A stretch of 50,890 bases of DNA from Lachnospiraceae bacterium (lineage in GTDB: Bacteria; Bacillota; Clostridia; Lachnospirales; Lachnospiraceae). The position numbers were made by a program, and so were the translations under genes. Location: positions 1 through 50,890 of the forward strand of contig JAETTM010000028.1 of assembly GCA_021769135.1 (NCBI GenBank), read 5' to 3'. The notes beneath the pieces were generated by a model. That model searched no databases. It was given only the letters and a program-made list of their open reading frames with translations, and was not told the origin of the DNA. This document shows positions 1 through 50,890 of the stretch, in pieces. Numbering within the stretch: the first letter of the stretch is position 1; the number at the start of each line of letters is the position of its first letter.

Positions 1-117
1 GGAACTGGAAAACAGCAAGAGCCCGTACAGTTCCCCGGAGAATTTACGGACGCGGAAGCGGGCGGAAATTGCTCCGCGAGAAAAAGGGAACTGGGAGGGC
101 GCTTGCGGAACTGGAAT
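1..117 (+). repeat. Dispersed hairpin repeat, copy 1
   Basis: One of four copies in the window; the others are at 7741-7840, 7840-7938 and 31766-31890. The copy can fold with CAGTTCCC (28-35) against GGGAACTG (86-93) and CGGAG (36-40) against CTCCG (72-76). The other copies keep these pairings with different bases. It ends with TGCGGAACTGGAA just before the ribosome site of the next gene. The left edge is cut by the window. Confidence 0.75.
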
Positions 118-132
118 AAAGGAGGGTAGGTT

Positions 133-396
133 ATGCATGAATATGATGATGCGGTATTGGCATGTTTCTTGAAAAATCAAAGGCAGCTTTTTCCGGAAGA
201 CGTTGCGGAAACGCCGGAAGAGGCGGAGGCTTTTCTGGAAGATTGTGTAGCTGTGGTGGTCGATTCGGTACAGGATGTATGGAAATATTTCGATGAAGCC
301 GGTATTGATACGGAAGGTGCGGACGAAGAAGAAATCCTGAGTGCGGACGAAGTATTCGATGTGGGGGATGGAAGATATTTGATAGTGGAAGGATAA
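133..396 (+). CDS. Small acidic protein of unknown function (87 aa)
   Basis: The ATG follows a strong ribosome site (AAAGGAGGG, 118-126). The product is very acidic, with many Glu/Asp residues, and has no signal peptide or membrane segment. It ends in a short segment reading DGRYLIVEG. It resembles small acidic proteins common in Lachnospiraceae that sometimes carry an unsupported 'glyoxalase' label; no catalytic motif is visible, so no function is assigned. It stands alone, with the dispersed repeat upstream and a terminator hairpin downstream facing the convergent kinase gene. Confidence 0.7.
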   Translation: MHEYDDAVLACFLKNQRQLFPEDVAETPEEAEAFLEDCVAVVVDSVQDVWKYFDEAGIDTEGADEEEILSADEVFDVGDGRYLIVEG

Positions 397-454
397 GGAA
401 CGGAATTTTTGCCCCGATATATTATTGTGCAGAATTCCCTATAATATAAAAAAG

Positions 455-506
455 AAACAGTCGGTTTAACTTATGTGGCATGTTGCTTAAGTTAAGCCGG
501 CTGTTT
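455..506 (-). terminator. Terminator hairpin between convergent genes
   Basis: A stem of about 19 bp pairs 455-473 with 488-506 with a few mismatches. On the minus strand it is followed by a T-rich run (complement of the A-run at 448-454), so it most likely ends the ECF/kinase transcript. It may also stop the convergent gene at 133-396. Confidence 0.75.
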
Positions 507-510
507 GGCG

Positions 511-1629
511 TTAGGTCATGTTGGAGAAACCAGTTTCGTCCGTGGCAGTTTCTATGATAAAATCGCATTTTTCTTTGATATGGAAAGCATTAAAATATGC
601 GTTTTCCATGGGAATCCATTTTTCAATAAAATTTTTCAGCATTTCTTCCCCGTTGCGCATCCGGATTCGTTCCAGCTGCTGTTCATAGGGGCAGGATAGG
701 AAGGCTGTATAGTCATAAAGCTTCTGCAGCATCGGATGCATGGAGTAAGAACCTTCCACAATGACGAGAGGTTTGGCCGGAAGGGAAATCTCATTTCCGT
801 AATCCATTGCACTGCAGTCGAAAGGCCGGTAAGAAATGGCGGCACCTTTTTGCAGGGGTTCTATGATTTCTTTGGCAAAACGTTCATAGTGGACATTTCC
901 GCCCGGCTGTTCCAGACGGGCGGCAGTGCGCAGCAGCGGGGGCAGGAAAAAGTCATCCATAGGGATGACATTGCAGTCAAAGTACATATGGAGAAGTGCG
1001 CTTAAGGTTGTTTTTCCTGAGGCGCAGTTGCCGTCGATGGCAATCATAAGCGAGGCATTAGAATCCCCATCGGGATTTTTACGTAAAGCCCGATGGCATA
1101 AGGAGTCTATCCTGCGGATGAGCTGCAAACAGGCCCCATGGCTTTGCCAGGTGACCCGGTAAGCGGGGTGGTAGGCCTGGCGGTAAGCGGCGCTGTGGCT
1201 GACAGGAGGACAGCCCTGCTTTATATATTCCTCAAGGGCAGCTTCCGCCTTGGGGAAATAGGAAGAAAGGCAGCCCAGATTCTGAATAAAGCCTTTCTTG
1301 CTGCCTTGCATCCGATTGGCAGTTTGGCTAAACATTGCATTCAGGATGGGCAGCTCTTCCCGTTTCAGCCCATGAAGATAAATCCTTACAAGCCCATTCC
1401 CGATGGGTTCTATAAAGGGGGAAAGTTCCCCGCAGGCTTCCTGCTTGCCGCCATTAAGTTTTTGGCAATTTTCCCATTCCTCATAGAGCCTTTCCAGGCA
1501 GCCGGCTTCATCCGTGACCATATGCCCCGGCCCCAGCCCGTTCTGGTAAAGAAGTTTAATCCCATCGGTAAGTTCCATAAGAGGGTATTTAGTTAAGTGC
1601 GTCTGTATTAACTGCTGAATAGTATTCAT
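511..1629 (-). CDS. Uridine-kinase-like P-loop protein with extra N-terminal domain
   Basis: A two-part protein of 372 aa. The C-terminal half has a Walker A loop (GNCASGKTT) and the layout of the uridine/phosphoribulokinase family, including MDDFF after the first strand and VIVEGSY later. The first 190 residues or so form an additional domain that I do not recognise. The chosen start (ATG at 1629) lies inside the preceding ECF gene, a 41-nt overlap, which implies translational coupling. Pairing with an ECF S component suggests phosphorylation of an imported nucleoside or vitamin; the substrate is not readable from sequence. A further in-frame start 36 nt upstream is possible. Confidence 0.8.
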   Translation of the reverse strand: MNTIQQLIQTHLTKYPLMELTDGIKLLYQNGLGPGHMVTDEAGCLERLYEEWENCQKLNGGKQEACGELSPFIEPIGNGLVRIYLHGLKREELPILNAMFSQTANRMQGSKKGFIQNLGCLSSYFPKAEAALEEYIKQGCPPVSHSAAYRQAYHPAYRVTWQSHGACLQLIRRIDSLCHRALRKNPDGDSNASLMIAIDGNCASGKTTLSALLHMYFDCNVIPMDDFFLPPLLRTAARLEQPGGNVHYERFAKEIIEPLQKGAAISYRPFDCSAMDYGNEISLPAKPLVIVEGSYSMHPMLQKLYDYTAFLSCPYEQQLERIRMRNGEEMLKNFIEKWIPMENAYFNAFHIKEKCDFIIETATDETGFSNMT

Positions 1630-2155
1630 GTCCGATATAGTGCGCTTTCTGTAAAGAAACAACAATAATAGGTATCAGTATCAAATGGCAGATGATGCCG
1701 GGCACCGCATTGAGAAATGCGCCTGCGATAAATGCCTGGAAGGAAAACTGCACCTGGCTGGTTCCGGCAATAACGGCCATGGCAATCCCCCAGACAATGC
1801 GCCCTGCCAGCATGGAAATGACAAGGGATATATAAATGCTGGGAATTGTTTTCGGAAGCTTCTTATAAAGGAGCCCGGTTGCGGTACCATAGGCAGCCAA
1901 TTCAAAGGCCATCGCAATTCCTGTGGGAAAAATGGGCGGCATGCCAAACAGCATAAAGCGAAGCAGCGGTGCGAAGAACCCTACCGCCAGCCCATAAGGC
2001 CATCCGCAGATAAAGCCGCAAAGCAATACGGGAATGTGCATCGGCGACAGAGCGCTGCCAATCTGGGGAATTTGCCCGGTCAGGAAGGGCAGCACCATGC
2101 AAAGGGCAAGACAAAGGGCGGCATTTACTAAATTTTTAATGTTTTTATTTTTCAT
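1589..2155 (-). CDS. ECF transporter S component
   Basis: A small membrane protein of 188 aa with about six hydrophobic segments. An early segment is rich in Ala/Leu/Cys, and it is followed by short loops such as SPMHIPVLLCGFICG. This is typical of substrate-binding S components of energy-coupling-factor importers, which share an EcfAAT module encoded elsewhere. The ATG at 2155 (MKNKN) is preferred over a longer reading from 2179 because an AAAGGA site precedes it. The gene is first in a two-gene operon with the kinase-like protein behind the promoter at 2354-2382. The ligand is unknown. Confidence 0.82.
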   Translation of the reverse strand: MKNKNIKNLVNAALCLALCMVLPFLTGQIPQIGSALSPMHIPVLLCGFICGWPYGLAVGFFAPLLRFMLFGMPPIFPTGIAMAFELAAYGTATGLLYKKLPKTIPSIYISLVISMLAGRIVWGIAMAVIAGTSQVQFSFQAFIAGAFLNAVPGIICHLILIPIIVVSLQKAHYIGHEYYSAVNTDALN

Positions 2156-2347
2156 ATCCGAGAATCCTTTCGTGTACATTTTTAGTTATTTTACATGTCA
2201 GGTATTTGTACAAAAAAATACCATAAAGAAATGCTCCTTTTTCTAAAGGAATCCCTTGAAAAAAGGCCAATACCTTCATGGTATAAATTGAAGTATATGA
2301 AAAAAAGTTAAAAATCCAATATAATAACAATCTTCTGATTGCCCAGT
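2156..2347 (-). other. Long 5' leader of the ECF/kinase operon
   Basis: About 190 nt separate the predicted transcription start (near 2347) from the ECF start codon. On the minus strand it contains short self-complementary stretches, including ATACC/GGTAT pairs and a T-rich tract after TTTATGGTA. I could not match it to a known riboswitch. The stretch 2383-2528 holds only the distal side of the promoter and no gene. Confidence 0.4.
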
Positions 2348-2353
2348 AAACAT

Positions 2354-2382
2354 ATTATAAGGCGGGGGGAGGAAACTGTCAA
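2354..2382 (-). promoter_or_regulatory. Sigma-70-type promoter for the ECF/kinase operon
   Basis: Read on the minus strand: TTGACA (complement at 2377-2382), a 17-bp spacer, TATAAT (complement at 2354-2359). Both boxes match consensus perfectly. Confidence 0.85.
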
Positions 2383-2528
2383 GATGGAATCTTGCATCAG
2401 GCATCCCAGATGGATTAGCAACGTCAGCACATCGTTCCTGTCTTGATATCACATCATATCTGTTTAGGTAATCCCGAAACTATACATCACCGGCAATCTC
2501 CAAACCGTCAAATGTGGTTGCTTTCACT

Positions 2529-2966
2529 TTATCCGTTAATCTTTTCATTCTCCAATTGAGACATGCAATACTTTTCGGCCATCTGGATAAATTCGCTCGC
2601 TACGTCAATTTGCCTTTCTGCTTCCTCACGGCTTGCTATATAGAAATCATCATAGTCACTGGCATGACGTATTTCCTCTGCTTCGCCAATTTTCCTTCCT
2701 ATTTCTCTGGAAAATATTTCAGTTTTTACATACTCTTTGTTAAAATTTCCTATTGCATCTTTATGGCGCTTATATGCTTTCCCGTTTAGTGCATGTATTG
2801 CATTAATAGCATGAAAAATTGCATAATAGGCACGATTATTTGCCCCTTTATATTCTTCAGCTGCAAACAAAATTTGAGCTGATTTCAAAGTATCCTTTGA
2901 TGTCTGAAGTCGATATATTACAAGATTTCTCTTTGTTCCTAACTCACCACCCTTAGGCTGCTCCAT
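2529..2966 (-). CDS. HEPN-domain protein (toxin of a HEPN/MNT pair)
   Basis: A 145-aa all-helical protein of the UPF0332/HEPN type. The HEPN catalytic motif is visible as RAYYAIFH (Arg, six residues, His), followed by the family's later conserved stretch RHASDYDDFY. HEPN proteins of this kind are ribonuclease toxins neutralised by a partner MNT nucleotidyltransferase through di-AMP or oligo-AMP transfer (HepT/MntA type). The partner gene lies directly upstream and overlaps by 14 nt. The ribosome site GAGGGGG lies before the ATG at 2966. The pair is notably AT-rich compared with the flanks, suggesting transfer. Confidence 0.87.
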   Translation of the reverse strand: MEQPKGGELGTKRNLVIYRLQTSKDTLKSAQILFAAEEYKGANNRAYYAIFHAINAIHALNGKAYKRHKDAIGNFNKEYVKTEIFSREIGRKIGEAEEIRHASDYDDFYIASREEAERQIDVASEFIQMAEKYCMSQLENEKING

Positions 2967-3294
2967 ATAACACTACCCCCTCTTTCTGAATACTGGCATA
3001 AAAAGGATAATTTGTAACCCACTTTATAAAGAATTCCTCATTCTTAACAATAGGCTTTATGTCAACATCATTATCCAAGTTAAAATCATATGTCATATAG
3101 GAAAGCTGTTGACTATACTTCTTAGATTCCAAATCAGGCATATCCAATAATATCATTATATCGATATCTGAATCATCTTTATAATCTCCCCTTGCATAAG
3201 AACCATATAAAATAACCCGCCTAAGATGCGCTCCATAGATATTTTGTATTTCAACTACATACTGCTCCATCAATTTCTGCATTGTCTGCATCAT
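2953..3294 (-). CDS. MNT-type minimal nucleotidyltransferase (antitoxin)
   Basis: A 113-aa nucleotidyltransferase with the family signature GSYARGDYKDDSDIDIMI, giving the GS motif and the DxD metal-binding pair. It is short and has no additional domain, as expected for MNT antitoxins that adenylylate HEPN toxins. It overlaps the HEPN gene by 14 nt, so the two are translated together. A candidate promoter sits at 3358-3386. Confidence 0.87.
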   Translation of the reverse strand: MMQTMQKLMEQYVVEIQNIYGAHLRRVILYGSYARGDYKDDSDIDIMILLDMPDLESKKYSQQLSYMTYDFNLDNDVDIKPIVKNEEFFIKWVTNYPFYASIQKEGVVLYGAA

Positions 3295-3357
3295 TTTACA
3301 TTTCCTTCCCCTATCCCTTCAATTACATTATATCCATTTAAATCCTTATTGCATTAT

Positions 3358-3386
3358 ATTTTATCATTTATAAAATGACAGAACAA
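3358..3386 (-). promoter_or_regulatory. Candidate promoter for the HEPN/MNT pair
   Basis: On the minus strand TTGTTC (complement 3381-3386), 17-bp spacer, TAAAAT (complement 3358-3363). The match is moderate and the region is AT-rich, so chance is possible. It would make the toxin-antitoxin pair independent of the nuclease operon upstream. Confidence 0.4.
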
Positions 3387-3442
3387 GTCAAGCAATATAT
3401 TTGTTTACCTTAAGCAAAATTATCCTCCATACATACCATTCT

Positions 3443-3772
3443 TTAGTTTTCGGCATCATATAAAAGCACCGCCTTTCGATATACTTCATTCTCTACAGAA
3501 GGTATTTCTTTTCTTGCTTCAAAACGGCTTCTTGTCCCTAAGACAATATCCACTGGACGCTGCTTTACCCTCCTGATTGCATTATAGGCCCTTGCCGTTT
3601 CTGCTGAAATATCTGCTACATCATCTTTAACAACAATATAAAAATCCAAATCGCTTTCATTTGTAAACATAATATTCGCATAAGGACCAAATAAATATAT
3701 CCACATAGGCAAAAGATGTTCTACGAAACGTTCTTTCAATTTTTCAATCTCATTCATATGAGGGGCTTCCAT
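3443..3772 (-). CDS. Second MNT-like nucleotidyltransferase
   Basis: A 109-aa protein with a degenerate nucleotidyltransferase signature, LFGPYANIMFTNESDLDF. The usual GS is replaced by GP, while the acidic DLD pair is retained. The start at 3772 is chosen because GAAGGGG precedes it at good spacing; a start at 3799 is also open. It lies 41 nt after the FokI-like nuclease stop and has no HEPN gene of its own, so it may act with the nuclease. Residue changes in the motif could mean altered or lost catalysis. Confidence 0.7.
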   Translation of the reverse strand: MEAPHMNEIEKLKERFVEHLLPMWIYLFGPYANIMFTNESDLDFYIVVKDDVADISAETARAYNAIRRVKQRPVDIVLGTRSRFEARKEIPSVENEVYRKAVLLYDAEN

Positions 3773-3813
3773 CTTTATCCCCTTCTTTCCCTTATTCAAC
3801 TATCCACAGAACC

Positions 3814-5820
3814 TTATTCTTGGTTCTTACACATCCTAGAATAGAAGTCGAATTTCTGTGCAGCATCATCTAATGTTCCTACTGACAAATACCCTTCTTT
3901 AGACTTCTCTACGCAGCCAATTAAAGGAGACGCAAGAAATTGGAGCATAGCGGATATCTCATTGATATTTGGCGCAGAAGAAAAATTCTCATCCATTCTT
4001 AAAGAACGATAAATATCTCTTTCCTGCAATATTCCTCCGGTTACTTTGTCTTCTCTCTCTGCCACTAAGCAATCCATCACTGCATGAAGAAGGTTTCCAT
4101 ACCTTGTAATCTTTTCGCGTTCCTCTTCTAAGCATTCAACATTTGCTATACCTGGAGATTCAAATAATTTCTTATATGATGTTACTTGTATAGGCACTTC
4201 CAAATGATTTCTAATCAAGATTTCTAATGTATCTATATCTATTAGTACAACATTATGCTCAATCGCCCTCTTAATCAATCTCTCATTTTGGAAACTACCA
4301 CCCACAACTGCAGAAAAATCTGCTTTATGTTTACGTCTATGTTCCTCCAATGTGTCAAAATTTACAAGGCCATCCGTCACATTTCCACTCATTGTTGATT
4401 TTGCATCAACAGCGACTGAATAAGTCATCATCGAATTCCCTGCTGCTCTTATTAACACATCCGTTTTTCCTGCTCCGCCAAGCCATTGCGCTTCAAATCC
4501 AAGTTTTTCAAATGCCATCTTGACATTTTTCTCGAGCCTTTCAAAATTATTGGAGTCTTTTGCTGACAATCGTAACTCTGTAAAAAAATTCAAGTCCTGT
4601 ATGCTTTCATATTCAACACCACATTCCGCTTTAGCTTCTGGTAATACCGGTTTCTCCAGCTGGATAAGTCCTAAGAGTTTTCTACCTCTACTTGTGATAG
4701 TGTGTTTATCTATAGAATCATTTCTTATAAGTTTCGCCACCTGAAAAATAGCAACTCTTTTACGAATCTCGTCTATATTCTCTCTTTCAAAACCATAAGA
4801 AACTTTTGCGATTGCCGCCAATTCTTTATTGGACATGCTCTTCTCTTCTAAGACGCTTAGCATTTCAAACATAAATCCAAATTGTCTATGCATTATACAA
4901 ATCAAATCGATTATTTGTTCCTTCTCACTCCATAATCTTGCTGTATCGGTCACATCATAAATCGTAGCAGCTTTTCTTTCAAGAATACCCATATTGGTTA
5001 GGGTTGACAAGAAGGATTTCAGAGACGATGATGCAATGGCATAGTTTTCTTCAGCATAGTCCATTACTTGGTCAAAAGATTTTCCACCATTAATCAATTG
5101 AATAAATTCTGCAATTGTCATTTGAAATTGCTTCATATCTCCAATAATATATCCTATAGAAGATTTTCTTTCTCCGGATAAATTAGAGCAAAAATCAAGT
5201 GCCCACTCTGAAACCTCTACTTCACCCTCGTTTAACGTCTCGTCAAAGGAAAAGTCCTGTTTTATTGGTTCAACAATTTCTATACTCTTGACAAATTCCT
5301 TTCCCAAATCGGTCAGGAAATACAAAAGTGAAAAATCTTGAAATTCTACAAGACCCAATTGCCGTAACCATACAAGTCGTGCATTAATATCACTTGTTGT
5401 TTTCCATGTCAATGCATACTCGCTTATAGCTATATTTTGGAGTTCTGTTGCCGTTTTAGGTTCATCTAAATAATACAATATTTCTGCTAAAAACTTTATG
5501 CGAGCACATAAAAACGCTGCCAAATATAGCTCATCATCCGTATCTAACCATCTTTGTGCTTCATCCGAAAGCATCCATCCAGTTTGGGTTTTTAACAGCA
5601 ATTTCATCGGTCTTAAACGAACGCAAGCTGTTCCTAAGTCTATCTTACTTTCACTTCCTTCTATGATTAATTTCTGAGACGGAGAGGCATTATTTCGTAC
5701 CATCTCTAAAATAGTTTTAAGATTTTCTTTCATTCCCAATGTTCCTCTCGGAATATTTGGCATTGAAAATGATTTCATTTCCCAAGACAATGACTTGGGA
5801 TACTCTGTAACATTTACTCT
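3814..5820 (-). CDS. FokI-like PD-(D/E)xK restriction endonuclease
   Basis: A protein of about 668 aa. The C-terminal third contains a nuclease core: Asp454 in GKTDVLI, then Asp472-x-Lys474 in SVAVDAKST. The pattern and spacing resemble the FokI cleavage domain (D450, D467, K469). The N-terminal two thirds are helical with repeated winged-helix-like segments, suitable for DNA recognition. The ATG at 5820 has a strong GAGGAGA site; an alternative start at 5883 has a poor one. No DNA methyltransferase is visible nearby, which is odd for a type IIS enzyme. It lies upstream of two MNT genes in an AT-rich island. The FokI assignment is an inference from motifs. Confidence 0.68.
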   Translation of the reverse strand, partial: RVNVTEYPKSLSWEMKSFSMPNIPRGTLGMKENLKTILEMVRNNASPSQKLIIEGSESKIDLGTACVRLRPMKLLLKTQTGWMLSDEAQRWLDTDDELYLAAFLCARIKFLAEILYYLDEPKTATELQNIAISEYALTWKTTSDINARLVWLRQLGLVEFQDFSLLYFLTDLGKEFVKSIEIVEPIKQDFSFDETLNEGEVEVSEWALDFCSNLSGERKSSIGYIIGDMKQFQMTIAEFIQLINGGKSFDQVMDYAEENYAIASSSLKSFLSTLTNMGILERKAATIYDVTDTARLWSEKEQIIDLICIMHRQFGFMFEMLSVLEEKSMSNKELAAIAKVSYGFERENIDEIRKRVAIFQVAKLIRNDSIDKHTITSRGRKLLGLIQLEKPVLPEAKAECGVEYESIQDLNFFTELRLSAKDSNNFERLEKNVKMAFEKLGFEAQWLGGAGKTDVLIRAAGNSMMTYSVAVDAKSTMSGNVTDGLVNFDTLEEHRRKHKADFSAVVGGSFQNERLIKRAIEHNVVLIDIDTLEILIRNHLEVPIQVTSYKKLFESPGIANVECLEEEREKITRYGNLLHAVMDCLVAEREDKVTGGILQERDIYRSLRMDENFSSAPNINEISAMLQFLASPLIGCVEKSKEGYLSVGTLDDAAQKFDFYSRMCKNQE

Positions 5821-5919
5821 CATAAAGTTCTCCTCAATTTTATCCAAAAGCCTTTTTACTGGTTTATTTATTGTATCACTCATTGCAAACTCTGTAAATA
5901 AACTTCTCCATCAGCTACA

Positions 5920-6435
5920 TGACAAACGCATGAATATGTTTCACAACCAAACTCATATCACTAATTATTTTTTACAGATTTATAATCCGCTCCAGATGCT
6001 TTTCCGGGTTCGTTCCCTTTCTGCCATCCAATGGCCTCGCACTACTCGCTCCGCCTCCCCAACCCCTTCCGGCAGGCTGCTTATAAAATACCTTTCCCCC
6101 CTGCTTTCTTCGACGCCCTTCCCTATTACCGTGTTGCGCGTCAGGATGATTGTCTTTAGCCCTGCCCATTCTTTTTTCTGGCTTAGCCATGAAATGTCAT
6201 CTGTCTGCCAGTATTCCCTCTTTTTCCACCCAGTCATCCGCATTTGCAAGCATTGCAAAAAAGGCAAGCATGATAATATCCATCATCTTATGCAGGACCT
6301 TTTTTTCCTGTTTCATATCTGTTACTGTGCTTACATAGTCTAAAAGTGCTTTCATAAACAAATCCATCGTTTTTTCTTTGATTATACCAAAAAATAGATG
6401 AAGTGTTCATAATTTATTCATTCATGCGTTTGTCA
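5920..6435 (-). mobile_element. Decayed ISAs1-family element with terminal inverted repeats
   Basis: A 516-bp unit is bounded by perfect 16-bp inverted repeats, TGACAAACGCATGAAT (5920-5935) and ATTCATGCGTTTGTCA (6420-6435). Inside is a broken transposase on the minus strand. The right end touches the 3' end of the LacI gene. I see no clear target-site duplication. This fills the 5821-6442 gap. Confidence 0.72.
5985..6367 (-). pseudogene. ISAs1-family transposase remnant
   Basis: The N-terminal part begins at 6367 (MDLFMKALLDYV) and continues into KVLHKMMDIIM and ANADDWVE, typical of the ISAs1 N-terminal domain. It then hits a stop. A second frame (to about 5985) resumes with RYFISSLPEGV and VVRGHW, the family's late segment. 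Most of the DDE catalytic region between them is missing, so there is a deletion plus a frameshift. It is not functional. Confidence 0.75.
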
Positions 6436-6442
6436 CGTTGAA

Positions 6443-7447
6443 TCAGGTTGACTGCCTCTTTAACAAAGTGGTGGAAATCTGAATTTTAACAGGGGGCTGC
6501 CCCGGCTCTTTCATCAGGGCTGCCAGGCGCTGGACAGCCGCTTCCCCCATATACTGCTTGGGCACATGGATAGTAGTAAGGGCTGGTTCTATCACGCTGC
6601 TGATGGGTATGTTGTCAAAACCGGCGACGGAAATATCTTCCGGGATGCGGTATCCGCATTGCTTAAATGCCTTGATGGCCCCTACCGCAATCAAATCGTT
6701 GTCCGCAAAATAGCAGGCTGCCAGCGGTTCGCCGGAGCGGATAATTTCCAGCATATCGGAATGGGCGCCCTCGATAGTGGGGGATAGGTAATGAACGATG
6801 CTTCCGGCGGTGTGCAGCCCGGAAGCCCGGATGGCATTATAAAATCCGGTGCAGCGTTCTGCAAAGTTGCTGATTTGGTAAGAAGAGCGCAGATACCCCG
6901 GCTGTTTTTTGTATTTCCGTATCAGATGCTGGGTGGCCTGAAAAGCTCCCTGCAGATTATTGATTAAGACACAGTCGCAAGACAAAGTATCGAAATAGGC
7001 ATCCAGCAGGACCAGGGGAACGGGCAGCGAAAGGAAAGGCTTCAAATCCTCGGGAGCCGTTTCCGTACCCAGCAGGATGATGCCGGAACAGTCGGAATAT
7101 TGAATATCTTCAATCTGTTTCAAAAGAATATCTTCTTCATAGAAATATCTTATTTTCAACTTATATCCAATATTTTTGCATCCAAGGGAAATACCTTCTA
7201 TCAGTTGGGCGAAAAAAGGGGTATCGGCTACCACAGTTCCGTATTTTTTATAGATAATCAGGTAAATGGAGCCATCCAGACGCTTTTTTTCCGATATTTT
7301 AGTGAAATCATAGCCGTACTTCAAAGCGGCGTCCATAACCATCTGCCGGGTTTTGGTGCTGACGCCCGGTTTGCCCCTTAAAGCCATGGACACGGCGGCT
7401 GCGGAAAGATTCAGCTTTTCTGCCAGTTCTTTTGCGGTAATTGCCAT
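6443..7447 (-). CDS. LacI-family transcriptional repressor
   Basis: A 334-aa regulator. Residues 1-50 form a LacI helix-turn-helix (ITAKELAEKLNLSAAAVSMAL). The rest is a periplasmic-binding-protein-like sugar domain ending with the typical AGFDNIPIS and TTIHVPKQYMG stretches. It is divergent from the isomerase/transketolase/kinase operon at 7969-12861, so it most likely represses that operon until its sugar or sugar phosphate binds. The effector is unknown. Confidence 0.9.
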   Translation of the reverse strand: MAITAKELAEKLNLSAAAVSMALRGKPGVSTKTRQMVMDAALKYGYDFTKISEKKRLDGSIYLIIYKKYGTVVADTPFFAQLIEGISLGCKNIGYKLKIRYFYEEDILLKQIEDIQYSDCSGIILLGTETAPEDLKPFLSLPVPLVLLDAYFDTLSCDCVLINNLQGAFQATQHLIRKYKKQPGYLRSSYQISNFAERCTGFYNAIRASGLHTAGSIVHYLSPTIEGAHSDMLEIIRSGEPLAACYFADNDLIAVGAIKAFKQCGYRIPEDISVAGFDNIPISSVIEPALTTIHVPKQYMGEAAVQRLAALMKEPGQPPVKIQISTTLLKRQST

Positions 7448-7738
7448 CGGGGGATTCCTTTCCTTGATGAGTGTTTTGGGGAATTGGGAAACTGTAAGCT
7501 GTGGGAATATTCGGCCGAAGCTGATGGTTTCGCAATGAATTAATTAATGGTTTAGTAAAGGATATTAGGTTTACTGCAATTATTATGGCAGATATGAGTG
7601 AAAAATGCAATATTAAGTTATTAATTTAGTATAATTTACTTAATTATATAATGAAATTAAGATAAATGAGAGATAAAATGTAATTATAAATAAACAAGAA
7701 CACTCCACAATGCTGAAAGGTATTAGCGGCATTAGTTG
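7448..7738. promoter_or_regulatory. Divergent control region between lacI-type gene and sugar operon
   Basis: A very AT-rich intergenic stretch with palindromic segments, such as ATTAATTAAT near 7540 and TTAAGT/ACTTAA around 7613-7642. A TATAAT box lies at 7630-7635 with only a weak -35. It is the natural place for LacI-type operators, but no operator can be fixed from one sequence. It contains no gene. Confidence 0.4.
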
Positions 7739-7740
7739 GA

Positions 7741-7953
7741 GGCTGCGGAACTGGAAACAGCAGCCACCGGGAAATGCCCCAGAGAATTTCAGGACTTAAA
7801 GCGGCCGGAAATTGCTCTGCTGAAAGGGCATTGGGAGGAGGCTGCGGAACTGGAAACAGCAGCCACCGGAAAATGCCCCAGAGAATTTCAGGACGCAGAG
7901 CGGCCGGAAATTGCTCTGCTGAAAGGGCATTGGGAGGGGCTGCGGAACTGGAA
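7741..7953 (+). repeat. Dispersed hairpin repeat, copies 2 and 3 in tandem
   Basis: Two near-identical copies with a period of 98-99 bp start with GGCTGCGGAACTGG at 7741 and 7840, and a third partial start is at 7938. In each, AATGCCC pairs with GGGCATT (7773/7826 and 7872/7925) and CAGAG pairs with CTCTG. The right end abuts the ribosome site of the isomerase gene. The tandem copies are open in frame with the isomerase but are not part of the protein. Confidence 0.85.
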
Positions 7954-7968
7954 TGGAGGAATATCAGG

Positions 7969-9369
7969 ATGAAGAAAGTAAAAATTGGCTTTGCTCCTAC
8001 AAGAAGGAGTATTTTCAGCGCACCGGATGCCGTTAAATATGCCAACCTGACAAGGGAGAGGTTAAAGGATTTGGGCGTAGAATTCGTGGATATTACGGAC
8101 ATTAATGGGGAGGGCCTTTTTTATGACGAGGCGGACCGGGAGAAAATCGAAGAAAAATTCAGGAAAGAAGGGGTAAAGGGAATCTTCTTCCCCCATGGGA
8201 ATTTCGGCACGGAATATGTGTGCGCAAGGCTGGCGCGGGATATGGGGCTGCCGGTGCTCCTGTGGGGCCCCAGGGATGAAAGGCCGGATGAAAACGGCGT
8301 GCGTCTGCGCGACAGCCAGTGCGGGCTGTTTGCTACGGGAAAGGTGCTAAGGCGGTTCCAGGTGCCTTTTACTTATATGACGAATTGCCGCTTGACGGAC
8401 CCGGAATTCCAACGGGGAATCGAGGATTTCCTGGCGGTGTGCAATGTGGTGGATGTGTTCCGCCATACGAGGATTCTGCAGATTGCGCCCAGGCCTTTCG
8501 ACTTCTGGTCAACCATGTGCAATGAGGGGGAGCTGTTGGAGAAATTCAACATTCAGCTTTCGCCGATTCCGATGCCGGAGCTGACCGAAGAGATGAAGAA
8601 GGTAAAAGAAGAAAAACAGGAAGTGGCTCGGGTGGTGGAGTACTGCCGTTCCAACATGTGCATCAAAATCAAACCGGAGGAACTGGAAAACGTGGCGGCC
8701 TTAAAAGTGGCAATGAAGAATCTGGCCGGGAAATATGGCTGCAACGCAATCGCTATCCAATGTTGGAATGCGCTGCAGGGGGAAATCGGTATTATGCCTT
8801 GTGCGGCCAATTCGCTGCTGAATGAGGAGGGAATCCCTGTGGTATGCGAGACGGATATCCATGGGGCGATTACCGCGCTTCTGGTAGAAGCGGCGGGAAT
8901 GGATACGGCGAGAAGCTTCTTTGCAGATTGGACAGTGCGCCACCCGGACAATGAAAATGGAGAACTGTTACAGCATTGCGGGCCCTGGCCGATTTCCGTA
9001 GCCCAGGAAAAGCCTGCCATCGGTTATCCGTTAGCCTTTGACCATCCGGGCGCGGTGGAAGCCCAGGCGAAGCTGGGGGAAATGACGTTAGCCCGCTTTG
9101 ACGGAGATAATGGGAATTATTCCCTGCTCCTTGGAAATGCCAAAGGGGTGGAAGGGCCTTACACCAAGGGCACCTATGTATGGGTGGAAGTGGCCAACCT
9201 GAAACGGCTGGAAGCGAAGCTTGTGGAAGGACCTTATATCCACCATTGTGTGGGAATACATAAAAATGTGGTGCCGGTGCTCTACGAAGCATGCAAATAT
9301 ATCGGCGTAGCGCCCGATTTATATGACCCGGTGGAAGAGGATATCAAGGCATATTTGCGGGGGGAGTAA
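7969..9369 (+). CDS. L-fucose/L-arabinose isomerase-family protein
   Basis: A 466-aa protein related to the fucose/arabinose isomerase fold (COG2407-like). It starts with a KIGFAPTRR strand and has GNFGTEYVCARLA in the N-terminal substrate lobe. Later it has metal-site-type stretches AIQCWNALQ, VCETDIHGA and, near the end, EGPYIHHCVGIHKN. Such enzymes interconvert aldoses and ketoses with Mn2+. The ATG at 7969 follows GGAGG; longer in-frame readings run into repeat DNA and are rejected. It is first in an operon with split transketolase and an FGGY kinase, so it probably isomerises a sugar whose ketose is then phosphorylated. The exact sugar is unknown. Confidence 0.8.
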   Translation: MKKVKIGFAPTRRSIFSAPDAVKYANLTRERLKDLGVEFVDITDINGEGLFYDEADREKIEEKFRKEGVKGIFFPHGNFGTEYVCARLARDMGLPVLLWGPRDERPDENGVRLRDSQCGLFATGKVLRRFQVPFTYMTNCRLTDPEFQRGIEDFLAVCNVVDVFRHTRILQIAPRPFDFWSTMCNEGELLEKFNIQLSPIPMPELTEEMKKVKEEKQEVARVVEYCRSNMCIKIKPEELENVAALKVAMKNLAGKYGCNAIAIQCWNALQGEIGIMPCAANSLLNEEGIPVVCETDIHGAITALLVEAAGMDTARSFFADWTVRHPDNENGELLQHCGPWPISVAQEKPAIGYPLAFDHPGAVEAQAKLGEMTLARFDGDNGNYSLLLGNAKGVEGPYTKGTYVWVEVANLKRLEAKLVEGPYIHHCVGIHKNVVPVLYEACKYIGVAPDLYDPVEEDIKAYLRGE

Positions 9370-9563
9370 ATGACCCTGCTGAACAGCTATGCTGAAAACG
9401 GTTATGATGAATGGCTCCGCTGTGGGCAATAAAGCGGCGGGGCGCCAAGCTTGCAGCGCAGCAGAAAGCAACGAAACGCTGAAGCTGAAAGCCGAACTGT
9501 TACAGCGCGGCATATCTTCAAACAGGAAATTGCAGATTCAGAGAAAAGAATGGAGTAAATGTC
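9370..9563 (+). other. Intergenic spacer in the sugar operon
   Basis: A 194-bp spacer between isomerase and transketolase genes. It contains GCCGAACTGTTAC, half of the inverted repeat found at 28740 and 41571, and AAGCTTGCAGCGC, similar to the hairpin arm at 20720. No gene and no terminator with a T-run were seen, so read-through is likely. Confidence 0.4.
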
Positions 9564-10397
9564 ATGGATGAGATAAGAGAATTAAAGGTTTTGTCATATG
9601 AACTGCGTAAAAAAGTGGTGGAAATGATTGTAGCCGGGAAAGGAGGGCATATCGGCGGCGATATGAGCGTGATGGATATTCTGGTCGCCTTGTATTTTAA
9701 GGAGATGAATATAGGGCCGGAAAATCAGGATGATGGGAACAGAGACCGCTTTGTGATGAGCAAGGGCCATTCGGTGGAAGCCTATTACGCGGTATTGGCC
9801 CGGAAGGGATTTTTCCCCATGGATGAAGTGATTAGCCAGTTTTCCAAGTTCGGAACCCCTTATATCGGCCATCCCAATAATAAACTCCCAGGGATAGAGA
9901 TGAATTCAGGTTCCCTGGGGCATGGGCTGCCGGTCTGCGTGGGCATGGCTTTGGCCGGGAAAATGGACGGGAAGGATTACCGGGTATATACCGTTATGGG
10001 CGATGGGGAGCTGGCGGAAGGCTCTGTATGGGAAGGCGCGATGGCAGCGGGCCATTATAAACTGGATAACCTCTGCGCGGTAGTGGACAGGAATCGTTTG
10101 CAGATATCCGGCGGCACCGAAGAAGTGATGAGCCATGACAGCCAGGAAGAGCGGTGGTATTCCTTTGGATGGAATGTAATCAGCGTGGACGGGAACGATA
10201 TCGGGCAGCTGGTTCACGCCTTTGAAATAGCGAAAGGATATAAAGGCAAGCCGACAGTGGTAATCGCCAATACGGTGAAGGGCTGCGGTTCGGCGGTGAT
10301 GGAGAACAAAGCATCCTGGCACCACAAAGTGCCTACACAGGAAGAGATGGAACAGATTATGAAGGATTTGGAGGAAAGGAAGGTGGCTCTGTTATGA
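9564..10397 (+). CDS. Transketolase, N-terminal (TPP-binding) subunit
   Basis: A 277-aa protein matching the first half of transketolase. It has KGGHIGGDMSVMDILVAL, the SKGHSVEAYYA segment, and the thiamine-diphosphate signature beginning GDGELAEGSVWEG and ending near VDRNRLQ. In many Firmicutes transketolase is split into two genes, as here. It overlaps the C-terminal subunit gene by 4 nt (ATGA), indicating coupled translation. The role is transfer of two-carbon units between sugar phosphates in the pentose phosphate pathway. Its presence in this operon implies that the sugar enters as a pentulose or similar phosphate. Confidence 0.93.
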   Translation: MDEIRELKVLSYELRKKVVEMIVAGKGGHIGGDMSVMDILVALYFKEMNIGPENQDDGNRDRFVMSKGHSVEAYYAVLARKGFFPMDEVISQFSKFGTPYIGHPNNKLPGIEMNSGSLGHGLPVCVGMALAGKMDGKDYRVYTVMGDGELAEGSVWEGAMAAGHYKLDNLCAVVDRNRLQISGGTEEVMSHDSQEERWYSFGWNVISVDGNDIGQLVHAFEIAKGYKGKPTVVIANTVKGCGSAVMENKASWHHKVPTQEEMEQIMKDLEERKVALL

Positions 10398-11323
10398 ATA
10401 AAATTCCAAACAGGCAGGCGATTTGCCAGGTATTGATGGAGAGGGCGGCAACGGATAAGGATATCGTTGTATTGTGCAGCGATTCCAGGGGCAGCGCATC
10501 GCTTACGCCTTTTGCCAATACTTTTCCGGAGCAGTTTGTGGAAGTGGGGATTGCGGAACAAAATCTGGTGAGCATCGCGGCAGGGCTGGCCAAGTGCGGG
10601 AAAAAGCCCTTCGCTGCAAGCCCGGCCTGCTTTTTATCCACCAGAAGCTACGAACAGGCCAAGGTGGACTGCGCCTATTCCAATACCAATGTGACGCTGG
10701 TGGGAATCAGCGGAGGCATCAGCTATGGTTCTCTGGGCATGAGCCATCATTCCGCGCAGGATATCGCAGCCATGTCGGCTATCCCGAATATGCGTGTATA
10801 TCTGCCAAGCGACCGTTTCCAGACGGCGAAGCTGATAGAGGCGCTGTTGGAGGACGAGAAACCGGCCTATCTGCGCGTAGGGAGAAATGCGGTGGAGGAT
10901 ATTTACAGTGAAGAAAATACGCCTTTTGTCATGGATAAAGCTACCGTATTGGCGGAAGGAACCGATGTTCTTATAGTGGCCTGCGGGGAAATGGTCAAAC
11001 CGGCTTATGATGCGGTGGGGCTGTTAAAGGATGAAGGAATCAGCGCAGGGCTGCTGGATATGTATTGCGTGAAGCCTTTGGACAAAGAAGGGGTTATCCA
11101 GGCGGCAGGGAAGGCAAAAATGGTTCTTACGGTAGAAGAGCATGCGCCCTTCGGCGGCCTTGGCTCTATGGTGAGCCAAGTGGTGGGCAGTGAATGCCCG
11201 CGCAAAGTAATCAACATGGCGCTGCCGGATGCGCCGGTGATTTCAGGCACTTCCAGGGAAGTATTCGATTATTATGGGCTGAACGCGGCGGGAATCGCGG
11301 AACGGGTGAGGAAGGAACTGTAG
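10394..11323 (+). CDS. Transketolase, C-terminal subunit
   Basis: A 309-aa protein with the pyrimidine-binding and C-terminal transketolase domains. It contains VEVGIAEQNLVSIAAGLA with the catalytic Glu, GMSHHSAQDIAAM, and the C-terminal VTVEEHAPFGGLGSMV-type stretch. It forms the second half of the split enzyme encoded immediately upstream, with a 4-nt overlap. The length is normal for split subunits. Confidence 0.93.
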   Translation: MNKIPNRQAICQVLMERAATDKDIVVLCSDSRGSASLTPFANTFPEQFVEVGIAEQNLVSIAAGLAKCGKKPFAASPACFLSTRSYEQAKVDCAYSNTNVTLVGISGGISYGSLGMSHHSAQDIAAMSAIPNMRVYLPSDRFQTAKLIEALLEDEKPAYLRVGRNAVEDIYSEENTPFVMDKATVLAEGTDVLIVACGEMVKPAYDAVGLLKDEGISAGLLDMYCVKPLDKEGVIQAAGKAKMVLTVEEHAPFGGLGSMVSQVVGSECPRKVINMALPDAPVISGTSREVFDYYGLNAAGIAERVRKEL

Positions 11324-11330
11324 AATAGGA

Positions 11331-11379
11331 ATAGCCTCCTGGAGCCAAAATCAGGTGCAAGGGGATTCCGGGAGGCTAT
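11331..11379 (+). other. Hairpin between transketolase and kinase genes
   Basis: ATAGCCTCCTGGA (11331-11343) pairs with TCCGGGAGGCTAT (11367-11379), with one mismatch and a 23-nt loop. There is no T-run, so it looks like a processing or stability hairpin rather than a full terminator. Confidence 0.5.
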
Positions 11380-11406
11380 GAAAAGGAAAGGAGGGCAGCT
11401 ATCATT

Positions 11407-12861
11407 ATGAAGCAATATGTAATCAGCGTGGACCAGAGCACCCAGGGAACAAAGGCGCTGCTGTTTGACAGGGATGGAAAACTGATGCTGCGCACGGATT
11501 TACCCCATCGGCAGATAATCAATGAGGACGGATGGGTATCCCATGATTTGACTGAGATATATCAAAATACGGTGGAGGCAGTAAAACAGCTGGTGGAAAA
11601 AGCGGGGATTTCCGATAAGGAGATTGCGGCATTCGGCATTAGCAACCAGAGGGAGACAACCGCCGTCTGGGATAGGAAGACCGGGGAACCCAGGGATTTG
11701 GCCATTGTGTGGCAGTGCGGGCGCACCAGGGGAATTGTAGAAAGGCTGACGAAGCTGGGGTATGGGGAATTGGTGAAAAAAACAACGGGGATTCCCCTTT
11801 CCGCTTATTTTCCGGCGGCCAAGATGGCATGGTTTCTGGAACAGGGGATTAGCGGAGACATTTGCCTTGGAACGATTGACAGCTGGCTTGTGTTCAAGCT
11901 GACCAAAGAACGCGCTTTCAAAACGGACTACTCCAATGCCTCCCGCACCCAGCTGTTAAATCTGGAAACTTTGGCCTGGGATGAAGAGCTGTGCAGGGTT
12001 TTTGGCATTCCGAAGGACTGCCTTGCGGAAATCTGCGATTCGGACGCAGTGTATGGATATACGGATATGGAAGGGTTTTTCTCGGAGCCGGTGCCTGTCT
12101 GCGGCGTGTTGGGCGATTCCCATGCGGCATTGTTCGGCCAGGGCTGTTTGAAGCCGGGTATGGCAAAGGCTACTTACGGTACGGGTTCCTCCCTGATGAT
12201 GAATGTAGGGGAAAAGGCGGTTTACTCCGGCAGCGGGGTGGTGACTTCCCTGGCATGGAGCAGGGGCGGAAAAGTCAATTATGTGCTGGAAGGGAATCTG
12301 AATTATACGGGGGCAGTGATTACTTGGCTGAAGGATGATTTGCATATGATTCAGTCGGCAGGGGAGACGGAAGCTCTGGCTTTTGCCGCCAATGCGGGAG
12401 ACGGCACTTATCTGGTTCCGGCTTTTACCGGCTTGGGCGCCCCATATTGGGAAGAGAAGGCCACAGCCTGTATCAGCGGGATGACGCGGACTACCAGAAG
12501 GGCGGAAATCGTGAAGGCGGCTCTGGACTGCATCGCTTACCAGATTACCGATTTGATACGGGCAATGGAAACGGATACGGGCATGGCCATGAAGGAACTG
12601 CGGGTGGACGGAGGCCCTACCAGAAACAAATATTTGATGCAGTTCCAGAGCGATATAGCGGGAGTGCCGGTGAATATACCGGATGCGGAAGAACTTTCCG
12701 GCATCGGGGCGGCCTATATGGCGGGCATTTCCGCGGGCCTGTACCGGATAGAGGACATTGCCGCCAATCAGAAGAGACATGTGTATATGCCCGATATGGA
12801 GGAAAGCATCCGGGCGATGAAATATATGGGGTGGAAAGAGGCGGTGCGTAAGGTGCTTTAA
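11407..12861 (+). CDS. FGGY-family carbohydrate kinase (glycerol-kinase-like, substrate uncertain)
   Basis: A 484-aa kinase with the FGGY layout: SVDQSTQGTKALLFD near the start (phosphate loop), FGISNQRETTAVWD, YGTGSSLMMN, and GLGAPYWEE in the second domain. Overall it is closest to glycerol kinases. However, the glycerol-binding GDQQAALFGQ of GlpK reads GDSHAALFGQ here, and the early W-V-E-H-D reads WVSHD. This points to a different polyol or ketose. It follows an isomerase and a transketolase, so a ketose such as a pentulose is more likely than glycerol. The start has a strong site (GGAAAGGAGGG). Confidence 0.85.
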   Translation: MKQYVISVDQSTQGTKALLFDRDGKLMLRTDLPHRQIINEDGWVSHDLTEIYQNTVEAVKQLVEKAGISDKEIAAFGISNQRETTAVWDRKTGEPRDLAIVWQCGRTRGIVERLTKLGYGELVKKTTGIPLSAYFPAAKMAWFLEQGISGDICLGTIDSWLVFKLTKERAFKTDYSNASRTQLLNLETLAWDEELCRVFGIPKDCLAEICDSDAVYGYTDMEGFFSEPVPVCGVLGDSHAALFGQGCLKPGMAKATYGTGSSLMMNVGEKAVYSGSGVVTSLAWSRGGKVNYVLEGNLNYTGAVITWLKDDLHMIQSAGETEALAFAANAGDGTYLVPAFTGLGAPYWEEKATACISGMTRTTRRAEIVKAALDCIAYQITDLIRAMETDTGMAMKELRVDGGPTRNKYLMQFQSDIAGVPVNIPDAEELSGIGAAYMAGISAGLYRIEDIAANQKRHVYMPDMEESIRAMKYMGWKEAVRKVL

Positions 12862-12960
12862 CTAAAAACGGAAAATACCGCGGCTTCTTGCTATTTGACG
12901 GGGCGCATGTTAGAATAATACACACGATGTCGGATGGATAGCGAGAAGGAGCGCATTGAG

Positions 12961-13958
12961 ATGGCGAAGGTGTTTAATGTGAGTGGCGCCTGTAGACCGA
13001 ACAGGCATTATATGGTTAATCTTGAACCAAGGCTTAAGGAAATTAAAGCGATGGTGGATGAGGGGGCATATTTTGCAATTAATAAGGCGAGGCAGTATGG
13101 GAAGACCACGATACTGCGGGCATTGGCGGAGTTCCTTAAGAAAGATTATCTGGTTGTAAGCCTGGATTTTCAGCGGCTAGGCTCGTTGTCCTTTGAAAGC
13201 GAACAATCATTTGTGGCGGCTTTCTCCGAGGAACTTTTGTATTCTGTGGAAAGTTTCTTCGGGCAGCTTATCTGGATCGCGACAGGACTCCGGCTTTCCA
13301 GTCGGTGGTACTTGCGGGGGTATATGATATCCGTAATATGAAACGGAAGATTCGGCCGGAGGAAGAACATGAGGTTAACAGCCCATGGAATATAGCGGCT
13401 GATTTTCGTGTAGATATGAATTTTTCGGTGCAGGACATCGCAGGCATGCTTGGCGAGTATGAGAAAGATAATCATACAGGGATGAATATTCAGGAACTGG
13501 CCGCCTTGCTCTATGATTATACATCGGGATATCCATTTCTTGTATCCAGATTGTGCAAGCTGATGGACGAACAGCTTGCGGACAGCCAGGATTTTCCCGA
13601 TAAGCGCAGTGCTTGGACAGGGGATGGTTTGCAGGCTGCTTTAAAGATTCTGCTGTCCGAGAAAAACATGTTGTTCGAGTCTCTGATAGGAAAATTAAAT
13701 GATTATCCGGAATTGAGGGAGATGATTTACCTGCTGCTGTTTCAAGGGCAGGCCATTGTGTACAATGCGGATGATGCGGCAACGGATATGCTGCTTATGT
13801 TTGGATTCATAAAAGTGGAAAGCCAAATGGTGCAAATTGCCAACCGGATTTTTGAAACGCGGTTATATAATTATTTTCTGACGCTTCCGGAAGTAGTTGA
13901 TGGGAACCGGAACGATAGACTTGTTGAAGAAGATGGTCGGCGTTGCTTTATGCTCTAG
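12961..13958 (+). pseudogene. AAA-family ATPase, internally deleted and frameshifted
   Basis: The 5' part (from ATG at 12961) encodes YMVNLEPRLKEIKAM and the P-loop NKARQYGKTT. Reading then breaks near 13260. The third frame resumes with TPAFQSVVLAGVYDIRN and NSPWNIAADF and continues to 13958. Compared with intact relatives, the stretch between the first lobe and VVLAGVYD, which normally holds the Walker B segment, is missing. This is therefore a deletion with a frame change, not a single base slip. The protein would lack ATP hydrolysis residues. Confidence 0.8.
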
Positions 13959-13977
13959 GGAAGGGATAAGATTAAGT

Positions 13978-15693
13978 ATGGCAAGAACAGTGGGGATTGG
14001 ACATCAGGATTTCGAGGTAATCCGAAAAGAGAGGTATTTCTATATAGATAAAACGAATTTTATAAAAGAGTGGTGGGAGAGCGGAGATAGTGTGACTCTG
14101 GTCAATCGCCCCAGGCGGTTTGGGAAGACTTTGAATATGAGCATGCTGGAAAAGTTTTTCTCTGTGGAATATGCAGGCAGAGAGGATTTATTCCAGGACC
14201 TTAGTATATGGAGGGAAAAATCTTCGGAAGGTGATTATAAATACAGGAAAATTCAGGGAACATGGCCGGTTATTTCGATAAGTTTTGCAAAAGTGAAAGA
14301 AACTACTTACTTGAATACGAGGAAAAAGATATGCCAGATAATTACAAATTTGTATAATTATTACGATTTTTTACTGGATGCTGATGTATTGAATGACAAG
14401 GAAAAGGAATTTTATAACAAGGTTTCTGCGGATATGGAGGAATATATTGCAACGGATTCCTTGAATGCTTTATCCAGTTATTTGATGAGGTATTACGGTA
14501 AAAAGGTAATTATTCTTTTAGATGAATATGATACCCCAATGCAAGAGGCGTATGTAAATGGGTATTGGGAGGAAATGGCGGCTTTTATCAGAAGCCTGCT
14601 CAATTCGACGTTTAAGACGAATCCTTATCTGGAACGTGCAATTATGACAGGGATTACAAGAATAAGTAAAGAGTCTATTTTCTCGGATTTGAACAATCTT
14701 GAAGCGGTGACAACTACTTCCAATAAATATGCAGATTGTTTTGGATTCACGGAAAAGGAAGTATTTGCGGCATTGGAAGAATATGGGCTGGCGGATAGGA
14801 AACATCAGGTAAAAGAATGGTATGATGGTTTTATTTTCGGAAATTGTGCAGATATTTATAATCCCTGGTCGATTGTAAATTATTTGGATAAAAGAGAAAT
14901 TGGCATTTATTGGGCGAATTCCAGCAGTAACAATCTGGTAGGAAAATTAATCCGGGAAGGAAGCCCGGAGATTAAGATGACAATGGAAGAATTGATGAGG
15001 GGAGGGATATTTCATACCACATTTGATGAGCAGATAATATTCAGCCAGTTAGAGCAGGGGGATGATGCTATGTGGAGCCTCCTTGTCGCAAGCGGATATT
15101 TGAAAGTGGTAGCTCATAAATTTAATATAGAGCGCCGGCGGGCGGAATATAGTCTTCAGCTGACCAATCTGGAAGTACAGGTAATGTTTGAACAGCTGAT
15201 TGAAGGATGGTTTGGAGGATGCCGAGGGGTCAATAATGCATTTTTGCGGGCATTAATGGCGGATGATGTGAAATCAATGAATATTTATATGAATAAGGTG
15301 GCATTGCAGACATTCAGTTATTTTGATACTGGAAAAAATCCTTCCGAAGAGGAGCCGGAACGGTTTTATCATGGATTTGTGCTGGGAATAATGGTAGATT
15401 TGGCAGACAGATATATATTGACTTCCAACAGGGAGAGTGGTTTTGGAAGATATGATATTATGTTGGAGCCTAAGATGCCAGAGGATAATGCAATCATTAT
15501 TGAATTTAAAGTGCAGGATACGGAGGAAAAAGAATTGTCCGATACGGTGCAGGATGCCCTGAGGCAGATAGAAGAGAAAGGGTATCAGACAGCGCTGACA
15601 GCAAAGGGAATACCGGAAGAACGTATTCGGAAGTACGGATTTGCTTTCCGTGGAAAGAAAGTGCTGATTGGGGAGAAAAGGAGTGGGAAATGA
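13978..15693 (+). CDS. AAA-ATPase-like protein with C-terminal PD-(D/E)xK nuclease domain
   Basis: A 571-aa protein of the AAA-ATPase_like/DUF1703 type, abundant in Lachnospiraceae and Bacteroidetes. Near the N-terminus are YFYIDKTNFI and the nucleotide loop NRPRRFGKTLNMSML. A Walker B-like VIILLDEYDTPM follows around residue 180, and then a TGITRISKESIFS sensor segment. The C-terminus has an RYDIMLEP...IIEFKVQD pattern of a PD-(D/E)xK nuclease fold. The ATG at 13978 fits the family start; an upstream in-frame start at 13897 overlaps the pseudogene. Function is unknown, with proposed mobile or defence links. The next gene starts inside its stop codon. Confidence 0.87.
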   Translation: MARTVGIGHQDFEVIRKERYFYIDKTNFIKEWWESGDSVTLVNRPRRFGKTLNMSMLEKFFSVEYAGREDLFQDLSIWREKSSEGDYKYRKIQGTWPVISISFAKVKETTYLNTRKKICQIITNLYNYYDFLLDADVLNDKEKEFYNKVSADMEEYIATDSLNALSSYLMRYYGKKVIILLDEYDTPMQEAYVNGYWEEMAAFIRSLLNSTFKTNPYLERAIMTGITRISKESIFSDLNNLEAVTTTSNKYADCFGFTEKEVFAALEEYGLADRKHQVKEWYDGFIFGNCADIYNPWSIVNYLDKREIGIYWANSSSNNLVGKLIREGSPEIKMTMEELMRGGIFHTTFDEQIIFSQLEQGDDAMWSLLVASGYLKVVAHKFNIERRRAEYSLQLTNLEVQVMFEQLIEGWFGGCRGVNNAFLRALMADDVKSMNIYMNKVALQTFSYFDTGKNPSEEEPERFYHGFVLGIMVDLADRYILTSNRESGFGRYDIMLEPKMPEDNAIIIEFKVQDTEEKELSDTVQDALRQIEEKGYQTALTAKGIPEERIRKYGFAFRGKKVLIGEKRSGK

Positions 15694-16145
15694 ACTGCAT
15701 AAGAAAAGCGACAACATCGGATGCCTCACGTCTGGCAGAAATCCTGGTTTTTACCAAACGGATGAACTACAGGTCCATATTCCATAACGATAAGGTGTCT
15801 TTCGGCGAACTTCAGGTGCTCCCTTTAGCCCAGGAGTATATGGCGGACAGCGGCAAACTGGAAAACATCTGGGTTTATGATGATGAATTTGTGAAGGGGA
15901 TGCTCCATATAGAAGGAGACTGGATTGAAGAATTGTATGTGGATTCTTTTTTTCATAACCAGGGGATTGGAGCGGCTCTGATGGATTTCGCCATAGAAAA
16001 ATGCCATGCGAAATATCTGTGGGTGCTGGAAAAGAACGATGGGGCGATTCGGTTTTACCGGTCTCACGGATTTGCCATGACCGATGAGCGCAAGCTGGAA
16101 GAAGGAACGCCGGAATATATTGTGAAAATGAAGCTGACAACTTAG
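15690..16145 (+). CDS. GNAT-family N-acetyltransferase
   Basis: A 151-aa acetyltransferase. It contains IEELYVDSFFHNQGIGAALM (acetyl-CoA loop Q-x-x-G-x-G/A) and a late NDGAIRFYRSHGF segment, both typical of GNATs. The start codon overlaps the previous stop (ATGA), with AGGAGTGGG upstream, so it is co-translated with the AAA-ATPase-like gene. The substrate cannot be inferred. Confidence 0.88.
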   Translation: MNCIRKATTSDASRLAEILVFTKRMNYRSIFHNDKVSFGELQVLPLAQEYMADSGKLENIWVYDDEFVKGMLHIEGDWIEELYVDSFFHNQGIGAALMDFAIEKCHAKYLWVLEKNDGAIRFYRSHGFAMTDERKLEEGTPEYIVKMKLTT

Positions 16146-16318
16146 CCCGGAGCTTTGTATTTTGTGGCAAAGCCCGTGCGAATGCATAAATGTAACAGGA
16201 AAGCGGAAACAAGTTTGTGTCTGGGCGGCATCCGCAAACTTGATAAACCGAAATACATTTTGGCGGGAAAAGCTTCGGCAAAGCCGAACCACAAAAGCCG
16301 CGCAGAAATGGAGAAAAA

Positions 16319-17305
16319 ATGAAAGAAATACGGTTAGGAACAATCGGCTCAGGGGTTATCGTACATACGATATTGAAGAATGTAGTAGCCGCAGAGGGAA
16401 TCCGCCTCGCGGCAGTGTATTCAAGAAGCGAGGAAAAGGGGAAGGCGTTGGCCGAAGAGTTCGGCGGCGGGAAAGTATATACCGATATGGAAGCGTTTTT
16501 GGGCGATGATGAGGTGAATACGGTCTACATCGCTTCGCCGAATTTGCTCCATTACGAACAGGCAAAGAGGGCATTGCTTGCGGGAAAGCATGTAATTTGC
16601 GAGAAGCCCTTTTGCACAAAGGCATGCCAGGCCAGGGAACTGGTGGACATGGCCAGGGAAAAGGGGTTGTTCCTGGTGGACGCAGTACCTACGGCTTTTC
16701 TGCCCAATCTGGAAATTTTAAAAAGAGAACTGCCCAAAATCGGCAGGGTGAAGCTGGTGATGAGCAATTTCAGCCAATATTCCAGCCGCTATGATTTGGT
16801 GTTGAAAGGGGAAGTGCCCAATATCTTTAACCCGGAATATGCCGGGGGCTGTTTGATGGATATCAATTTTTATAATGTATACTTGAATGTGGCTTTGTTT
16901 GGAAAGCCCCAGAACAGCATGTATTTTCCTAATATCTATGGAAAGCTGGCGGATACTTCGGGCATTTTAATGATGCAGTATGACGGCTTTATCAGCGAAG
17001 CGGCAGGGGCAAAGGATACCTGGGGAGTGAACTTTTTCCAGATTGAAGGGGAGAAGGGCTATATCTATATAAAGGATGGCAGCGGTGCGCTTGGGGAAGT
17101 GAAGGTGGTAACTAAGGATTCCGAAGAGCTGTTCAATGAGCAGGACAACCCGGACAGGTGGTCCTATGAAGTGAATGCGGTGACGAAGCTCCTTTTGGAA
17201 GAAGATTATGAGGCGGTTTACCGGGGGCTGGATACGATGTTGGAAGTGGTGGAAGTCCTGGAATCTTCCCGGAAAAAGGCGGGTATCTTTTTCCCGGGGG
17301 ATTGA
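16319..17305 (+). CDS. Gfo/Idh/MocA-family oxidoreductase
   Basis: A 328-aa NAD(P)-dependent dehydrogenase. The Rossmann N-terminus reads LGTIGSGVIVHTILKN, followed by VYIASPNLLHYEQA and the hallmark GKHVICEKPF with the catalytic Lys. The C-terminal domain is the usual beta-sheet dimer region with YAGGCLMDINFYN. Such enzymes oxidise or reduce sugars, inositols and related compounds. A 173-bp spacer separates it from the GNAT gene and ends with a repeated start-proximal motif (GCGCAGAAATG, from 16300). A role in the neighbouring sugar modules is plausible but not shown. Confidence 0.9.
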   Translation: MKEIRLGTIGSGVIVHTILKNVVAAEGIRLAAVYSRSEEKGKALAEEFGGGKVYTDMEAFLGDDEVNTVYIASPNLLHYEQAKRALLAGKHVICEKPFCTKACQARELVDMAREKGLFLVDAVPTAFLPNLEILKRELPKIGRVKLVMSNFSQYSSRYDLVLKGEVPNIFNPEYAGGCLMDINFYNVYLNVALFGKPQNSMYFPNIYGKLADTSGILMMQYDGFISEAAGAKDTWGVNFFQIEGEKGYIYIKDGSGALGEVKVVTKDSEELFNEQDNPDRWSYEVNAVTKLLLEEDYEAVYRGLDTMLEVVEVLESSRKKAGIFFPGD

Positions 17306-17340
17306 TTTCCCTGAATATAGCGAATATAAAATTTCGTACC

Positions 17341-17369
17341 TTGACAAATCCGGCGCATGATGTTAATTT
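17341..17369 (+). promoter_or_regulatory. Promoter of the PTS operon
   Basis: TTGACA (17341-17346), 17-bp spacer, TAATTT (17364-17369). The -35 box is perfect. It stands about 260 bp upstream of the PTS start and ahead of the antiterminator leader. Confidence 0.7.
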
Positions 17370-17440
17370 TTATATATAATTTAATAAATTGCGCTGATGC
17401 GCGGGCAGTTCACCAGTTCCCGCCGGGATTGGTGGCCTGT

Positions 17441-17473
17441 AATATAGTGTGTAACTGGTAAGCAGGCATTAAC
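17441..17473 (+). promoter_or_regulatory. Ribonucleic antiterminator (RAT) site of the PTS leader
   Basis: The stretch with TGTGTAACTGG and AAGCAGGCAT resembles RAT sequences bound by BglG/SacY/LicT-type proteins (consensus around TTACTG...GCAGGCAAAA). Its 3' part overlaps the left arm of the terminator at 17465. The antiterminator is encoded at 19833-20657. Confidence 0.72.
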
Positions 17474-17518
17474 TATGCATAATCTAAGGGATGTTTATGC
17501 ATATTGATGCCTTTTTTA
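17465..17518 (+). terminator. Leader terminator overlapping the RAT
   Basis: GGCAT and TATGCATAA (17465-17482) pair with TTATGCATA and ATGCC (up to 17511), followed by six T residues. It should stop transcription before the PTS gene unless the antiterminator holds the alternative RAT hairpin. A separate hairpin with CACCA/TGGTG arms lies at about 17411-17434. Confidence 0.82.
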
Positions 17519-17632
17519 TATTTTAGGAAGAGGATTCCCATCTCCTTTACTCAGTGCAAAAAAGAGTATTCTTTTTCGGAAAAAGGTAATCATAGGCGTA
17601 GGCATTCTAAAAAAAATCAGGAGGGATAATTC

Positions 17633-19789
17633 ATGAAAGACAAAATTTTTGGCGTGCTGCAACGTGTAGGAAGATCTTTTATGCTGCCAATCGCGATTCT
17701 GCCGGTGGCTGGGCTGCTGCTGGGAGTTGGAGGCTCTTTTACCAATGAGACAATGCTGGAAACCTATGGGCTTATGGGCATTATGGGGCCTGGAACGGTG
17801 TTGAACGCTATTTTGCGGGTAATGAGCGCTGCAGGGGATATTGTATTTGCTAACCTCCCTATCATTTTTGCCATGGGCGTTGCCATAGGTATGGCGAAAA
17901 AGGAAAAAGAGGTGGCGGCATTGTCTGCGGCGATTGCCTTTTTCATTATGCATGCTTCCATAGGGGCCATGATAGCAAACCATGGGGGAACGGAAGCGAT
18001 GCTGGAGGGTGCCACCACATCGGTAGTTGGAATCACGTCGCTGCAGATGGGCGTGTTCGGGGGCATTATTGTAGGGCTGGGCGTATCCGCATTGCATAAC
18101 CGGTTTTATAAGATAGAACTGCCTCAGGTCCTTTCATTTTTCGGGGGAACGAGATTTGTGCCGATTGTCAGCGGGCTGGCATATACGGTGGTAGGTATTT
18201 TGATGTTTTTCATCTGGCCGGTAATCCAACAGGGGATTTATGCCGTAGGAGGCGTTGTGCTGCAGTCCGGCTACGCGGGAACGTGGATTTACGGGCTGAT
18301 GGAGAGGGCATTAATCCCGTTCGGCCTGCATCATGTATTTTATCTCCCGTTCTGGCAGACGGCCCTGGGCGGTACGATGGAAGTAGGCGGGCGTATGGTG
18401 GAAGGTGCACAGAATATCTTTTTTGCACAGCTGGCAGACCCTTCGGTGGAGCATTTTGCGGTGTCGGCCACCAGGTTTATGACAGGGAAATTCCCGCTGA
18501 TGATTTTCGGGCTTCCGGGAGCTGCGTTGGCTATGTATAAGGTGGCGAAGCCGGAAAAGAAAGAGGCTGTGGCAGGACTTTTGCTTTCGGCAGCGCTGAC
18601 TTCCATGCTGACCGGTATTACGGAGCCGCTGGAATTTACATTCTTGTTTGTGGCGCCTGTGCTATATGTTATCCATTGTGTGTTTGCAGGGCTTGCTTAT
18701 ATGCTGATGCACGTGTTCGGCGTAGGGGTCGGTATGACCTTCTCGGGAGGGTTAATCGACTTGTTCCTTTTCGGCATCTTGCAGGGAAACAAAAAAACAA
18801 GCTGGATATGGATTGTGGTGGTAGGCCTTGTTTACTTCGCGGTATATTATTTCCTGTTTTCCTTCCTTATATCAAAGATGGATTTGAAAACTCCCGGACG
18901 GGATGACAGCGAGGAAGTGAAATTATACCGCAGAAGCGATGTGGATGCCAGAAAGAAGGGTGCAGCCGCAGCTGCTGAAGGCGGAGCATCCGAAGAAGAT
19001 GCCCTGTCCGCTTCCATTTGCAAAGGGCTGGGAGGAAAGAAAAATATTTCCGATGTGGACTGCTGTGCAACAAGGCTGCGTTGTACCGTGCACAAATCCG
19101 AATTGGTGGATGATGGTTTACTGAAAGCGACCGGGGCATCCGGCGTGGTGCATAAGGGAAACGGAGTACAGGTGATTTATGGGCCGAGGGTGACGGTGAT
19201 TAAATCGAACTTGGAGGATTATCTGGAGACCGCGCCGGAGGAGGAATATATCCCGGAGAACAGAGAAGAAGATAAGGCAAAAGCAGAAGCGGGAACGGAA
19301 GAGAAAACCATGGGAGAGGTTATAAAAACGGAAATTATATATAGCCCGGTAAATGGTATGGCGGCCGATATTTCCCAGGTGCCCGATGAAGCATTTGCAG
19401 GCCGCATGATGGGAGACGGCGCAATGGTGATACCGGAAGACGGGGAAGTGCGGGCACCGGCGGACGGGGAAGTCAGCTTTGTGTTTGATACGAAGCATGC
19501 GATTGGTTTTGAAACGGCGGATAAAACGGCAATGCTGCTCCATATGGGGATTGATACTGTGAACTTGGGGGGCAAGGGTTTTGAAGTGTTTGTGAAAGAC
19601 GGGGATGCAGTGAAAAAAGGAGATATACTGATGAGGCTGGACCTGGAATTCCTGCGCAGCAATGCCCCATCGCTGGCTTCGCCGGTATTGTGCACGGAAT
19701 TGCCGGAGAACCAGAAGGTACGTTTGCTGAAAAGCGGCGAAATAAAGGCCGGAGAGGCCTTAATGGCAGTGGACACCTATAAAAATTAA
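17633..19789 (+). CDS. PTS transporter subunit IICBA, glucose/GlcNAc/maltose family
   Basis: A 718-aa fused permease. The IIC domain (about 1-425) begins with MLPIAILPVAGLLLGVG and holds multiple membrane spans, including a GITEPLEFTFLFVAP segment typical of the glucose superfamily. IIB (about 450-530) has the phosphocysteine segment DVDCCATRLRC. IIA (about 560-715) has the active-site HMGIDTV after the conserved SPVNG start. It imports and phosphorylates a hexose or aminosugar using phosphoenolpyruvate. The ribosome site is AGGAGGG. It is controlled by the RAT/terminator leader and the downstream BglG-type gene. The exact sugar is not determined. Confidence 0.92.
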   Translation: MKDKIFGVLQRVGRSFMLPIAILPVAGLLLGVGGSFTNETMLETYGLMGIMGPGTVLNAILRVMSAAGDIVFANLPIIFAMGVAIGMAKKEKEVAALSAAIAFFIMHASIGAMIANHGGTEAMLEGATTSVVGITSLQMGVFGGIIVGLGVSALHNRFYKIELPQVLSFFGGTRFVPIVSGLAYTVVGILMFFIWPVIQQGIYAVGGVVLQSGYAGTWIYGLMERALIPFGLHHVFYLPFWQTALGGTMEVGGRMVEGAQNIFFAQLADPSVEHFAVSATRFMTGKFPLMIFGLPGAALAMYKVAKPEKKEAVAGLLLSAALTSMLTGITEPLEFTFLFVAPVLYVIHCVFAGLAYMLMHVFGVGVGMTFSGGLIDLFLFGILQGNKKTSWIWIVVVGLVYFAVYYFLFSFLISKMDLKTPGRDDSEEVKLYRRSDVDARKKGAAAAAEGGASEEDALSASICKGLGGKKNISDVDCCATRLRCTVHKSELVDDGLLKATGASGVVHKGNGVQVIYGPRVTVIKSNLEDYLETAPEEEYIPENREEDKAKAEAGTEEKTMGEVIKTEIIYSPVNGMAADISQVPDEAFAGRMMGDGAMVIPEDGEVRAPADGEVSFVFDTKHAIGFETADKTAMLLHMGIDTVNLGGKGFEVFVKDGDAVKKGDILMRLDLEFLRSNAPSLASPVLCTELPENQKVRLLKSGEIKAGEALMAVDTYKN

Positions 19790-19832
19790 GCAAAAGCAAT
19801 AGGCCATAATACATCTGCGGGGGAAAAGAGTA

Positions 19833-20657
19833 ATGTTCAGAGTGAAGAAGGTGTTAAACCACAATACGCTGATAGGCATCGGAATGGATGATAACCGGGA
19901 ATATCTTCTGATTGGGAAAGGGATTGGCTTCGGAAGGAAAATCAGCCAGAGAATGGAAGCTCCTGAAGGAAGTACAGTATATTCGCTGCATGAGCAGACG
20001 CAGCGGGGAACGGCAGCGGAGCTGGTAAAAGGGATGGACCCGGTTTGCCTGGAAATCGCGGAGCAGATATTGAAGGAGAGCGAGAAGGTTTTTGGAAAAA
20101 TAGACTGGGCAATTCTTTTCCCCATGGCGGACCATATTGCATTTGCGGTAAAAAGGATACGGAACGGCGAACAGATAAGCAACCCTCTGACAGGGGATAT
20201 CCGTGCGCTGTTCCATATGGAATATAAGATTGCGGAAAGCGTCAGCCCGGTGTTGAAAGAAAAGCTGGATGCGGAGATAGACGAGCATGAAATAGGATAT
20301 ATCGCGTTACATATTCATTCGGCTATTGAAGATGAGAACGTGGCTTTGTCCATGCAGATAGCCAGGACGGTAAGGGAATGCATTCAGCTTGTGGAAAATG
20401 AGACGGGGATGACGATTGACGTAATGTCGCTTTCCTATAACAGGCTGATGAACCATGTCCGCTATATGGTGGCGAGAGCAGTAAAGGGGGAGAAGCTAAA
20501 GCTGAATATGAATGATTATATGTCGGAAAAATTCCCGGATGCTTTCCGTCTGGCCTCCATCGTATGCGGCCATCTGGAAAAATATCTGAAAAGGCCGATG
20601 GATGAGGTGGAAACAGGATATTTGGCTATGCACATACAAAGGGTTTCAGAAGAATAG
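19833..20657 (+). CDS. BglG/LicT-family transcriptional antiterminator
   Basis: A 274-aa protein. Residues 1-55 are the RNA-binding CAT domain (VKKVLNHNTLIGIG). Two PTS-regulation domains follow, with conserved His residues in FPMADHIAF and ALHIHSAI (PRD1) and in NHVRYM and AMHIQRVS (PRD2). It lies 43 nt after the PTS gene. Phosphorylation by the PTS should control its binding to the RAT at 17441, allowing transcription when the sugar is present. The length is normal for the family. Confidence 0.93.
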   Translation: MFRVKKVLNHNTLIGIGMDDNREYLLIGKGIGFGRKISQRMEAPEGSTVYSLHEQTQRGTAAELVKGMDPVCLEIAEQILKESEKVFGKIDWAILFPMADHIAFAVKRIRNGEQISNPLTGDIRALFHMEYKIAESVSPVLKEKLDAEIDEHEIGYIALHIHSAIEDENVALSMQIARTVRECIQLVENETGMTIDVMSLSYNRLMNHVRYMVARAVKGEKLKLNMNDYMSEKFPDAFRLASIVCGHLEKYLKRPMDEVETGYLAMHIQRVSEE

Positions 20658-20696
20658 GGCATCCCCCATGTATTGAAGATGCGTTGCCTCCTGCAG

Positions 20697-20729
20697 CGCT
20701 GCAAGCCGGGTGAGACATTGCTTGCAGCG
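20697..20729. terminator. Hairpin between convergent antiterminator and PHP genes
   Basis: CGCTGCAAGC (20697-20706) pairs perfectly with GCTTGCAGCG (20720-20729), loop 13 nt. There is no T-run, so termination would be weak or factor-dependent on either strand. Confidence 0.45.
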
Positions 20730-20754
20730 GGGTATTGGATTTCTATAAGAATTT

Positions 20755-21465
20755 TTATAAAAACCGTAAAAATGCTTCCGTGGAACGGTTCAATATCAGC
20801 TCTTCCGAAAACCCTGTTTCCCGGATAAGGTTCAGGGCATAGGTAAAGTTTGCGATATTGGCGCAGCCGTGGCTGTCGCTGGATAGGAGCACCGGATAAC
20901 GATATTTTTGGCAAAGCCGGAGAATGGCTTTGTCATTTTCTTTTACATTGCCCCTGTAGCCGCCCGGAGAGAGGGAACTGTTGTTAATTTCCAGCAGGAC
21001 ATGGAAATCCATGGCCGCTTCCATGAGGCGGTTATAGTCAGTGGGATATTTCTCATCGTCGGGATGGGCGATGATGCGGATATAGGGGTTTTCCATGGCG
21101 CGGATATAGGCCGCGGTATTTTCCTCCCGGGTTCCGGGGGCAAAACAGGGCGGATGCATGCCAGCGATACAGTAATCCAACTGCTTCATAATATCATCGG
21201 GCAAATCCAGGGTTCCTTCAACCCCCATAATATTGGCTTCGGCACCATATAAAACAGAAATCCCCATGCGTTTTGCCGGGGCCAGGTGCAGACCACGGAA
21301 ATAGGACAAACTGCATGAATTGGGGATTTTGGGGCCATGCTCGCTGATGCCCAGCAGCTTAAGCCCTATCTTCGATGCATATTTTATCATATCGGTAACG
21401 GTATCTTCCGTATAATGCCCGCTGGAAACGGAATGGGTATGTACGTCTAATGCAAAGGAATCCAT
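20755..21465 (-). CDS. PHP-domain phosphatase/hydrolase
   Basis: A 236-aa PHP-family protein. The metal-binding motif LDVHTHSVSSGH is near the start, then GISEHGPKIP, a central AGMHPP, IIAHPDDE, and late SSDSHG. These supply the histidines and aspartates of a trinuclear metal site, as in YcdX-type phosphatases. It is divergent from the glycyl-radical microcompartment locus and faces the PTS genes. The substrate is unknown; a sugar or nucleotide phosphate is likely. The ATG at 21465 follows a GAGGA site on the minus strand. Confidence 0.88.
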   Translation of the reverse strand: MDSFALDVHTHSVSSGHYTEDTVTDMIKYASKIGLKLLGISEHGPKIPNSCSLSYFRGLHLAPAKRMGISVLYGAEANIMGVEGTLDLPDDIMKQLDYCIAGMHPPCFAPGTREENTAAYIRAMENPYIRIIAHPDDEKYPTDYNRLMEAAMDFHVLLEINNSSLSPGGYRGNVKENDKAILRLCQKYRYPVLLSSDSHGCANIANFTYALNLIRETGFSEELILNRSTEAFLRFL

Positions 21466-21554
21466 AAAATCCTCCTGTTCTATATAGGCGAGTGCAAAAT
21501 GGGAGGCCCACAGCCTAAAGTTTCAAAAATCAACTCTATCGCAAGTTTATAATA

Positions 21555-21596
21555 CCATAAAAACAACATAAAAACAACAAAAAATATGTTGGATTG
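21555..21596 (+). promoter_or_regulatory. Candidate operator repeats upstream of the dehydratase
   Basis: Two AAAACAACA direct repeats (near 21560 and 21571) and a facing TGTTGG lie next to the -35 box. The related ACAACAC motif and TGTTGTTTTGTG occur at the aldolase promoter (27282-27345). I infer binding by the DeoR-family regulator at 36274. Confidence 0.45.
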
Positions 21597-21597
21597 G

Positions 21598-21627
21598 TTG
21601 ACTTTTGGGAAAAAGTATGTTTATAAT
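21598..21627 (+). promoter_or_regulatory. Promoter of the glycyl-radical enzyme operon
   Basis: TTGACT (21598-21603), 18-bp spacer, TATAAT (21622-21627). It lies about 95 bp upstream of the predicted start at 21727. Confidence 0.78.
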
Positions 21628-21726
21628 AGAGCATAGATAAGTGGAAAGAAGAAAAAAGAAGGAAAATTAAGGAGCAAAACAAGAGCCAGTAAAGGATTGA
21701 AGCGGGAAGCTGCGGAAGGAGAAGTT

Positions 21727-24264
21727 ATGGGATTATATCAATATGAGATTACGGACATAAAGAAGACGGATAGAATAGACAGGCTGATAGCCCATCTGTT
21801 TGAAAAAATGCCGGAGATTGAATCGGCCAGGGCGAAACTGATTACGGAATCTTATAAAGAGACGGAAAATGAGCCGATGATTATGCGCAGGGCGAAAGCA
21901 TTTGCCCATATTTTGGAGAATATACCGATTATTATCAGGGATGATGAGCTGGTGGTGGGAAGCAGCACAATCGCCCCCAGGGGATGCCAGACCTATCCTG
22001 AATTTTCCTACGAATGGCTGGAAGCGGAATTCGATACGGTAGCGACCCGCAGCGCTGACCCTTTTTACATATCGGAACAGGCGAAACGGGAAATCAAGGA
22101 AGCGGACAGCTATTGGAAAGGGAAAACCACAAGCGAACTGGCCACATCCTATATGGAGCCGGAGACATTGATTGCCATGGAGCACAACATGTTTACGCCT
22201 GGAAATTATTTTTACAACGGGGTAGGGCATGTGACAGTCCAGTACGAGAAAGTCCTGGCTATCGGCTATGAGGGAATCCGTGCCGAAGCGGAGAAGCTTT
22301 TGTCGGAATGCGATTTCGGCGATGGGGATTATGCGAGAAAATCCCGTTTCCTCCAGGCGGTTATCATCAGCTGCAATGCGGTTATCGCTTATGCTAACAG
22401 GTATGCGGAACTGGCAAAGCAGATGGCATCGGAGTGCAGGGATGCCGCAAGGCGGGAGGAACTGTTAAAAATCAGCGAAAACTGCAGCAAAGTTCCTGCG
22501 AAGGGGGCGGAGAGCTTTTATGAAGCCTGCCAGTCCTTCTGGTTTGTGCAGCAGCTTTTGCAGTTGGAGTCCAGCGGCCATTCCATTTCCCCGGGACGGT
22601 TTGACCAGTATATGTATCCTTATTATGAAGCGGACAGGAAGAAAGGCACTCTTAGCAAGGAATTTGCCCAGGAGTTAATCGACTGTATCTGGGTTAAGCT
22701 AAATGATTTGAATAAATGCAGGGATGCGGCCTCCGCAGAAGGCTTTGCGGGCTACAGCCTGTTCCAGAACCTGATAGCGGGAGGGCAGAACGGAGACGGG
22801 GTGGATGTGACCAATGATTTGTCCTTTATGACGATTCAGGCGTCCATGCATGTGCAGCTTCCCCAGCCGTCCTTTTCCGTCAGGGTGTGGAATGGTACGC
22901 CCCATGAATTCCTGATTAAGGCGGCGGAACTGACCAGGACCGGCGTAGGGCTTCCTGCTTATTATAATGATGAAGTGATTATTCCGGCATTGATAAACAG
23001 AGGGCTGACTTTGAAGGATGCGCGGGAATATAATATTATCGGCTGTGTGGAGCCTCAGAAGGCGGGGAAAACGGAAGGCTGGCATGATGCGGCATTTTTC
23101 AATATGTGCCGCCCGATGGAACTTGTTTTTTCCCAAGGGAAGGATAAGGGCGTCCAGGTGGGCGTAGTGACCAAACCTGTGGAAGAAATGAAGGAGTTTG
23201 AAGAGTTTTACGATGCTTATAAAGAGCAGATGAATTATATGATTAAGCTGCTTGTCAATGCGGATAATGCCATCGACGTGGCCCATGCGCAAAGGTGTCC
23301 GCTGCCGTTCCTTTCCTGTATGGTGGATGACTGCATGAAACGGGGGCTGACCGTTCAGGAAGGGGGAGCCGTTTATAACTTTACGGGGCCCCAGGGCTTT
23401 GGCGTGGCCAATATGGCGGATGCCCTTTATGCGGTGAAGACGCTTGTATTCGATGAACATAAGGCAACCTTGAAAGAGTTTAAAGAAGCCCTGGCCACCA
23501 ATTACGGCAAGGGCCTGACCAAAGAAATGGTAGGGGAAATGACGGCACAGATTGCTTCCAGCTTAAAAGAGGCAGGACAGGATATCGGGGAAAAAGAGAT
23601 TGCGGCCATTATGAAAACGGTAATCGAAACTTCCCAGATGCCGGCCGTAAAGGAAAATGGGGAACGGCTGTTAAAATTAATCGACCAGGTTCCCAAGTTC
23701 GGAAATGATATTCCGGAAGTGGACGCTTTTGCCAGGGATGTGGCTTATACTTATACAAGGCCTTTGCAGGAATACAAAAACCCCAGGGGCGGTATTTATC
23801 AGGCAGGGCTTTATCCGGTATCGGCCAATGTACCTTTGGGCGCGCAGACAGGAGCTACCCCTGACGGCAGGCTGGCCGGCACGCCGGTGGCGGATGGGGT
23901 ATCCCCGTCGGCAGGCAAGGACGTGAATGGGCCTACGGCTGCGGCAAATTCGGTGGCCAGGCTGGACCATTACATTGCTTCCAACGGAACGCTGTTTAAC
24001 CAGAAGTTCCACCCTTCCGCTTTGAGCGGTAGGGAAGGGCTGGAAAAATTCGTGGCGTTAATCCGGGCATATTTTGACCAGAAGGGGAGCCATATGCAGT
24101 TTAATGTAGTCAGCAGGGAAACGCTGCTGGATGCCCAGAAGAACCCGGAAAAATATAAACATCTGGTAGTAAGGGTGGCGGGGTACAGCGCATTGTTTAC
24201 TACGTTATCCCGTTCTTTACAGGATGATATTATAAACAGGACGGAACAGGGATTCGGCGCATAG
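21727..24264 (+). CDS. Glycyl-radical diol dehydratase (1,2-propanediol/glycerol dehydratase type)
   Basis: An 845-aa glycyl-radical enzyme. The active Cys440 sits in NIIGCVEPQ followed by GKTEGWHDAAFF; the GCVE-P form is typical of diol/glycerol dehydratases rather than choline lyases (GCVET). The radical Gly819 is in VRVAGYSALF near the C-terminus. The enzyme would remove water from 1,2-propanediol to give propanal without vitamin B12. The start at 21727 has AAGGAGA at good spacing; an in-frame ATG at 21697 lacks one. Unlike several other enzymes of this locus, it has no visible encapsulation helix at either end. The activase gene follows after 16 nt. Confidence 0.93.
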   Translation: MGLYQYEITDIKKTDRIDRLIAHLFEKMPEIESARAKLITESYKETENEPMIMRRAKAFAHILENIPIIIRDDELVVGSSTIAPRGCQTYPEFSYEWLEAEFDTVATRSADPFYISEQAKREIKEADSYWKGKTTSELATSYMEPETLIAMEHNMFTPGNYFYNGVGHVTVQYEKVLAIGYEGIRAEAEKLLSECDFGDGDYARKSRFLQAVIISCNAVIAYANRYAELAKQMASECRDAARREELLKISENCSKVPAKGAESFYEACQSFWFVQQLLQLESSGHSISPGRFDQYMYPYYEADRKKGTLSKEFAQELIDCIWVKLNDLNKCRDAASAEGFAGYSLFQNLIAGGQNGDGVDVTNDLSFMTIQASMHVQLPQPSFSVRVWNGTPHEFLIKAAELTRTGVGLPAYYNDEVIIPALINRGLTLKDAREYNIIGCVEPQKAGKTEGWHDAAFFNMCRPMELVFSQGKDKGVQVGVVTKPVEEMKEFEEFYDAYKEQMNYMIKLLVNADNAIDVAHAQRCPLPFLSCMVDDCMKRGLTVQEGGAVYNFTGPQGFGVANMADALYAVKTLVFDEHKATLKEFKEALATNYGKGLTKEMVGEMTAQIASSLKEAGQDIGEKEIAAIMKTVIETSQMPAVKENGERLLKLIDQVPKFGNDIPEVDAFARDVAYTYTRPLQEYKNPRGGIYQAGLYPVSANVPLGAQTGATPDGRLAGTPVADGVSPSAGKDVNGPTAAANSVARLDHYIASNGTLFNQKFHPSALSGREGLEKFVALIRAYFDQKGSHMQFNVVSRETLLDAQKNPEKYKHLVVRVAGYSALFTTLSRSLQDDIINRTEQGFGA

Positions 24265-24280
24265 TAAGGAAAGGTTGGAT

Positions 24281-25102
24281 ATGGAAGCATATAGACAGAC
24301 AAAAGGACGTATTTTCGATATTCAGAAGTTTTCCATCCATGACGGTGACGGCATCCGCACGATTGTGTTTTTAAAGGGCTGCGTGCTGAGGTGCAGATGG
24401 TGCTGCAACCCGGAATCCCAGGAATATGCCGTTCAGACGATGAAGGTGCAGGGAGAGCCGAAGATTATCGGCCAGGATGTGACGGTGGACGAGGTCATGC
24501 GGACGGTGGAGCAGGACCGGCCATATTATTACCGCTCCAGGGGAGGCTTGACATTGTCCGGCGGGGAAAGCCTTTGCCAGCCGGAATTTGCCAGGGATTT
24601 GCTGCGGGCGGCAAAAGAGCACGGCATTAATACGGCCATGGAAAGCATGGCATGTGCGAAATATGAAGTGATTGAAAGCATTCTGCCTTACCTGGACCAT
24701 TATTTATTGGATATCAAGCATATGAACCCGGAAAAGCATAAGGAATTCACCGGGAGAAGCAATGAACTGATGCTGGAAAATGCCGGAAAAATCGCGCGTT
24801 CCGGGCAGACCAGGCTGAGCATACGGATACCGGTAATCCCTACGTTTAATGACAGCGAAGCAGAAATCCGGGCGATAGCAGGATATGCAAAGAAGCTGGA
24901 TAAGGAATCCCGCCAGGCAGGAGGCCTGGGGATAGAAAAGGTTCATCTTCTCCCCTATCACAGGCTTGGGCAGGATAAATACGACGGGCTGGACAGGGAA
25001 TATCTGATGAAGGATATCGTTCCTCCTCAGGCGGAGAAGATGGCAGGGCTGAAAAAGGCGGCGGAGCAGGAGTCCGGGCTGGTATGCCAGATTGGGGGGT
25101 GA
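24281..25102 (+). CDS. Glycyl-radical enzyme activase (radical SAM)
   Basis: A 273-aa radical SAM protein that installs the glycyl radical on the upstream dehydratase. The cluster motif CVLRCRWC (CxxxCxxC) follows HDGDGIRTIVFLKGC. Further on are LTLSGGES and LLDIKHMNPEKH, then VHLLPYHRLGQDKY near the C-terminus. The length matches pyruvate-formate-lyase activase; the additional ferredoxin-like Cys clusters seen in many glycerol dehydratase activases are absent. The ATG at 24281 is preceded by AAGGAAAGG. Confidence 0.93.
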   Translation: MEAYRQTKGRIFDIQKFSIHDGDGIRTIVFLKGCVLRCRWCCNPESQEYAVQTMKVQGEPKIIGQDVTVDEVMRTVEQDRPYYYRSRGGLTLSGGESLCQPEFARDLLRAAKEHGINTAMESMACAKYEVIESILPYLDHYLLDIKHMNPEKHKEFTGRSNELMLENAGKIARSGQTRLSIRIPVIPTFNDSEAEIRAIAGYAKKLDKESRQAGGLGIEKVHLLPYHRLGQDKYDGLDREYLMKDIVPPQAEKMAGLKKAAEQESGLVCQIGG

Positions 25103-25134
25103 ATGACCAATGGCATTAGGGTGATGGGGCGGAC

Positions 25135-25373
25135 GCTGGGAGAATGATAAAATCCTCCGTCGCCACGCTCTCGCTCTGGGAAAAACGCAGCGGACACATA
25201 AGGCGCTAAAAGACGGCGCCTAAGTGCCGGCGTTTTTACCTTATAGGATTCGGGTGTCAAAAGCCCTGGCCGCGGAATGCGCCTGGCACTTTGCACAAAA
25301 AAGTTGTGCGCCTTCCATTGTGCGAAGCATTCTTTTTCGAAGGGCTCCTTGAGGATTTTATCATTCTCGCAGC
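25135..25373. mobile_element. MITE-like element with 23-bp terminal inverted repeats
   Basis: The left end at 25135-25157 and right end at 25351-25373 are inverted copies with one mismatch, sharing the core GAGAATGATAAAATCCTC. The 239-bp interior has no gene. It contains a hairpin with AAAAACGC/GCGTTTTT arms (about 25178-25240) and a second with TGCAC/GTGC arms. It separates the activase from the EutS-type shell gene, 19 bp before its start. Confidence 0.72.
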
Positions 25374-25392
25374 TGGCTGAGGTATTAACGGA

Positions 25393-25941
25393 ATGGCATT
25401 GGTTCAGGAGAAGGGCGGAACTGTTACGAATTGGGAAGCAGATAAACGGATAAGGACGGAGAGTGTAGGGATGCAGGAAAATGTATGGACATCGGGAAAT
25501 GAGGCTTTAGGAAATAGAGTATCGGGGAATGGGGCTTCAGAAAATAGAGTATCGGGAAACGGATTCCGCTCGCAGGATGAACTGTCAACGGAGGGGAAGA
25601 CGAGGATTGTTCAGGAACTGGTGCCGGGGAAACAGATTACCATTGCCCATTTGATAGCGAACCCGGATAAGATTTTATATGAAAAGCTGGGTCTGGACCC
25701 CAGCGTGGATTATTCCAGGTCCGCCATCGGTGTGTTGACGATAAGCCCGGCGGAGACGGCGGTCATCGCCGCGGATATCGCGATAAAAGCGGCAGGGATT
25801 GAGCTTGGCTTTGTGGACAGGTTCAGCGGAACTTTGATTATTACCGGAACGGTGTCGGAGACGGAAGCGTCTTTAAAGGCGGTGCTGGATTATACGAAGG
25901 AAAAAATGGGCTTTGCCGTATGCCCGTTGACGCGTACGTAG
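25393..25941 (+). CDS. EutS/PduU-type microcompartment shell protein with N-terminal extension
   Basis: The last 112 residues or so match EutS (circularly permuted BMC-H): RIVQELVPGKQITIAHLIA, then IGVLTISPAETAVIAADIA and FVDRFSGTLIITG. About 68 residues precede this, low in complexity, with two in-frame 10-residue repeats (SGNEALGNRV, SGNGASENRV) and no internal ATG close to the domain. An ATG at 25471 would remove part of the extension. Canonical EutS has no such tail. The gene starts 19 bp after the MITE, so its 5' region may have been reshaped by insertion. Confidence 0.85.
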   Translation: MALVQEKGGTVTNWEADKRIRTESVGMQENVWTSGNEALGNRVSGNGASENRVSGNGFRSQDELSTEGKTRIVQELVPGKQITIAHLIANPDKILYEKLGLDPSVDYSRSAIGVLTISPAETAVIAADIAIKAAGIELGFVDRFSGTLIITGTVSETEASLKAVLDYTKEKMGFAVCPLTRT

Positions 25942-26023
25942 CGTCCTGATGGGAAGGCCGCCCAAGGGCGGCGGAACTAAAAGGAAGGGTGCCGTAAAAT
26001 CCAGTGCAGAAATAGGGTAAAAG

Positions 26024-26479
26024 ATGAAAAAAATTATATTGATGGGTCGGAGCGAATGCGGGAAAACCACATTGACGCAGGCGCTAAAAGGGGAGCGGAT
26101 CCAATACCACAAAACCCAATATATCAATTATTTTGATGTAATAATCGATACGCCGGGGGAGTATATCCAGACGAAACAGCTGGGGTATGCGTTGGCTCTA
26201 TATGCTTATGAAGCGGATGTTGTGGGATTGCTGCTGTCCGCTACCGAACCCTATTCCTTATACCCGCCCAATATTACATGTATGGTAAACCGTGAAGTGG
26301 TGGGTATTGTGACGAAAATAAACGAAAAAGGGGCGAATCCGGAACGGGCAAAACGATGGCTGCAGCTTAGCGGATGCAAGACCATATTTTTTGTAGATTC
26401 TAAGCTCCAGCAGGGAATCCCGGAAATTTTGGAATATCTTAGGGAGGAAGGGGATGTGATGCCCTGGGAGAAAGATTGA
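26024..26479 (+). CDS. EutP/PduV-type small GTPase-like protein
   Basis: A 151-aa P-loop protein beginning KKIILMGRSECGKTTLTQAL, followed by VIIDTPGEYIQTKQLGYAL and a GIVTKINEKGANP specificity segment. This is the EutP/PduV family, which has been linked to microcompartment positioning (PduV) and acetate-kinase activity (EutP). It lies between two shell/enzyme blocks of the locus. The upstream sequence ends with the repeated start-proximal motif (GTGCAGAAATAGGG, from 26004). Confidence 0.9.
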   Translation: MKKIILMGRSECGKTTLTQALKGERIQYHKTQYINYFDVIIDTPGEYIQTKQLGYALALYAYEADVVGLLLSATEPYSLYPPNITCMVNREVVGIVTKINEKGANPERAKRWLQLSGCKTIFFVDSKLQQGIPEILEYLREEGDVMPWEKD

Positions 26480-26572
26480 AAATTGAAAATTTTCAATCGC
26501 GAGATTTGTGTCTGCGCGTTGCTTGCCACAAACTCGTTATGCGCAAAAAGCAGCGCAAGAATGGGGTAAAAT

Positions 26573-27199
26573 ATGAATATAAAATTTGATAACCATGACA
26601 GCCGGATTAAATATTATGAATTAATGCTTGAGAGGGATTTGGCCCATCTGCCCTGTTTTCCCCTCCCGGATGGATACCGGTTTGTTTTTTATCAGCCGGG
26701 GGATTGCGGCAGTTGGATTGAAATAGAGAAGTCCGCCAAAGAATTTACCAGCTATGAACAGGGGAAGGACGCATGGAGTAAATATTACGGGGCCAATGAA
26801 GCCATGCTTCCTCAAAGGATGGTTTTTATCGAAAATGAGGACGGGAGGAAGGTGGCCACAGCTACCGCTTATTATGATGTATTTGGGCGGGATACATCGG
26901 GAGACGGCTGGCTGCATTGGGTAGCCGTCCACAGGGAGTATCAGGGGAAAGGGCTTTCGAAACCTTTGGTTTCCCATACGCTGGATGTGATGCGCCGATT
27001 GGGATACGCCCATGCCAAAATCCCTACGCAAACCACTTCGTGGGTGGCCTGCAAGGTTTACCTGGACCTGGGCTTTTGGCCGATACCCCAAAACGCAATA
27101 AATAGCAGGAAAGGCTGGGAAATAGTCAAAGCCCTTACCGGGCATCCGGCGCTTGATTCTTTTAGCCCGGCGGGCATGGAGGAGATTTTGGCAAGATAG
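26573..27199 (+). CDS. GNAT-family acetyltransferase inside the microcompartment locus
   Basis: A 208-aa protein with a GNAT core: WLHWVAVHREYQGKGLSKPL (acetyl-CoA binding loop Q/R-x-x-G-x-G) and a late CKVYLDLGFWPI. The first 80 residues are helical and have no known domain. GNATs are not standard parts of glycyl-radical microcompartments, so it may be a passenger gene. The spacer before it carries an AATTGAAAATTTTCAAT palindrome (about 26478-26496) and the repeated start-proximal motif. Confidence 0.85.
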   Translation: MNIKFDNHDSRIKYYELMLERDLAHLPCFPLPDGYRFVFYQPGDCGSWIEIEKSAKEFTSYEQGKDAWSKYYGANEAMLPQRMVFIENEDGRKVATATAYYDVFGRDTSGDGWLHWVAVHREYQGKGLSKPLVSHTLDVMRRLGYAHAKIPTQTTSWVACKVYLDLGFWPIPQNAINSRKGWEIVKALTGHPALDSFSPAGMEEILAR

Positions 27200-27281
27200 C
27201 AATTTCATATGAAAAAAATGATTTTCAAGGGTGTCGCATCGGGCAGGGAACGGCCGGCACCTGTGAAAAATGTTTCTAATT

Positions 27282-27325
27282 CCACACAAAAACAAGTTGA
27301 CGCATGTTGTTTTGTGTGGTATTAT
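27282..27325 (+). promoter_or_regulatory. Promoter with overlapping inverted repeat before the aldolase gene
   Basis: TTGACG (27297-27302), 17-bp spacer, TATTAT (27320-27325). A perfect 10-bp inverted repeat, CCACACAAAA (27282-27291) and TTTTGTGTGG (27310-27319), brackets the -35 and spacer, and ACAACACAAAACC follows. This arrangement suits a repressor; the DeoR-family protein at 36274 is the local candidate. Confidence 0.75.
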
Positions 27326-27385
27326 GAAAATACAAACAACACAAAACCAATACATGCATATAAATCTAAGGAGGATAAGGGAATT

Positions 27386-28189
27386 ATGCTAAACGAATAT
27401 GAAATTAAGAAGGAAATGTGTGAAATCGGCAAAAGGGTTTATAACCGTGGGATGGTTGCGGCTAATGACGGTAACTTTTCCGTGAAGCTTAACGACAACG
27501 AATTCCTTTGCACGCCTACAGGGGTAAGCAAAGGGTTTATGACTCCGGAATATATCTGTAAAGTGGATGCGGAGGGGAAAGTAATCCAGGCTAACAAAGG
27601 CTTTAAACCTTCTTCCGAGATTAAGATGCATATGAGGGTGTATAAAGAGAGGCCGGACGTGCAGGCGGTGGTACATGCCCATCCTTTGTACGCTACCAGT
27701 TTTGCCATTGCAGGGATTCCTCTGACACAGCCTATTATGCCGGAAGCGGTCATTTCTTTGGGATGCGTGCCGATTGCGGAGTACGGCACACCTTCTACGA
27801 ATGAGATTCCCGATGCGGTATCCAAATATCTGCAGTATTATGACGCGGTACTTTTGGAAAACCACGGCGCGTTGGCATATTCCGATTCCCTTTTGGGCGC
27901 TTACCATAAAATGGAATCCGTGGAATTCTATGCACGTTTATTATATCAGTCCAAGGTTTTGGGCGGACCGAAGGAATTGTCCCAGGCGCAGGTGGAAAGG
28001 TTGTATGAAATCCGCAGGCAATTTGGCATGACCGGTAAACATCCGGCGGATTTATGTCCGAATAAGAAGGCGGGCAAACCCAGCTGCCATAGCTGCGGAG
28101 GTTCCTGCGGGTCAAGTTCTGACAGCAAAACCGATGCCGATTTGGTAGCTTCTATTACAAAGAAAGTGATGGAGCAGCTCGGATTATAA
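27386..28189 (+). CDS. Class II aldolase (fuculose/rhamnulose-phosphate type) with C-terminal encapsulation peptide
   Basis: A 267-aa protein whose first 215 residues or so form a FucA-like zinc aldolase. It has AANDGNFSVKL, CTPTGVSKGF, the catalytic Glu in SSEIKMHM, the zinc pair VHAHP, and the third His in LLENHGAL. It would split fuculose- or rhamnulose-1-phosphate into DHAP and lactaldehyde. About 50 extra residues follow: a Cys-rich linker with CHSCGGSC, then an amphipathic helix DADLVASITKKVMEQLGL, a classic encapsulation tag. The ATG at 27386 follows AAGGAGG; a longer frame runs into the promoter and is rejected. Confidence 0.92.
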   Translation: MLNEYEIKKEMCEIGKRVYNRGMVAANDGNFSVKLNDNEFLCTPTGVSKGFMTPEYICKVDAEGKVIQANKGFKPSSEIKMHMRVYKERPDVQAVVHAHPLYATSFAIAGIPLTQPIMPEAVISLGCVPIAEYGTPSTNEIPDAVSKYLQYYDAVLLENHGALAYSDSLLGAYHKMESVEFYARLLYQSKVLGGPKELSQAQVERLYEIRRQFGMTGKHPADLCPNKKAGKPSCHSCGGSCGSSSDSKTDADLVASITKKVMEQLGL

Positions 28190-28263
28190 AAGCTTGAGTT
28201 GCGAATTTGTGAATACACGCATTTTATGGCACAGTTTCCGATAAGACAAAAAAGAGGTAGGCT

Positions 28264-28731
28264 ATGGATGAACAGTTAATCTGCCGGGCAGTGGAGCAGG
28301 CGGTAAGGGAAGCCGGAAAGGCAGTTATGACGCTGGAGAAGGCGAAGAAGCTGATAGAGAAGGTGGAAAGGAAAGCGGAAGAAATGGGGGTTTCCGCCAT
28401 CATAGCGGTTGCCGATAGGGCTGCCAGGCCGGTGGCCGTTCATTGTATGGACAACGCTTACATAGCCAGCTTTGATATTGCGTTAAACAAGGCATACACT
28501 TCTGCAGCACTGAAAATGTCCACAAAGAAGCTTTCCGGGCTTTCGGGCCCAGGCCAGCCGCTGTATGGCATACAGCATACCAATGAAGGAAAAATCGTTA
28601 TATTCGGCGGCGGCGAGGTATTGGAAATTAACGGGAAAATAGCGGGAGCATTAGGCGTAAGCGGCGGAACGCTGGAACAGGATACCTTTTTGGCCGCATA
28701 TGGAAAAGAAGTATTCGGGCAGATTGTATGA
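28264..28731 (+). CDS. GlcG/HbpS-family protein (PduO C-terminal-like)
   Basis: A 155-aa protein with the heme-degradation/HbpS domain: LEKAKKLIEKVERKAEEMG, then ADRAARPVAVHCMD, ALNKAYTSAALKM, and late AGALGVSGGTLEQD. Related domains form the C-terminal part of PduO in B12-dependent loci and recur in glycyl-radical loci. The role is unresolved, with redox cofactor or flavin/heme binding proposed. The N-terminal MDEQLICRAVEQAVREAG could act as an encapsulation helix. The ribosome site is AGAGGTAGG. Confidence 0.87.
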   Translation: MDEQLICRAVEQAVREAGKAVMTLEKAKKLIEKVERKAEEMGVSAIIAVADRAARPVAVHCMDNAYIASFDIALNKAYTSAALKMSTKKLSGLSGPGQPLYGIQHTNEGKIVIFGGGEVLEINGKIAGALGVSGGTLEQDTFLAAYGKEVFGQIV

Positions 28732-28739
28732 ACGAAAAC

Positions 28740-28771
28740 GTAACAGTTCAGCCGAAAGGCTGAACTGTTAC
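28740..28771. repeat. Perfect hairpin GTAACAGTTCAGCC / GGCTGAACTGTTAC
   Basis: Two 14-nt arms with a GAAA loop lie between the HbpS-like and aldehyde dehydrogenase genes. The same arms flank a 144-bp stretch at 41571-41714, and half of the pair occurs near 9500. It could modulate mRNA stability inside the operon. Confidence 0.75.
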
Positions 28772-28799
28772 ACGAAAACAGGAAAGGGATGGTAAATCA

Positions 28800-30188
28800 G
28801 TGGCAGTAAATGAACAGTTGGTTCAGGATGTGGTAAAAGAGGTGGTTGCAAAGCTTCAAATCAACGCTGAGGTAAGCGGAAGCAAAGGCGTGTTCGCCGA
28901 TATGAATACGGCGATTGAAGCGGCGAAGCAGGCACAGAAAAAAGTGCGCACAATGTCCATGGACCAAAGGGAAAAAATTATATCCATTATTAGAAGAAAG
29001 ACAAAAGAAAATGCGGAAATCCTGGCGCGGATGGGCGTTCAGGAAACCGGCATGGGAAATGTAGGGCATAAAATACTGAAACATCATCTTGTGGCGGAAA
29101 GGACGCCCGGAACGGAAGATATCACTACCACAGCCTGGTCGGGCGACAGGGGGCTGACTCTGGTAGAAATGGGACCTTTCGGGGTTATCGGTGCGATTAC
29201 CCCGTGCACTAACCCTACAGAAACGATTATATGCAATACTATCGGCATGCTGGCAGGAGGGAATACGGTGGTGTTCAATCCTCACCCGGCGGCGATAAAG
29301 ACTTCCATATTTGCGATAAATATGCTGAACGAGGCTTCCCTGGAAGCGGGCGGCCCGGATGCGATTGCATGTACGGTGGAAAAACCCACGCTGGAAACGA
29401 GCAATATCATGATGAAGCATAAAGATATCTCCCTGCTGGTGGCAACCGGCGGCCCTGGGGTAGTGACGGCAGTATTATCCTCCGGCAAGAGGGGCATCGG
29501 GGCGGGGGCAGGCAATCCTCCCGCGTTGGTGGATGCGACGGCGGATGTGAGAAAAGCGGCAGAGGATATTGTAAACGGATGTACCTTTGACAATAATCTC
29601 CCATGTATTGCGGAAAAAGAAATCGTGGCGGTGGACAGCGTAGCGGATGAACTGATGCACTATATGATAAGTGAGCAGGGCTGCTACCGGATAGACAAAG
29701 AAGAGCAGGATAAGCTGACGAAAACGGTGTTGACGCCCAAGGGGCTGAACCGGAAATGCGTAGGCAGAAGCGCAAAAGCCCTGCTTGCCATGATAGGGGT
29801 TGACGTGCCGGACAATATCCGCTGTATCGTATTTGAAGGGGAGAAGGAACACCCCCTGATTTCAGAGGAACTGATGATGCCGATTCTTGGAATGGTAAGG
29901 GCAAAGGACTTTGACGATGCGGTGGAAAAGGCGGTATGGCTGGAGCACGGCAACAGGCATTCGGCACATATTCATTCAAAGAATGTAGATAATATCACAA
30001 AATATGCAAAAGCCATTGATACGGCAATCCTTGTGAAGAACGCGCCTTCCTATGCGGCGCTTGGCTTTGGCGGCGAAGGGTACTGTACCTTCACAATAGC
30101 CAGCAGGACGGGCGAGGGATTGACAAGCGCCAGCGCATTCACCAAGAGGAGGCGCTGCGTGATGTCCGATAGCCTTTGCATCCGATAG
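28800..30188 (+). CDS. CoA-acylating propionaldehyde dehydrogenase (PduP-like)
   Basis: A 462-aa aldehyde dehydrogenase of the CoA-acylating microcompartment type. The first 20 residues or so (NEQLVQDVVKEVVAKLQI) are an encapsulation-type helix, followed by a short linker. The catalytic core has GPFGVIGAITPCTNPTE, VATGGPGVV, and the active Cys in GCTFDNNLPC. It converts propanal, CoA and NAD+ to propionyl-CoA inside the shell. The start is GTG at 28800 with AGGAAAGGG upstream; the nearer ATG at 28789 hits a stop. The length is normal for PduP/EutE. Confidence 0.93.
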   Translation: MAVNEQLVQDVVKEVVAKLQINAEVSGSKGVFADMNTAIEAAKQAQKKVRTMSMDQREKIISIIRRKTKENAEILARMGVQETGMGNVGHKILKHHLVAERTPGTEDITTTAWSGDRGLTLVEMGPFGVIGAITPCTNPTETIICNTIGMLAGGNTVVFNPHPAAIKTSIFAINMLNEASLEAGGPDAIACTVEKPTLETSNIMMKHKDISLLVATGGPGVVTAVLSSGKRGIGAGAGNPPALVDATADVRKAAEDIVNGCTFDNNLPCIAEKEIVAVDSVADELMHYMISEQGCYRIDKEEQDKLTKTVLTPKGLNRKCVGRSAKALLAMIGVDVPDNIRCIVFEGEKEHPLISEELMMPILGMVRAKDFDDAVEKAVWLEHGNRHSAHIHSKNVDNITKYAKAIDTAILVKNAPSYAALGFGGEGYCTFTIASRTGEGLTSASAFTKRRRCVMSDSLCIR

Positions 30189-30213
30189 TTTTGCGGCTGG
30201 AAAAGGAGAAATT

Positions 30214-31425
30214 ATGAGCAATGTGAATACGATTGATGTGGAAGCGGTAGTAAAGCAGGTGCTGGAAAGCATGATGGACCGCGGGGCAGTAAACAGCAGC
30301 AGCCAGGCGGCTGGCGGGCAGATACCGAAGACGGCAAGGGTTGCCATGTTAACTGCGTTGGAAAAATATGAGGTAAAGGAATTCCCGATTCCGGAAGTAG
30401 GGGATGGGGATATTCTGGTAAAGGTGGAGGGCTGCGGAATCTGCGGCACCGATGCCCACGAATTCAAAAGGGATCCCTTTGGGCTGATACCGGTAGCGTT
30501 AGGGCATGAAGGCACCGGCGAAATCGTAAAGATGGGTAAAAATGTAAAAGCTGACAGCGCCGGAAAGCCGCTCAAGGTAGGCGACAAAGTGGTAACCTGT
30601 ATGATATTTAAGGATAACCCGGATATTACCATGTTCGACCTGAATAAGCAGAACGTGGGCGGGGCCGATGTATACGGATTGCTCCCGGATGATGACATCC
30701 ATCTGAACGGCTGGTTTTCCGATTACATATTGATTAGGGAAGGCTCCACAGTATTTAATGTAAGCGATTTGGATTTGAAATCCAGGATTTTGATTGAGCC
30801 CTGTGCGGTGCTGGTTCACGCAGTGGAAAGGGCCAAGACAACAGGAATCCTCCGTTTCAACAGCAGAGTTGTGGTACAGGGCTGCGGGCCTATCGGGCTG
30901 ATTTGTATCGCTGTCCTGCGCACGATGGGGATTGAAAATATCGTAGCGGTGGACGGGGAACAGAAACGTCTGGACTTTGCGAAAGAGATGGGAGCGGAGA
31001 AATCCGTAAACTTTAAAGACCATAAAGGTATCGAAGCGCTGGCAAATGCGGTGAAGGATGCTTTCGGAGGATATCCGGCGGATTTTGCATTCCAGTGTAC
31101 CGGCTCTCCGGCCGCACATTCCAATATTTATAAGTTCATCCGCAATGGCGGCGGGCTGTGCGAACTGGGATTCTTCATTAACGGCGGGGACGCCACGATT
31201 AACCCCCACTTCGATATCTGCTCCAAGGAAATCACTACGGTGGGCTCCTGGGTATATACATTAAGGGATTATGCCACAACCTTTGACTTCTTAAAGAGGG
31301 CAAAAGGAATCGGCCTTCCGATAGATAAGCTGATAACCCATGAGTTCCCGTTGGAACAGATTAACGAAGCCCATGTGACAAACCTGAAAATGGAAGGCTT
31401 GAAAATAGCGATTATCAATAAATAG
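30214..31425 (+). CDS. Zinc-dependent alcohol dehydrogenase with N-terminal encapsulation peptide
   Basis: A 403-aa medium-chain dehydrogenase. Residues 5-23 (NTIDVEAVVKQVLESMMDR) form an encapsulation-type helix, followed by a Ser/Gln/Ala/Gly linker to about residue 37. The catalytic zinc segment is EGCGICGTDAHEFKR, with LGHEGTGEIVKMG, and the Rossmann fold begins VVVQGCGPIGL. The usual four-Cys structural zinc lobe is not seen after GDKVVTC. It likely reduces propanal to propanol and recycles NADH; lactaldehyde reduction is also possible. Microcompartments more often use an iron-type enzyme (PduQ). Confidence 0.9.
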   Translation: MSNVNTIDVEAVVKQVLESMMDRGAVNSSSQAAGGQIPKTARVAMLTALEKYEVKEFPIPEVGDGDILVKVEGCGICGTDAHEFKRDPFGLIPVALGHEGTGEIVKMGKNVKADSAGKPLKVGDKVVTCMIFKDNPDITMFDLNKQNVGGADVYGLLPDDDIHLNGWFSDYILIREGSTVFNVSDLDLKSRILIEPCAVLVHAVERAKTTGILRFNSRVVVQGCGPIGLICIAVLRTMGIENIVAVDGEQKRLDFAKEMGAEKSVNFKDHKGIEALANAVKDAFGGYPADFAFQCTGSPAAHSNIYKFIRNGGGLCELGFFINGGDATINPHFDICSKEITTVGSWVYTLRDYATTFDFLKRAKGIGLPIDKLITHEFPLEQINEAHVTNLKMEGLKIAIINK

Positions 31426-31440
31426 AAGCGGAGTTAAGGT

Positions 31441-31755
31441 ATGGGAGAAGCAGTAGGGATTATAGAGGTATTCGGGCTTGCAACTGCATTTGCGGCAGCG
31501 GACGCGGGATGTAAAGCTGCTAATGTAACGATTGAAAATTTCGATAAGAATAAGCCGGCCAATGCAGACGCGCTTCCCGTGCCGCTTATCGTAATGATAA
31601 AATTCCGTGGATCCATATCGGATGTCCGCGCGGCAGTTGCAGCAGCAAAGCAAAGGGCGGAAGAACTGGCCGGAGTAGTGGCAACCCACGAAATCGCCAG
31701 CCCCGAAGCCGACACAGAAAAAATGCTTAGACTTAGCGGCATGGATAAAGTATAA
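31441..31755 (+). CDS. BMC-H shell protein with altered pore region
   Basis: A 104-aa BMC domain: AVGIIEVFGLATAFAAADAG, then VTIENFD, FRGSISDVRAAVAAAK, and VVATHEIASP. Hexamers of such proteins tile the shell. The segment that normally holds a KIGSG-type pore is replaced by NKPANADALPVP, an insertion of about 10 residues, so the central pore must differ from the two classic BMC-H proteins downstream. The next gene is 147 bp away, separated by a dispersed repeat. Confidence 0.9.
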   Translation: MGEAVGIIEVFGLATAFAAADAGCKAANVTIENFDKNKPANADALPVPLIVMIKFRGSISDVRAAVAAAKQRAEELAGVVATHEIASPEADTEKMLRLSGMDKV

Positions 31756-31765
31756 TAAATATAAA

Positions 31766-31890
31766 TGCGGAACTGGAATAAAAAAACAGCATCAGCCCGG
31801 ACAGTGCCCCGGAGTAATTTGCAGACGCGAAGCGGATGGAAATCACTCCGCGAGAAAGGGCACTGGTAGGGCGGATGCGGAACTGGAATA
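31766..31890 (+). repeat. Dispersed hairpin repeat, copy 4
   Basis: It starts with TGCGGAACTGGAA and ends with the same sequence before an AGGAGG site. CAGTGCCC (31802-31809) pairs with GGGCACTG (31858-31865), and CGGAG (31810-31814) pairs with CTCCG (31846-31850). It lies between two shell genes of one operon. Its stem bases differ from the other copies but still pair. Confidence 0.82.
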
Positions 31891-31901
31891 GGAGGTTAAG
31901 T

Positions 31902-32177
31902 ATGACGCAATTGGCATTGGGTATGATAGAAACGAGGGGCCTGACAGCAGCTATCGAAGCATCGGATGCAATGATTAAGGCTGCGGAAGTGACATTGATT
32001 GGCACAGAAAAAATCGGCTCTGGCCTTGTAACGGTTATGGTACGCGGCGATGTAGGAGCGGTAAAAGCGGCTGTGGAAGCCGGAAGCGTAAGGGCGGCAG
32101 CCCTTGGGGAACTGGTGGCTACCCACGTGATACCGAGGCCCCACAGCGATGTGGAGAAAATTTTACCTTTAATTTAA
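31902..32177 (+). CDS. BMC-H shell protein (PduA/PduJ-like)
   Basis: A 91-aa canonical [24 protein letters not shown], pore segment [24 protein letters not shown], and ending [17 protein letters not shown]. It forms hexamers with small pores for substrate passage. The ATG at 31902 has AGGAGG supplied at the end of the dispersed repeat; an upstream in-frame ATG at 31836 would translate the repeat and is rejected. It is a close paralogue of the domain at 32645-32923. Confidence 0.93.
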
Positions 32178-32188
32178 GGAGGTAAATC

Positions 32189-32506
32189 ATGGGAAATGCA
32201 TATGGGTTCTTTGAAATCCCAAGTACTACGGCAGCGATTGATGCTCTTGATATTATGTGCAAAACAGCCGATGTGGAATTCATTACATGGGAAAAGAAAC
32301 TGGGCGGCAGGCTGGTGACGATTATCATACGGGGAAGCGTATCGGATGTAAAGCAGGCGATAGAAGCGGCAGAGCATAACGCAATCAAAAAGCCGGCAGC
32401 TACAGTGGTAATTGCCAATCCCCATGAAGAAATCATTAAACTGGTGAAGAAGAGCGCCAGCCGCTTGACGAATATATCAACGGCCTGGAATGACGAAATG
32501 GAGTAA
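32189..32506 (+). CDS. BMC-H-like shell protein
   Basis: A 105-aa BMC-domain protein: AYGFFEIPSTTAAIDALDIM, ITWEKKLGGRLVTIIIRG and VSDVKQAIEAAEHNA, ending ANPHEEIIKLVKKS plus a short tail. The pore loop reads KKLGGR rather than KIGSG, so pore charge and size differ. The ribosome site AAGGAGG lies 8 nt before the ATG. The next gene starts 3 nt after its stop. Confidence 0.9.
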   Translation: MGNAYGFFEIPSTTAAIDALDIMCKTADVEFITWEKKLGGRLVTIIIRGSVSDVKQAIEAAEHNAIKKPAATVVIANPHEEIIKLVKKSASRLTNISTAWNDEME

Positions 32507-32509
32507 CAT

Positions 32510-32923
32510 ATGGCGGAACAGAAAAACGCGGCAAAAAAAACTCCGGCAAAAGCCGAAGATAATAAATTAAAAAAGACAGAAACAGTGAAAGCAGAAGCAA
32601 TAAAAGCTGAGTCAATGAAAACAGAGCCAAAGGAGGAAAAAAGGATGGCACAGGAAGCATTAGGAATGGTGGAAACAAGAGGTTTGGTAGCATCTATTGA
32701 GGCAGCGGATGCAATGTTAAAGGCTGCAAACGTAACATTGGTTGGAACGGAAAAAATCGGTTCCGGTTTGGTAAGCGTTATGGTACGCGGCGATGTAGGC
32801 GCAGTAAACGCAGCAGTGGAAGCGGGCAGCGCAAGCGCATCGAGATTGGGCGAACTGGTAGCAACCCATGTAATTCCCAGGCCTCATACGGATGTGGAGA
32901 AGATTCTTCCCGTTTTGAAATAA
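32510..32923 (+). CDS. BMC-H shell protein with lysine-rich N-terminal tail and a second internal start
   Basis: Residues 46-137 are a classic BMC-H ([45 protein letters not shown]). The first 45 residues are a Lys/Ala/Glu-rich tail with repeated KAE motifs ([15 protein letters not shown]). Two starts look usable: ATG at 32510 behind TGGAG, and ATG at 32645 behind a strong AAAGGAGG inside the tail. The gene may therefore make both a tailed and a plain subunit. The tail has no hydrophobic pattern and could bind partners or nucleic acid. Confidence 0.9.
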
Positions 32924-32973
32924 GGAACGGACAGGGGCTCATATACCCGGCAGCGGGGGATGGACTTAAGAAG

Positions 32974-33042
32974 ATGGGCGGGCATTGCCCGCCCATAAAT
33001 TTCATTACGATAAGCCGGCTCGCGGAGCGTGGCGGCGTTCGT
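32974..33042 (+). repeat. Hairpin plus 40-bp dispersed repeat before pduL
   Basis: ATGGGCGGGC and GCCCGCCCAT (32974-32996) form a perfect 10-bp hairpin. It is followed by a 40-bp repeat at 33004-33042 starting ATTACGATAAGCCGGC, found again at 37132-37171, also just after a hairpin. The hairpin may reduce read-through; no T-run is present. An open frame through this block is not part of PduL. Confidence 0.6.
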
Positions 33043-33072
33043 TTTATAGGCTTTATGTTTCGGAGGAGAAGG

Positions 33073-33762
33073 ATGATGGGCAATAACGGTATGGTAGATA
33101 GTATGGCCGATGGAATAACAGGCGGCCAGGTGGAGCTGATTGCCAGAATGGTAATGGAAGCAATGAATCAGAAGCAGGATACCGGCAAAGGATATATGGT
33201 TCCGGTGGGGGTCTCCGCAAGGCATGTACATTTGACCCAGGAGCATGTGGAAATCCTTTTTGGGGAAGGTTACCATTTGACGAAGAAAAAAGAGCTGATG
33301 GGCGGACAGTTTGCCTCTAATGAACTGGTGACGATTGTAGGCCTGAAGCTTAGAGCAATAGAAAATGTAAGGATATTAGGACCGGTAAGGAGCAAATCCC
33401 AGGTGGAAATCTCATCCACCGATGCGATAAAGCTGGGTGTGAAAGCGCCTATCAGGGAGTCCGGAAATGTGGCTGGCAGCGCCCCGATTGCGCTGGTAGG
33501 CCCGAAAGGGGCATTGTATCTTAAAGAAGGGTGCATTGTGGCCAAAAGGCATATCCATATGTCTCCGAAGGATGCGATGGCGGCGGGAGCGAAAGACGGC
33601 GATATTGTTTCCGTAAAGGCGGAGAACGAAAGAGGAACCGTATTCAATAATGTACAGGTAAGGGTAGATGAAAGCTTTACGCTGGAAATGCATATCGATA
33701 CGGATGAGGCCAATGCCGCTAAGATTGCAACAGGGGATACGGTGAGGATTATTAATGACTAA
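33073..33762 (+). CDS. pduL: Phosphate propanoyltransferase (PduL)
   Basis: A 229-aa PduL-type phosphotransacylase that converts propionyl-CoA and phosphate to propionyl-phosphate and regenerates CoA inside the shell. Two PduL repeats carry the zinc histidines in VGVSARHVHLT and VAKRHIHMSP, and the end reads HIDTDEANAA then GDTVRI. The N-terminal GGQVELIARMVMEAMNQK is an amphipathic helix of the encapsulation type. ATG at 33073 (or 33076) follows GGAGG. Confidence 0.93.
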   Translation: MMGNNGMVDSMADGITGGQVELIARMVMEAMNQKQDTGKGYMVPVGVSARHVHLTQEHVEILFGEGYHLTKKKELMGGQFASNELVTIVGLKLRAIENVRILGPVRSKSQVEISSTDAIKLGVKAPIRESGNVAGSAPIALVGPKGALYLKEGCIVAKRHIHMSPKDAMAAGAKDGDIVSVKAENERGTVFNNVQVRVDESFTLEMHIDTDEANAAKIATGDTVRIIND

Positions 33763-33863
33763 GGACGGGAATCGGGTTCGGTTTATAATGTCCGCTATCA
33801 TTTCATTACAGTTCTTAAGCGGCCGTTGCGCAAGAATGATTACAGAAAGGCATGGTTGTACAT

Positions 33864-34136
33864 ATGCTCATAGGGAAAGTAATAGGAAGTGTAGTATCTA
33901 CAAGAAAAAGCGAGAAATTAATCGGCAATAAATTTATGGTGATTGAACTGGCGGCTCAAATGAACGGAAACGGCGGCGGAAATCAGATGATTGCCATTGA
34001 CAATATAGGTGCGGGAATAGGCGAATTTGTATTGGTAGCCACCGGAAGCGCTGCAAGAATCGGCTGCGATATGGAAAATGCGCCTATAGATGCGGCAATT
34101 GTAGGCATTATTGACGACGGGAGCCGATGGATGTAA
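33864..34136 (+). CDS. EutN/CcmL-type pentameric shell vertex protein
   Basis: A 90-aa EutN-family protein: LIGKVIGSVVSTRKSEKLIG, then FMVIELA, AIDNIGAGIGEFVLVATGSA and DAAIVGIIDD. Pentamers of this family cap the vertices of the icosahedral shell. The start at 33864 fits the family; an upstream ATG at 33852 adds four residues and has a closer GAAAGG. The same GAAAGG-CATGGT leader shape precedes the next gene. Confidence 0.92.
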   Translation: MLIGKVIGSVVSTRKSEKLIGNKFMVIELAAQMNGNGGGNQMIAIDNIGAGIGEFVLVATGSAARIGCDMENAPIDAAIVGIIDDGSRWM

Positions 34137-34145
34137 TTAAGGAAT

Positions 34146-34252
34146 GATGAAGTGGCGAAGACACTTTTTTACCTTATAGGAAAGTCCGTCGTCAGACGGA
34201 TATAAGATGACGAAGAACCGAAGGTTCTTCATGAAGTGGCGAAGCCACTTTT
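34146..34252 (+). terminator. Cluster of short hairpins between eutN- and pduS-type genes
   Basis: AAGTGGCGAAGACACTT followed by TTTT (from 34150) is terminator-like. It is followed by TCCGTCGTCAGACGGA (34184-34200), GAAGAACC/GGTTCTTC (34212-34230) and AAGTGGCGAAGCCACTT with TTT (34233-34252). It may attenuate expression of the downstream redox genes relative to shell genes. Confidence 0.6.
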
Positions 34253-34275
34253 TGGGAAAGGGCATGGTCATTCGT

Positions 34276-35610
34276 ATGGAAGAGAATATCAGCATAGAAG
34301 AACTGAGCGGGATATTGCGCCAAAATGGCATAGTAGGCGCCGGTGGAGCAGGGTTTCCTACTTACGCCAAGCTGGACAAAAGAGCGGATACTATCATAAT
34401 GAACTGTGCGGAATGCGAGCCGCTTTTAAAGCTGCATCGGCAGCTGTTAGAGCAAAATGCTTATGAAATCGTAAAAACCTTTCATGGAATAGCCAAATGC
34501 GTAGGGGCGAAGGAAGCCGTCATCGGGATAAAGAAAGCGTATAAAAAGACAATAGATGCATTGAATAACTGCATCGGGGAATACCCGGAGATAAGGCTTG
34601 GGCTTTTGGATGAGGTTTATCCTGCCGGGGATGAAGTGGTTTTAATTTATGAAGTGCTGGGAAGAGTAGTACCCCCTGGCGGTCTTCCTATTGGAAGCGG
34701 CGTAGCCGTATTTAATGTGGAAACGGTATACAATGTATACAGGGCAACGGCCTTAGGGCAGCCGGTGGAAGATAAACTGATATCCATTGTAGGCGAGGTG
34801 GAGCATCCGGTTACGGTGAGGATGCCTTTGGGATGCACAATAGATGAGGCGGTGCGCCAGGCCGGGGAAATAACGGTAAAGAATCCGGTATATTTTATCG
34901 GCGGGCCAATGATGGGATTTGAAGGAAGCGGCGGTCTTCCCGTGACCAAAACCACTAATGCGGTGCTGGTATTGCCGGAAGAGCATCTGCTGATACAAAG
35001 GAAGAGGAGCAAATCTTCCATTGATTTGAAACGTGCGGCTGCTGCCTGCTGCCAGTGTACGATGTGCACGGACTTATGCCCCAGGCATCTTTTGGGCCAT
35101 CCTATCGAGCCCCATAAGTTCATGCAGGCGGCTACTTGCAAAGACATACAGGATACGGATATTTTCCTGAATACAATGTTCTGTTCTTCCTGCGGGCTAT
35201 GTGAGAATTATTCCTGCATGCAGGGGCTTTCCCCCCGTTCCCTGATAGCGGATTATAAAAACGGATTAAGGGCTCATGGGGTAAAACCGCCGAAAGCGGA
35301 AGCCGCCCCGGTGGCGGACGCCAGAGAGTTTAGGAAAGCGCCGATGGAACGGCTGATGGCAAGGCTGGATTTGGCAAAATATGATAAGCCCGCCCCGATT
35401 AGAGAGATGGACGGGGAAATCAGGCGGGTGAAACTGATGTGCAGCCAGCATATCGGCGCGCCGGCCATTCCGGTAGTAAAGGTCGGGGATGCCGTAGAAA
35501 AAGGACAGATGGTAGCGAAACCGGCGGATGGCTTAAGCGTTGCAATCCATGCTTCCATTAGCGGGAAAGTGGAGGAAGCAACGGAAAAATATATAATCAT
35601 CAGGAGATGA
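34276..35610 (+). CDS. PduS/RnfC-like iron-sulfur flavoprotein
   Basis: A 444-aa protein. The N-terminal half is the RnfC/NQO1-like nucleotide and flavin binding region (GAGGAGFPTYAKLD, NCAECEPLL, GRVVPPGGLPIGSG). An SLBB-like segment follows, then two [4Fe-4S] motifs, CCQCTMCTDLCPR and CSSCGLCENYSC. The C-terminus has a lipoyl-like VGDAVEKGQMV fold. PduS serves cobalamin reduction in B12-dependent systems; here no B12 enzyme is present, so it more likely moves electrons across the shell with the PduT-like protein. ATG at 34276 is preferred; 34264 is possible. Confidence 0.9.
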   Translation: MEENISIEELSGILRQNGIVGAGGAGFPTYAKLDKRADTIIMNCAECEPLLKLHRQLLEQNAYEIVKTFHGIAKCVGAKEAVIGIKKAYKKTIDALNNCIGEYPEIRLGLLDEVYPAGDEVVLIYEVLGRVVPPGGLPIGSGVAVFNVETVYNVYRATALGQPVEDKLISIVGEVEHPVTVRMPLGCTIDEAVRQAGEITVKNPVYFIGGPMMGFEGSGGLPVTKTTNAVLVLPEEHLLIQRKRSKSSIDLKRAAAACCQCTMCTDLCPRHLLGHPIEPHKFMQAATCKDIQDTDIFLNTMFCSSCGLCENYSCMQGLSPRSLIADYKNGLRAHGVKPPKAEAAPVADAREFRKAPMERLMARLDLAKYDKPAPIREMDGEIRRVKLMCSQHIGAPAIPVVKVGDAVEKGQMVAKPADGLSVAIHASISGKVEEATEKYIIIRR

Positions 35611-35629
35611 AGGGAAGGTTGTACATAAT

Positions 35630-36178
35630 ATGAGCAAGGCAATCGGAATGGTGGAATACAAAACGGTTTCTTCCGGGGTAACGGCGGCGGACGCTATGGT
35701 AAAGACCTCGGAAGTGGACATTATAGAGGCACAGACGGTATGTCCGGGCAAGTACATTGCGGTTATCAGCGGCGATTTGAGCGCGGTAAGGGCGGCCGTG
35801 GACACGGCAAAGAATAAATACGGCCTGCATCTGATTAACAGTTTTGTATTGGGGAACCCGCACGAATCCATTTTCCCTGCTATTTATGGGGCAACGCAGA
35901 TAGAGGGAATCAGCGCTCTGGGCATTTTGGAAACCTATGATGCGGCTTCTATTATCGTGGCGGCGGATATCGCGGCGAAAACGGCCATAGTGTCATTGAT
36001 AGAACTCCGTATCGCCAGGGGAATGTGCGGCAAGTCCTATATGATGCTGACCGGGGAAGTGGCGGCGGTGAATGCGGCCATAGAAAAAGCAAAGAATGAA
36101 ATCGGGGCCGACGGCATGTATCTGGATTCCACAGTTATCGCCCATCCGGATGATAAAATCTGCCGTGCAATTTTATAA
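35630..36178 (+). CDS. PduT-like tandem BMC (BMC-T) shell protein with Fe-S pore cysteine
   Basis: A 182-aa protein with two BMC domains in tandem: AIGMVEYKTVSSGVTAADAM, then ALGILETYDAASIIVAADIA. Cys38 in TVCPGKYIAV aligns with Cys38 of PduT, which binds a [4Fe-4S] cluster at the centre of the trimer. The gene directly follows the PduS-like gene, as in pdu loci. The pair could pass electrons through the shell. The second domain has ARGMCGKSYMM, another cysteine near a pore loop. Confidence 0.92.
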   Translation: MSKAIGMVEYKTVSSGVTAADAMVKTSEVDIIEAQTVCPGKYIAVISGDLSAVRAAVDTAKNKYGLHLINSFVLGNPHESIFPAIYGATQIEGISALGILETYDAASIIVAADIAAKTAIVSLIELRIARGMCGKSYMMLTGEVAAVNAAIEKAKNEIGADGMYLDSTVIAHPDDKICRAIL

Positions 36179-36273
36179 TGCCCAGGAGTGAAAAGGAAGC
36201 CTGCGGCCTATGGAGGCTGTTGGCTTTGACAGTTTGGCAAAAGACATTTTTAGGATGACGAAATGGGGGCCAT

Positions 36274-37044
36274 ATGTTAGCAATTGAGCGAAGAAATGAA
36301 ATTTTGGAAAAGCTGCAGAAGGAGAAACGGGTAGTAGTAAGCGAATTGAGCAAGGCTTATGGGGTTACGGAAGAAACAATCCGCCGTGATTTGGAAAAGC
36401 TGGAAAAGGACGGCTATGTCATTAAAAGCTATGGGGGCGCCGTCCTGAATGAGAATATGAATATCGATATGCCATTCAATATCCGCAAAAATACCAATGT
36501 GGTGGGGAAACAGAAAATTGCGGAATTGGTGAATTCCATGGTGAAGGATGGGGAACGGCTGATTCTGGACGCCAGTTCCACAGCGGTTTTTATTGCAAAG
36601 ATGTTGAAAGAGGAAAAAAGAAACCTTACCATTATTACTAATTCCATAGAAATCATTATAGAGCTCTTTGATGCCCAGGACTGGCGGGTGCTTTCCACAG
36701 GAGGGCTGGCCATGGAAGGGTCATTGGCCCTGGTGGGCCCCCAGACGGACCAGATGCTGCGTTCCTATTATGTGGATAAAGCCATTATTTCCTGCAAGGG
36801 CTTTGATATGGAGAACGGGATTACCGATTCCAATGAGCTCCATGCCAGGAATAAAAAGACGATGCTGGAACGCTCCGGCTGCCGTATCCTGGCAGTAGAC
36901 AGCTCCAAGTTCGGGCATACGGCTTTTACCAATATTGGCGACCTGGAAAATATTTCGATGATTATAACGGACGAGAAGCCGGAGGAAAAATGGCTGCAGC
37001 TGTTTGACAGATATCATGTGGAATGTGTTTGGCCGGAAGAATAG
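36274..37044 (+). CDS. DeoR-family transcriptional regulator
   Basis: A 256-aa regulator. The N-terminal winged helix has RRNEILEKLQKEKRVVVSEL and GVTEETIRRDLEKLE, typical of DeoR. The C-terminal sugar-phosphate sensor has ILDASSTAVFIAKML, DKAIISCKGFD and DSSKFGHTAF. It closes the microcompartment operon, so it most likely controls the promoters at 21598 and 27297 in response to a sugar phosphate such as fuculose- or rhamnulose-1-phosphate. A hairpin terminator follows. Confidence 0.93.
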   Translation: MLAIERRNEILEKLQKEKRVVVSELSKAYGVTEETIRRDLEKLEKDGYVIKSYGGAVLNENMNIDMPFNIRKNTNVVGKQKIAELVNSMVKDGERLILDASSTAVFIAKMLKEEKRNLTIITNSIEIIIELFDAQDWRVLSTGGLAMEGSLALVGPQTDQMLRSYYVDKAIISCKGFDMENGITDSNELHARNKKTMLERSGCRILAVDSSKFGHTAFTNIGDLENISMIITDEKPEEKWLQLFDRYHVECVWPEE

Positions 37045-37072
37045 ATGGGGGAACACGATTAGATGCTAAAAA

Positions 37073-37126
37073 AAGAATCCTATGGGAATCGAGAGGATTA
37101 ATACCCGATTTTCCCATAGGATTCTT
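37073..37126 (+). terminator. Strong hairpin after the DeoR gene
   Basis: AAGAATCCTATGGGAA (37073-37088) pairs perfectly with TTCCCATAGGATTCTT (37111-37126), followed by GTTTG. A preceding A-run suggests that it also works on the other strand. A second copy of the 40-bp repeat follows at 37132-37171. Confidence 0.75.
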
Positions 37127-37131
37127 GTTTG

Positions 37132-37171
37132 ATTACGATAAGCCGGCCTGCGGAGCGTGGCGGCGTTCGTT
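37132..37171 (+). repeat. 40-bp dispersed repeat, second copy
   Basis: It begins ATTACGATAAGCCGGC and ends GGCGGCGTTCGTT. It matches 33004-33042 except for a few bases around 37148. Both copies directly follow a strong hairpin. Confidence 0.7.
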
Positions 37172-37253
37172 ACGAAATGAACTATGCGTACAATATATGA
37201 GGGGTGGAAATGGCAGGGAAATTCCCTGGTAGACGGGGAAGGAAGGAGGGCAG

Positions 37254-37904
37254 ATGAAACGCATATTGCTGTTTGGCAATTGGAATGGGATTTACCATCC
37301 AATTGACGAATTTGGGAAACGTATGGAAAAGCTTCTGGAAGGGATGGCATTGACAATAACGGACAGCGAACAGGATTTGCTTGGCCTTACAAAAGAAAAT
37401 TATGATTTATGTATTATGTACAGAGAATTCGGGATGAAGCAATTATCCGATGAACAGACCGCCGCAGTGATAACGTTTGTTGCAAATGGAGGGCCTTTTC
37501 TGGTCTTGCATAATGGAATTTCCATACAGGATAGAAGTGAATTGGCACAATTGATAGGAGGAGTTTTTACAGAACATCCACCCTATGAAGAACTTCCCCG
37601 GGTTCATTATATGATTGAGGGAGAGCACCCTGTCACAAAAGGAGTCCGCGATTTTATTATGCCGGACGAACTGTACCGGTTTAAATTAGGGAATTTAGCG
37701 GATATCAAAATGATTTTGACTTATGAAGAAAATGATATAAAATACCCTGCCGGATGGGTACGCCGTTTTGGCATGGGTCAAATGGTCTATCTATGCTGCG
37801 GCCATGGGGCATACGCATTTGATTGTAAAGAATTTTGCACATTGGTGAAAAATGCGGTCGATTGGCTTTTGGCTGGCGTAAAAAGGGAAAGTATTGAGCG
37901 ATAG
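37254..37904 (+). CDS. ThuA-like domain protein
   Basis: A 216-aa protein of the ThuA/class I glutamine-amidotransferase-like fold: ILLFGNWNGIYHP at the start, FVANGGPFLVLHNGI in the middle (nucleophile-elbow region), HYMIEGEHPVTKGV, and YLCCGHGAYAF near the end. ThuA-like proteins occur in sugar catabolic clusters, but the reaction is not established. It has a strong GGAAGGAGGG site. It is separated from the microcompartment operon by the terminator at 37073. Confidence 0.82.
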   Translation: MKRILLFGNWNGIYHPIDEFGKRMEKLLEGMALTITDSEQDLLGLTKENYDLCIMYREFGMKQLSDEQTAAVITFVANGGPFLVLHNGISIQDRSELAQLIGGVFTEHPPYEELPRVHYMIEGEHPVTKGVRDFIMPDELYRFKLGNLADIKMILTYEENDIKYPAGWVRRFGMGQMVYLCCGHGAYAFDCKEFCTLVKNAVDWLLAGVKRESIER

Positions 37905-37935
37905 TTTATAGGAAAAAGTTATTGGACGGGATAGG

Positions 37936-37986
37936 AAAAGCTATGTAGGAGCCATGATGAGTAATTGGCCGGACATAGCTTTTTTA
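37936..37986. terminator. Bidirectional terminator between convergent genes
   Basis: AAAAGCTATGT (37936-37946) pairs with ACATAGCTTTT (37973-37983) and runs into further T residues. The A-run on the left gives a T-run for the opposite strand, so it can serve both the ThuA-like and the Uma2 genes. Confidence 0.82.
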
Positions 37987-37987
37987 A

Positions 37988-38551
37988 CTAAGTATTCAGC
38001 AAGTCGGATATCGTGGAGAAATTGATGTATAAATCATCAAAGATATTAACCTTAATTGTGGATTCAAAGGAATACTGGATGTTTAGTAAGTTTCTTTCAA
38101 AACAGTTGACCGTCACTGTCTTACGACGAGGGTCTACAATCCAATACTCACGAACTCCGGCTGTTTTGTAGTAGTATGGTTTGCGGATATAGTCATCCGA
38201 GGGATTGCTGGGGGAAACTATCTCAATGATGAAATCGGGCGCACCGTTGCAGCGCTTTCCATCCAGTTTGTCTTTATCGCATACAACCATGAGGTCAGGC
38301 TGAACGATGGTAAGGGGGTCATCGCTCAATTTTACATCAAATGGAGCGTGGAATGCCCGGCATGGCCCCTTTTTACTTTTGAGATAAGTGTTGAGCATAG
38401 TCGAAAGTTCCATGGAGATTGTTTGATGGTCTTGCGACGGATTGGCCATATAATAGATTTGCCCATCAAATACTTCGGCTCTGACATCTTCCGGGAGGGA
38501 TTCATACTGCTCTAAAGTGGTAATTTGAGGTTGCGGCTGTAATGCTGGCAT
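37988..38551 (-). CDS. Uma2-family putative endonuclease
   Basis: A 187-aa Uma2 (DUF820) protein with a PD-(D/E)xK-like core: VFDGQIYYMANPS, VQPDLMVVCD, APDFIIEIVSPSN and GVREYWIVDPRR. The Asp and Glu-Ile-Val-Ser residues form the presumed nuclease site. The start at 38551 (ATG) follows AAAGGAAG; a GTG at 38560 is also open. The family is very common in cyanobacteria and Firmicutes and its role is not known. It stands alone. Confidence 0.88.
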   Translation of the reverse strand: MPALQPQPQITTLEQYESLPEDVRAEVFDGQIYYMANPSQDHQTISMELSTMLNTYLKSKKGPCRAFHAPFDVKLSDDPLTIVQPDLMVVCDKDKLDGKRCNGAPDFIIEIVSPSNPSDDYIRKPYYYKTAGVREYWIVDPRRKTVTVNCFERNLLNIQYSFESTIKVNIFDDLYINFSTISDLLNT

Positions 38552-38560
38552 AAGTAACAC

Positions 38561-38864
38561 TTCCTTTCTAACGGTACTGGATACTCTTCTGGAAAACTTC
38601 GTTTTTTAAGGATTGCCATCAGGAACATACTCCATAATACCTTATTTTTATAATAGTTTATATTTCTATATAATACAATAATAAATCTGTAAAATTATAT
38701 AGATAATCTTTAAAAGAGTATCTATAGGAATTATAAATTTTTTTTTGAAGGAAGTTTAAAACGGATTTTTATGATATAATGAATTGCGCTGATGCGCAAG
38801 TAATGGAGGGAACTGTTGTGGTCAGCCTTCAGAAAAAGAGATACGGATAAGAGGGAGGGAAAGG
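38561..38864. promoter_or_regulatory. Divergent intergenic region between Uma2 and lipoprotein genes
   Basis: An AT-rich region with a TATAAT at 38775-38780 that could serve the lipoprotein gene. It is followed by AATTGCGCTGATGCGC, which also occurs in the PTS leader near 17386. No clear -35 box and no gene were found. Confidence 0.4.
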
Positions 38865-39590
38865 ATGAAGAAGGGAAAAAGATTTTTTATTATGACATGG
38901 GCGCTGGCGGTCAGCCTGCTGTTTGCTGCCTGCCAGGGAGGGGGAGAAAGCAGCAGGACACAGGAAAGCGGTGAAGCCCAGGAAAGCGACGCAGCCCAGG
39001 GGGATAACGCGGCGGATGAAAGCAGCGAAGCGGAGGAAGCGGACCGGGCCCGGGAAAGCGGAAGAACACAGGGCAGCGACGGGGAAGAAGAGGACAGCAA
39101 AATGAGGGGGAGCAGGAAAAAGCAGGACAGTGGAGAAGAAACGGGAAATGAGGATGGATTTCCCGGGGAATATACGGTGCCCGATGGATGGGTGAAGGCG
39201 GAAAAGTATTCCACGGCAAGCCAGATTTTTTATGTGGAGGAAGGCCATGAGGAGGATGCGCAGCCCGATAATATTTCCATCAGCATAGGAACAAACCGCT
39301 ATTCGGCAGAGGAACATGAGGACTTCAAAAACGCTATTCTGCAGCAGATTATGATGCAGATAGGGAAGCAGCCGGGGGTGAACCTATATGGGGATGGAAG
39401 CCATACGGAGCAGGGATATGTGGTGTATACTTTTACTATTGAGGAAGAACAGGAAGGGATTGTGACGAAGCAATATTATATTGTGGATGATTACCGGTTC
39501 TGCCTGATTCACCTGACCAACTTTACCGGTTCGGAATCGGCCGATGAGGCGGCTCGGGCGATGGTGGACAGTTTTGTATGGGAAGAGTGA
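38865..39590 (+). CDS. Putative lipoprotein
   Basis: A 241-aa secreted lipoprotein. The N-terminus KKGKRFFIMTWALAVSLLFAAC is a signal with lipobox LFAAC, so Cys25 or nearby is lipidated. A stretch of about 65 residues rich in Ser, Glu, Asp, Gly and Arg follows as a linker, then a globular domain of about 135 residues with VKAEKYSTASQIFYVEEG and later SADEAARAMVDSFVWE. The globular part resembles small PsbP-like or immunity-type domains only loosely, so no function is given. Confidence 0.82.
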   Translation: MKKGKRFFIMTWALAVSLLFAACQGGGESSRTQESGEAQESDAAQGDNAADESSEAEEADRARESGRTQGSDGEEEDSKMRGSRKKQDSGEETGNEDGFPGEYTVPDGWVKAEKYSTASQIFYVEEGHEEDAQPDNISISIGTNRYSAEEHEDFKNAILQQIMMQIGKQPGVNLYGDGSHTEQGYVVYTFTIEEEQEGIVTKQYYIVDDYRFCLIHLTNFTGSESADEAARAMVDSFVWEE

Positions 39591-39628
39591 CATATCTCCT
39601 TGTGTCAACTAAACACCAAATTTTTTAC

Positions 39629-39677
39629 GGATGCCAGAGGCGGCCAACAGGCCTTTTCCAGACCGCCCCTGGCATCC
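39629..39677. terminator. Hairpin between lipoprotein and AbiEii-like genes
   Basis: GGATGCCAG and GGCGG (39629-39643) pair with CCGCC and CTGGCATCC (39663-39677), interrupted by one base on each side. It lies between convergent genes. A T-run (39621-39626) precedes it, suited to terminating minus-strand transcripts poorly and acting mainly as a barrier. Confidence 0.6.
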
Positions 39678-39715
39678 GCTGTTCTCCTTTGTGAGTTTAG
39701 AATGATTTTGTCAGG

Positions 39716-40471
39716 TTATTCTGTAACATACATATTGCTGTAAATATCCAAGATAGAATCCTTCGGGCGGTTAATCCCCAAATCTGTTAAGTGAATCTCT
39801 GTCTCACGCATTTGGGCTATGAACTGTGTAATGTCCTCGCCGACAGACTTCGGAACAGTTATTTTCTGACTCTCCTGTATCAGTTGGAATAAGCGGAATA
39901 CATCCAGTCGGTGCTTTTTTATATCCCTTGAGTTTACATGAAACCCTTCGGCCTTTTTGCTTTTCAAATCCAGCCATGCCTTCATTTTCAGGGGAATGAT
40001 ATGCTCTGCATCCAAGATGGAAATGTCATCGGTAACGGTTCTTCCATCTAAAAGGAAACGGTAGTAATCGTCATTGAGAAGAATCGCGGACAGGCTGGAA
40101 ACTTCATCATTAATATGCAGCGGCATAAGATGTGTGTCTGGCTGCAAAACAACATTACTCTGCGGTCGTGAAAACAACTCAATCATTTTGGGATAAGTTG
40201 GATTTGTCGGATTTATGAAACGATAGAACTCCGGCTTGCCGTTGCTGCGCTGTCTGGCCTGATAGCCGCCGGTCTCGATAAATAACCAGAAGGCTTTTGC
40301 AAAATCCGTAGTCAGAGCCTCGACCGTCAGCACCATGTCGATGTCAACGGTCTGCCTGAAATCAAGACCTGCATCGTTCATCAAAAGGTCACAGGCAAAG
40401 CCGCCGATTACCGTATACTGTTCCTTAAAATTACTGAAATATTCCCGAAATATATTGATACCGTTTACCAT
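39716..40471 (-). CDS. Nucleotidyltransferase toxin-like protein (AbiEii-like)
   Basis: A 251-aa protein with a nucleotidyltransferase-like start: YTVIGGFACDLLMND, then FRQTVDIDMVL giving the acidic pair. A helical C-terminal half follows, with LKMKAWLDLKSKK and RDIKKHRLDVFRL. It belongs with AbiEii/AbiGii-type toxins, whose partner is a winged-helix antitoxin. That partner lies directly upstream (40484-41464), 12 nt away. AbiE systems act as toxin-antitoxin or phage abortive-infection modules. The ribosome site is AAGGAG. Confidence 0.82.
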   Translation of the reverse strand: MVNGINIFREYFSNFKEQYTVIGGFACDLLMNDAGLDFRQTVDIDMVLTVEALTTDFAKAFWLFIETGGYQARQRSNGKPEFYRFINPTNPTYPKMIELFSRPQSNVVLQPDTHLMPLHINDEVSSLSAILLNDDYYRFLLDGRTVTDDISILDAEHIIPLKMKAWLDLKSKKAEGFHVNSRDIKKHRLDVFRLFQLIQESQKITVPKSVGEDITQFIAQMRETEIHLTDLGINRPKDSILDIYSNMYVTE

Positions 40472-40483
40472 TTGGTTTTCTCC

Positions 40484-41464
40484 TTATTCTTCCTCTTTGA
40501 TAGGCAATTCATGTTTTTTGCGAATTCCATCCAGGCACATCTGAATCCGTTCATTGGGATTGTTATCCATGCTCAGCAGCAGGGAAATATCATCTACATA
40601 GGCATTTCTCGCCAATATAGCAGGGTCATAAGACCATACCTCAAAGACAGACCCTCCGAAACCTTCAAAATACTGTTCGGTACAAATAGCATCTGCCGGA
40701 ATTTTCGTGGCAGTCTTTTTAGAAACAGCAATGGCGCCATCCTGTTCGTTTACACCGATTATAGATTGCTGTGCCAGCGCCCGTATTCCACTTATGACCT
40801 GTTTTTCAACCTGAACCGGTGTTTTCACATAAAGGATTCGCTCCACAGGTGATTTCAGACGTTCATATCCCTTTTTCAAAAATTCCGGTTTTCCATATGC
40901 CGGATTAATCCATTTGTGTGTGCCTTCCGCATTTTGTGTGATTAAGCCAGAAGCAGTAAGATCATTGATAGCTCTCGTACAGGTCGCTTTTGAGAGGGAA
41001 AGCCCCTTTGCAATCCGCGTCAGGTTTACAGGCTCTGTACTCTGGCCATAGTATAAATACAAAAAGACGAGCTGTGTTCCTGGAGCCATTTTATCGGCAA
41101 TAGACATTTCTGCCTTAAACTGTTCACGGAAGGAACATCCCCAAAACGGAAGATATACCTGCTGAGACATGGAAACGAAAGGAATGTGATTTTCTATCAA
41201 GTTCCGCCTCTGCAGCGCGGTTAAATTTTCCAGACCCAGTGCACAGGGAATTGTACAAAGTTCCTGAAACTTTTTTAGCTGTTTCTTTAATGCAGGCAGC
41301 CGCCAAGAAGGATTCTTTGGAGTCAAAATGATACATTGGTTTTGCCCCCAAATCAGCAGTTGCGGCGTATATCCATCCCGAATGTAATAAGGCGTATCAT
41401 CCGCATAACGGTATTCTGCCTCTGTAATATCCGAACCGAATACTGATTTAAGAAAAGATAACAT
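40484..41464 (-). CDS. AbiEi-like winged-helix antitoxin/regulator
   Basis: A 326-aa protein with a helix-turn-helix in the middle (LTRIAKGLSLSKATCTRAIN, about residues 152-171) between an N-terminal region ending FVSMSQQVYLPFWG and a C-terminal domain. Genes of this layout precede nucleotidyltransferase toxins and both repress their operon and neutralise the toxin. A strong AAAGGAGG site precedes the ATG at 41464. A MITE-like inverted repeat stands about 107 bp upstream. Confidence 0.78.
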   Translation of the reverse strand: MLSFLKSVFGSDITEAEYRYADDTPYYIRDGYTPQLLIWGQNQCIILTPKNPSWRLPALKKQLKKFQELCTIPCALGLENLTALQRRNLIENHIPFVSMSQQVYLPFWGCSFREQFKAEMSIADKMAPGTQLVFLYLYYGQSTEPVNLTRIAKGLSLSKATCTRAINDLTASGLITQNAEGTHKWINPAYGKPEFLKKGYERLKSPVERILYVKTPVQVEKQVISGIRALAQQSIIGVNEQDGAIAVSKKTATKIPADAICTEQYFEGFGGSVFEVWSYDPAILARNAYVDDISLLLSMDNNPNERIQMCLDGIRKKHELPIKEEE

Positions 41465-41570
41465 ATTCGGAAAACCTCCTTTGAAACATCTGTTTGTTTC
41501 ATTGTAATTTTAATCGTACCGTTATAAATGAAATTTGTCAAGTATCTATGAAACAATTAAGGACAGAATA

Positions 41571-41714
41571 GTAACAGTTCAGCCCAGGACTTTGCACTTG
41601 CTGCAAAGTTCGTGCCAATGAGCAAATGCAGCAATGAATCCGGCCCTTTTGCCGTAGGCAAAACTCAAAATGTCCGGATTCCGTAACAGGGCAGCCGAAA
41701 GGCTGAACTGTTAC
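41571..41714. repeat. 144-bp inverted-repeat element (GTAACAGTTCAGCC ends)
   Basis: The left arm at 41571-41584 and right arm at 41701-41714 are perfect inverted copies and match the hairpin at 28740-28771. Inside is a second inverted pair with AATCCGG/CCGGATT arms. It has no gene. A small non-autonomous element or structured RNA is possible. Confidence 0.6.
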
Positions 41715-41917
41715 ACAGAATACAGCTTTCTGATAATCATGTATATTGCTTCCTTCATTATGCATATATTCCCTAAGTTTGTAACTACCATCATCATTTT
41801 AACAGCTCTATTACTAAGAAAAAACTTTACATCTTCCAATGAAAATTTCGATAGTGATGGATGATTATGAAGTACAATAACAATACATTGATTATTGTCA
41901 TATACATCGTCTATCAC
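41711..41917 (-). pseudogene. Fragment of an MPN/JAB-like or phage-type protein
   Basis: A 68-codon fragment with HNHPSLSKFSLEDVKFFLSN and MMMVVTNLGNICIMK. The H-N-H-P segment resembles the metal motif of JAB/MPN-like proteins encoded by mobile elements. There is no ribosome site, the frame opens only with a GTG after a stop, and the 3' end runs into the 144-bp element. It is probably a decayed remnant. Confidence 0.45.
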
Positions 41918-41996
41918 TTCTAATATTATGTCTTATACCGATTTAGCGGAATAATATCAATGCTGCGAGAGGACGGCGGTTAATCACAGCCTCCTG

Positions 41997-42350
41997 CTAG
42001 CGGCTCTCCTGGGAAATTTGGCTTGCATGGACCAAAGACTGATACATGGTTCCCCAATCAAATAGAGAAGCTATGATGGGGCGCATGGTATTGCCTAACT
42101 CGCTTAATGCATATTCTACCCGCACCGGTACTTCGGGATAAACAGTGCGGGTAATGATACCGTCTTCCTCCATGGAGCGGAGATTATCCGTTAAAACCCG
42201 TTGGCTGATGCCGGGAATATCTTTTTGCAATTCATTGAACCGCCAGGGGCGGTCTAACAACCTTTGTACGATAAATATTTTCCACTTATTTCCAATCAGC
42301 ATTAGTGTGGTGGCGACAGGGCAGGCAGGCAATTCGTCTTTCGTCAGCAT
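41997..42350 (-). CDS. HxlR-family transcriptional regulator
   Basis: A 117-aa winged-helix regulator: CPVATTLMLIGNKWKIFIVQ, RPWRFNELQKDIPGISQRVL and YALSELGNTMRPII are all hallmarks of HxlR. Several members (YodB, HypR) sense thiol-reactive compounds through the early cysteine present here (PACPV). It is divergent from the ACGX peptide/radical SAM operon with a shared 161-bp control region, so it very likely regulates that operon. Confidence 0.93.
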   Translation of the reverse strand: MLTKDELPACPVATTLMLIGNKWKIFIVQRLLDRPWRFNELQKDIPGISQRVLTDNLRSMEEDGIITRTVYPEVPVRVEYALSELGNTMRPIIASLFDWGTMYQSLVHASQISQESR

Positions 42351-42454
42351 TAATAAAACCTCCTATTTGCATATAACATTCATTTTTGCACTAAATGAGA
42401 AAAAGCTCACTACATAATAAAATAGTGCGTACTTTTATTTTTGATTGCTGCAAT

Positions 42455-42469
42455 CTATACTAAGTATAG
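42455..42469. promoter_or_regulatory. Palindrome in the HxlR/ACGX control region
   Basis: CTATACTAAGTATAG is a 15-bp perfect palindrome with a 3-bp centre. It lies about 45 bp upstream of the peptide start and includes TATACT, which may double as a -10 box. It resembles the TACT-N-AGTA operators of YodB-type HxlR proteins. Binding is inferred. Confidence 0.5.
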
Positions 42470-42511
42470 ACCAAGGAGGTCAGGAAATCAAGCAAACAGG
42501 AGGTAACTAAT

Positions 42512-42652
42512 ATGAGCAATCTTGAAAATGTAGCTGCATTTGCAACATCGGCCTGCGGTTCGGCCTGCGGGGCGGCGGACCCGAAGCCGGAGGAAAAGCC
42601 GTCATCGGCTTGCGGTTCGGCCTGCGGGGCGGCAGATCCGGAACAGAAATGA
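42512..42652 (+). CDS. ACGX-repeat RiPP precursor peptide (46 aa)
   Basis: A short peptide with a leader (MSNLENVAAFATS) and two near-identical core units, ACGSACGAADP and, after a KPEEKPSS spacer, ACGSACGAADP again. The four cysteines are all in A-C-G-(S/A) context, which is the signature of the ACGX-repeat peptide family paired with radical SAM/SPASM proteins. A perfect ribosome site (AGGAGGT) precedes it. The coding DNA of the two core units is also nearly identical, suggesting recent unit duplication. The maturase gene follows 102 nt later. The modification is probably a thioether link, but this is inferred. Confidence 0.88.
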   Translation: MSNLENVAAFATSACGSACGAADPKPEEKPSSACGSACGAADPEQK

Positions 42653-42754
42653 TTTTCGGATTATAAGAAACATAACGCATGAATGCGGTCATGGGCACAC
42701 AGCTTTCAGGTGTGTCCATGATGGCAGAAAAACAGCGCAGAAATGAGGTAAAAA

Positions 42755-43804
42755 ATGAAACCATACTTTGCCTTTCAATGGCATATTACAGATAAATGCG
42801 ACCAAAGATGCAAGCATTGCTACATTTTTTCCGAAGGCAGCAATATCTGCTTAAAGCAGATGGGATATGAGGAAATGGAAAGGGTAGTTTTAAGCTGCAT
42901 GGATATGTGTGAAAAGTTAGGGCGCACACCATATTTTTATATTACAGGCGGCGACCCGATTTTGCATAAAGACTTCTGGCGGCTTTGCGGCTTGCTTCAA
43001 AAGCATAATATTACTTTCGGCATTTTAGGCAACCCGTTCTATTTGAACGATGAGGTATGCAAAAGGCTTTACGGGTATGGCTGCAGAAAATATCAGCTAT
43101 CCCTGGACGGGATGCGCGAAACCCATGATAAATTCAGGAAGCCCGGCTCTTTTGATATTACCGTAGAAAAAATTGACTGCATTAAAAGAGCGGGGATGTA
43201 CTGTGCGGTTATGTCCACGGTGTCATGTGCCAATAAGGATGAATTTCCTGATTTGATTGATTTGGTGGTAGCTAAAAATGTGGATGTATTTGCATTTGGA
43301 AGATATTGCCCTACCTATAGACAGAAAAGGGAAAGCAACGGTTTCTTTCAGGAATACCATATACCGCCCCTTGAGTATAAAGCATTCCTGGAGAAATGCT
43401 GGGCGAAATACCAGCAATATAAAGACAGCCACACCACATTTCAGTTAAAGGACCACTTATGGACTTTGTTCCTGTATGAGAAAGGGATTTTCAAAATACC
43501 GGAAAACGCAAACAAGAAAATGATATATGACGGCTGCCACCTGGCAATCGGCCATATGACCATTCTTCCGACGGGCGATGTATATGCCTGCAGGCGAATG
43601 GAAAGTAAAATAGGAAATGTATTCGATACCTCCATGTATGACCTTTTTATGGGCGCGGATATGGAAAGGTATCGGGATTTTGATAAATTTGAGAAATGCG
43701 GAAAATGTGAACTTCGCGGATTCTGCAGGGGGTGCCCGGCTGTGTCCTATGGATATACTGGAAATATGTATGCGCCTGACCCGCAATGCTGGAAGGAGCT
43801 TTAA
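42755..43804 (+). CDS. Radical SAM/SPASM maturase of the ACGX system
   Basis: A 349-aa radical SAM enzyme. The cluster motif is CDQRCKHC (CxxxCxxC) near residue 14, then ITGGDPILH and LSLDGMRETHDKFR. The C-terminus is a SPASM domain with ILPTGDVYACRRM and CGKCELRGFCRGC and a last cysteine near the end, binding auxiliary [4Fe-4S] clusters. SPASM enzymes modify ribosomal peptides; the adjacent four-Cys peptide is the expected substrate. The ribosome region is the repeated motif ending GAGGTAAAAAATG. The next gene starts 2 nt after its stop. Confidence 0.92.
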   Translation: MKPYFAFQWHITDKCDQRCKHCYIFSEGSNICLKQMGYEEMERVVLSCMDMCEKLGRTPYFYITGGDPILHKDFWRLCGLLQKHNITFGILGNPFYLNDEVCKRLYGYGCRKYQLSLDGMRETHDKFRKPGSFDITVEKIDCIKRAGMYCAVMSTVSCANKDEFPDLIDLVVAKNVDVFAFGRYCPTYRQKRESNGFFQEYHIPPLEYKAFLEKCWAKYQQYKDSHTTFQLKDHLWTLFLYEKGIFKIPENANKKMIYDGCHLAIGHMTILPTGDVYACRRMESKIGNVFDTSMYDLFMGADMERYRDFDKFEKCGKCELRGFCRGCPAVSYGYTGNMYAPDPQCWKEL

Positions 43805-43805
43805 T

Positions 43806-44384
43806 ATGGATATCTTAGATTTAATGAAAGAACGCAGGTCTATCCGTAAATACAAGGATGGGCAGATAAACAGAAGGGATTTGGAAAAAATCATTGAAGC
43901 GGGGTTGTATGCGCCAAATGCCGGAGGCGGGCAGAGGGCAAGGATTGTAGCTGTTCGGAATAAAGAATTAGCTGAGAAAATCGGAAGGCTTAACCTTGCG
44001 CGGTTTGACCGAAGCCGCCTCGCGGGAGGATATGTTTCGTCAGAGCAGCCGAGCAACATAGATGACTCGACAATAAAAAACGGCTTTTACGGGGCACCTA
44101 CGGTATGCGTTATTTTTGGCGGGAAGAACTTTTTATACAGCATTCCCGATGCATTCTGCTGTGCCGAAAATATGGTGCTGGAAGCTGCAAATCTGGGGAT
44201 TGGGTCATGCATTGTTGCGAGAGGGGAAGAAACCTTCGATAATGAAGCAGGAAGGGCATTATTGAAAGAGTGGGGGATTCCCGACACGGATACGGCCCGG
44301 TGCTTTGTGATATTGGGATATTACGACGGCGATTATCCCAGAAATAAACCGCGAAAAGAAAACCGGTATTTGATAATAGAATAA
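43806..44384 (+). CDS. Nitroreductase-family flavoprotein
   Basis: A 192-aa nitroreductase: MKERRSIRKYKDGQINRRDL, then AGLYAPNAGGGQRARIVAV (FMN-binding), and a late CAENMVLEAANLGIGSCIVA. It uses FMN and NAD(P)H to reduce an unknown substrate. The ATG at 43806 has AAGGAG inside the preceding gene, so it is tightly coupled to the radical SAM gene. It could act on the peptide or supply redox chemistry for the cluster. Confidence 0.9.
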   Translation: MDILDLMKERRSIRKYKDGQINRRDLEKIIEAGLYAPNAGGGQRARIVAVRNKELAEKIGRLNLARFDRSRLAGGYVSSEQPSNIDDSTIKNGFYGAPTVCVIFGGKNFLYSIPDAFCCAENMVLEAANLGIGSCIVARGEETFDNEAGRALLKEWGIPDTDTARCFVILGYYDGDYPRNKPRKENRYLIIE

Positions 44385-44401
44385 ATACGGAGGTATAAGC
44401 T

Positions 44402-45034
44402 ATGGATGCGCAAACATGTTTAAAGAAGCTGCAATATGTTGGAGTGCTCAATTTTGCTACAGTGGATAAATGGGGAAAACCGCAGATAAGGAATATCAGC
44501 GCAATACATTATGAAAAAGAAGCCATGTATTTTTTCACTGCGCGGGGCAAGAATTTTTGTGAAGAACTGTTGGCGGACGGTAATGTCCAGATATTGGGGT
44601 ATACAAAATATAAGGAAATGATAAGGCTTTCGGCAAAAGCCGAGAAGGTGAGCGATGATGAACAAAGGAAATGGATTGACACAATCTTTGAAGAACAGCC
44701 CTACCTGTCGAATGTTTATCCGGATAACACAAGGGAAATCGGCATTGTGTTCTGTATAAAAAATGGGGAAATTGAATATTTCAATCTTGGGGTAAATCCT
44801 ATTTTCCGCGAAAGCTATACCATAGGAAATGCCGATATAAGCGAAAAGGGATATTATATATCACAGGATTGTATAAGCTGCGGCAAATGTATGAGGAACT
44901 GCCCGCAAAGATGTATCACAGCCGGCAAGCCGTATCAAATTACGCAGGAACATTGCCTCCATTGCGGAAATTGTTTTGAAAAATGTCCTGTGGGTGCAGT
45001 GAAAAGGCGGGGAATATCAAATGGAACAGAATGA
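44402..45034 (+). CDS. FMN-binding split-barrel protein with 2[4Fe-4S] ferredoxin domain
   Basis: A 210-aa fusion. The first 130 residues or so are a pyridoxamine-oxidase-like split barrel (LNFATVDKWGKPQIRNISAI, FTARGKNF). The end is a bacterial ferredoxin with CISCGKCMRNCPQRC and CLHCGNCFEKCPVGA. It is likely an electron carrier or flavin reductase. It sits 17 nt after the nitroreductase with a TACGGAGG site, so it belongs to the same operon and may feed electrons to the nitroreductase or the radical SAM enzyme. Confidence 0.9.
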   Translation: MDAQTCLKKLQYVGVLNFATVDKWGKPQIRNISAIHYEKEAMYFFTARGKNFCEELLADGNVQILGYTKYKEMIRLSAKAEKVSDDEQRKWIDTIFEEQPYLSNVYPDNTREIGIVFCIKNGEIEYFNLGVNPIFRESYTIGNADISEKGYYISQDCISCGKCMRNCPQRCITAGKPYQITQEHCLHCGNCFEKCPVGAVKRRGISNGTE

Positions 45035-45082
45035 AAGAAGATAAAATGGAGGTGGCATGGAATGTTTTCAAAGAGGAGGGCT

Positions 45083-45439
45083 ATGAAATCTACAGAAAGC
45101 GGCTTGGGGAAGATTGAGCAATTAAGGGAAAAAATAGAAAATGCGGATGCGATTGTGATAGGTGCGGGCGCAGGGCTTTCCGTTTCGGCAGGCTTTACTT
45201 ATACAGGGGAGCGCTTTCGCACGTATTTCCAGGATTTTATAGATAAATATGGATTTCAGGATATGTATTCCGGCGGCTTTTATCCGTTTGAAACTTTACA
45301 GGAGCAATGGGCCTACTGGAGCCGGTACATTTACATCAACCGATATATGGATGCGCCAAAACCGGTCTATGACAGGTTATTTGAGCTGGTTCGGGATAAG
45401 GATTACTTTGTGCTGACTACCAATGTGGGGTGTATATAA
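45083..45439 (+). pseudogene. Sir2-family deacetylase, 3' end cut by a mobile element
   Basis: It encodes the N-terminal part of a Sir2-like NAD-dependent protein: AIVIGAGAGLSVSAGFTYTG (NAD loop), then VLTTNV where relatives continue with D-H. Homology stops at about 45429 and a stop codon follows within four codons. The missing zinc and catalytic His regions would lie beyond the inserted element, outside the window. GAGGAGGG precedes the ATG at 45083. The gene was probably last in the ACGX operon. Confidence 0.82.
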
Positions 45440-45642
45440 AGGAAACAAGCGCTCAGTACATCGAAGTGCTTGAATTTAAGCAAAAAGTCCTCATTTTTGA
45501 TATGGGCAGTAGCTATGATTTAGTGAGGAAAAAGAAGATAATTTATAACTTGAATTGCTCAGTGGTTCTTGACCTCGGTTGTAAGGAAACAAAAGAGGGA
45601 TATTATACAATTGAAGATTTGCTGAAAGGTAAAACAAAGTAG
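45430..45642 (+). CDS. Small ORF at the element's left end
   Basis: A 70-codon reading frame opening with GTG at the junction and containing KQKVLIFDMGSSYDLVRKKK and GYYTIEDLLKGKTK. There is no ribosome site at the start and I do not recognise the product. It ends just before a good terminator at 45652, so it may be the tail of an element gene or a junction artefact. Confidence 0.35.
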   Translation: MYIKETSAQYIEVLEFKQKVLIFDMGSSYDLVRKKKIIYNLNCSVVLDLGCKETKEGYYTIEDLLKGKTK

Positions 45643-45651
45643 GCTTATGTG

Positions 45652-45686
45652 GACATTTCCAAAGAAAAGGAAGTGTCTTTTTCTTT
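45652..45686 (+). terminator. Terminator near the element's left end
   Basis: GACATTTCC (45652-45660) pairs with GGAAGTGTC (45669-45677) with one G-T pair, followed by TTTTTCTTT. It isolates the element genes from upstream transcription. Confidence 0.78.
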
Positions 45687-45713
45687 GCAACAAAATATAA
45701 AGGAGGTTCAAGT

Positions 45714-46232
45714 ATGAACAACACAGCGTTAAGAGCAGAGGCGCAGAGCGCCAACAACACACACATGGTTTTTGCAAACGAGGAACATGAGAAGTTTTAT
45801 TATGAAAAATTGGAACAGGCGAGGTATCAGGACTGCTATCACAAGGCTTTGATTTACATTCTCGGTATTTCAGAGGATACAAGGTATCATTTCAGCCAGA
45901 TCTACGATATGAAGTCCGGATTCATCAAGCCGGAGTGCCTGCATCAAGGCTGGCAGACAAGCGGCAGTGTCCGTGTGGTAAGGCTCGCCTTTAATCTTTA
46001 CACAGACGGAACGCCGAGTGTTGACGATTATAAGCGCAAGGATGAGCAGATAAGAGAGTGCCGGGAGTATTCGGTGAGTGATATTTTCTGTTGTGGCTAT
46101 GCGATGTACTTCTGGCAGGGCATTAAACTCCGTTATCCGGAATACTGCCAAAAGCAGAAGTCCATTGAAGAGATCCTTGCAGAAATGGAGAAGAAACGTG
46201 CTGAAAATTCGACTGATGGGAACGAAGAATGA
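45714..46232 (+). CDS. DUF6075-like conserved element protein
   Basis: A 172-aa soluble protein with EEHEKFYYEKLEQARYQDCY, CLHQGWQTSGSVRVVRLAFN and DIFCCGYAMYFWQGIKLRY. This type is a standard cargo of Firmicutes conjugative elements, usually just upstream of parA. It has been given a DUF name only. The start has a strong AAGGAGG site. The next small gene begins inside its last codons. Confidence 0.83.
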   Translation: MNNTALRAEAQSANNTHMVFANEEHEKFYYEKLEQARYQDCYHKALIYILGISEDTRYHFSQIYDMKSGFIKPECLHQGWQTSGSVRVVRLAFNLYTDGTPSVDDYKRKDEQIRECREYSVSDIFCCGYAMYFWQGIKLRYPEYCQKQKSIEEILAEMEKKRAENSTDGNEE

Positions 46233-46380
46233 TATTAAGTGGTTTGAAAAGATTCTGAAAAGACAGCCCAAAGTGGCTGTGACGGAAGTTTCGGAGCTGT
46301 ACCGGAATAAAGGTACAAACAGATATTACCGGGCTTATGTGGAAGTGCAGAAAGCCAACATCAAAGAAAAATCTAACTAA
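46198..46380 (+). CDS. Small conserved element protein (60 aa, DUF3970-like)
   Basis: A short protein starting at GTG 46198: KIRLMGTKNDIKWFEKIL, then SELYRNKGTNRYYRAYVEV. The start overlaps the previous gene by 35 nt, implying coupled translation. Similar small proteins precede parA in related elements. Its function is unknown; the family assignment is from memory of the pattern and is moderate. Confidence 0.68.
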   Translation: MLKIRLMGTKNDIKWFEKILKRQPKVAVTEVSELYRNKGTNRYYRAYVEVQKANIKEKSN

Positions 46381-46397
46381 TACGGAGGAATAAGACC

Positions 46398-47183
46398 ATG
46401 TGTAAAATTATAGCAATCGCAAACCAGAAAGGCGGAGTAGGAAAGACCACCACAACAAGCAACTTAGGGATCGGGCTGGCAAAACAGGGAAAGAAAGTCT
46501 TGGTAATTGATGCGGACGCACAGGGGAGCCTGACCGCAAGCCTTGGCTTCACGGAGCCGGACAAGCTGGAGGTCACTTTGGCGAATGTGCTGGAAAAGGT
46601 TATCAACGATGAAGAAATAGAGCCGGATTACGGCATCTTAAAGCATGACGAGGGGATTGACCTGATGCCGGGGAACATTGAGCTGTCCGGCCTGGAGGTT
46701 TCCCTTGTGAACGTGATGAGCCGGGAGATCATGCTCCGTTCTTATGTGGACAGGGTAAAGGAGAGGTACGATTATATTTTGATTGACTGTATGCCATCGC
46801 TTGGCATGATCACCATAAATGCCTTTGCCTGTGCCGACAGCATACTTATTCCGGTGCAGGCGGCATATTTGCCCGTGAAAGGCTTGGAACAGCTTATTAA
46901 GACCGTGGGCAAGGTAAAGCGGCAGATCAATCCCAAACTGGAGATTGAGGGCATTCTGCTGACAATGGTGGACAACCGTACCAATTACGCAAGGGATATT
47001 ACAGCATTGCTTATCGAAACTTACGGAAGCAGAGTACGGATATTTGAAAACAGCATACCGATGTCGGTACGGGCTGCAGAAACGTCCGCAGAGGGTGTCA
47101 GCATTTACGAGCATGACCCGAAAGGCCGGGTTGCGGGCGCATACCAGTCCTTGACAAAGGAGGTGCTTGGCAATGGGCAGTAA
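46398..47183 (+). CDS. parA: ParA-type partition ATPase
   Basis: A 261-aa Walker-type ATPase: IAIANQKGGVGKTTTTSNLG (deviant Walker A), then VLVIDADAQGSLTASLG and YDYILIDCMPSLGMITINA. It partitions the replicating form of the element with the ParB encoded next. The end overlaps the parB start by 11 nt. The ribosome site is TACGGAGG. Confidence 0.95.
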   Translation: MCKIIAIANQKGGVGKTTTTSNLGIGLAKQGKKVLVIDADAQGSLTASLGFTEPDKLEVTLANVLEKVINDEEIEPDYGILKHDEGIDLMPGNIELSGLEVSLVNVMSREIMLRSYVDRVKERYDYILIDCMPSLGMITINAFACADSILIPVQAAYLPVKGLEQLIKTVGKVKRQINPKLEIEGILLTMVDNRTNYARDITALLIETYGSRVRIFENSIPMSVRAAETSAEGVSIYEHDPKGRVAGAYQSLTKEVLGNGQ

Positions 47184-48048
47184 GGCAGGGAGTGCATCAA
47201 AAGTCAGATTGAACAGCTTTGATGATTTATTTGGCGGAGCAGAAAACACGTCAGGGGAACAAATTATCCATGCAAAGCTGACGGATTTACATACATTCAA
47301 AGGACACCCTTTCCGTGTCCTTGATGATGAAAAGATGGAGGAAACCACGGAGAGCATCGGGAAATACGGTGTGCTTGTACCCGGAATTGTAAGACCGAGG
47401 ACAGGGGGCGGCTATGAAATCATAGCCGGACACCGGAGGAAACGGGGTTCTGAAAGGGCAGGGTTAGACACGATGCCCGTCATTGTCAGGAATTATACGG
47501 ACGATGAAGCCACGATAATCATGGTGGATTCCAATATCCAGCGGGAGGACATCTTACCGAGCGAAAAAGCAAAGGCTTATGCCATGAAGTACGAAGCAAT
47601 GAAACACCAGGGAAGCAAAGGCGGCAGCACCCTTGACGAAGTGGGGGAGGCTGCCGGGGAAAGCGGAAAGACGGTGCAGAGGTATGTGTGGCTTGCAAGG
47701 CTTTCTGATGAGCTGCTTGACATGGTGGATAAGAAAAAGATAGGGATAGCCCAGGGCGTGGATATTTCATTCCTGAGCGAAGAAGCCCAGCAATGGGTAT
47801 CTGTTATCCTTGAGGAAACGGGGGCGGCAATGAACGCTTCCCAATCGTCAAAACTGAAGGAGTATGGGAAAAGCGGAGAGCTGACATTGCCAATGGTCAG
47901 GCTGATACTGGCAGAGGAAAAGCCAAAAGAGAGAAAAGTAACGATTAAGGGCGATAAGATCAGCAGGTATTTTTCGGAGGATTATTCCAATGACGATATA
48001 GAGGGCATCATTATCCAGCTTTTGGAGGAATGGCAGAGCAAGCAGTAA
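47173..48048 (+). CDS. parB: ParB/RepB/Spo0J-family partition protein
   Basis: A 291-aa protein with a ParB N-terminal nuclease-like CTPase fold: HPFRVLDDEKMEETTESIGK, GGYEIIAGHRRKRG and VDSNIQREDILPSEKA. A helix-turn-helix around ESGKTVQRYVWLARLSDEL follows. It binds a parS-like site and works with ParA. The ATG at 47173 has AAAGGAGG at good distance. It is the second gene of a parA-parB-rep operon. Confidence 0.94.
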   Translation: MGSKAGSASKVRLNSFDDLFGGAENTSGEQIIHAKLTDLHTFKGHPFRVLDDEKMEETTESIGKYGVLVPGIVRPRTGGGYEIIAGHRRKRGSERAGLDTMPVIVRNYTDDEATIIMVDSNIQREDILPSEKAKAYAMKYEAMKHQGSKGGSTLDEVGEAAGESGKTVQRYVWLARLSDELLDMVDKKKIGIAQGVDISFLSEEAQQWVSVILEETGAAMNASQSSKLKEYGKSGELTLPMVRLILAEEKPKERKVTIKGDKISRYFSEDYSNDDIEGIIIQLLEEWQSKQ

Positions 48049-48062
48049 AGGAGGCGGTAAAA

Positions 48063-49127
48063 ATGGGCGAGCCATTGAAATTTGATTATTACTATGGCAT
48101 TGAAGCAGAGCAGTTTTCTTTTTACCGTGTTCCCCGCCTGCTGATTAAAGATGAGCGTTTTAAGGGGCTTAGCAGCGATGCTAAGCTCCTGTATGGGCTG
48201 ATGCTTGACAGGATGTCGCTGTCCATGAAAAATGGATGGCTGGACGATGAAAACCGGGCATATATTATATACACAATAGACAATATCAGGGAAGATCTGG
48301 GATGCAGCAAAGAAAAGGCGGTAAAGGTTCTTGCAGAATTAGATGCAAATAAAGGGATAGGGCTTGTTGAGAAGATACGCAGGGGGCTTGGCAAGCCGGA
48401 TATTATTTATGTGAAGAATTTTATCATACAAGATGAAGGCAGAAAAGAGCCTTTAAATGCTGATGTTTCCACAGAAGTCGGAAAAACCGACTTCAAGAGG
48501 TCGGAAAAGCCGACTTCAAGAAGTCAGGAAAACCGACTTCAAGAGGTCGGGAAAACCGATTTCAGCAGGTCGGAAAAACTGACTTCAAGAGGTCGGGAAA
48601 ACCAACTTCAAGAAGTCGGAGAAACAGACCCTAATTATACTAACTATAATCAAACTGAAAATAACTATACTGATGTGAGTAATACCAATCCTATCAATCT
48701 ATCTGTGGGAAGTGAAGGCGGCGGAAGAACACAGGGGAAGGGCGATATGATTGATGTGATAGATGAAACAAGCGCATATATGGCGTTAATCCGTGATAAC
48801 CTGGAATATGAGTACCACATGGAATATGACCAGCATGGGGATAAGGAACTGTATGAGGAGATTTACGAAACCGTCTGTGATGTGGTCTGTGTGAAGCGCA
48901 GGACAATCCGCATCAATGGGGAAGAGTACCCTTATGAGCTTGTAAAATCCCGTTTTTTGAAACTGAACAGCGGCCATGTGGAGTATGTCATGAGCTGTAT
49001 GAGGGAAACCGTTACAAAGATCACCAATATCAGGGCATACCTGATTACGGCGCTCTATAATGCCCCCTCAACTATGAGCCATTACTACCAGCAGGAGGTG
49101 CAGCATGATATGTATGGCGGAGGGTGA
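48063..49127 (+). CDS. Replication initiator protein (RepA_N type)
   Basis: A 354-aa RepA_N initiator: the N-terminal domain has EQFSFYRVPRLLIKDERFKG, SSDAKLLYGLMLDRM and NIREDLGCSKEKAVKVL, a winged helix. The middle (about residues 138-190) is repetitive because the DNA there holds 23-bp tandem repeats. The C-terminal domain includes RRTIRINGEEYPYELVKSRF and ALYNAP. The ATG at 48063 follows AAAGGAGG. In RepA_N plasmids the origin lies inside rep, matching the repeats here, so the element can probably replicate after excision. Confidence 0.92.
   Translation: MGEPLKFDYYYGIEAEQFSFYRVPRLLIKDERFKGLSSDAKLLYGLMLDRMSLSMKNGWLDDENRAYIIYTIDNIREDLGCSKEKAVKVLAELDANKGIGLVEKIRRGLGKPDIIYVKNFIIQDEGRKEPLNADVSTEVGKTDFKRSEKPTSRSQENRLQEVGKTDFSRSEKLTSRGRENQLQEVGETDPNYTNYNQTENNYTDVSNTNPINLSVGSEGGGRTQGKGDMIDVIDETSAYMALIRDNLEYEYHMEYDQHGDKELYEEIYETVCDVVCVKRRTIRINGEEYPYELVKSRFLKLNSGHVEYVMSCMRETVTKITNIRAYLITALYNAPSTMSHYYQQEVQHDMYGGG
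48474..48630 (+). repeat. 23-bp tandem iteron-like repeats inside the rep gene
   Basis: Six 23-bp units begin at 48489, 48512, 48535, 48558, 48581 and 48604, with partial units on each side. The unit is roughly GACTTCAAGAGGTCGG-AAAACC. Because 23 is not a multiple of three, the units pass through all reading frames. The protein repeats only every 23 residues (VGKTDFKRSEK then VGKTDFSRSEK). GAAGTCGG/CCGACTTC arms also form hairpins. This is the likely replication origin. Confidence 0.87.
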
Positions 49128-49152
49128 GCAGAAAAGGGCATTACCTAACAGA

Positions 49153-49175
49153 CTTCTGGACACAATGTCCAGAAG
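49153..49175. repeat. Palindrome CTTCTGGACA-N3-TGTCCAGAAG, first copy
   Basis: Perfect 10-bp arms around CAA. An identical palindrome, with a different centre, lies at 50560-50582. A second hairpin, ACAGAGCAG/CTGCTCTGT, is at 49187-49217. The stretch 49128-49274 has no gene. Confidence 0.8.
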
Positions 49176-49274
49176 TGGCAGAAAATACAGAGCAGCTTAA
49201 TCTTTCGTCTGCTCTGTGTCCGGTGTAAATATAGTTACTAAAAATGGAGATAAAATAAAAAGGAGTACATGGAG

Positions 49275-49592
49275 ATGGATAAAAAAGAATTGCAGAAAAG
49301 TTATGATAAACTGGACAGAGTAGTAAAAGCATTGCTATTGGAAAAGCTGGCTTTCTGTAAATTTGCAGACCAAAATGATTTTGAAAATTATTTCAGGATA
49401 AAGGAATTAAAGGACAGTGAGCTTCTCTGTCTTACCAGTTGCCTCTATCATCATGGATGCTTTCTGTTACTGTTAAGTATTATGAGCCGTTATGAGGAGA
49501 GGTTTATTTTTACCGATTCTTCTCCTTTACAGGAGTTTGAGCCGGATGATGCCCTTATGGAAAGACTTTCCAGAGTGGGATTCCCGATGTGA
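49275..49592 (+). CDS. Hypothetical element protein (105 aa)
   Basis: A helical protein with KKELQKSYDKLDRVVKALLL, then ELLCLTSCLYHHGCFLLLLS and a final SRVGFPM. I do not recognise it. The start at 49275 has AGGAG nine bases upstream; 49269 is in frame but too close. It lies between two palindrome-bearing spacers and has cargo-gene composition. Confidence 0.68.
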   Translation: MDKKELQKSYDKLDRVVKALLLEKLAFCKFADQNDFENYFRIKELKDSELLCLTSCLYHHGCFLLLLSIMSRYEERFIFTDSSPLQEFEPDDALMERLSRVGFPM

Positions 49593-49664
49593 TGGATTCG
49601 TAAAGAGCAGGATGGACTTGTAGGCAGAAAAAGGATTCTGCAAAATAGAGGAGATAGAAACAAT

Positions 49665-49747
49665 ATGAACCTGCCAAAGAGCGGCGGGCGGCACTTTCGA
49701 GCCTTGCCTAAAGTGTGATTATCTTTTCAATCACACTTTGGGCAAGG
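49665..49747 (+). promoter_or_regulatory. Leader peptide and overlapping long hairpin
   Basis: A 17-codon frame (MNLPKSGGRHFRALPKV, 49665-49718) follows a good GAGGAGA site. Its end overlaps a stem of about 18 bp, CCTTGCC and AAAGTGTGATT pairing with AATCACACTTT and GGCAAGG (49702-49747). A second hairpin (CAGGGGT/ACCCCTG, 49752-49778) and a terminator follow. The layout resembles translational attenuation. Confidence 0.55.
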
Positions 49748-49808
49748 TTTCCAGGGGTACGGGGGTGGAAGACCCCTGTGTTAAAAAAATTAAATACGGA
49801 AACAGCGT

Positions 49809-49850
49809 AAGGGCGGTTATGGATCAACAGATTTGTAGCCGCCCTTTTTT
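49809..49850 (+). terminator. Terminator upstream of the 49894 gene
   Basis: AAGGGCGG (49809-49816) pairs with CCGCCCTT (49839-49846) and is followed by TTTT. It lies 44 bp upstream of the next start, so it could be an attenuator rather than a simple gene end. Confidence 0.82.
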
Positions 49851-49893
49851 ATTGCTTCCGGTCAATGTATCCGGGAGCGGAAAGGAGATAAAC

Positions 49894-50559
49894 ATGGAAT
49901 CGTTACGGGATGTAAAGAGGGCGATGGAGCGTGAGGTGAAAAAGGGGAGCTGCCCGCTCATGTTTGACAGGCTGGAGTTTGGTGCCAAGCCTTTCCAGGC
50001 AATCACATCAGAGGAAAAGCTGGATGAAGTGCTTGCATGGCTGTTAAGGATAAAGTCTTTCCGGCAGTATGCGGAAAAGACCATAATCAACAACGTGTAT
50101 ATGGATTTGGATATGCTCTGCAAAAAGCCGCAGTTTAAGCGCACCCATTCCGTCATAGACCGGGAGGGGATTTATGCAAGGGTGCAGAGGTACAAGAAGC
50201 GGTTACAGCCGGATTATGACAGCGGACTTTGTCTGGAAACGGTGCGGTGCATCTTCACGCTTCCGGAGGGGGAAGCGGGAAAATACCGTATGACCCATGA
50301 CGGGCAGGAAACTTATGCCTTTATCATGTCAAATAAATATATCCTGGGCCTGTTTACCCACTGTGAGGCGGCAAGGAAATCTGTTGTCATGGACAGGGTG
50401 GAGTTTGGACACCTTGCGGAGCAGGAGCAGAAGATCGTGCTACTTGATGGTGTAGGGGATGTGCTTTTTCAGGCGTTATTGCTTGATGATGTGGAATATG
50501 GCAATGATGAGCTGTCTGCCAATCTTTACACAATCTATTGCTTTAATGAAAAAGGATAG
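49894..50559 (+). CDS. Conserved element protein of unknown function (221 aa)
   Basis: A protein with KRAMEREVKKGSCPLMFDRL, VYMDLDMLCKKPQFKRTHSV and a late QKIVLLDGVGDVLFQALLL. It is of a type common in conjugative elements of Firmicutes (possibly DUF6329-like). No catalytic motif is visible. ATG at 49894 follows AAAGGAGA; an upstream in-frame start would translate the terminator and is rejected. Confidence 0.8.
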   Translation: MESLRDVKRAMEREVKKGSCPLMFDRLEFGAKPFQAITSEEKLDEVLAWLLRIKSFRQYAEKTIINNVYMDLDMLCKKPQFKRTHSVIDREGIYARVQRYKKRLQPDYDSGLCLETVRCIFTLPEGEAGKYRMTHDGQETYAFIMSNKYILGLFTHCEAARKSVVMDRVEFGHLAEQEQKIVLLDGVGDVLFQALLLDDVEYGNDELSANLYTIYCFNEKG

Positions 50560-50582
50560 CTTCTGGACATGATGTCCAGAAG
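50560..50582. repeat. Palindrome CTTCTGGACA-N3-TGTCCAGAAG, second copy
   Basis: The arms are identical to those at 49153-49175. The copy begins one base after the previous stop codon. A possible 18-codon frame (MYFKVKIVYDII, 50600-50656) follows before the PcfB-like gene. Confidence 0.8.
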
Positions 50583-50694
50583 TGGAAAGGGGAAATTCGA
50601 TGTATTTTAAAGTGAAGATTGTCTATGACATTATCTGCCGGGGGATTCCGCCTTAGTGTATGGCTTTTCCCGGAATGTAACAAGGAGGTGTTTC

Positions 50695-50890
50695 ATGCAG
50701 GAGGAAGTAACACAGAAAACAATCGCCCTTGTGATCAAGACCGCAAAATTAGATGCCAACGTGCTGAAAGCTGCAATGAAGATGTACCTGAACCACCATA
50801 AGCAGAAAGCACAGAAAACGCATGGAAAGACTTCTGTGAAAAAGCTCGTTGGCGAGGGCGTGGGGGCATCGTCTATCGAAATCACGGACG
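50695..50890 (+). CDS. PcfB-like (DUF3801) conjugation protein, 3' end beyond the window
   Basis: The first 65 residues are present: QKTIALVIKTAKLDANVLKA, MYLNHHKQK, then TSVKKLVGEGVGASSIEITD. The pattern matches PcfB/DUF3801 proteins that accompany the VirD4-like coupling protein in conjugative elements. The ATG at 50695 follows AAGGAGG. The gene is open at the window end. Confidence 0.85.
   Translation, partial: MQEEVTQKTIALVIKTAKLDANVLKAAMKMYLNHHKQKAQKTHGKTSVKKLVGEGVGASSIEITD

Follow-up and report, generated by a model that had tools for sequence, protein, structure and literature searches.

The window analysed here is a 50,890-nt stretch of DNA from a Lachnospiraceae bacterium, a member of a family common in the gut (assembly GCA_021769135.1, contig JAETTM010000028.1). 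Its operon region, 41997-45439, contains the following features.

41997..42350, minus strand: HxlR/DUF24-type regulator, for which we propose the name AcgR (PF01638, 106.9 bits; Cys10 in 40/40 aligned sequences)
42421..42436, plus strand: operator-like motif AATAGTGCGTACTTTT in the gap between regulator and peptide genes (upstream motif recurs among ACGX loci)
42512..42652, plus strand: AcgA, the 46-aa precursor peptide with ACGX repeats; two double units and four Cys (TIGR04341, 27.8 bits, cut-off 28)
42755..43804, plus strand: radical SAM/SPASM maturase AcgM, 349 aa (TIGR04340, 547.8 bits, cut-off 400)
43806..44384, plus strand: nitroreductase-family flavoprotein, 192 aa (PF00881, 85.1 bits)
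44402..45034, plus strand: 210-aa fusion of a PNPOx-like split barrel with a ferredoxin domain for two 4Fe-4S clusters (PF01243 and Fer4 models)
45062..45439, plus strand: truncated SirTM (class M sirtuin) gene, 5' part only, 125 residues, presumed non-functional (alignment to intact relatives)

A first-pass annotation had read this region as an ACGX RiPP-type operon and had placed the regulator, peptide, SPASM radical SAM, nitroreductase and flavin/Fe-S genes in it; open reading frames and family profiles agree on all five. The operon type is borne out by the TIGR04340 score of the maturase and by the same arrangement in dozens of other loci, a recurrence that also argues against a chance layout in the window. 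Conservation of the neighbours, which the annotation had proposed to check, was found as well, with redox neighbours recurring in other ACGX loci. The zinc macrodomain and DUF1848 genes of related loci are absent from the window and were therefore invisible to that reading, whose interpretation as a whole is partly supported.

A cysteine-repeat peptide and its maturase

AcgA of the window contains two ACGSACGAADP units; it falls just below the TIGR04341 cut-off (E 2.9e-6) and lies 103 bp upstream of the maturase. Across ACGX loci, the peptides carry 2 to 9 CG-type cysteines each, in Ala/Gly-rich repeats with Pro/Lys/Glu spacers and, as judged by eye, no His. Where such a cysteine lacks a second Cys at +4, Asp or Glu occupies that position in 194/214 cases, which is the Cys-X3-Asp/Glu pattern of ranthipeptides. 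Only 5/68 peptides lack double units (L022, L026, L052, L057, L061). The peptide pattern was not found in L006, L009, L014, L020, L033, L043, L053, L062, L063 or L181; L006, L009, L043 and L044 were added to the peptide set later, and L173 was dropped as masked.

By its TIGR04340 score AcgM belongs to the ACGX maturases, and it stays below the cut-offs of the PapB (55 bits, cut-off 340) and SbtM (154 bits, cut-off 350) models. The protein begins at the radical SAM core, leaving no space for an N-terminal leader-binding domain, and the top folds for its structure model (pLDDT 84.6) are SuiB, anSME, BlsE and SkfB. Sister maturases scoring under the cut-off were seen in G493, G555 and G699; the one inspected (L219) lies in a context that appeared unrelated by eye.

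A thiol-sensing-type regulator and a candidate operator

The annotation had taken the regulator for a thiol-sensing type, and the sequences bear this out: an HxlR domain is joined to a conserved N-terminal cysteine, Cys10, the one cysteine column invariant in all 40 aligned sequences. The YodB-type operator is TACT-N7-AGTA; none of 59 distinct regions between HxlR and peptide genes has this pattern, and a different motif was found instead. The 700 bp ahead of the maturase contain the pattern GTGCGTAC in 59/84 loci, compared to 0.6 expected. In the source genome, AGTGCGTACTTTT occurs once, at 42421..42436, and the control, the reversed pattern, likewise occurs once. Viral contigs gave 22 matches to the motif, none with a gene of the ACGX system in the flanking DNA examined, and we therefore attribute these matches to chance. 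Formaldehyde-type HxlR sensing, which in the available text of PMC7835342 involves a Cys11-Lys13 link, is rejected here on the residue at Cys+2, an invariant Val in the aligned regulators.

The sirtuin gene is a fragment of a class M type

The annotation had also called a "Sir2" gene. A sirtuin-related gene is indeed present, but in the window it is a broken 5' fragment. The match to an intact relative (residues 6-134 of 291) has a TAA inside, and DNA homology stops at query 527-529 in 15 matches from other genomes, placing the truncation at window position ~45,428, close to a mobile element. The fragment retains the NAD-site Asn and ends just after it, so that two other SirTM active-site residues, Gln and Arg, are missing. 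Neither Pfam nor NCBIfam gave the 125 residues a significant name, a silence that says little because the Pfam SIR2 model, run on four relatives, matched only one, below its cut-off.

For the sirtuin of L025, the best PDB match was the SirTM structure 5a3a (247 bits), which we take to be from S. pyogenes, followed by the macro-SirTM fusion 8rsn. The SirTM active site is given as N118, Q137 and R192 in the available text of PMC4518038. Mapped via the 5a3a alignment, the corresponding Asn, Gln (for His) and Arg are invariant in 33/33 aligned relatives. Judged by sequence, the intact relatives are class M sirtuins, predicted from their class to be of the ADP-ribosyltransferase type; we rejected a deacetylase function for them, since the class M Gln replaces His. 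Many of these sirtuin genes lie beside one for a zinc macrodomain, which is of the corresponding hydrolase type. The L025 macrodomain best matched 8rsi, 5kiv, 8rsl, 8rsm and 8rsn in the PDB, with MACROD2 ranking after these, and its candidate zinc ligands, Cys-His-Cys, are invariant in 24/24 macrodomains. The window operon has no zinc macrodomain of the SirTM/Zn-Macro type; one unlinked macrodomain copy lies at G000:C35. A RefSeq Roseburia plasmid carries acgA, acgM, nitroreductase, 4Fe-4S, protein-ADP-ribose hydrolase, Sir2 and DUF1848 genes in a row. The ACGX system itself was already catalogued (acgA/acgM); the SirTM and zinc macrodomain content of its loci is new here.

SirTM and zinc macrodomain genes recur in ACGX loci

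We then asked how often these genes accompany the maturase. Among 73 loci from a maturase search, we took L006-L064 (59) as relatives and excluded L065-L078 (14; 23-29% identity). From 97 records (59 + 20 + 17 + window) we kept 65 non-redundant loci whose downstream DNA ran to 4.5 kb or more, leaving out L044, L054 and L164 (no maturase ORF picked), 4 duplicates and 25 loci with <4.5 kb downstream. Neighbours were counted at >100 bits with purpose-built HMMs, so that SirTM here includes the window fragment as well as a gene split in two parts (L181). On this basis SirTM was present in 42/65 loci (window included) and the zinc macrodomain (Macro) in 33/65, with either in 45/65, both in 30/65 and neither within 5 kb in 20/65. 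A nitroreductase (NTR) or zinc-type MDR dehydrogenase accompanied 60/65, the PNPOx-ferredoxin protein 24/65, and an HxlR gene within 3 kb 45/65. An earlier count with other limits, made before the class sample, gave SirTM in 31, Macro in 22, either in 33 and both in 20 of 52.

Co-occurrence extended to whole genomes, with the proviso that all P values treat related genomes as independent. In a class-wide sample of 392 genomes, SirTM was found in 16/17 with the maturase compared to 51/375 without (P 1.5e-12), and 13/18 maturase loci were physically linked to SirTM, in 4 families. In a family sample of 396 genomes the figures were 54/58, tallied by eye, and 170/338 (P 9e-11), at an E 1e-15 threshold that also admits weaker sirtuin paralogues; linkage held for at least 24/60, with sirtuins listed down to about 306 bits. 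ACGX loci contain two deeply separate SirTM clades, and the label "ACGX-linked" switches 7 times on the SirTM tree, indicating that linkage was repeatedly gained or lost.

Some observations fit a different arrangement, in which one stress regulon governs two separate effector modules, SirTM/Zn-Macro and AcgA/AcgM, and the sirtuin acts on another protein. SirTM (E 1e-15) occurs in 224/396 genomes of the family sample, ACGX in 58/396, and none of 20 SirTM regions away from the maturase (including L145, where there is no SirTM ORF) showed the ACGX peptide pattern. The SirTM-Macro pair must therefore have other substrates, and these may be the only ones. Sixteen of the 20 regions hold the pair, 8 of those 16 with an HxlR gene. 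In L149, L154 and L157 a similar protein is encoded upstream, of NAD(P)-binding type in L149, where it was scanned; L160 has a PNPOx-ferredoxin protein. The motif GTGCGTACTT lies beside 3/20 of these SirTM/Macro operons that lack ACGX (L146, L150, L160). The 20 ACGX loci with neither gene point the same way, as does the Asp at Cys+4, which is found in 112/127 cases with SirTM/Macro in the locus and in 77/87 without, a group that includes loci with short flanking DNA. These equal shares indicate that Asp tracks AcgM and not the sirtuin, and leave no support for Asp as the ADP-ribose acceptor; in two SirTM/Macro loci (L041, L177) some units have Ala at +4.

Against separate modules stand the tight co-occurrence and adjacency in several families and two SirTM clades, and the lack of any other recurring carrier-like protein in the operon. 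In the 65 loci, no unlabelled ORF of 75 aa or more in the interval from maturase to SirTM/Macro was GcvH-L or lipoate ligase. Pfam scans of eight such ORFs gave two nitroreductase-ferredoxins, one nitroreductase, PCC, RelB, ParE, HD and a weak 3keto-disac_hyd match, and the others were judged by eye. We regard separate modules as a serious possibility, at distinctly less than even probability.

Two further readings concern the peptide itself. AcgA, matured or not, could be a sacrificial scavenger that directly traps electrophiles or metal ions and is recycled by the reductases, ADP-ribosylation being a side branch; the CG-type cysteines, the thiol-sensing type of regulator and a window copy intact except for sirtuin and macrodomain would suit this role. 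If all CX3D sites became thioethers, however, hardly any free thiols, or none, would be left in the peptides without double units, and the His-free repeats disfavour metal binding. We consider a scavenger unlikely.

Sactipeptide and ranthipeptide bacteriocins also pair a precursor with a SPASM maturase, SkfB and SuiB are among the closest maturases of solved structure, and the largest unlabelled cluster outside the operon (cluster 8; two members scanned) is of ABC-transporter ATPase type, in the flanks of 5/59 loci. These flank genes, however, differ in type and lie apart from the operon, the interval from AcgM to sirtuin/macrodomain has no recurrent exporter or protease in the 65 loci, and the neighbours are redox and ADP-ribosylation enzymes. 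With no export or protease gene seen inside the operon, we set aside a secreted bacteriocin or signal as very improbable.

Anti-phage defence was likewise rejected: PADLOC returned only weak viperin-like hits to the maturase and one weak BrxP hit to the ferredoxin part, with nothing for SirTM, Macro or nitroreductase, and none of the phage records encodes the maturase at E 1e-40.

Discussion

Tentatively, and at somewhat short of an even chance, we favour an operon for thiol or electrophile stress that centres on an intracellular ribosomal cysteine-repeat peptide, with SirTM and Macro acting on matured AcgA. Judging from the regulator's family and conserved cysteine, oxidants, quinones and thiol-reactive agents would hit Cys10 and switch the operon on, probably through the conserved GTGCGTACTT as candidate operator. 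AcgM would then modify the repeat cysteines, which stand in CGx(2)D / CGx(2)C, Cys-X3-Asp-type thioethers being the likeliest products. The flavin and Fe-S oxidoreductases, whose genes are present, may work with the peptide on electrophiles, or on the peptide. Where SirTM and/or the zinc macrodomain are in the operon, as in about two-thirds of relatives, the matured peptide would receive ADP-ribose from the sirtuin and lose it again to the macrodomain, a cycle that would gate its activity. The model for this step is SirTM/Zn-Macro acting on lipoylated GcvH-L, with AcgA in place of GcvH-L and AcgM in place of LplA2. In the window, because the sirtuin is truncated and the operon lacks a macrodomain, only the first three steps could operate, unless the unlinked C35 macrodomain and some transferase join in. 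This broken ADP-ribosylation arm counts against our reading, as do SirTM-macrodomain pairs in operons that lack the peptide, some of them with the same motif in front.

The narrower proposal, that matured ACGX peptides are a second class of SirTM substrate, replacing lipoyl-GcvH-L and gated by reversible mono-ADP-ribosylation in thiol stress, is in our judgement less likely than not. In the available text of PMC11490716 (2024), no SirTM target other than GcvH-L is known, and the targets of other SirTM/Zn-Macro systems are unknown; for Clostridia, the ACGX linkage points to a concrete candidate that is small and easy to express and that comes with a maturase and a hydrolase. The ACGX family in turn gains a context of thiol stress, probably intracellular, and ADP-ribosylation, along with a candidate operator, which make its function directly testable. 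If the proposal is true, AcgA would be a RiPP that works inside the cell as a redox cofactor and is controlled by ADP-ribose.

Comparison with known systems

The window has the same gene pair in the same order as the catalogued ACGX system (TIGR04341/TIGR04340; acgA/acgM in RefSeq). That family is defined by sequence, its definition covering neither the regulator site nor the SirTM/Zn-Macro content, and we found no paper on its function under these names in the literature searched.

The Cys-X3-Asp repeated core and the radical SAM peptide maturase resemble those of Freyrasin/PapB ranthipeptides, as described in the available part of PMC9413430; unlike that system, AcgM is weak on the PapB model and shows no leader-binding domain, and AcgA has CX3C half-units and an Ala/Gly-rich repeat. 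The regulator shares an N-terminal Cys with the B. subtilis DUF24/HxlR sensors YodB, CatR and HypR, and the YodB-type regulon, in the accessible text of PMC6943732, includes a nitroreductase (YodC) and quinone and diamide detoxification, as the ACGX operon likewise has a nitroreductase. Its cargo is otherwise different, and the 59 regions lack the TACT-N7-AGTA operator.

The closest comparison is with the SirTM extended operon of S. aureus and S. pyogenes, which in the available text of PMC4518038 and PMC11490716 comprises GcvH-L, LplA2, SirTM, Macro, OYE and LLM. ACGX loci differ in having a cysteine-repeat peptide rather than lipoyl-GcvH-L as carrier, radical SAM/SPASM rather than LplA2, nitroreductase, MDR or PNPOx-ferredoxin rather than OYE/LLM, and HxlR control; the window copy differs further in lacking Macro and having a broken SirTM. 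Both have SirTM with Gln for His, a zinc macrodomain, flavin oxidoreductases and a link to oxidative stress, a probable one for ACGX loci, and both may, by the analogy we draw, pair a small sulfur-bearing carrier with the enzyme that equips it.

Layout of the ACGX operon in the window

Re-reading the ORFs and the sequence, we found the parts and coordinates of the operon proposed in the first-pass annotation, an ACGX peptide cluster with a nitroreductase, a flavin/Fe-S protein, a Sir2 protein and HxlR control, to be correct, except that the Sir2 ORF, while present, is not an intact gene.

41997-42350, minus strand: HxlR-type regulator, divergent from and facing the peptide gene
42512-42652: AcgA, ACGX peptide of 46 residues with two ACGSACGAADP units (TIGR04341)
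42755-43804: AcgM, radical SAM/SPASM protein of 349 residues, after the peptide (TIGR04340)
43806-44384: nitroreductase
44402-45034: PNPOx-like protein that ends in a two-cluster ferredoxin tail
45062-45439, plus strand: Sir2-like ORF, a remnant

AcgM scores 547.8 bits against TIGR04340 (cut-off 400) and AcgA 27.8 bits against TIGR04341 (cut-off 28); acgM and acgA are the RefSeq names of the pair on a Roseburia plasmid. Elsewhere in the window (21697-36178), the ORF starts, read by eye, suggest a large ORF as long as a glycyl-radical enzyme, after which come an ORF resembling a radical SAM activase and several short ones resembling microcompartment-shell proteins.

The Sir2-like ORF matches only residues 6-134 of an intact relative, such relatives having about 290 residues, and DNA homology over it stops at about 45,428 in 15 matches from other genomes. 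It is therefore a remnant, and the ADP-ribosylation arm is broken in the window itself. Mobile-element genes (DUF6075, ParA, ParB and RepA_N/DUF6017) lie downstream, at 45428-50890. Matches to the mobile-element backbone run from about 45,697, with one match in another genome beginning at about 45,651, and a second copy of 45,697-46,400 is found in the window's own genome (G000:C80:3734-4437, 95% identity). That genome also has a zinc-macrodomain gene unlinked to the operon (G000:C35:27149-27970), with an aldo/keto-reductase-like and an Rrf2-like ORF nearby, by eye, and no SirTM match near it.

Identity of the sirtuin and macrodomain

An intact Sir2 relative, from locus L025, best matches SirTM 5a3a (S. 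pyogenes) at 247 bits, followed by the macrodomain-SirTM fusion 8rsn. The neighbouring macrodomain best matches 8rsi, 5kiv, 8rsl and 8rsm, presumably zinc macrodomains described in PMC11490716 and in earlier work. The Asn, Gln and Arg of the SirTM active site, mapped through the 5a3a alignment, are invariant in 33/33 relatives; PMC4518038 reports Asn118, Gln137 (replacing the catalytic His) and Arg192 to be essential. Judged by sequence, the Sir2 protein of ACGX loci is SirTM. A Cys, a His and a Cys are kept in 24/24 macrodomains and are probably the zinc ligands.

In a Synergistaceae MAG, the SirTM ORF (L043:4718-5926) reads in frame, with no stop, into an ACGX peptide, for a total of 402 aa. 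AGGAGG and an ATG stand ahead of the peptide part, and the candidate readings are a fusion or a lost stop.

The peptide and its maturase

Across 68 distinct peptides, 351 Cys lie in a CG context, and the residue at +4 is Asp in 189, Cys in 137, Glu in 5 and another in 20. By these counts the core unit is CGx(2)D, and in many cases a CGx(2)C half-unit stands before it; Pro, Glu and Lys abound in the spacers between ACGX units. This CX3D/E rule is reminiscent of PapB ranthipeptides (PMC9413430), but AcgM falls outside the PapB family (55 bits against a cut-off of 340). Among the other named families, SbtM scores highest, with 154 bits (cut-off 350). Asp at +4 is independent of SirTM, occurring at 112/127 positions with SirTM/Macro versus 77/87 without.

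By sequence, the solved relatives of AcgM are SkfB, SuiB and 5wgg (CteB); by fold, they are SuiB, anSME, BlsE, SkfB and PqqE. AcgM starts about 100-120 residues into SkfB, SuiB and 5wgg, where their leader-binding domains end. The AcgM model is of good overall quality (pLDDT 84.6), with residues 14-31 (the SAM-cluster loop) poor.

The regulator and a shared upstream site

Cys10 is the single conserved Cys column of the HxlR regulator (40/40 sequences). According to PMC6943732, the family members HypR, YodB and CatR of B. subtilis use the N-terminal Cys to detect HOCl, quinones and diamide. The motif GTGCGTAC lies at most 700 bp upstream of the maturase in 59/84 loci, with 0.6 expected from the rest of that DNA, and AGTGCGTACTT lies upstream in 42/84, with 0 in the same background. 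The window's genome has a single copy of the 13-mer AGTGCGTACTTTT (42424-42436), a count that adds little, since the reversed-pattern control also occurs once. The HxlR protein may bind the shared site, which also adjoins SirTM/Macro operons without ACGX, in 3/20 fetched SirTM regions.

Gene content of ACGX loci

Scanning genome contigs, we recovered 73 loci, of which 59 (L006-L064) are close relatives, and HMMs built on this first set were used to label neighbours. With 20 stretches added from the family sample and 17 from the class sample, 97 records including the window yielded 94 with a maturase ORF and, minus 4 duplicates, 90 loci. We counted same-strand neighbours up to 5 kb downstream in the 65 of these with at least 4.5 kb of downstream sequence. 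A nitroreductase or zinc-type MDR dehydrogenase is present in 60/65, SirTM in 42 (the window's fragment included), a macrodomain in 33, either of the latter two in 45 and both in 30. PNPOx-ferredoxin occurs in 24/65 and DUF1848 in 11/65 (e.g. L027, L032, L033, L052, L057 and L064), two scanned DUF1848 proteins matching PF08902; HxlR lies within 3 kb upstream in 45/65.

Some operons have extra members, such as nitroreductases with an N-terminal ferredoxin domain (L166:9824-10690, L174:9504-10388). RelB-like, ParE-like and HD-domain genes lie between the PNPOx-ferredoxin and macrodomain genes at L221:6920-8203, and L222 is near-identical. In an archaeon, Methanosphaera, plasmid pNP174 (L239) holds an HTH gene, a small hypothetical gene, a zinc-binding dehydrogenase and a maturase split over two annotated genes, with BREX genes a few kb away.

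Association of SirTM with ACGX loci

SirTM is found at E 1e-40 in 16/17 class-sample genomes with a maturase over the cut-off versus 51/375 others (392 genomes, P 1.5e-12), and at E 1e-15 in 54/58 family-sample genomes with a maturase versus 170/338 without (396 genomes, P 9e-11), though these P values overstate independence because the genomes are related. The one exception among the 17 is the window's own genome, with its truncated SirTM. At 13/18 class-sample maturase loci, spanning four families, SirTM shares the strand of the maturase and lies no more than 3.7 kb away. This spread over families, with two well-separated SirTM clades, is sturdier support than the P values. On the SirTM tree, location in an ACGX locus requires 7 changes versus 16.6 with shuffled labels; the linkage is clustered, yet has been gained or lost several times.

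Our best-supported reading, by analogy, is that the ACGX cluster may be a thiol-stress operon parallel to the published SirTM extended operon. Nearly as likely is a shared regulon, in which SirTM/Macro and AcgA/AcgM have no substrate relation. The family has many SirTM/Zn-Macro pairs that lack ACGX: SirTM-like proteins occur in 224/396 family genomes at E 1e-15, and 16/20 SirTM regions away from a maturase (L142-L161) have the pair, 8 of the 16 with an HxlR gene. Pairs are far commoner than ACGX and often alone, even behind the same site, which is the main weakness of the parallel-operon account. The independence of Asp at +4 from SirTM and the 20/65 ACGX loci with neither SirTM nor macrodomain also favor a shared regulon. 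A clear experiment that could decide the reading is available, and the other SirTM operon types in L142-L161 are worth a survey.

Comparison with the published SirTM operon

The peptide-maturase family is already catalogued and its neighbours annotated in RefSeq; the additions made here are that the Sir2 protein is SirTM, that it pairs with Zn-Macro across ACGX loci, that the regulator has an invariant Cys and that a site is shared upstream of the maturase. 'Radical SAM' is absent from the main text of PMC11490716 and 'radical' from that of PMC4518038, and the literature library searched yielded no paper, judged by title or abstract, linking SirTM to radical SAM.

In the system of PMC4518038 and PMC11490716, lipoylated GcvH-L is the SirTM substrate, ADP-ribosylated probably on Asp27, the macrodomain reverses the modification, and the operon includes flavin oxidoreductases and responds to oxidative stress; the latter source calls GcvH-L the only known SirTM target. 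The parallel-operon reading builds on observations of which genes the loci carry, of their active-site residues and linkage, and of the shared site; its maturation chemistry, sirtuin substrate and inducer we infer. Under the parallel-operon reading, AcgA would take the place of GcvH-L, AcgM that of LplA2, and the nitroreductase, MDR and PNPOx-ferredoxin proteins that of OYE and LLM, with SirTM and Zn-Macro retained unchanged from the S. aureus and S. pyogenes operon.
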